NCBI GenBank assembly: GCA_002686955.1
Contig: NYZA01000102.1
Span: forward strand, 1 to 26,289
Direction: 5' to 3'
Origin: Gemmatimonadota bacterium
GTDB taxonomy: Bacteria > GCA-2686955
DNA length: 26,289 bases
This document shows positions 1-26,289 of the stretch, in pieces; position 1 is the stretch's first letter, and each line of letters starts with the position of its first letter. Under the pieces are notes generated by a model. The model searched no databases. It had not been told where the DNA came from and saw nothing but the letters and a program-made list of their open reading frames with translations. Position numbers and translations under genes: made by a program.

Positions 1-58
1 GGGCCGCCGCTCCGGATCGGTCGAGCATCATCGATGCGGACCCCTTTGCTCGTCTCGT

Positions 59-859
59 TCATCCGGCCTCTTCGGCACGCGCATCCATTGATGTTTGCAG
101 CCCGTGCTGTGATCTAGAACCCAGACCGCCCCTTTGTCCAAGAAGTATGAGCGATCGCCAGCGCGGCCGAGCGGCCAAGTGGTCTGGAAATGGTCGGTGG
201 AGGGGGAGCGCGGAGCGGGGCGGGGCCGAGCCGCCGTCCAGAGAGACTCGGGTGGCCCGGGAGAGCGCCAACTCCTCCAGGCCGGCGCCGGCAATCACCA
301 GATCGACCTCCATCAGCGAGGCTTCGTGGAACAACGGGATCACTGCCCCCTGGCTGAGCAGCTCCTCGGCGAGATCGGGGAAGCGGGGAGATAGGCCGAC
401 CGCCGCGACCGCGTCGATCAGCTCGGGCAGCTTGGCCCTGGCGATCTTCACCGTGATGTCCACGTCCTGTGTCGCGCGCGGGGCCCCCCGAACCGCGACC
501 GCCTGGGCCCCGAAAACGAACCATCCCTCGACCTGGGCGTCCAGCACCGGTGCCAGCGCGCGCAACAGATCACCGAGCGCCGACATCGGCCCCCGATCCA
601 GAAGACGCCGAAAGCGTAGCGTTTCTTCTAGGGCGCGCCGCCGGTCGGCCTCCGAGGGCGAGCCCGGCCTGGTGCTGCGTGCGCTCTCGTACAAGGCGAT
701 CGCCAAAGCCACCTTTGACTCGACCGGCAGGGCAGCGCGGGCTCTGCGTATTCTTGCCTCATGGGCCGCCCAGTCGCGGTTTGCGTAGGCTCGGAGCGCT
801 GCTGGGTCGAGTCGCATGAGAAGGAGTCTAGCCCGCACCTGGTCCTGCTTCGAGATCAT
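59..859 (-). CDS. Nucleotidyltransferase-like protein (AbiEii/MNT-type fold) with helical N-terminal extension; C-terminus doubtful
   Basis: 266 codons from ATG at 859; a second ATG at 817 (MRLDPAALRAY) may be the true start. Residues ~15-90 form an Arg/Ala-rich helical segment (DWAAHEARIRRARAALP, then RRRALEETLRFRRLLDRG). In my memory of such loci this resembles a small separate protein encoded just upstream of nucleotidyltransferases. Residues ~92 onward look like a minimal nucleotidyltransferase: WFVFGAQAVAVRGAPRATQDVDITV carries the Gly-rich turn and the DxD metal pair (residues shown are key blocks, DVDITV), and MEVDLVIAG supplies the third Asp. After about residue 205 (RVSLDGGSAPP) the sequence loses family character. 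The expected block PEDLIxxK.LAGRPKDxxD is missing, which suggests a frameshift or truncation near 150-240. Substrate and target are unknown. Toxin-antitoxin membership (AbiE/MNT-like) is inference only. Confidence 0.55.
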   Translation of the reverse strand: MISKQDQVRARLLLMRLDPAALRAYANRDWAAHEARIRRARAALPVESKVALAIALYESARSTRPGSPSEADRRRALEETLRFRRLLDRGPMSALGDLLRALAPVLDAQVEGWFVFGAQAVAVRGAPRATQDVDITVKIARAKLPELIDAVAAVGLSPRFPDLAEELLSQGAVIPLFHEASLMEVDLVIAGAGLEELALSRATRVSLDGGSAPPRSALPLHRPFPDHLAARPRWRSLILLGQRGGLGSRSQHGLQTSMDARAEEAG

Positions 860-1022
860 GGCGCCCAGGCCGCGGACAAGGCCGCGGAGAATCCGCGAGG
901 GCAGGCTGGATGGCGCTCGAAAGCGGTTGCGGCGCGTAGGGCGACGGAAGGGCCGGAGTCAGACGAAGCCGAACTCGGGCTCATCGAGCGGACGATCGAG
1001 AACACCGACCGAGCGCGAAACC

Positions 1023-2930
1023 CTAGCGAATCGACGCCAGAGCCAGCAGGGCGAAGACGGCGATCGTGAGGGCGAGGGGGACGGCGACGGGCTGGCGGGA
1101 GCGGTCGACGTTGAAGGGGCGCTTGGGGCCGAAATCACCGGCGATCCAGCGGGTCGGGTCGCGGAAGGCGTGGGCGACGGCGGCGGCGAGGTCCTCGGAG
1201 GCGGCGCCGATGGTGGCGAAGATCCAGGAGGGGGTGTCGACGAAGATGATGCGCGCCAGGGGAGCGGTCTTTCGATAGAGCACGTCGGTGTCCATCGAGA
1301 TGGTGGCCTGGCCTCCGAGCTTCGGGATGAAGAGGTAGAAGGCGAAGAGTGTGAAAAGCAGGATCTGGATCGTTTCGACGAGATGGGTCGGGGTGTAGGG
1401 GGCGTAGGAGGTGGCGAAGGGGAGGTAGACGTAGAGCAGCCTCGGGGCGACACCGAGCAGGGTGCAGAAGAAAGCGCCGATCGCCATGCCGGCGATCATG
1501 TTGCGGGGGGCCGGTTCGGGAGCGATGCCGCGGTCCTCACCCATCCAGGTGAAATAGGGGAGCTTGAGGCCGGTGTGAAGGAAGGTCCCGACCGAGGCGA
1601 GGGTGAGGAGGAGGAAGGCCCAGTCGAGGTGGGACTGGCCGGCGGCGGCGATCACCATCGATTTGCTGACGAAGCCGTTGAAGAGGGGGAATCCGGAGAT
1701 CGAGAAGGCGCCGATCATGTAGAGGCCGAAGGCGAGCTTCTGCCGGTGGACGAAGCCGCCGAGCTCGGTGAGCTTGCGGCGGCCGGTGGTGGCGATGACG
1801 ACGCCCGCGCCCATGAAGAGGAGCGATTTGTAGAGGATGTGGCAGACGGCGTGGGCGGCGGCGCCGTTGACGGCCATCTCGGTGCCCATGCCCGCGCCGG
1901 CGACCATGTAGCCGACCTGAGAGATGATGTGGTAGGCGAGAAGCTCGCGGATATCGTTGGCGAGGACGGCGTAGACGACGCCGTAGAGGGCCATCATGAC
2001 GCCGAGGGGGACGAGGATCTCCCAGCCGGCGAAGCCGCGGAGCAGGGCGTAGACCGCGGTCTTGGTGGTGAGCGACGACATGAAGATGGCGCCGGTGATG
2101 GTGGCGCGGGGGTAGGCGTCGGGCAGCCACGCGCCTAGGGGAGGGACGGCGGCGTTGAGGCAGAATCCCGTGAGGATCAGCCAGCCGGCGGTGGTGTGGT
2201 GGAAGGGGTCGAAATGGCGGAAGAGGATCGAGCCGCTGTCGGCGGCGTGGAGGAGGATGCCGGCCAGGAGGACGGCGCCGCCGGCGAGGTGGACGAGGAT
2301 GTAGCGGTTTCCGGCGCGGGCGGCGTCGCGCGTGCCTCGGGTCCAGATCAGGATGACCGAGGCGACGGCCATGAGCTCCCAGAAGGCGTAGAGGGTGAAG
2401 AGGTCGCCCGCGAAGGTGACGCCGACGGCGCCGCCGGTGTAGAGCAGGGCGGCGATCTGCTGGCGAGTGTCGCGGTTGTGCCAGGCGTAGATGCCGGCGA
2501 TGACGCCGATGAGCGAGAAGATCGAGCCGAAGAGGAGAGAGAGGCGGTCGGCGTGGACGATCTCGAGCTGGTAGGCCATGAAGTCGAGGCGGACGACGGC
2601 CGCGAGGTCGGAGCCGATGGCGGATGTGGCCGGGTAGAGCTGCGTGGCGATATGGGCGAGGGCGGCTACCGGCACCAGGGGCATGGCGGTCGAGCGGATC
2701 GAGCGGGGAAGCAGGGCGATCAGGATGGCGCCGGCGAGGAAGATGAGTGCGGTGGGGATGGCGGCTATGCCGCTCAGTGTGCCGCCGATGGCGGGGAAGT
2801 CGATGGTTTGGGGGTGAGCGGTCGCGACTTGGTGCGCGGTGGCGGTCGCGGAAGCGAGGGCGGGGGCGGCTGCCGCGGAGACGAGGAGCGGTAGCGTGAG
2901 TAGGGAGGTGACGGTGAGCCTGTTTCTCAT
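1023..2930 (-). CDS. Third Mrp/NuoL-N-like antiporter subunit, lacking the central lysine
   Basis: 635 residues from ATG at 2930, which overlaps the stop of the upstream small gene (ATGA); a GGGGGA sits just upstream. An in-frame start further up (3143) would read through the small gene and is rejected. The N-terminus looks like a signal or first helix (MRNRLTVTSLLTLPLLVSA), followed by a multi-helix proton-conducting membrane transporter fold. Blocks seen are LFTLYAFWELMAVAS (conserved Glu185), GAWLPDAYP, and HAVCHILYKSLLFMGAG (Lys368). Where sister subunits have Lys and His (SLKMALFPLHGWLPDAY), this one reads CLNAAVPPLGAWLPDAY: Lys becomes Asn259 and His becomes Gly266. A C-terminal extension of about 90 residues contains an amphipathic stretch (ASEDLAAAVAHAFRDP) and a last helix. 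It is the last gene of the operon. It is probably a structural or modified ion-channel subunit of the complex; exact orthology is uncertain. Confidence 0.88.
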   Translation of the reverse strand: MRNRLTVTSLLTLPLLVSAAAAPALASATATAHQVATAHPQTIDFPAIGGTLSGIAAIPTALIFLAGAILIALLPRSIRSTAMPLVPVAALAHIATQLYPATSAIGSDLAAVVRLDFMAYQLEIVHADRLSLLFGSIFSLIGVIAGIYAWHNRDTRQQIAALLYTGGAVGVTFAGDLFTLYAFWELMAVASVILIWTRGTRDAARAGNRYILVHLAGGAVLLAGILLHAADSGSILFRHFDPFHHTTAGWLILTGFCLNAAVPPLGAWLPDAYPRATITGAIFMSSLTTKTAVYALLRGFAGWEILVPLGVMMALYGVVYAVLANDIRELLAYHIISQVGYMVAGAGMGTEMAVNGAAAHAVCHILYKSLLFMGAGVVIATTGRRKLTELGGFVHRQKLAFGLYMIGAFSISGFPLFNGFVSKSMVIAAAGQSHLDWAFLLLTLASVGTFLHTGLKLPYFTWMGEDRGIAPEPAPRNMIAGMAIGAFFCTLLGVAPRLLYVYLPFATSYAPYTPTHLVETIQILLFTLFAFYLFIPKLGGQATISMDTDVLYRKTAPLARIIFVDTPSWIFATIGAASEDLAAAVAHAFRDPTRWIAGDFGPKRPFNVDRSRQPVAVPLALTIAVFALLALASIR

Positions 2931-3172
2931 CGGTCGTCCCCCACGTCTTCGCCGTACCAGCTCTCGCTCTTCTGGAGGAACGAGGCGCCGAGCGCCTTGC
3001 TGAAGAGGACGATCAAGGCGCAGCCCAGGCCACCGTAGAGAGCGTAGAAACCCGGGATCGAATCCCAGCGAAAATGGTGCTCGACGTGAACGATGTAGGG
3101 GAGCAGGACCGCGGCGCCGCCGGTGATTCCGGCGAAGATCCAACCGCGGCGATCGGGGGTCTTGAGCTTCAT
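2927..3172 (-). CDS. Small two-helix membrane protein of the Mrp-like operon
   Basis: 81 residues, starting at ATG 3172, which shares one base with the preceding stop (TGATG) and has GGAGG nine bases upstream. Two hydrophobic segments are visible: residues ~11-30 (WIFAGITGGAAVLLPYIVHV) and ~40-62 (PGFYALYGGLGCALIVLFSK). They are separated by a His-rich loop (VEHHFRW), and the tail is polar and acidic (LQKSESWYGEDVGDDR). The coupled position between two antiporter-like genes argues that it is a subunit or assembly factor of the same membrane complex. I recall similar short proteins with a FYALYG motif and a tyrosine/acid-rich tail in other Mrp-type loci, but no function is known to me. Confidence 0.85.
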   Translation of the reverse strand: MKLKTPDRRGWIFAGITGGAAVLLPYIVHVEHHFRWDSIPGFYALYGGLGCALIVLFSKALGASFLQKSESWYGEDVGDDR

Positions 3173-4668
3173 CAGATCGCCCCTCCGGTCACGGCGCGTG
3201 CGGTCAGATTGGCGAGCTCCCAGGCGTGTATGCCGATGTTGGGGGCAACGCCGAGCAGCAGAGAGAGGGCGGCGGTCACGCAGAGCGGGGCCACCATGAG
3301 GGGGCTGGCCTCGCCGAGGCGTGGAAATGCGTCGTTCTGTTTGAAGAATGCCTGGTGCACGATCGGGAAGAAATAGGCTGCGTTGAGAATGCCGCTCAGT
3401 ACGAGGAGGCCCAAGAAGATTGGCTGTTCCGCGGCGACCGCGCCCGATGCGAGTCCCCATTTGCTGACGAAGCCGTTGATGCCCGGTATGCCGGCGAGTC
3501 CGAGCGAGCCGATCGCGAAGGCGGTCATCGTGAAGGGCATCTGTCGCCCGATGCCGACCATGTCACTGATATTGACCTTGTGCGTTCGCACGTAGATCGC
3601 GCCGGCGCAGAAGAAGAGGGTGATCTTCATCGTTGCGTGAAACATCAGATGAAGGGTCGCGCCGGTCCACGACCAGGCGTTGATGAGCGCCGCGCCCAGC
3701 ACGATATAGCTGAGGTGGCCCACGGTGCTGTAAGCGAGCCGTCGCTTGAGATTGTCTTGCTTCATCGCAAGGAGCGACGCCATGGTGAGCGTGATGCCGG
3801 CGATCCAGGCGAGGGCGGTGCCGGTTCCCAGATCGCCCAGTAGCTCCGGTCCGAAGACGAATCCGGTGACCCGAAGCACGCCGAACACTCCGGCCTTGAC
3901 GACGGCGACCGCGTGCAGGAGGGCGCTCACGGGCGTTGGCGCCACCATGGCCGCCGGGAGCCAGGAGTGGATCGGCATCAGGCCCGCCTTGACCCCAACA
4001 CCGAGGATGAAGAGGACGAAGAGGATCCGAAGCTGGCCGGTGGTGGCCATGGAGCCGTTGAGGATGCCCCCCGCTCGAAAGTCCATTGTGCCGGCAAGCC
4101 CCCATGTGATCGCGATAGCGGTCAGCAATGCGAGCCCCGCCGGGAGTGTGTAGCAGAGGTATTTTCGCGCTCCGGCTTTCGCCTCTTCTGTCTCTTTGTG
4201 CAGGACGAGCGGATAGGTGGCAAGTGTCAATGTTTCGAAGAACACGAAGAAGGTCAGCAGGTTGGCCGCGAAAGAGATGCCGATCGTTGCCGAGAGACAA
4301 AGCGCGAAGCTGGCGAAGTAGCGGGTTTGCTTGTGCTCGCCCGCGCCGCGGACGTAGCCGATCGAGTAGAACGAGGTCAGGAGCCAGAGAGTGCTGGCCA
4401 CGATCGCGAAGATCATGCCCAGCGGATCGGCTTCGAGCTCGAGCGCCACCCCTGGTGAGATTTCCAGCAATCGACAGGTGAAGGTCTCTCCGGCGAGGAC
4501 CGCGGGGAGCATCGAGAAGACGAGCCCCGCCTTGATTGTTGCGGCGATCAGGGTCCACGCCTCGCGCAGATTCGGGCGTTTCTCACCGCTCGCGACAATC
4601 AGTGGAATCGCGAGCATCGATACGATGATGGCGAGGAAGGGGCGAATGCTTTCCGTGGCTGCTTCCAT
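3172..4668 (-). CDS. Second MrpD/NuoN-M-like antiporter subunit
   Basis: 498 residues from ATG 4668, three bases after the mrpD stop. It is a polytopic membrane protein of the proton-conducting membrane transporter family. Canonical ion-path residues are present: Glu145 in TFFVFFETLTLATYP, Lys227 in LGVGVKAGLMPIHSWLP with His234, Lys258 in HAVAVVKAGVFG, and HLMFHATMKITLFF later. NLKRRLAYSTVGHLSYI is the usual block around the broken helix. It is related to mrpD upstream but clearly not a recent duplicate. In an Mrp/Mbh-type complex it would act as a second proton- or sodium-translocating channel alongside MrpD. Orthology to the antiporter-like part of MrpA is possible, but the MrpA C-terminal domains are encoded separately here. 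Confidence 0.9.
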   Translation of the reverse strand: MEAATESIRPFLAIIVSMLAIPLIVASGEKRPNLREAWTLIAATIKAGLVFSMLPAVLAGETFTCRLLEISPGVALELEADPLGMIFAIVASTLWLLTSFYSIGYVRGAGEHKQTRYFASFALCLSATIGISFAANLLTFFVFFETLTLATYPLVLHKETEEAKAGARKYLCYTLPAGLALLTAIAITWGLAGTMDFRAGGILNGSMATTGQLRILFVLFILGVGVKAGLMPIHSWLPAAMVAPTPVSALLHAVAVVKAGVFGVLRVTGFVFGPELLGDLGTGTALAWIAGITLTMASLLAMKQDNLKRRLAYSTVGHLSYIVLGAALINAWSWTGATLHLMFHATMKITLFFCAGAIYVRTHKVNISDMVGIGRQMPFTMTAFAIGSLGLAGIPGINGFVSKWGLASGAVAAEQPIFLGLLVLSGILNAAYFFPIVHQAFFKQNDAFPRLGEASPLMVAPLCVTAALSLLLGVAPNIGIHAWELANLTARAVTGGAI

Positions 4669-4671
4669 CGC

Positions 4672-6150
4672 TTACATCCCGGTGAGTCGGAGAGTAGCCG
4701 GAAGCGCCGGTTGTAACACTTCGCCTACGAACCAGAAGTTCGCGACACCGAGAACGAGCACTCCGGCGCCGAGCGCCATGATCGATATGCGAGCGAGCAT
4801 TCCAGGGTCGTTGGCCTTGAGAGAGGGCGACGGGTTGGCGTAGATTTTCTCCATCAAGCGGAAGAAATAGCCCGCGGTGAGAAGGCTCGATGCGACGACA
4901 ATGAGTACGATCGGCCATTCTCCTGCGTTGATGCCACCGAGCACCAGGTACCATTTGCTGAAGAAGCCCGCCGTGGGCGGGATTCCGATCATCGCCAACG
5001 CCGCGAGAGTGAAACCGGCGAAGGTCCACGGCATGACCCGTCCGAGACCTTCGTAGGAGTGTAGCGAACGCCGCCCCGTTTGCAGCTGCACGCTTCCGGT
5101 TACCAGGAAGAGGCACGATTTCATCGTTGCATGGCTGAGGATATGCAGTGTCGCTCCGATCAGGGCGAAAGGTGTTCCGAGACCGATCCCGACGCCGATG
5201 TAAGCGACCTGCGCAACGGAGCTGTAGGCGAGCATGCGCTTCACGTCGGATTGGGCGATCGCCATCACCGATCCGACAACGATTCCGGTGGCGGCGAGCC
5301 AGGCGACGGTTGAGCCGACTGGGATCGTCGCGCGAAGGGCCGGATCGCAGACGAAGAAGAGGACGCGAATCAGGACGTACGCGGAGACCTTGGTCATGAT
5401 CGGCGCGATCACCGCCGTCGCTGTGCTCGAGGCGTAGGTGTAAGCGTCGGGCAGCCAGCCGTGCAAGGGGAAGAGCGCCATCTTCAGACTCAGGCCCGCG
5501 ACCATCATCGTCATGGCGATGGTCAGGGTCGGGTTTCCGATGAGGCCAGGCAGGATCGAGGCGACATCCGCCATGTTCAAGCTGCCGGTGAGCACGTAGA
5601 GGTAGCCAACGCCCATCAAGTAGAACGAGGCGCCCAGGCTACCGAGCAACAGGTATCGGAATGCCGAGACCGGAGCCTCGCGGCTTCCTAGCCCTACGAG
5701 AGCGTAGCCGGCGAGCGAGCTGATCTCGAAGAAGACATAGAGGTTGAAAAGATCGCCGGTCAGCACCATGCCGGTCAGCCCGAGCAGCAACACTTGCAGC
5801 AGGGCGAAGAAGGGCACCTCCTCTTCAGGTGTTTCTCTTCGAACAGCGTCTCTTGCATAGAGCAGAACGAGCAGAGCTATGACCACTACGACGCTGGTAA
5901 CGAAGGCGCTGAGACCGTCTACCGCGAACTCGATGCCGATCGGCGGTGGCCAGCCGCCGAGGCGGTGGGTGAGTGGGCCTTCCGCAAGAACAACAAGAAG
6001 CTGGCGCACCGAGACGAGTGCTGAGAGCACCAGCACAACGAGGGTGATGGGCCACGCGGCGCTTCGGCGCACCAGGCCCGCGCCGACGGTCACAATGGCA
6101 CCGCCAAGAAGGAGAAGCGGTACGCCGATCGGAAGAGTGCTTTCGATCAC
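4672..6150 (-). CDS. mrpD: MrpD-type Na+/H+ antiporter subunit D
   Basis: 492 residues, the usual MrpD length. The start is GTG at 6150, overlapping the mrpC stop (GTGA). It has about 14 membrane helices. Family residues are Glu142 in LFNLYVFFEISSLAGYAL, Lys223 and His230 in SLKMALFPLHGWLPDAYTYA, Lys254 in PIMTKVSAYVL, SDVKRMLAYSSVAQVAYI, His336/His340/Lys344 in LHILSHATMKSCLFL, and Lys399 in GIPPTAGFFSKW. In Mrp complexes this subunit forms a proton/sodium pathway in the membrane arm. Its place directly after mrpC matches mrpC-mrpD and mbhG-mbhH in known operons. Confidence 0.93.
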   Translation of the reverse strand: MIESTLPIGVPLLLLGGAIVTVGAGLVRRSAAWPITLVVLVLSALVSVRQLLVVLAEGPLTHRLGGWPPPIGIEFAVDGLSAFVTSVVVVIALLVLLYARDAVRRETPEEEVPFFALLQVLLLGLTGMVLTGDLFNLYVFFEISSLAGYALVGLGSREAPVSAFRYLLLGSLGASFYLMGVGYLYVLTGSLNMADVASILPGLIGNPTLTIAMTMMVAGLSLKMALFPLHGWLPDAYTYASSTATAVIAPIMTKVSAYVLIRVLFFVCDPALRATIPVGSTVAWLAATGIVVGSVMAIAQSDVKRMLAYSSVAQVAYIGVGIGLGTPFALIGATLHILSHATMKSCLFLVTGSVQLQTGRRSLHSYEGLGRVMPWTFAGFTLAALAMIGIPPTAGFFSKWYLVLGGINAGEWPIVLIVVASSLLTAGYFFRLMEKIYANPSPSLKANDPGMLARISIMALGAGVLVLGVANFWFVGEVLQPALPATLRLTGM

Positions 6151-6527
6151 GATCTATTCCTCGATTGCATTCGTTCGAGCACTTGGGGCTCTTCGAGCGT
6201 GCCGAATGCGCGGTAGATGCGAACCAAGAGGGCCAGTCCTACGCCGGTTGTCGCGACGGATACGACGATCGCTGTGAGCATCAACCCATGAGGAATCGGG
6301 TTGATGTACGCTTCCACGGCGTCGCCGAGATGATGGTCGTACACCGGAACCGTCGCGCCCCATTTGAAAGCGTGCACGATGAAGAAGAGGATGATCGCAC
6401 TCTGAAAGATGTTCATACCGATCAGCTTCTTCAGGAAGTTCTCTTTGACCAACATGCCGTAGAGCCCTATGAGCATCAGTACGACGGTCAATACATAGGG
6501 CCACCGCCCAATGAAGAGATCGATCAT
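6147..6527 (-). CDS. mrpC: MrpC-type antiporter subunit C (NuoK-like)
   Basis: 126 residues from ATG 6527, sharing a base with the upstream stop (TGATG) and preceded by GGGAGG seven bases away. Three membrane helices are visible: ~10-26 (YVLTVVLMLIGLYGMLV), ~35-53 (LIGMNIFQSAIILFFIVHA) and ~83-104. The motif KENFLKKLIGMNIFQSAIILFF and the later NPIPHGLMLTAIVVSVATTG are characteristic of the MrpC/MnhC/NuoK family. The loop of about 30 residues between helices 2 and 3 (VPVYDHHLGDAVEAY) is also usual. It is predicted to be a small membrane subunit of the Mrp/Mbh-type complex. Confidence 0.93.
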   Translation of the reverse strand: MIDLFIGRWPYVLTVVLMLIGLYGMLVKENFLKKLIGMNIFQSAIILFFIVHAFKWGATVPVYDHHLGDAVEAYINPIPHGLMLTAIVVSVATTGVGLALLVRIYRAFGTLEEPQVLERMQSRNRS

Positions 6528-7264
6528 CAGGCGACCTCCCCACTCTCACCCGACAGGTCATCGAAGATCGAGACAAGCGTTCCCATTACCGCGAACGCCA
6601 CGCCGATCTCGGCGATGAGTATTCCCCAATTGCGCAACATATCGGGCTCTAGACCGAGAGGAAGATGATCGTACTGCAGTCCGGACCCCCCGAAAGCGAG
6701 CGCAACGAGGCCGACCCCGAGGAAGATGGCGAGTCCCGCGACGCCAAAGGGTGTGCCCCACGAAACAGGGAAGATCGGATTGGAGCGATCCTGGCCGAGA
6801 ACCACACGTACGAGAAGCACGCTGCCGGCGAGCAAGGCGCCGCCCTGAAAGCCCCCGCCCGGGCTGTAGTGTCCATGGAAGACCACGTAGAGGGCGAAGA
6901 TCTGGATCACCGGCACCATGGCTCGGGTGACGAGATCGGTGATGATGCTGTCGTCTCGGTGCACGATCGGAGGGAGCACAACGCCCCCGCGACGACGGAC
7001 ATGCCCGCGCAAGAGCAACAGACACGCCATTCCCGCCGCGAAGACCACCATCGTTTCGCCAAGCGTATCGAAGCTTCTGTAGTCCGCGATCATCACCGTT
7101 ACGAAGTTCGGCGTATGCGCGTCGTGGTATGCGTGTTCGATATAGTGATCTGAGACATGTTTGGCTGCCGGCGCATGGGGATCGCCGAAGAGCGGCAAGC
7201 CATTTCCGGCCGCCAGCAACACCGCGCCCAGCAAGATCAACACGAAGATCGAAACCTGTTTCAA
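6527..7264 (-). CDS. MbhE-MnhB fusion: MrpA C-terminal (MbhE) domain joined to subunit B
   Basis: 245 residues from ATG 7264, overlapping the preceding stop by four bases. Residues ~1-100 match the MbhE type: a first helix, then a periplasmic-looking His-rich stretch (DHYIEHAYHDAHTPN), then NFVTVMIADYRSFDTLGETMVVFAAG. Residues ~108-245 are the MnhB/MrpB domain with VTRAMVPVIQIFALYVVFHG, HYSPGGGFQGGALLAG and WGILIAEIGVAFAVMG. In Bacillus-type Mrp the MbhE-like part ends MrpA and MrpB is separate. In Thermococcus Mbh they are MbhE and MbhF. Here the two are one polypeptide. It belongs to the membrane part of the complex. Confidence 0.9.
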   Translation of the reverse strand: MKQVSIFVLILLGAVLLAAGNGLPLFGDPHAPAAKHVSDHYIEHAYHDAHTPNFVTVMIADYRSFDTLGETMVVFAAGMACLLLLRGHVRRRGGVVLPPIVHRDDSIITDLVTRAMVPVIQIFALYVVFHGHYSPGGGFQGGALLAGSVLLVRVVLGQDRSNPIFPVSWGTPFGVAGLAIFLGVGLVALAFGGSGLQYDHLPLGLEPDMLRNWGILIAEIGVAFAVMGTLVSIFDDLSGESGEVA

Positions 7265-7506
7265 TCGACCGACCTCCGCTGCGTGTGAAAGACCGCCACA
7301 ACGAAGAGCACGCCAGTGACGCCGGCGCCGAGCACTGCTTCGTTGAAGCCGACGTCGACGGCTCCAAGAGCGATATAGAGCAGTGCGGTCAAGAAGCTGA
7401 AGACCGATAACGAAGCGGCGGCGGCCAGCAGGTCTTTTGCATTCAGGGCTACGATCGCGGCCACGATAGCGAGCACGAAGAGGAGTCCGCAGATCTGTGT
7501 GATCAT
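7261..7506 (-). CDS. MbhD/DUF4040-like subunit (MrpA C-terminal segment)
   Basis: 81 residues. The start chosen is ATG 7506 (MITQICGLLFVLAIVAA), which overlaps the mrpG stop by four bases (ATGA); an in-frame start nine codons upstream lies inside mrpG. Three hydrophobic stretches surround the family signature ALNAKDLLAAAASLSVFSF and VDVGFNEAVLGAGVTG. This is the segment that in fused MrpA proteins follows the NuoL-like part and is encoded separately as MbhD in hydrogenase-linked Mbh complexes. It probably lies at the interface with mrpG and mrpC products. Confidence 0.9.
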   Translation of the reverse strand: MITQICGLLFVLAIVAAIVALNAKDLLAAAASLSVFSFLTALLYIALGAVDVGFNEAVLGAGVTGVLFVVAVFHTQRRSVD

Positions 7507-7811
7507 CGCTTTGCCCCCTGCCCGACGGTCCATGGTTCTAGGCCGCTTCGCACCGCCGAGCGTCCAAGCGCATGTGTCGCCGCCGGGTTGGCGATGGCGA
7601 CGAACGCGACGATCAGCAGGAGTTTGATGCTGCTTAGATCTCCACCCTGAATGATCGCCAGTCCGGCCATGCTGAGCACGAGACCGAGTGTGTCGGGCTT
7701 GCTGGCCGCGTGTGCTCGCGTGTAGAAGTCGGGCAGCCTAATCACGCCGATGCTGCCGATCAGTACGAAGCACGCACCCGCGAAGAGCAGGACGAGCCCA
7801 AGAACGGTCAT
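7503..7811 (-). CDS. mrpG: MrpG-type antiporter subunit G
   Basis: 102 residues from ATG 7811, overlapping the mrpF stop (ATGA) with GGAGG seven bases upstream. Three membrane helices are visible: ~2-23, ~40-58 and ~62-80. Signature blocks are GSIGVIRLPDFYTRAHAASKPDTLG and LLLIVAFVAIANPAATHALGRSA, which identify the MnhG/PhaG/MbhC family with confidence. It is a small structural subunit of the Mrp/Mbh ion-translocating complex. Confidence 0.94.
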   Translation of the reverse strand: MTVLGLVLLFAGACFVLIGSIGVIRLPDFYTRAHAASKPDTLGLVLSMAGLAIIQGGDLSSIKLLLIVAFVAIANPAATHALGRSAVRSGLEPWTVGQGAKR

Positions 7812-8080
7812 GTCCTACCCTCCGGAGAGGTTTCAAGATACTTCGCGATCACGATCGAACCCAAGAAATTGAGCATCGCATATGCAATCGCGATGTCGAT
7901 GAACATGTCGATCCGGCCGAATGCGAAGCCGGTCAGGCAGATCAGGATGATCGTCTTGGTGCCGATAACGCTCACGCCCACCATTCGATCGAATACCGTC
8001 GGCCCCTTGATCACACGATAAAAAGGCAACAAGAGCGCGATGCCGATGATGAACGCCAGGGCGGAAATCACATAGTCCAC
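7808..8080 (-). CDS. mrpF: MrpF-type antiporter subunit F
   Basis: 90 residues if started at GTG 8080 (DYVISALAFIIGIALL). I favour that start because GGAAGG (8088-8093) lies seven bases upstream. An ATG at 8095 gives five more residues (MEGRT) but has no visible ribosome site; either way the gene overlaps the 3' end of mrpE. Three helices are visible, with the family signature RVIKGPTVFDRMVGVSVIGTK, the Asp-containing helix FAFGRIDMFIDIAIAYAMLNF and GSIVIAKYLE. In Mrp complexes MrpF sits with MrpE and MrpG at one end of the membrane arm. Confidence 0.93.
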   Translation of the reverse strand: MDYVISALAFIIGIALLLPFYRVIKGPTVFDRMVGVSVIGTKTIILICLTGFAFGRIDMFIDIAIAYAMLNFLGSIVIAKYLETSPEGRT

Positions 8081-8655
8081 GGTGCGGCCTTCCATCGTGG
8101 CTTGCTGACGGAAAACGACAGCTCAACGCCCGGCTCCTCCTCGAGCCGGTCGCTAAAAAGTGCCGCGACCTTTTGCTGCATGGAGCCGTCGATGACACCC
8201 TGAGCGGTTTGCGGAGAGATGGCATGAACAAGAAAACTGTCGCCATCGATGTCGAGAGTAAAAGTCCCCGGGGTCAACGTAATCGAATTGCCCAGAACCA
8301 CTTTGGGCAGTGCGCCGGGAAGAGCTGAGTTGAACCTCAGGATCGCCGGGTTGATCGGGAGCTTGGGGCTCAGGATCATTCGAGCAACCTGGAAATTCGC
8401 GACCATGATCTGCCAGCTCAACCAGTAGGGGTAAGCGAGCGCCCTACCCAGATGAAGCCGCCCGACCGCCGCGTTCTCATGGTCGTCGGAGAGCGCCACT
8501 ACCAGAGTGCGCGTCATCGCAACTACGATCGCGATCGAGATTACCCCGAACGAGAGGTGAAGCGGATCGATCTTCCCGGAGAAGCCGAGCCAGAGCAAGC
8601 CGAGCGCCAGGATCTCGTAGGCGAAGTGGATCGCGCGAGAGTGGGGGGCGTTCAT
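8068..8655 (-). CDS. mrpE: MrpE-type antiporter subunit E
   Basis: 195 residues from ATG 8655 (MNAPHSRAIHFAYEI). In-frame starts at 8742 and 8856 would add a Pro/Ser/Arg-rich leader unlike the family, so they are rejected. Two N-terminal membrane helices (~10-22 and ~29-47) are followed by the soluble MrpE core. Signature blocks are YPYWLSWQIMVANFQVARMIL, LPINPAILRF, LGNSITLTPGTFTLDI and FLVHAISPQ. The gene heads the operon. Its last codons overlap mrpF, so translation is probably coupled. Confidence 0.93.
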   Translation of the reverse strand: MNAPHSRAIHFAYEILALGLLWLGFSGKIDPLHLSFGVISIAIVVAMTRTLVVALSDDHENAAVGRLHLGRALAYPYWLSWQIMVANFQVARMILSPKLPINPAILRFNSALPGALPKVVLGNSITLTPGTFTLDIDGDSFLVHAISPQTAQGVIDGSMQQKVAALFSDRLEEEPGVELSFSVSKPRWKAAPWTM

Positions 8656-8853
8656 CGGCTCAGCGGGCCTCGAGTCCGAGCGAGTCCTCTCGCTCCCAGG
8701 CGTTTGTGGCCGTGCCTCGACGGAAGAGGTCGGTGGGATCATCTGAAGCGACGGCGAAGGGTAGTTTGGGGAACGCTGTTCAGCAAGCACGCTCTGTCGC
8801 CGCCGGGCGTCACGACCGAAAGAGCAGGTCGCGTGGACTAGGCGTCGAGGGTG

Positions 8854-8867
8854 CAAGATTCATCTTG
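8854..8867. repeat. Perfect 14-bp inverted repeat upstream of the Mrp-like operon
   Basis: CAAGAT-TC-ATCTTG: six-base arms with a two-base centre, in the gap between the unknown 698-residue gene and mrpE and downstream of a candidate promoter. It could be an operator or chance; no regulator gene lies next to it. Confidence 0.3.
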
Positions 8868-8887
8868 AAGAGATGACGACCCGAAAA

Positions 8888-8917
8888 CAAATAGCTTTAG
8901 AACGCAGTCGGAATCAA
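8888..8917 (-). promoter_or_regulatory. Candidate sigma70-like promoter for the Mrp-like operon
   Basis: On the minus strand TTGATT (8917-8912) is followed after 18 bases by TATTTG (8893-8888), inside an unusually AT-rich patch between two same-strand genes. It would give a 5' leader of about 225 bases before mrpE. The match is moderate and the sigma factor preference of this organism is unknown. Confidence 0.3.
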
Positions 8918-8938
8918 GAAGGCCCGGGACTTCGATTC

Positions 8939-8954
8939 GAGGCTCTTAAGCCTC
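8939..8954 (-). terminator. Short hairpin over the stop codon of the 698-residue gene
   Basis: GAGGCT-CTTA-AGCCTC is a perfect six-pair stem with a four-base loop containing the TAA stop (8946-8948). No T-run follows on the minus strand, so intrinsic termination is doubtful and it may merely be a small stem. Confidence 0.25.
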
Positions 8955-11042
8955 AACCACTTCCCCCACTTCCGCATAATGCTCCATCAGCTCCTCGAAG
9001 GTCTCCGCCTCCAGCTCCACGAAGACCCCGGGATCGGGAACGTGGTAGATCTCGATCTCTTCGCACGCCCCCTCGCCAAGAACCTCGATGTCGACCGATG
9101 AGATGAATGCCGGGTGGTTGAATCTCGTTTGAAGCCGCGGGTTGAGACGCTCTTTCGAGGTCACGACCTGCGCCGCGGCTTGGATCTCGCCGTCGATCAC
9201 GACGACGGCGCGATCGTGGCGCCGGATCTCGATATGCTCGGTTTCATGAGATATCGGGAGAAGATGGTAGTCGCTCGCGACGGCCCAGTGCTTCTCTTCG
9301 AGGTTGACGATGTAGGTCTTGGGGCGGCAGACGCGCGATCCCTCTTCTACCGGACGCCGCTCGGATCGAATGAAATCGCCGGAAGAAACACCTTTTTTGA
9401 TGTTGCCGTAACCCACTTGCGTCGGGCTCAGGTGGTACTCGTCCACCGCTTCTTCCTCGATCTGATAGAAGCTCTTGAATGCGGTCAGCGCCGAGAAGAC
9501 GGAACGGAAATCGGCCGCCCGGATGATGTTGGTCGCTCGCCACAGTGTGACCGGGTGGAACGATGGGCGGTACTCCTTGAAGAAGGTGACCAGCACATCG
9601 TAAAGACTCACGTCGATCTTCATGCGGCCGCGCAGCTTCTCGATCTGGTTGATATCGCCCGCGGGCACGAAGGCGTGCGATTCGACCTCGCAGTCGCAGG
9701 TCCGCTCGGAACCTCGTTTCACATGCACCAGATCGGCGGCCTCGTCGTACTCGATCCGCGGATAGTGGAGGTGTTGATCCGACTTCACGTAGCCAAGTTC
9801 GAAACGTGTGGGCGTTTCGGTCCTTTGGATCTCCAGAATCGCCCCGGGAACGAGACCGACCTCCTGGTAACAGTCCCCCAGGCCCACCACGAATCCGCTC
9901 TCGTAGTGGTAGGTCGTCTGGTATTCCTCACCTCCCGCGATGAAGACGATCCGAGTGTCCTCCGGGAAGAAGGCCGCGGCCTCGACCTCGACGTCGAGAG
10001 TACCCGTGACCAGCTCGTTGTAGGTAAGCACGTGCACCAGGTTATCGCCGTCGATCCGCGTCGCGAGCTTCTCCTCTTCTTCGTGCAGGATCTCGGCTAG
10101 GCGCTCGTCGAGACGATCGTCGGGCAGCCGGAATTCTCGCTTGTAGATGTCGGCCGGTACCTTTGCGCTGGCGAGGCGCAACGGTCTCGATCCGAAGTCC
10201 TTCGGCACCTTGGTCCGGCTGGTCCACGCGCCGCCGGCGAAGTGCGAGAGGCAGTAGAAGTTCTCGCTGAAGAAGTTCTCCATCATGTAGTTGAGCGAAA
10301 ACCGATAGTGCAGGAAGCGCGGCGAATCGGGGGTCAGGGCGAATAGATCATTGACCAGTCGCTCGGTCGAAACCGCCCCATCCTCGGCCTCGAGAATCGC
10401 TCCCGCCTTCTCGATCAGCTCGTAGTCGATCTCTTCGAGCAGATCGATCAGATACCAGAGCGGTCCCCAGCTGACGAATTCCGCCTGGCCATAGAGCTCA
10501 TGAACGACCCTTCCGCGAATCTGACGCAGCAGATTCTCCCGGTGCTGCTCGATGACCTCGTCGCGCTTTCGCTCCGTCTTGTCCGGGCCGAGATAGCGGG
10601 TCACCGTGCGCTGTGCGCGCCCATAGCGCACCGGCAAGTACTGCTGCGCGCCCGCCTTGCTGAGGAACTTGGCCTGCCGGCGAAGCACCGGATCCTGCCA
10701 TTCGACGCAGATCAGGTCGTAATCTTTGTCCTGCTGCAGGATCTTCTCGTACACCTCCCCCTCGGCGTAGTCGTCGAAATCGACATTGCGCCGCTGAGAG
10801 GTCCGCACCTTTCCGAAATGGCGGAAGATATGGTCGCCGACCTCGAAGTCGTTGGCCGCGTCGTAGACCTTGATCAGGCGCTCGGCGAAGTTCACCTTGC
10901 GGGTGCGGATGATCCTCTCTCGCAGCTTCGCCGCAAGAAAATCGATCTTCACGGGTTCCGCTACGTCTGAAACGACCTTGCGCAGATAAGCGATATCTTT
11001 CGACGTGATGGTGATGTCGATCTCTGTGATCGGGTCGGGCAT
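8946..11042 (-). CDS. Unrecognised large soluble protein, 698 residues
   Basis: Start chosen at ATG 11042 (MPDPITEIDITITSKDIAYLR); the 47 in-frame codons further upstream are Arg/Pro-rich and look non-coding. I do not recognise the family. No signal peptide or membrane helix is visible. Residues ~15-60 look like a helical, possibly winged-helix segment (DIAYLRKVVSDVAEPVKIDFLAAKLRERI). Residues ~60-140 could be a small beta-barrel (FEVGDHIFRHFGKV, then YDLICVEWQDP). There are acid/Arg-rich helices at ~165-200 and a mixed beta region at ~340-460. Further blocks are TCDCEVESHAFVPAGDINQIEKL (~485-505, two Cys) and SVFSALTAFKSFYQIEEEAVDEY (~545-567). It is rich in charged and aromatic residues with no repeats. 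It stands alone between the Mrp-like operon and mazEF. Codon use matches its neighbours, so it is a real gene. Confidence 0.85.
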   Translation of the reverse strand: MPDPITEIDITITSKDIAYLRKVVSDVAEPVKIDFLAAKLRERIIRTRKVNFAERLIKVYDAANDFEVGDHIFRHFGKVRTSQRRNVDFDDYAEGEVYEKILQQDKDYDLICVEWQDPVLRRQAKFLSKAGAQQYLPVRYGRAQRTVTRYLGPDKTERKRDEVIEQHRENLLRQIRGRVVHELYGQAEFVSWGPLWYLIDLLEEIDYELIEKAGAILEAEDGAVSTERLVNDLFALTPDSPRFLHYRFSLNYMMENFFSENFYCLSHFAGGAWTSRTKVPKDFGSRPLRLASAKVPADIYKREFRLPDDRLDERLAEILHEEEEKLATRIDGDNLVHVLTYNELVTGTLDVEVEAAAFFPEDTRIVFIAGGEEYQTTYHYESGFVVGLGDCYQEVGLVPGAILEIQRTETPTRFELGYVKSDQHLHYPRIEYDEAADLVHVKRGSERTCDCEVESHAFVPAGDINQIEKLRGRMKIDVSLYDVLVTFFKEYRPSFHPVTLWRATNIIRAADFRSVFSALTAFKSFYQIEEEAVDEYHLSPTQVGYGNIKKGVSSGDFIRSERRPVEEGSRVCRPKTYIVNLEEKHWAVASDYHLLPISHETEHIEIRRHDRAVVVIDGEIQAAAQVVTSKERLNPRLQTRFNHPAFISSVDIEVLGEGACEEIEIYHVPDPGVFVELEAETFEELMEHYAEVGEVVEA

Positions 11043-11646
11043 GTCGATTCCCCACCGCCGCCCGGTCAGCACGCACCTGATGTGGCGCCGAAGCTGGGAC
11101 CGCGGGCTCGGTTTGATGATGCGCCACGGTCGCTCGGAAGGTGGGGGAGGGTCGCGTGCTCGCAACACGCGACGGCGGCGCAAGGGCGCCCAGGTCTCGT
11201 GATCTGCCGGATGACCGAGGCGCAGATGACGACGAATGATGCAAGCCTAGTCAGCGCCCGGGGTGAGCGTCAAGCTGTGAGTCCGACCTTTCGACATACC
11301 CCTGAGATCCCCGGGGGGACCGAGCACTGGCGGGCCGAGACCCGTGATTCCCAGCCAGGCATGCCCCGTGGCTCCGCGTCCCCAACGCGACGCCCTCCTT
11401 GCCCGCAAGACGATGAGCCGCGGCACGCGCCCCACTCCGCTCGGACAATATCACCCGCACCCGCACCCGCACTCGGCCGCGGCGAAGAGCCTGGCCTCGG
11501 AATCACCCTCCAGCCCGCAGTAGAGGGACACCCTCGTTCAGAAGTCCCGGTTCATGAAATGGAACTCCGAATTGCGGCGCGAATGGCTGTCACAGCCCCT
11601 AGATCAACCGAGGAGGGCGACGCGCATGGTGGGCTGCTGCCCTCCA
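11043..11646. other. Intergenic stretch without a convincing gene
   Basis: About 600 bases between the 698-residue gene and mazF. The open frames here have low-complexity Arg/Pro/Ser translations typical of non-coding GC-rich DNA. The only structure I see is a short hexamer repeat at 11452-11475. It should contain the promoter of the 698-residue gene, but I cannot point to one. Confidence 0.5.
11452..11475. repeat. Short tandem hexamer repeat, four units
   Basis: Three exact CACCCG units and a fourth with one change (CACTCG), in non-coding DNA. It is a simple-sequence tract prone to slippage; no function is implied. Confidence 0.7.
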
Positions 11647-11982
11647 TCAGGGAGCAAACATCTCCGCCAATACCGACAGCGAGTTTCTGAGCGCTTGGGG
11701 CGACAGCCGGCCCAGTTTTTTGACGAGTCGGCCTCGGTCGACCGTGCGTATCTGATCGAGAACCACGTGGCCGGCTTTGCCCTGGAAGCGACAGGAGACG
11801 CGGAAGGGGTACGAGCGACTTCCGGTGGTCAGTGGCGCCACGATGTAGGTCTGAATATGGGCGTTCAGCTCGTCTGGAGAGACGACTACGCAGGGCCGGG
11901 TCTTCTGGATCTCGCGCCCCCGGGTCGGATTCAGGGCGACCAAATAGACCTGTCCGCGCAGCACATCGGTTCCCTTCACCAT
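11647..11982 (-). CDS. mazF: MazF/PemK-type endoribonuclease toxin
   Basis: 111 residues from ATG 11982, which lies inside the last codons of mazE (overlap of seven bases); GGAGGAG precedes it at good spacing. The fold is the PemK/MazF SH3-like barrel. Signature blocks are VLRGQVYLVALNPTRGREIQK (start of the barrel with the substrate-loop region), TRPCVVVSPDELN and TYIVAPLTTGSRSYPFRV. VVLDQIRTVDRGRLVKKLGRL is the typical C-terminal block with the conserved Gln-Ile-Arg. By family knowledge it would cleave mRNA at short sequence motifs and be neutralised by the product of the overlapping upstream gene. The length is normal and no catalytic region looks broken. Confidence 0.93.
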   Translation of the reverse strand: MVKGTDVLRGQVYLVALNPTRGREIQKTRPCVVVSPDELNAHIQTYIVAPLTTGSRSYPFRVSCRFQGKAGHVVLDQIRTVDRGRLVKKLGRLSPQALRNSLSVLAEMFAP

Positions 11983-12224
11983 TCCCACTCCTCCTCGTCG
12001 AAGAGGGTGGCCGACGGCTGGTCGAGCAGCAGATCGGCATCACGAGCCGCCAGCGCCCGCGCCGCATCCGCCCAGCGGGCGCGTGGTCGCCAGACCGGCG
12101 AGATCACTATCTCTCCCTCCCTCACCTCGAGCTCTACATCTTCTTCGAGGCCGACTTGCTCGATCAGGGGCTTGGGCAGCCGAATTCCCCTGGAATTCCC
12201 GATCCTGACGATTCTGGCTTTCAT
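11976..12224 (-). CDS. mazE: MazE-type antitoxin (AbrB/SpoVT fold)
   Basis: 82 residues from ATG 12224 (MKARIVRIGNSRGIRLPK) with GGAGGTG just upstream; an in-frame start 13 codons earlier lies over the operator and is rejected. Residues 1-45 are the swapped-hairpin DNA-binding domain: IVRIGNSRGIRLPKPLIEQ, then VELEVREGEIVI. The C-terminal part (~50-82) is flexible and ends in an acidic/aromatic tail (LFDEEEWEW) that would thread into the MazF groove. The antitoxin-first order and overlap with mazF are standard. It probably autoregulates through the palindrome at 12242-12258. Confidence 0.92.
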   Translation of the reverse strand: MKARIVRIGNSRGIRLPKPLIEQVGLEEDVELEVREGEIVISPVWRPRARWADAARALAARDADLLLDQPSATLFDEEEWEW

Positions 12225-12241
12225 CGTGGCACCTCCGTCAA

Positions 12242-12277
12242 TAATTACAGAGTAATTACGCACGAGGCGGCCGTCAA
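12242..12277 (-). promoter_or_regulatory. mazEF promoter with palindromic operator
   Basis: A perfect 17-bp palindrome TAATTAC-AGA-GTAATTA (12242-12258) lies 18 bases upstream of mazE in otherwise GC-rich DNA. On the minus strand TTGACG (12277-12272) and TACTCT (12254-12249) are separated by exactly 17 bases, so the palindrome would cover the -10 region. This fits autorepression by MazE or MazEF; promoter activity itself is inferred. Confidence 0.55.
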
Positions 12278-12287
12278 GACCTAGCGC

Positions 12288-12845
12288 TCATCGGGGTCGA
12301 GGGACGCCCTGGAGCGAAGCGATCACCGAGGCGGCGGCCCATCCCAGCAGCACTCCTCGCGCCGCGCGCGCGCCGGGCGGGTCGAAGGTGAGCGGCGCAC
12401 TGCCGTCGGTCCAGCCTCGGAACCACAGATAGCCTGAGTGGCCGTACGGTCGCCAGATTTTGATCGGTGCGTGCAGGGACCGGCCGGCCGGGACGAAGCG
12501 GGCTCCGTCGAACCAGACGGGGATCTGCTCCGATCGGTTGTTGTAGCCCAAGGAGTGGTTCCGGATACTCACATGGAGGATCTCGCTTTCGCAGAGCAGG
12601 CTGGAGAGGGACCTCCCGTTCGGGCGATACACATCTTCCAAGAAGTGTTGCTCATGGATCCTGAGAGGCTGATAGGGGTCGGAGACGTCGTGTACCCATG
12701 TCGGGAAAGGAGCGGGTGTCGAAAGCGGCCACGGAACTGTAAGGGTCGGGAGCGACGCTGCCGACGACGAGGGTGGCAGCGACAGATCCCAGCGAGTGAT
12801 CGGCTGGAAGCTCGCGGCGTCGTCGGGATGCCAAGGGAAGGGCAT
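12288..12845 (-). CDS. Hypothetical protein, possibly a gene fragment
   Basis: 185 codons from ATG 12845. I do not recognise it. The second half looks like genuine protein (residues ~88-180: HVSIRNHSLGYNNRSEQIPVWF, IKIWRPYGHSGYLWFRGW, then an Ala-rich helix at ~160-178). The first half is Pro/Ser-rich. The frame upstream of the ATG still reads plausibly (GYGIDYLDPP) for ten codons until two consecutive TAG stops, so the present start may be internal to a once longer gene. There are no clear ribosome site and no membrane or signal segment. It sits between mazEF and a transposase remnant, a region of decay. Confidence 0.45.
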   Translation of the reverse strand: MPFPWHPDDAASFQPITRWDLSLPPSSSAASLPTLTVPWPLSTPAPFPTWVHDVSDPYQPLRIHEQHFLEDVYRPNGRSLSSLLCESEILHVSIRNHSLGYNNRSEQIPVWFDGARFVPAGRSLHAPIKIWRPYGHSGYLWFRGWTDGSAPLTFDPPGARAARGVLLGWAAASVIASLQGVPRPR

Positions 12846-13077
12846 CGGTGGATCGAGATAGTCGATTCCGTATCCCTACTACGACGACGTATGTGATTGC
12901 GCTGGGTGCACTTGAGCCGGAACCTCGGGCTGCGAAACAGAGGGACGATTCTTCGCCCCAGAACCCGGCTCAAGCCCAACCATCACAACCACCTACGCCG
13001 TCTCGCTACGGGACAAGGAGGGCCGGCTAAGGTGAAGGTGATCGTCGACGCCGTTGCCCGGTCGCTTGCCCTGTGAG

Positions 13078-14019
13078 TGATAAGACTATCGCGCCCAAAG
13101 TGTTGAAGCATATAACGGAAGAAGTCTTCCTGGCTTCAGCGACCGAACATTGCCGCCGCCAGGGTGCTCTGATCACTGATGTAGTCGGTGGCGATGACGG
13201 GTTTCTGATGACCACGTGCATCCATTCTCGACACAGCGCGGCGCTCCACCAGGCGGAGCTTGTTGCGAAGTGTACGCACCTCGGGCCCGCGATCGAGCAC
13301 AAGCAACTTGCCCCATTCCCCAGGCGAACAGCAGCGCAAGCACGCTAGCGCTTTCACTCTCGCCAACGCCAGGAGCAGCATTATGCTGCTCAAGCCATAA
13401 TAGCCATTCGGAAGCTCGAAATGCTCCTCGCCAACGCGCGGCAATCCGGTGCTGACAAGGGTTGGCAACGCCAATAACACACCGTCCGGATGCCTCCTCA
13501 ACGCAGTAGTTTTTCTCGCAGACGCCCGTCTCTCACCGCCTTGCCCACCGTATTCGGCTTCAATCCGAGCTCGTGCGCCGCCTCGGCCCGCGGCATGCCC
13601 GCATCCAGCAACGCCTGAAGCTTCTCCAAAGCCTCCGGTGTGAGCACAGATGGACCACGACCCTTGCGCCGCGCATAGAAACCACTCGGCCCTTGGTCCC
13701 TATACCGCCGAACCGCGCGTTTCACGCTAACCGCCGGAACCCCGAATGCCCGGACAATATCGCACGATCTGGCCGTGCCGTTCACGATCAGCTGGCTGGT
13801 GAACATCCGAAACGTGCGCACATCATCAACATCGTGGTGCATGATCGGAGCATGACCCAAAAAGTAGACCACACGACCGTCTCGTGCCTCCGCGGTCAGC
13901 TCGGCGGTTATGTGGATTGCCCCCGCGGGGAACACGGGAAGTTGGAGCTGCGGCATGAACGCTTCCTCGTCTTCGGATCCTAGAATGAGCCTCTCATTGT
14001 AGAGCGCAATCGAGGTCAT
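13078..14019 (-). pseudogene. Decayed transposase (HTH N-terminal part plus truncated core)
   Basis: The 5' part (14019-13498, 173 codons; an internal start MPQLQLPVFPAG is nearer to what I recall for the family) carries two helix-turn-helix segments (IVRAFGVPAVSVKRAVRRYR and MPRAEAAHELGLKPNTVGKAV). It ends at a stop overlapping ATG 13501, where the reading continues in another frame (DGVLLALPTLVSTGL, ELPNGYYGLSSIMLLLALARVKAL, PGEWGKLLVLDRGPEVRTLRNKLRL). Then the sequence jumps to a much later part of the transposase (ARGHQKPVIATDYISDQSTL, AAMFGR). There a TGA replaces the conserved Trp codon, and the frame continues beyond it as SQEDFFRYMLQHFGRDSLI. An internal deletion, a probable frameshift and a nonsense codon make it non-functional. 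Confidence 0.8.
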
Positions 14020-14103
14020 TCAAGAATTGCGTAAGCCGCGCCGGAACGTAACCGCGCAGCAGTGCCAATGATACGCAAGGCATTATGTTACAATGGCGTG
14101 CGC

Positions 14104-14153
14104 GACTTCAGGGCGTCGCGGATCGATCTTCCGAGATCAGGAGGTCTGAAGTC
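14104..14153. repeat. Spaced inverted repeat near the transposase remnant
   Basis: GACTTCAG (14104-14111) and its exact complement CTGAAGTC (14146-14153) are separated by 34 bases. It lies between the transposase remnant and the phosphatase gene. It might be an old element end or an RNA stem; the evidence is only the symmetry. Confidence 0.3.
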
Positions 14154-14166
14154 ATTCTTGCGCGAA

Positions 14167-14188
14167 CCCTCAATCCGGGATTCGAGGG
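14167..14188 (-). terminator. Possible hairpin just after the phosphatase gene
   Basis: Arms CCCTC+AATCC and GGATT+GAGGG pair, with one bulged base, starting about five bases past the phosphatase stop. There is no following T-run, so its role as a terminator is uncertain. Confidence 0.3.
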
Positions 14189-14192
14189 CGTA

Positions 14193-15842
14193 TCACTGCC
14201 GCATGGCCGGATGCTCCTTGAGCCCCTCGATCACCATCACCGATATCGCCCGCAGATCGCTCCCCCCCGGCGCGGCCTCGATCGTCCCCGCCAGCCCGCC
14301 CAGAAGGGCGGCAAGATTCGGCTTCGCTCCCCCCGCCAGCGTCCGCGCGAGCTTGGCGACTCCATCGCGCGCGGATCGATCGGGCACCCATCCCCCCCCC
14401 TCGGCCGCCACGCCATCGCCCAGTGCCACCAAGAGCTCCCCGGCCAGTTCCGAAGCGGCCTCATTGCCATCGAGCAGCCTCAATACCTCACCCCCGTTCC
14501 GGTAGTAGTCGCCCACAAGATCACGCCCCCCCGGCAGCCCCGCCAGCACCCCATCGCGAAACGACCGAAGCGCAGGCAGTCGTTCCCGCCCCCCTTCGAC
14601 CCGCTCCGCCGCGGCCAGCGCGGGGCAGTCGGTCCATCCCGCCGCGATCTCCCAGGCATGAAACACCTCGCCGCTCGGCACACCCACGGCATCGATCCGC
14701 AACCGATCCCCTTCGACACGAATTCGGCTGTAGTGGATCCGCGACACCTGGTAGGCCGTGAAATCGGAGTATCCCCCCCGGTAGGTCGGCCGTCCCGCCG
14801 TCCCGGTCACCAGATGATCGAACCCGAGCGAGCCCCAGCTCCGTCTCCCCACCGGCCGCAGGATCTTCCTCCCCCAAAGCGGCCAGGCTCGCTCGAAGTT
14901 GTGGTCGTGCCCCGCCAGCACCAAGTCGACATCGTAACGATGCAGCAGGGGTGTGAGCGCTCGCGCGATCTTCGGGCTCGACCCGTGGCGCCCCGAGGAC
15001 CAAAGCGGCTTGTGCAACACGATTAACTTCCAGCGCTCGCTGTCTGTGTCGAAGCCCGCCAGCGCCCCCTCGGCGAAACGGTACTGCACCGACCCGAGCG
15101 ACAGATCCTCTTCGGTGTCGAGAAAGAGCACGTCGACCGATCCCCACCGCGTCGTGTAGTAGCGTTCGTTGCCGGGCAGGTAGAAGCGGGCGCTGTAGGT
15201 CGAACAGCCCCGGCCGCGCTCGTACTCGTGGTTCCCCGGAGCCGGCATATATGGCACCGTCGCCGCCAGCGGCTCGATCATTCGAAACCAGCGGTCCCAC
15301 ACCCGTTGGTCGCCACCCGCGTAAGCCAGATCGCCGGCGTGGAGCAAGATGCTGGGCGCGTCATCGGTCGCCATTCGCACCGATTGGGCCGATGCTTCGT
15401 GCGTGCCGAGATCGCCCCAGGCCACGATCGTAAAGGGTTGATCCGCGGTCGGTTCAGTCCGAAAGACCCGTTCCTCGACGAGCCCACCGCCGCTATCGGC
15501 CACGACGTAGTGCACGACCAGGCCGGGGCCGAGTCGGTCGAGCACCGCCCCGTAGCCGTATCTCTTTCGCTCACCCCGCCCCCAGGCGAACTCCTCCGCC
15601 GGCGCTCGCCGCCTCTCCTCGTTCCTATCGGTCCAGAATCGAACATGCGCCCCCAGCAGCGCTCCCGCTCCCGCCCACGCCACCGAATAACGCGCGTCAC
15701 CGAGAAACGCCAGATGGACCTGGTCGGCATGACGCGCGTCATCGGCGTAGGAGGAGCTGGTGTCCAGAGTGCCGAAGACTAGTGCAACGACCCTGAACAG
15801 ATGGCGGTTGCAGCGACCGGGGTGCCGTGAAGAGAAGTGCAT
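14193..15842 (-). CDS. Secreted purple-acid-phosphatase-like metallophosphoesterase
   Basis: 549 residues from ATG 15842 (MHFSSRHPG); an in-frame start 22 codons upstream gives a less signal-like N-terminus. Residues ~1-33 look like a signal sequence (RHLFRVVALVFGTLDT, then SSSYA). Residues ~40-130 form a fibronectin-like N-terminal domain (YSVAWAGAGALLGAHVRF). The catalytic domain shows all metal-site motifs in order: WGDLG (~142-146), GDLAY (170-174), GNHEYE (203-208), VLHKPLW (His277) and GHDHNFER (311-318). Family members hydrolyse phosphomonoesters with a dinuclear metal centre. The C-terminal part (~425-455: LRSFRDGVLAGL, GRDLVGDYYR) resembles the tail that follows CFI-box C-terminal motifs, although the CFI tripeptide is absent. 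It lies 84 bases downstream of the glycosyltransferase fusion on the same strand; no functional link is evident. Confidence 0.9.
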   Translation of the reverse strand: MHFSSRHPGRCNRHLFRVVALVFGTLDTSSSYADDARHADQVHLAFLGDARYSVAWAGAGALLGAHVRFWTDRNEERRRAPAEEFAWGRGERKRYGYGAVLDRLGPGLVVHYVVADSGGGLVEERVFRTEPTADQPFTIVAWGDLGTHEASAQSVRMATDDAPSILLHAGDLAYAGGDQRVWDRWFRMIEPLAATVPYMPAPGNHEYERGRGCSTYSARFYLPGNERYYTTRWGSVDVLFLDTEEDLSLGSVQYRFAEGALAGFDTDSERWKLIVLHKPLWSSGRHGSSPKIARALTPLLHRYDVDLVLAGHDHNFERAWPLWGRKILRPVGRRSWGSLGFDHLVTGTAGRPTYRGGYSDFTAYQVSRIHYSRIRVEGDRLRIDAVGVPSGEVFHAWEIAAGWTDCPALAAAERVEGGRERLPALRSFRDGVLAGLPGGRDLVGDYYRNGGEVLRLLDGNEAASELAGELLVALGDGVAAEGGGWVPDRSARDGVAKLARTLAGGAKPNLAALLGGLAGTIEAAPGGSDLRAISVMVIEGLKEHPAMRQ

Positions 15843-15926
15843 CGTGTTGGGATCTGTCCGGAGTCGCGTGAATCGTCCGTCGGTGTTCGCGCCCGGCCAC
15901 CGCGTCACGCGGCTTGCCGAGTGACC

Positions 15927-18284
15927 TCAATAGCGACGCGGATCGCACCAGGATCGCGTCAGGTGCCAGTTTGTGGTGTCCGCGTACCACGATGAAGATA
16001 CGTGATTGGGCGCCCGAGCCAGGAGCAGAGGGTAGCGCGCGCCCCGACCGGGCAGAAACCCCGCCGCTCGGAGCAGAGCGCGGGTCTTGGGATGCGTGGG
16101 CTCGAGCGCCTTCAGTACGGTGGCGCCCCGCCGCCGAGCGAGGCGGACGGCCGCGTGCAGCGCGAACGCCAGCGCCGCGCCGTCGCTCTCGGCCGCGAAG
16201 AGATCGGCCAGGCCGGCGTGCAGTCGTTCGTCTTCGCCTCGATACAGATCGATGGCGGCGAAGGCCGCCGGGTGCCCGCGACGCTCCACCACCACCATTT
16301 CGCAGGGAGCCACGGGATCTTCCGAATAGAGCCGGTTGCAGAGCGGCACCGAGCGCGCGAGGGTGATCGGCCAGGTGCGCGTTGCCCCTTGCAGCCAGGC
16401 GTCCCAGTCGTCGCCGATCTTCTCGACGCTTCTCGCGCGCAAGCCTCCAGCCTTGCCTAGAAGCTCCCCGGCCTTGTCCTCGATGGCACCAAGAGGCCCA
16501 AACCCCCACCGCTCCGCCGCTCCCGGACGACGCAGAAGACGCACCCAATGACGCAGGGAACAGGGGACGAGCAGCTCCCGCCGCCGATCGACTCTGCGCC
16601 AGAAGCGGAGCATTCTTGCCGTGGGGAATCCCGAGGAGAGGTGCAGTTCCTCGCGCACCTTTCCCATCAGTAAACCGCCCAGACCTCGATGCCCCGGCAG
16701 GAGCGCCGTCGCCCCGATCCAGTTCACCGTCACGGTACGGTCGTGTACCCAGAGCGGAACCGGCACCACGATCATGCAGCCCACGATGCAGTTACCCTTC
16801 TCCACGACGAACGATCGTCGCTCGTCGCCCGATTTTGGATCGGATCGGCTCCCGTCCATCAGCCACCGCCACCGCCGCCATCGCGATGACGCCTCGCGGG
16901 GACCGAAGGTGCGGGCAAAGAGATCGATCACCGCGTCAGCGTCATCGTCACCGACGCATCGAATCTCGGTGTGATTCGGTGCGTCACCGCGGGCGCTGGG
17001 CGCGGGCTCCAAGTCCGGCGCCGGCTCCGGATCGGCTTCCTCACCGCTGTCGGGCATGCGCCCTCTGAGACAGCTTGCGAGGACCTGCGCGCAAGCGTCG
17101 GAACGACGCGTACGACCCACTCGATCGCGGGCCCGCCGCGAGAGCGCCCGCCCGAGGGGCGGATCGCCGATCAGCTTCTCCAACGCATGCGCCATCTCCC
17201 CTGGGTCATCCGGCCGAACGAGGAGTCCGGTTTTTCGGTGGTGGACGAGCTCCGGTATTCCTGAGATGCGGGATGCGACCACGGGTACTCCCCTTGCCAT
17301 CGCCTCGGCGATCGCTACCGGAATCCCGTCCTTCTTGCCGCTTTTCTCTTCCCGACCCGGCGCGGCGAAGAGGGTCGCCCGGTCGAGCTCCAGGCGAACC
17401 TCCTCGCTCGTGCGGGCTCCGGTCAGTTCCACGACCCCTTCGAGCCTGTGTCGGTGGATGCGGCGCTGGAGCGCGTCCCTCCGTGTCCCCTCGCCTATGA
17501 TGACGACCCGGTGCGCGACGCCGCGGTAATTCAGGATCGCCGAGGCGTCGATCAGCACGTCGAGCGCCTTGTACGACTCGAGCTGGGCAACCGCGAGCAC
17601 CGTCGGTTGCGCGGCTCGTTCCCCCGACTTTCTGGGCTCGAACCAGTCAGGGGATAAACCGCAAGGCACGACGACGATCGGATGTCCCGTCAGCGCCGGC
17701 GAAAGCGCGATCAGCCGGCGCCGGTTGTGTTCGCTGATCGTGCGCAGGAAAGTCGTCTCGAGGATCTTGGTCTCGAGCCCCCGGCTCCCCTTGAAGATGT
17801 CGTGAGCATGTGCCGACGCGGAAAAGGGAAGGGCGGCGAGATCGGACGCAATCCGGGCCGCTGTCGCGGTCGGGCCGAGATAGGCTGCGTGGATATGGCG
17901 AACGCACCGCTTCTCGACCTCCTCGGCCAGTGCCGGCGCCAGGAACCACGCTCCCCAGTGCCGAATGAGCGCCAATCGTCCCCGCGGGCGAGCGCTCCAG
18001 GCCCAGGCTGTGTTGGCGAGCATCGCGCGGGGGGCGCGCACCGCCCAGCGCGCGAAGGCCGCCAGGGCGATCATCGCATTCGGCACACCGGTGCGGGAGT
18101 GGAGCCGTTGCGCGGCCGGCTGCAGGAGCGGCACCGACTGGGTGCGTAGCGCCCACGTCTCCACGGCGACTCCCGCCCGCTCGAGCGCTTCGATCTCTTC
18201 GTACAGAAAGGTCTCGGTGACGCTGGGGAAACGGGCGAGAAGGTAGAGAATCGGGTCGGTGGGGTGCTGCCTGGGCGGTGGCAT
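15927..18284 (-). CDS. Glycosyltransferase family 4 fused to a GNAT-like acetyltransferase
   Basis: 785 residues from ATG 18284. Residues ~10-410 are a GT-B glycosyltransferase of the GT4 type: LYLLARFPSVTETFLYEEI at the N-terminus, HIHAAYLGPTATAARIASDL, SAHAHDIFKG, VPCGLSPDWF (~207-215) and VLAVAQLESYKALDVLIDA (~229-247). The donor-site block is KKDGIPVAIAEAMARGVPVVAS with Glu327, although the first Glu of the usual E-x7-E pair appears replaced by the Lys-Lys-Asp segment. A Pro/Glu/Asp-rich linker (~411-437) leads to residues ~440-760, an acyltransferase of the GNAT type with the acetyl-CoA loop LLPGHRGLGGLL (~528-539). Such a protein would build and acetylate a surface sugar, or transfer an acyl group to a precursor. 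The flippase at 19543 supports a polysaccharide role. Acceptor and sugar are unknown. Confidence 0.87.
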   Translation of the reverse strand: MPPPRQHPTDPILYLLARFPSVTETFLYEEIEALERAGVAVETWALRTQSVPLLQPAAQRLHSRTGVPNAMIALAAFARWAVRAPRAMLANTAWAWSARPRGRLALIRHWGAWFLAPALAEEVEKRCVRHIHAAYLGPTATAARIASDLAALPFSASAHAHDIFKGSRGLETKILETTFLRTISEHNRRRLIALSPALTGHPIVVVPCGLSPDWFEPRKSGERAAQPTVLAVAQLESYKALDVLIDASAILNYRGVAHRVVIIGEGTRRDALQRRIHRHRLEGVVELTGARTSEEVRLELDRATLFAAPGREEKSGKKDGIPVAIAEAMARGVPVVASRISGIPELVHHRKTGLLVRPDDPGEMAHALEKLIGDPPLGRALSRRARDRVGRTRRSDACAQVLASCLRGRMPDSGEEADPEPAPDLEPAPSARGDAPNHTEIRCVGDDDADAVIDLFARTFGPREASSRWRRWRWLMDGSRSDPKSGDERRSFVVEKGNCIVGCMIVVPVPLWVHDRTVTVNWIGATALLPGHRGLGGLLMGKVREELHLSSGFPTARMLRFWRRVDRRRELLVPCSLRHWVRLLRRPGAAERWGFGPLGAIEDKAGELLGKAGGLRARSVEKIGDDWDAWLQGATRTWPITLARSVPLCNRLYSEDPVAPCEMVVVERRGHPAAFAAIDLYRGEDERLHAGLADLFAAESDGAALAFALHAAVRLARRRGATVLKALEPTHPKTRALLRAAGFLPGRGARYPLLLARAPNHVSSSWYADTTNWHLTRSWCDPRRY

Positions 18285-18313
18285 CCGGTGGTCGTCGCCT
18301 CCGCGGTCGTGGA

Positions 18314-18679
18314 TCAGCCGAACTCGAAGCTTACAGAAACCGTCCGGTCGGAGTGCATGAGGACCGTGCAGACCCCGAACTCGTCGACGCTGTCACAGCC
18401 GGTCCACTGAGGGTCCTCGTTGATGTTGCTTGTGCCCGGCCACCCTCCATCGATGACCGTCGAATCCGGCCCCTCATCACTCTCCACGACGATCGCTTTC
18501 CCCTTGAAGTCGATGCCTTCCACGTAGGTCCCCGGCCGCACCATGACCGTGTCTCCGTCCACCGCCAAATCGATCCCCGCCTGGATCGTCGGTTGGTCGG
18601 AGGGCACGTATATGACGCTGCCGAACGACGTGGCGGCAACCGTCAACAAGAGACAACAACAAACGACTGCATTATTCAC
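18314..18679 (-). CDS. Short secreted beta-helix-like protein, probably truncated
   Basis: 121 residues from GTG 18679. The N-terminus is a signal peptide with a run of three Cys (NNAVVCCCLLLTVAATSFGS). The mature part begins with IYVPSDQPTIQAGIDLAVDGDTV and MVRPGTYVEGIDFKGKAIVV. That is the opening of right-handed parallel beta-helix proteins (pectate-lyase-like fold) common in secreted proteins of uncultured bacteria. Those usually continue for several hundred residues; here the frame departs after TVIDGGWPGTSNINEDP and ends soon. It is likely a 5' fragment or a very short relative. It does not carry a full catalytic domain. Confidence 0.6.
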   Translation of the reverse strand: MNNAVVCCCLLLTVAATSFGSVIYVPSDQPTIQAGIDLAVDGDTVMVRPGTYVEGIDFKGKAIVVESDEGPDSTVIDGGWPGTSNINEDPQWTGCDSVDEFGVCTVLMHSDRTVSVSFEFG

Positions 18680-18751
18680 GGCTCTGCCTTTGGATGGGTT
18701 GAGCTCAGAGGTCGAGAAACCGGTCTCGGCCGATGATAACCCTCTTTGCGC

Positions 18752-19132
18752 CTACACCCGAAACCCCAGCGCAACGGCGACTTCCGATTGCCGTCGATCG
18801 AAAGTCAAGAAGTGCATCTCATCGGGATGTCCGGCGACATGAAGCGCGCACGCGAGATGCCAAAGATCAGCGCCACGCAGGTATCCATGCCGCAACACTC
18901 GGATCGTCTCTTTCGTGAGAGCCGCCTGTGGGTACACCCAGCTCACCCAGCTCAAGAAACGATCGCCATCATCGACCTTCTCTCGTAAGAACACAGAGCG
19001 AAGCTCCGCCTCGAGGAGATTTGATGAGATGAGGAGATCGAAGGCGCGCAGACGGTTGGCGGCCCCGTGCGCGCCGGGCTCGTCGAACGCGATCGCCGCA
19101 AGGTACGATGTGTCGATGTAGGCGAGCTTCAA
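18752..19132 (-). CDS. PIN-domain toxin (VapC-like)
   Basis: 126 residues from ATG 19132, overlapping the antitoxin stop (ATGA). PIN acidic residues are in place: Asp7 in LAYIDTSYLAAIAF, Glu41 in SSNLLEAELRSVF, Asp89 in YLRGADLWHLACAL and Asp112 in FLTFDRRQSEVAVALGF. Family members are Mg-dependent ribonucleases that cleave tRNA or rRNA and are blocked by a cognate antitoxin. The length and residue spacing look intact. The target cannot be told from the sequence. Confidence 0.92.
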   Translation of the reverse strand: MKLAYIDTSYLAAIAFDEPGAHGAANRLRAFDLLISSNLLEAELRSVFLREKVDDGDRFLSWVSWVYPQAALTKETIRVLRHGYLRGADLWHLACALHVAGHPDEMHFLTFDRRQSEVAVALGFRV

Positions 19133-19410
19133 TTGCGAGATTCCAGGAAGCGTGCAAGCGCTCCCTCACGCGACGCCACGGGGCGAAGATCTCCCGAGGG
19201 AGTCCGGGCTCGATCGAGCACACCGCGGGCCTGAAGCTGTGCCACCCTTTGCTCGAGGCTCAGGTCGTCGTCGTCAATGGGGCGAATCACGGCGACCTCC
19301 TCGCCGCGGTAGGTGACGATCACCGAGGCACCGTCGCGGACCCTGCGCAAGATTTCGCTGAAGCGAGCCTTGGCCTCATATGTCGAGTAAACCAGAGATT
19401 GGGACCTCAT
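19129..19410 (-). CDS. Phd/YefM-type antitoxin
   Basis: 93 residues from ATG 19410. Residues ~8-50 are the Phd/YefM DNA-binding domain: YSTYEAKARFSEILRRVRDG, then ASVIVTYRGEEVAVIRPID. The C-terminal half (~52-93) is charged and presumably binds and inhibits the PIN toxin encoded by the overlapping downstream gene. The start codon lies at the edge of the repeat-bearing promoter (19409-19444), so the predicted transcript would be almost leaderless. Autoregulation through those repeats is likely but inferred. Confidence 0.92.
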   Translation of the reverse strand: MRSQSLVYSTYEAKARFSEILRRVRDGASVIVTYRGEEVAVIRPIDDDDLSLEQRVAQLQARGVLDRARTPSGDLRPVASREGALARFLESRN

Positions 19411-19445
19411 CTGGTCAAACTAATCACACTCGTCAGACTGGTCAA
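19409..19445 (-). promoter_or_regulatory. Antitoxin promoter with four 9-bp direct repeats
   Basis: Reading the minus strand from 19444 there are four consecutive 9-base units: TGACCAGTC, TGACGAGTG, TGATTAGTT and TGACCAGAT. All share TGAnnAG in the same register. TTGACC (19445-19440) and TAGTTT (19422-19417) spaced by 17 bases form a good sigma70-like promoter made of the same repeats. The last unit runs into the ATG, so the predicted start of transcription is at or next to the start codon. Confidence 0.6.
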
Positions 19446-19542
19446 GTTCGGCCGCTAGGCTAGTGCGCTCTCTTGGCTCGGACTCCTCAACATGCGATAC
19501 CGCCGTAGGAAGCTGGCCGGAGATGTAGGCTAGAGTCTCCCC

Positions 19543-20979
19543 ATGCTCAACGCCCGCAATATCTTCGGGGATACCGCCGCCCTCGCCGCGTCGGCGGCGG
19601 CTGCGACGGCGATTCGGGGGATCGTCGCCTTGGCTCTAGTGCGCTATCTCGGTCCCGCAGACTACGGCGCTCTTGCCGCCGCCGTCGCACTGGCGACCCT
19701 GGCCTGCTACATGGTCGATCTCGGCACGGGATACAACGTGATTCGGGCGATCTCCCGCACACCCAAGGAAGCGCCGGCCCATTTGGGCAACGCCTTGTTG
19801 GCCACCGCGATCGCGCTCGTCGCCTTGACGGCGCTGCTGAACGGCGTCGTCTGGAGCTTCGACTACCCGTCCGGCGCGCGCATGCTCATGCCTCTGCTCG
19901 GAGTCGGGCTGCTGCTGCAGTCCGCACGCGCGCCCTTTCACGGAGCGTTGCGCGCCATCGGGCGGGCGGGACGTTCGGCGATCTCGGAAGGCTCGGGAGC
20001 CTTGATCCTCGGAGCGATGTGCGCGGCCGGCGTGCTCTTGGGGCAGCCGCTGGGCTACTTCGGCGTGATGCACTTGGTGACCGGAATCGGTGGATTCGCG
20101 GTCGCCGCCGCCATGACCCTGCGGCTCCTGCTGCCCCGTCCCCGTCCCGCGGCCCTTCCCGCCTTCGTGAAGGCGGGCCTGCCCTTCGCGGCGTCGAGCG
20201 TCTTCTACGTGATCTACGGACAGATCGATACGGTCATGCTCGCCAACATGCGTGGAGCCGCGGAGGTCGGGATCTACTCGGCAGCCTACAAGCTCGTCGC
20301 CCTCATGAATCTCGTGCCGGCGGCGCTGTCTGCGGCGATCCTTCCTCGCGCCTTCGCTCTGGGACCGACCGCTCGCAACCGCCTCCGGGCACTTTTCGGA
20401 GCCAACGCGCGCTATCTCGCCGCGATCGCCATCCCCGTGGCCGCGACGATCGGCATCTTCGCCGGGCCGATCCGCGAGATTCTCATGGGCGAGGCCTACG
20501 CCGGCACGGAGCTCCTGCTCCGGATTCTCGCCATTCAGATCGTCTTGCGCTTCCTCTCTTATGCACCGGCGGACGCGCTCTATGCCCTTGGCCGCGAGCG
20601 CAGCCGGGTTGCGATCCAGGGCTCGGCGGCGGCGGTCAACATCGTTCTCAATCTGATGCTCATTCCACGGATCGGCGCGGCGGGTGCGGCGATCGCGACC
20701 GTTGCCACCGAAGTTCTGGTGTTGGCGTTGATGACGCGGCAAGCCTCACTTTCCCTGGGAGGGCTCGGCGTTGCCGCTTCCACTTTGCGCCCCATCGCCG
20801 CCGCCGCCATACCGATCGCCTGGCTAGTTTCGAACCCGCCCATCCACTTGTTGGGAATCGCAACGGCTCTGTTGGGATCGGGGTTGCTCTACTGCATAGG
20901 GCTCTTCGCGCTCGGGTTCTTCAAGGAATCGGAACGGCGCCGCATACGGGAAGCAACGGTCGGGAGGCTGCGTGGCTAA
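19543..20979 (+). CDS. Wzx-like polysaccharide flippase (MOP/MATE superfamily)
   Basis: 478 residues from ATG 19543, hydrophobic throughout with about 12-14 helices. The N-terminal block (LAASAAAATAIRGIVALALVRYLGPADYGALAAAVALA) is the classic start of lipid-linked oligosaccharide flippases, with LGPADYG near residue 37. VFYVIYGQIDTVMLANMRGAAEVGIYSAAYKL (~225-256) is the mid-protein signature, and ALYALGRERSRVAIQGSAAAVNIVLNLMLIPRIGAAGAAIAT (~345-387) is the second-half signature. It would flip undecaprenyl-linked repeat units to the outer face of the inner membrane. It is divergent from the toxin-antitoxin pair and converges with mpl, overlapping its 3' end by four bases. No ribosome site of good match is seen before the ATG. 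Confidence 0.9.
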   Translation: MLNARNIFGDTAALAASAAAATAIRGIVALALVRYLGPADYGALAAAVALATLACYMVDLGTGYNVIRAISRTPKEAPAHLGNALLATAIALVALTALLNGVVWSFDYPSGARMLMPLLGVGLLLQSARAPFHGALRAIGRAGRSAISEGSGALILGAMCAAGVLLGQPLGYFGVMHLVTGIGGFAVAAAMTLRLLLPRPRPAALPAFVKAGLPFAASSVFYVIYGQIDTVMLANMRGAAEVGIYSAAYKLVALMNLVPAALSAAILPRAFALGPTARNRLRALFGANARYLAAIAIPVAATIGIFAGPIREILMGEAYAGTELLLRILAIQIVLRFLSYAPADALYALGRERSRVAIQGSAAAVNIVLNLMLIPRIGAAGAAIATVATEVLVLALMTRQASLSLGGLGVAASTLRPIAAAAIPIAWLVSNPPIHLLGIATALLGSGLLYCIGLFALGFFKESERRRIREATVGRLRG

Positions 20980-22409
20980 TTAAGGCCGTCGAGAAGTCGC
21001 GTGTATATCCCATCAAATCCCCCATTCGACATGATGAGCACGCTGTCGCCGGGCTCAGCGATCCGGAGGACAAGAGACACAATTTCATCGGTGGAATCGG
21101 GCGCGTGCGCTTCTCTGCCCCTTCTTGCGAGCATAGACACGACACGATCGGGATTCATGAGGACGTCTTGCGACAGCTTTTCCGGACGATAGACCGGTGC
21201 CACGACCGCGACCTCGGCACGAGCCAAGGCGCCGGCGAGCTCGCTCTCGAAAACCCGCCTGCGCAGAGTCCAGGAGCGGGGCTCCAGAACCGCGATCACC
21301 CTGCCTTCCGTCACATCGGTGATCGCCTCGATTGCGCCGGCGATCGCGGTCGGGTGGTGGGCGAAATCGTCGTAGACACGGATTCCGCGCCTTTCGCCGC
21401 GCAGCTCGAGCCGCCTGCGCACGCCGCGGAAGGCCGCCAGCGCCGCGCGGGTGTCGTCGTCGCTCAGGCCGAGCCCCTCGGTCAGGGCCAGGGCCGCGAG
21501 CGCGTTGCGCACATTGAATGCGCCAGGCATAGCGATTCGCCAGAGGCCGCGGTCGCCCCCCCGGATTCGGAGCTCGAATTCGATGCCGCCATCGTTCGAC
21601 GCGGTCTCGGGCGCCCAGAAATCGGGCTCCGGCGCGCCCCCTTTTCGCGGTCCCACGCCGAATGTGAGGCGATCGCAGTGAGGGCGCTCCGTGACGCGCA
21701 TGGCGGCAGCGTCATCGGCGCACGCGATCACCCGTCCCGTGCGGGGAACGATGTTGACGAGGCGGCGGAACTGCAGCTCGATCGCGTCGAGGTCGGCGTA
21801 GATGTCGGCGTGGTCGAATTCCACTCCGCCGACCACGAGGCGGTGGGGGCGGTAGTGGAAGAACTTGGCCGCCTTGTCGAAATAGGCGGTGTCGTACTCG
21901 TCCCCCTCGATGACGAAGGGTTGGCCCGGGCGACCGATGTGGTGGTTGGCGGGGAGTCCGAGCGGCAGGCCGCCGACCAGCCATCCCGCCCCCTTGCCGG
22001 CGGCGTGGAGCAGCGAGGCCGCCATCGCCGTGGTCGTGGTCTTGCCGTGGGTGCCGCTGACGACGAGGCGGGTTCGATCTTGCAGGAGGACGCGGGAGAG
22101 GAGGGCCGGCATCGAGGCGTAGGGCAGGTCGCGGTCGAGCGCCGCTTCGAGCTCCGGATTGCCGCGCGGGATCGCGTTCCCCACGACCAGCATGTCGGGG
22201 GCGGGATCGAGATTGGCGGCGTCGTATCCTTCGAAGACGGTCGCGCCGAGATCGGCCAGAACGTCGCTCATCGGCGGGTAGATCGGGCCGTCGCTCCCCT
22301 GCACCTCATGCCCGAGCTGCTCAAGCAACCCCGCGAGCGACGCCATCGCCGTGCCGCCGATTCCGAGTAGGTGGTAGCGGATCGGCGTGTCGGTTGGGGT
22401 GCGGCTCAT
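20976..22409 (-). CDS. mpl: UDP-N-acetylmuramate:L-Ala-gamma-D-Glu-meso-DAP ligase
   Basis: 477 residues, normal Mpl length, with ATG at 22409 overlapping the ldcA stop (ATGA). Mur-ligase motifs in order: N-terminal GIGGTAMA (16-23), ATP loop GTHGKTTTTA (119-128), EGDEYDTAYFD (168-178), VEFDHADIY (196-204), FNVRNALAALAL (~298-309) and DDFAHHPTA (347-355). The EGDEYDTAYFD and EFDHADIY blocks and the C-terminal MSNGGFDG favour Mpl over MurC. The enzyme joins recovered tripeptide to UDP-MurNAc in the cytoplasm during murein recycling. The adjacent LD-carboxypeptidase produces that tripeptide from tetrapeptide. Confidence 0.95.
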   Translation of the reverse strand: MSRTPTDTPIRYHLLGIGGTAMASLAGLLEQLGHEVQGSDGPIYPPMSDVLADLGATVFEGYDAANLDPAPDMLVVGNAIPRGNPELEAALDRDLPYASMPALLSRVLLQDRTRLVVSGTHGKTTTTAMAASLLHAAGKGAGWLVGGLPLGLPANHHIGRPGQPFVIEGDEYDTAYFDKAAKFFHYRPHRLVVGGVEFDHADIYADLDAIELQFRRLVNIVPRTGRVIACADDAAAMRVTERPHCDRLTFGVGPRKGGAPEPDFWAPETASNDGGIEFELRIRGGDRGLWRIAMPGAFNVRNALAALALTEGLGLSDDDTRAALAAFRGVRRRLELRGERRGIRVYDDFAHHPTAIAGAIEAITDVTEGRVIAVLEPRSWTLRRRVFESELAGALARAEVAVVAPVYRPEKLSQDVLMNPDRVVSMLARRGREAHAPDSTDEIVSLVLRIAEPGDSVLIMSNGGFDGIYTRLLDGLN

Positions 22410-23332
22410 CGAGGGGCTTCCACGACCGGCTCCGCGAGCACGAGCCGGCCGCCGGTGAGAGTGGCGCGGAATCCGAGGGGGACGGGGGCGTGGGGGGCGT
22501 TTTCGACGTGCCCGGCGGGGAGCCCCGCGAGGATCGGCACGCCGAGATCGCCCAGGCAGTCCCGAAGCAGATCGTCGAGCGAGTAGCTCGTGTCGTTCGG
22601 CTGGGCACAGCCCGGCATCTCGCCGAATATCAGGGCCTTCACGCCGTCGAGGCAGCCCGAGCGGCGGAGCTGGAGCAGCATTCGGTCGATTCGGTAGGGG
22701 CGTTCGCCGGTGTCTTCGATGACGCAGAGCGCGCCGGCCGCGCGCAGGGCGTTCGGGGTGCCGGCGGCGGCGGCGAGGATCGAGAGGCAGCCTCCCTCGA
22801 GGACACCCTCGACCGGTGATTGGGGCGGATTCGCGATAACGCGCAGGGGCTGGTCGGCGATCGGGGAACCCGGGCCGCGCTTGCCACTGAGCAGCGCGAG
22901 CGCGAGATCGAGGCCGGCGCGCTGCGGGGGCGGTTCGGAAGCCACCATCGCGCCGTGGATGAAGGGTGCGCCGCGTCTCCGGAGCGCGAGCGAGAGCGCG
23001 GTGAGGTCGCTGCAGCCGACCATGAAGCGGTCCCCGAGGAGGTCCAAATCGAGGCGCTCGACGATCCTCCCGCAGCCGTATCCGCCGCGGGCCGCCCAGA
23101 GGACGCGGACTTCGGGATCGCGGAGCATCTCGTTCATCGCCCCGGCCCGCTCGTCGTCGGTGCCCGCGAGGTATCGATGACGTCCGTATATGGCGGAGGC
23201 CGGACGCACCTTGAAGCCCCGGGATTCGAGGAGCGCGACCCCGGCTTCGAGCATCGGCCGCTGAACCGGGCTCGCCGGTGCGAACACGCCGATCGTGTCA
23301 CCCGGGCGAAGCAAGCTCTTTGACGCACGCAT
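22406..23332 (-). CDS. ldcA: LD-carboxypeptidase (peptidase S66)
   Basis: 308 residues from ATG 23332 with no signal peptide, hence cytoplasmic. Peptidase S66 motifs: LRPGDTIGVFAPASPV at the start, WAARGGYGCGRIVERLD (~79-95), nucleophile Ser108 in MVGCSDLTALSLAL, Glu206 in CVIEDTGERPYRIDRML and His275 in LPAGHVENAPHAPVPLG, the complete Ser-Glu-His set. It removes the terminal D-Ala from murein tetrapeptide. It overlaps mpl by four bases, giving a two-gene recycling operon transcribed away from the M1 peptidase. Confidence 0.94.
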   Translation of the reverse strand: MRASKSLLRPGDTIGVFAPASPVQRPMLEAGVALLESRGFKVRPASAIYGRHRYLAGTDDERAGAMNEMLRDPEVRVLWAARGGYGCGRIVERLDLDLLGDRFMVGCSDLTALSLALRRRGAPFIHGAMVASEPPPQRAGLDLALALLSGKRGPGSPIADQPLRVIANPPQSPVEGVLEGGCLSILAAAAGTPNALRAAGALCVIEDTGERPYRIDRMLLQLRRSGCLDGVKALIFGEMPGCAQPNDTSYSLDDLLRDCLGDLGVPILAGLPAGHVENAPHAPVPLGFRATLTGGRLVLAEPVVEAPR

Positions 23333-23339
23333 GCCGCGA

Positions 23340-23352
23340 ATTGTTGCACAAT
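23340..23352. repeat. Short palindrome in the divergent ldcA/M1 peptidase gap
   Basis: ATTGT-TGC-ACAAT, a perfect 5-bp inverted repeat with a three-base centre, in a 59-bp gap between divergent genes. It could be a regulator site serving both, or chance. Confidence 0.25.
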
Positions 23353-23391
23353 CCCCCCAATCGATGACCCAAGTCTGGAGGACAGCCTTCC

Positions 23392-26073
23392 ATGATCGCC
23401 CACCCGACCCGCCACTTCCTTGCCCCGCTCCTGCTTCCTATGATGCTCGGCGGGCTCGCCCACGCCTCTTCCGCGGCGCATTGCGGCCGCGCTTTTCCGG
23501 TGCACCACGCGGGCGAGCCGCCGATGCGATATGCGCCGGATCGGCCCTTCGATCTGCTTCACACCGCTCTGGAGCTTCGGATCGATCCGGAGGGTGGAAC
23601 CATCGAGGGGACCTCGGCCATCACCGCCTCCGCTCTTGGGGACGACCTGGGCGGGATTGAGCTGCACGCGGTCGATCTCGAGATCGAAAGAGTGCGCTTA
23701 GTGGGCACTCCGGGTGATGAGGGCCAAGCCCTGCGCTTCGACTACTCGGGCGAGGTGCTTGCGATCGACTTCCCCGCGGCGATCGGCTCAGGCGAAAAGT
23801 TCACGGTGACGGTGGATTATCGAGGAGCGCCGCGCCGCGGTCTCTACTTCGTCGGCCCCGAGACCCACGCGCCCGATCGCCCCTACGAGGTCTGGAGCCA
23901 GGGCGAAGACGAGGATTCGCGCTACTGGTTTCCCTCGTGGGACTACCCGAACGATCGGGGGACGAGCTCGGCGGCTTTTACCGTCGATCGTCGCTACACA
24001 GTTGTTGGGAATGGGCGATTGGTCGGCGTGGATGAACGCTCCGACGGGACTCGCACGTGGAGGTGGTCCGAGACCCATCCGCACGTCACCTACTTGACGA
24101 GCGTCGTTGTCGCGGAGATGGATGAAATGCACGACACTTGGCGCGATATTTCGGTGGACTACTACGTTCCGAAAGGGCTCGGCGAACGGATCCCCAGGAA
24201 CCTCGGCGCCACTCCGGCGATGATGACCGCGCTATCGGAGTATTTGGATTTTCCTTATCCCTATGATAAGTACGCGCAGGTCGCCGTGAACGAGTATATG
24301 TACGGCGGCATGGAGAATATCGGCGCGACGACATTGAATGCCAATGCGCTGCGCGACGCGGTCGCATACGACGAAGGACGGATCGACGGACTCGTGGCGC
24401 ATGAGCTCGCTCACCAATGGTTCGGCGATATGATTACATGTCGCGACTGGTCGCATATCTGGCTCAACGAAGGGTTCGCGACATACGGTGAGGTGTTGTC
24501 CAAGGAAGCGCTCGATGACTGGGGGGAAGCGACTATTTCATCGTTGGACGATCTCGACGGGTATCTGGACTCGGGCGTGCTCCGTCCAATCGTGGATCGG
24601 CGTTACCAGATCCCTATGGATGTTTTCGACGAGCATTCCTACGCAAAAGGCTCTCGGGTGCTCCACCAGCTGCGCTTCGAGCTGGGAGAGGCGCTTTTTC
24701 AGAGGGCGCTGCGACACTATTCACACAGCCGGGCCTGGCAAAACGTCACAACGCAGGATCTGATCGATGCGATCGAGGAATCGACGGGGCGCTCGATGGA
24801 GCGTTTCTTCGATCAGTGGGTGCGCAGCCCGGGGCATCTGGAGCTCGAAGTGAGCTGGAGCTGGGATGATGCGCTCTCGCTGGCGCGCGTGAGTGTGCGG
24901 CAGGAGCAAGACACGGAAGAGGGGGTGCCGATCTTCCACACGAGCTTCGAGGTGGCGGTGCTTGATGATGAGGGGGCGTTTTCGATGCACCGGGGGCGGC
25001 TGGAGGGGCGGGAGAAAGAGCTCGCCATTCCGCTCGGGGCTCGCCCGGCTTCGGTGGTTTTCGATCCGGACGGATGGTTGCTGGCATCTATCTCGGAGGA
25101 TCTGCCCGCCGGGGAGCTCGCGGAGCGGCTCGAGCTGCTGACGCGGAGGGCGAGCGGGGGCGAGTATGCGTATCCCGTGGCCCGCATTCGAACGGCGCGG
25201 GCGCTCGGCGAGCAGGGAGATCGCGCCGCTGTCGTCGAATCGCTTCGCGAAGCCCTGGAGGGCGATCCGCGGGACCGCGTGCGTTCGGCGGCGGGGCGGG
25301 CGCTGGGTGCGATCGGTGGCGATCGGGCGGTGGCCGCGCTTGTTGGCGGCGTCGAGGATCGGGATCCACGTGTGCGCAAGGCGGTCGCCGAGGGGTTGGG
25401 GCACTTCGTCGGTGAGGCGGAGGCGGAGGAGGCCCTGGCGAGGATCGCGGAACGGGACCCGGGATACGGTCCGCGCGCGGCGGCGATTCGCGCTCTGGTG
25501 TCGATCGGGTCTACGAAGGCGGCTCGCGCCTGTCGGCTCGGTCTCGGAGCCCCCTCTTTTCAGGAAGAGATTCGGCGGGCTTCGCTCGATGGACTGATCG
25601 ATATCGGCGAAGGGGCGAAGGCGGTCAAGGCGGCACGGCGGTTCTTGAAGCGGGAGCCGAGCAGTTGGGTTCGCTCGCACAGCGCGGCGATTCTAGGCAG
25701 GCACGCGGCGGGGCTGGACGAGCGGACCGAGGGGCCGGCGCGCCGAGAATTGCGGCTTGATCTGCAGGGGCTGACGCACGACGCCAATTACCACGTGCGG
25801 GAGAGCGCGGTGGAGGCCTTGGGCGAGCTGGGGGACGGCGACGCGATCGCCACTTTGCGCCAAGTCGCGGCCTCCGACCCCGATGTGCGCATGGAACAGG
25901 TCGCCGAGGATGCGATCGCCGAGATCTTGGGCCGGAGCGCCGATCGCGACGATGGTCCTTTCGAGCTGGGGCGCCGCCTCGGCGAGCTCGAAAAGGCGAA
26001 CGAGGAGTTGGAGGAGCGGATCGATCGGCTGGATGGGCTCTTGGAGGTCTTGCGGGGCGAGGCCGCCGATTGA
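23392..26073 (+). CDS. Secreted M1-family zinc aminopeptidase with HEAT repeats and C-terminal coiled coil
   Basis: 893 residues from ATG 23392, with GGAGGA nine bases upstream. A signal peptide spans ~1-29 (FLAPLLLPMMLGGLAHA). Residues ~45-250 are the N-terminal beta saddle. The substrate motif GGMEN is at 305-309. Zinc site HELAH (337-341) plus Glu360 in WLNEGFATYGE gives the HEXXH-x18-E pattern, and Tyr416 in SYAKGSRVLHQLR is the usual transition-state tyrosine. From ~590 to ~845 come several HEAT-like helical pairs (VRSAAGRALGAIGGDRAVAAL, VRKAVAEGLGHFVGEAEAEEAL, VRESAVEALGELGDGDAIATL). The last ~30 residues form a coiled coil (LEKANEELEERIDRLDGLLEVL). The enzyme would trim N-terminal residues from peptides outside the cytoplasm; the HEAT and coil part suggests a partner or oligomer. 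Confidence 0.93.
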   Translation: MIAHPTRHFLAPLLLPMMLGGLAHASSAAHCGRAFPVHHAGEPPMRYAPDRPFDLLHTALELRIDPEGGTIEGTSAITASALGDDLGGIELHAVDLEIERVRLVGTPGDEGQALRFDYSGEVLAIDFPAAIGSGEKFTVTVDYRGAPRRGLYFVGPETHAPDRPYEVWSQGEDEDSRYWFPSWDYPNDRGTSSAAFTVDRRYTVVGNGRLVGVDERSDGTRTWRWSETHPHVTYLTSVVVAEMDEMHDTWRDISVDYYVPKGLGERIPRNLGATPAMMTALSEYLDFPYPYDKYAQVAVNEYMYGGMENIGATTLNANALRDAVAYDEGRIDGLVAHELAHQWFGDMITCRDWSHIWLNEGFATYGEVLSKEALDDWGEATISSLDDLDGYLDSGVLRPIVDRRYQIPMDVFDEHSYAKGSRVLHQLRFELGEALFQRALRHYSHSRAWQNVTTQDLIDAIEESTGRSMERFFDQWVRSPGHLELEVSWSWDDALSLARVSVRQEQDTEEGVPIFHTSFEVAVLDDEGAFSMHRGRLEGREKELAIPLGARPASVVFDPDGWLLASISEDLPAGELAERLELLTRRASGGEYAYPVARIRTARALGEQGDRAAVVESLREALEGDPRDRVRSAAGRALGAIGGDRAVAALVGGVEDRDPRVRKAVAEGLGHFVGEAEAEEALARIAERDPGYGPRAAAIRALVSIGSTKAARACRLGLGAPSFQEEIRRASLDGLIDIGEGAKAVKAARRFLKREPSSWVRSHSAAILGRHAAGLDERTEGPARRELRLDLQGLTHDANYHVRESAVEALGELGDGDAIATLRQVAASDPDVRMEQVAEDAIAEILGRSADRDDGPFELGRRLGELEKANEELEERIDRLDGLLEVLRGEAAD

Positions 26074-26289
26074 TGTTCCAGATCTTCAGTGGAGTCTCTG
26101 AAGAACCTCCGCAAGACGGATCATCGACACGTGGCGAGAGTTTTCCGCCTCGGTTGTTCTCGCGCGAGCCCTAGGCGCGCCCCGCCCCCCGGCTCCGCAC
26201 CCCTATCCTGTGGCTGACCCGGCTTCTTCCCGAATCCCCTCTCCCCATCGTCAGCGGCCAGGTTTACCCTTCTCCTCGAAGACGCGCCC
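26074..26289. other. Non-coding right end
   Basis: 216 bases after the M1 peptidase stop. I see no open frame with protein character, no strong hairpin with a T-run and no RNA gene. Confidence 0.5.

Follow-up and report, generated by a model that had tools for sequence, protein, structure and literature searches.

The window analyzed here, 26,289 nt in length, is the entire contig C102 of a 4.28-Mb assembly (G000) that is 84.5% complete. Ten tightly packed genes run along its minus strand from position 8655 down to 1023 in the order E-F-G-MbhD-(MbhE+MnhB)-C-D1-D2-x-D3, stopping 1,022 nt short of the contig end.

8068 to 8655, minus strand: MrpE/MbhA-like protein, 195 aa; PF01899 (MNHE), 3.1e-28; start placed from homologues
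7808 to 8095, minus strand: MrpF/MbhB-like protein, 95 aa; PF04066, 3.7e-16
7503 to 7811, minus strand: MrpG/MbhC-like protein, 102 aa; PF03334, 8.1e-27; TIGR01300 above cutoff
7261 to 7533, minus strand: MbhD-like protein, 90 aa; PF13244, 9.7e-16; counterpart of part of the MrpA C-terminal half
6527 to 7264, minus strand: MbhE plus MnhB fusion, 245 aa; PF20501 and PF04039
6147 to 6527, minus strand: MrpC/MbhG-like protein, 126 aa; PF00420, 3.3e-20; NF005621 barely above cutoff
4672 to 6150, minus strand: D1, MrpD/MbhH-like antiporter subunit, 492 aa; PF00361, 3.7e-61; key Glu and Lys retained
3172 to 4668, minus strand: D2, NuoL/MrpA-like antiporter body without the lateral helix, 498 aa; PF00361, 1.5e-59; key Glu and Lys retained
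2927 to 3172, minus strand: x, 81-aa two-helix membrane protein; no family match; partner of D2 and D3
1023 to 2930, minus strand: D3, third antiporter-like subunit, 635 aa; NF009310, 646 bits; own clade

All ten genes listed in a preliminary description of this DNA are present in the order it gave, and Pfam and NCBIfam identify nine of the products (MNHE, MrpF, PhaG/MnhG, MbhD, MbhE plus MnhB, Oxidored_q2 [MrpC], and three Proton_antipo_M proteins). These matches to Mrp, MBH, and antiporter families point to an Mrp/MBH-type complex. Neighboring genes overlap by 1 to 31 nt; the single exception is D1 and D2, which are 3 nt apart. Position 8655 is the most likely start of the MrpE-like gene. 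For the third D-like gene, a 706-aa ORF opening with TTG was rejected in favor of 1023 to 2930, whose ATG overlaps the x stop by 4 nt; the resulting D3 passes the curated NF009310/PRK12668 cutoff (646 versus 564 bits). Alignments show that the residues singled out by the Mrp structure paper in the F, G, and MbhE parts are retained in the operon, namely, the Asp of the GPTxxDR motif (aligned to MrpF), the Pro of NPAATH in the MrpG/MbhC-like protein, and the D and E of FDTxxE in the MbhE plus MnhB fusion. No unambiguous alignment of the MbhD glutamate with E706 of MrpA was obtained.

As the preliminary description had recognized, the operon carries the ion-module order of the Thermococcales membrane-bound hydrogenase (MbhA-H), E-F-G-MbhD-MbhE-B-C-D. 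It differs from MBH in having no MbhI-N hydrogenase part, in the fusion of MbhE with MnhB, and in the addition of D2-x-D3. All core subunits are shared with Bacillus-type Mrp (groups 1 and 2), and D2 is related to the N-terminal half of MrpA; unlike in those systems, MrpA is not a single fused protein in the window, and there is an extra antiporter-like subunit together with x.

The operon type itself is already described, though it has received little study. According to PMC8415708, group 3 Mrp is defined by the absence of MrpA and sometimes has several MrpD subunits. The window operon encodes homologues of MrpB to MrpG and has no mrpA, separate MbhD and MbhE parts, and three D-like genes. 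We classify it as group 3 Mrp, for which comparable operons have been noted in Nitrospira, a Solemya symbiont, and haloarchaea; the antiporter type already has a name, and the reading of the operon as an ion module stands. The mrpEFGBB'CD cluster of P. furiosus and MrpEFGBBCDD of the Solemya velum symbiont resemble the window operon in being stand-alone, in lacking a fused MrpA, and in their E-F-G-B-B-C-D order, the latter also having one or more extra D-like genes. The Nitrospira alkalitolerans Mrp (PMC7784846) is likewise stand-alone, has no fused MrpA, and carries NuoM/NuoL-like genes after mrpD.

To find relatives, we scanned named genomes in a genome collection with a profile made from an alignment of four D3 proteins and obtained 80 loci; an earlier scan of the collection with a single D3 protein as the query had returned no matches. 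The exact order E-F-G-(MbhD)-B-C-D1-D2-(x)-D3 occurs in 25 of the 34 Mrp-type loci examined, a set that takes in the window, L024, and a haloarchaeal plasmid. Three of the remainder are cut by contig ends yet consistent with this order, and six are rearranged. Such recurrence excludes chance as the source of the order, and the conservation for which the preliminary description had proposed a search extends over many bacterial phyla and into archaea. Bacterial hosts belong to Bacteroidota, Verrucomicrobiota, Chloroflexota, Spirochaetota, Thermodesulfobacteriota, Acidobacteriota, Pseudomonadota, Elusimicrobiota, and others, and archaeal hosts include ANME-1-like organisms, Archaeoglobaceae, and Haloterrigena. 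The D3 family is sporadic in the sampled genomes, and G001, an assembly of the same phylum and family as G000, has no D3-family match at E 1e-80. In our trees, the nearest relatives of the window operon belong to other phyla, which is consistent with horizontal transfer. Some archaeal loci are more elaborate: in L048 (ANME-1, JANJFQ010000001.1) the cassette seems to have been amplified, with D1-D2-x-D3-x-D3-D3 in a row, and in L046 and L051 (ANME-1-like archaea) D3 is followed by further antiporter-like genes (NuoM-like). L046 also has D1- and D2-like genes after D3, for six antiporter-like genes in the cluster.

Mrp antiporters and complex I have a common origin, and how many protons are moved per antiporter-like subunit is a central open question for both. 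We placed the three D-like proteins in a tree of 98 proteins computed by a quick method. Each forms a single group (support of 97, 100, and 100 for D1, D2, and D3, respectively). D1 groups with MrpD and NuoN (84) and D2 with MrpA and NuoL (87), while D3 is a separate, divergent clade whose deep placement the tree does not settle. Virtually every D1 and D2 protein carries Glu in TMH5, Lys in TMH7, and Lys in TMH12, with TMH7 Lys retained in 50/50 D1 and 93/93 D2. These affiliations and the intact key residues favor an MrpD-type role for D1 and a NuoL/MrpA-type role for D2.

D3 departs from this pattern. Its TMH7 residue is Asn in 81 of 88 proteins, a rate that is biased because the 80 loci were picked for likeness to an Asn-bearing D3; Lys occurs in five, Asp in one, and Ser in one. 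The loss of the lysine is therefore not universal. In the window, the residue is Asn259 (codon 2154 to 2156). A less biased sample, the 18 D3-bearing genomes found among 336, gives 13 Asn and five Lys in a motif list, and placing the TMH7 Lys rows on a D2+D3 tree requires one change. Every D3 has TMH5 Glu and TMH8 Lys, and nearly every one has TMH12 Lys. The D3 of the window lacks the TMH7 lysine of a canonical antiporter-like proton pump, a residue that, across the superfamily, is reported to be absolutely conserved and required for activity (PMC7419157). Given the Asn in its place, D3 is perhaps a modified end unit, or one that does not pump. Of the three channel-like subunits claimed in the preliminary description, three Proton_antipo_M proteins are indeed encoded, but the claim is weakened for D3 by this substitution.

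An AlphaFold model of D3 (pTM 0.79) shows a predicted antiporter fold followed by TM15, a 41-residue helix (549 to 589), and TM16. The chains that match it best in structure are those of NuoL, MrpA, and MrpD; a number of the NuoL alignments extend into the lateral helix, a region of moderate confidence (pLDDT about 53 to 75). The first ~50 residues (51) are signal-like, modeled with low confidence, and absent from aligned relatives. The predicted TM15, lateral helix, and TM16, together with the NuoL and MrpA matches, favor D3 as an outer unit bearing a clamp.

Alternatively, D3 could be a full third proton channel, with TMH8 Lys or further polar side chains compensating for the missing TMH7 lysine; the complex would then exceed a two-channel Mrp in protons moved per cation. 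The conserved TMH5, TMH8, and TMH12 residues are in line with this, as is the predicted fold, which is that of a complete antiporter subunit. Further, models of complex I_3 and green complex I score such MrpD-like subunits as pumps (PMC9040806), which weakens the case for a non-pumping D3. We nevertheless regard a full third channel as unlikely, since the reportedly essential lysine is Asn in most D3 proteins and Lys in every D1 and D2 protein counted.

Of 85 D2-D3 pairs, 82 have the small protein x encoded between the two genes. An x profile matched 81 of 13,825 ORFs, 79 directly before D3 and two directly after it. In a broader sample of 336 genomes drawn without regard to the operon, 15 contain x, in all cases directly upstream of D3 and never confidently without it; a sixteenth match (7e-4, within a 555-aa ORF) looks spurious. 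The D3 family occurs in 18 of these genomes (15 matches above the cutoff and three shorter or weaker ones recognized by reading). One of the 18 has a contig that begins at D3, giving no readout for x, and two are divergent and without x. Haloarchaeal D2-D3 pairs also lack x. The finding of x only beside D3 favors it as a subunit of the cassette.

For x, two helices are predicted and an E-D-Y-Y-D motif is seen at the C terminus; neither Pfam nor NCBIfam includes a model for it. The possibility that x is a fragment of a known subunit was rejected, the best sequence match among solved structures having an E value of 0.26 and Foldseek giving no match. No report of x was found in the literature searched. 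Judged by its sequence, x is an uncatalogued family of two-helix proteins. The accessible parts of the published descriptions of the P. furiosus, Solemya, and Nitrospira group 3 Mrp systems mention neither x nor the TMH7 change in D3. The new elements are the shared D2-x-D3 cassette, its unnamed small subunit x, and the absence of the TMH7 lysine from most D3 proteins.

The cassette also occurs within complex I operons at 36 other loci, typically as NuoB-C-D-H-I-J-K-[D2-x-D3]-M-N, with the Nuo genes at L023 confirmed by Pfam. A Phyllobacterium plasmid is annotated as NuoJ-K-[antiporter D, 84-aa hypothetical, antiporter D]-M-N-A-B-C-D-E-F-G, and S. meliloti pSymA carries D2, x, and D3 genes as well. 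In green complex I, NuoL is replaced by two MrpD-like subunits (PMC9040806; PMC7415380), and the complex I form of the cassette matches this published enzyme. In the rhizobial versions (S. meliloti pSymA and the Phyllobacterium plasmid), D2-x-D3 lies between NuoK and NuoM, and D3 is about 53% identical to that of the window. The cassette there takes the place of NuoL in an NADH-type redox enzyme, whereas in the window it lies in an Mrp core without redox genes and outside any nuo operon. At L079 (Manganitrophus GAC4), a D2-D3-x set adjoins a bd-oxidase-like gene and cytochromes c, which fits the published Manganitrophus TO_2. TO_2 and complex I_3 have two MrpD-like subunits, like the window, but in a redox context. 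L079 further differs in that x follows D3 instead of preceding it. A frameshift interrupts its D3 (L079:9842-11368), although the chromosome is complete, and reflects either sequencing error or decay; this D3 reads Asn at TMH7 and stands outside the 88 counted above.

When 74 loci are placed on a D2+D3 tree, one change suffices to separate the Mrp from the complex I context, compared with an average of about 25 in shuffles, indicating that the two forms are distinct lineages. Under midpoint rooting, the complex I form falls within the Mrp forms. With MrpA/NuoL as the outgroup, a single clade of Mrp forms is not rejected by the data (AU p 0.60), and we therefore claim no direction of exchange. 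The lateral-helix linker of D3 measures 82 to 88 residues in nearly all complex I forms, 55 to 106 in Mrp forms, and 68 in the window; its tracking of context is suggestive only, as the rank test (p 0.025) ignores kinship. It is a tentative and rather doubtful proposal that D2-x-D3 is portable across at least three machines (Mrp, complex I, and a bd-like oxidase) with x obligate and D3 a non-standard pump. If the D3 end unit does not pump in the standard way, the extra protons credited to green complex I and to related enzymes would be an overcount. A cassette found both in a redox-free antiporter and in a redox pump, with one member mostly lacking the "essential" lysine, offers a natural test of what pumping requires.

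We interpret the operon as a stand-alone group 3 Mrp cation/proton antiporter in which D2-x-D3 takes the place of the N-terminal half of MrpA, a reading to which we assign a probability of about 0.6. E, F, G, MbhD, MbhE-MnhB, C, and D1 would form the usual Mrp/MBH core, with the cation path and one MrpD proton channel, and D2-x-D3 would stand in for the NuoL-like N-terminal half of MrpA. Within it, D2 would be a NuoL/MrpA-like proton channel, and x a small membrane subunit of the D2-D3 pair, its position at the interface being suggested by gene order only. D3 would be the outer unit, its lateral helix clamping the row. The proton motive force would drive the exchange of H+ for Na+ (or another cation), and no redox chemistry would be involved. 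We infer the assembly, driving force, ion, and role of D3, and cation/proton antiport by the operon is putative.

A stand-alone antiporter is favored by the recurrence of the order in 25 of 34 Mrp-type loci whose flanking genes include no widely recurring partner, redox or other; the larger clusters in that flanking-gene analysis are Mrp genes of loci with an unmasked core. PMC8415708 supplies a precedent in the stand-alone, redox-free group 3 Mrp of P. furiosus, which has a pH phenotype. The absence of an electron-input module, as claimed in the preliminary description, holds for the window contig, on which no hydrogenase or redox subunits MbhJ-N and no nuo genes were seen; an adjacent gene could be missing, given the 84.5% completeness and the nearby contig end. 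Nothing was found in support of the further suggestion of a moonlighting complex. MbhD occurs once in G000, in this operon, and no TIGR00940 (MrpA) match was found in the genome at E 1e-150.

Elsewhere in G000, complex I genes lie on contigs C1 and C235 and a NiFe hydrogenase-like gene lies on C80, leaving room for a complex that is redox-driven through a partner encoded away from the operon, as MBH is by its hydrogenase module. Relatives provide some grounds for this, in that D2-x-D3 belongs to redox complexes in complex I operons and Mrp-type and complex I-type operons stand back to back in L034; to this extent, a redox module is encoded with the cassette in relatives. However, the C235 complex I cluster has its own L, M, and N, Mrp-type relatives share no recurring redox neighbor, and the single context change on the D2+D3 tree separates the lineages, making redox drive very unlikely. 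Instead of Na+ export, the main role could be to transport K+ or Ca2+ or to assist the uptake of bicarbonate, as reported or proposed for some Mrp clusters, which is likewise very unlikely: K+ and Ca2+ Mrp antiporters are reported (PMC5703873), bicA lies near the similar Nitrospira cluster (PMC7784846), and ion selectivity is not readable from sequence, but no bicarbonate transporter family is present among the window's other scanned proteins and none recurs in relatives.

Several minor features were observed along the way. In the C235 complex I cluster (L026), the lateral-helix linker of NuoL is long, at about 85 residues as judged by eye, and NuoN is followed at the contig end by another antiporter-like ORF; the cluster is possibly a form with an extra antiporter subunit. 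In the window, a glycosyltransferase group 1 domain is fused to a GNAT acetyltransferase domain (15927 to 18284, minus strand), Mur ligase and LD-carboxypeptidase genes overlap by 4 nt (20976 to 23332, minus strand) as a possible peptidoglycan recycling pair, and an M1 peptidase carries HEAT repeats at its C terminus (23392 to 26073, plus strand).
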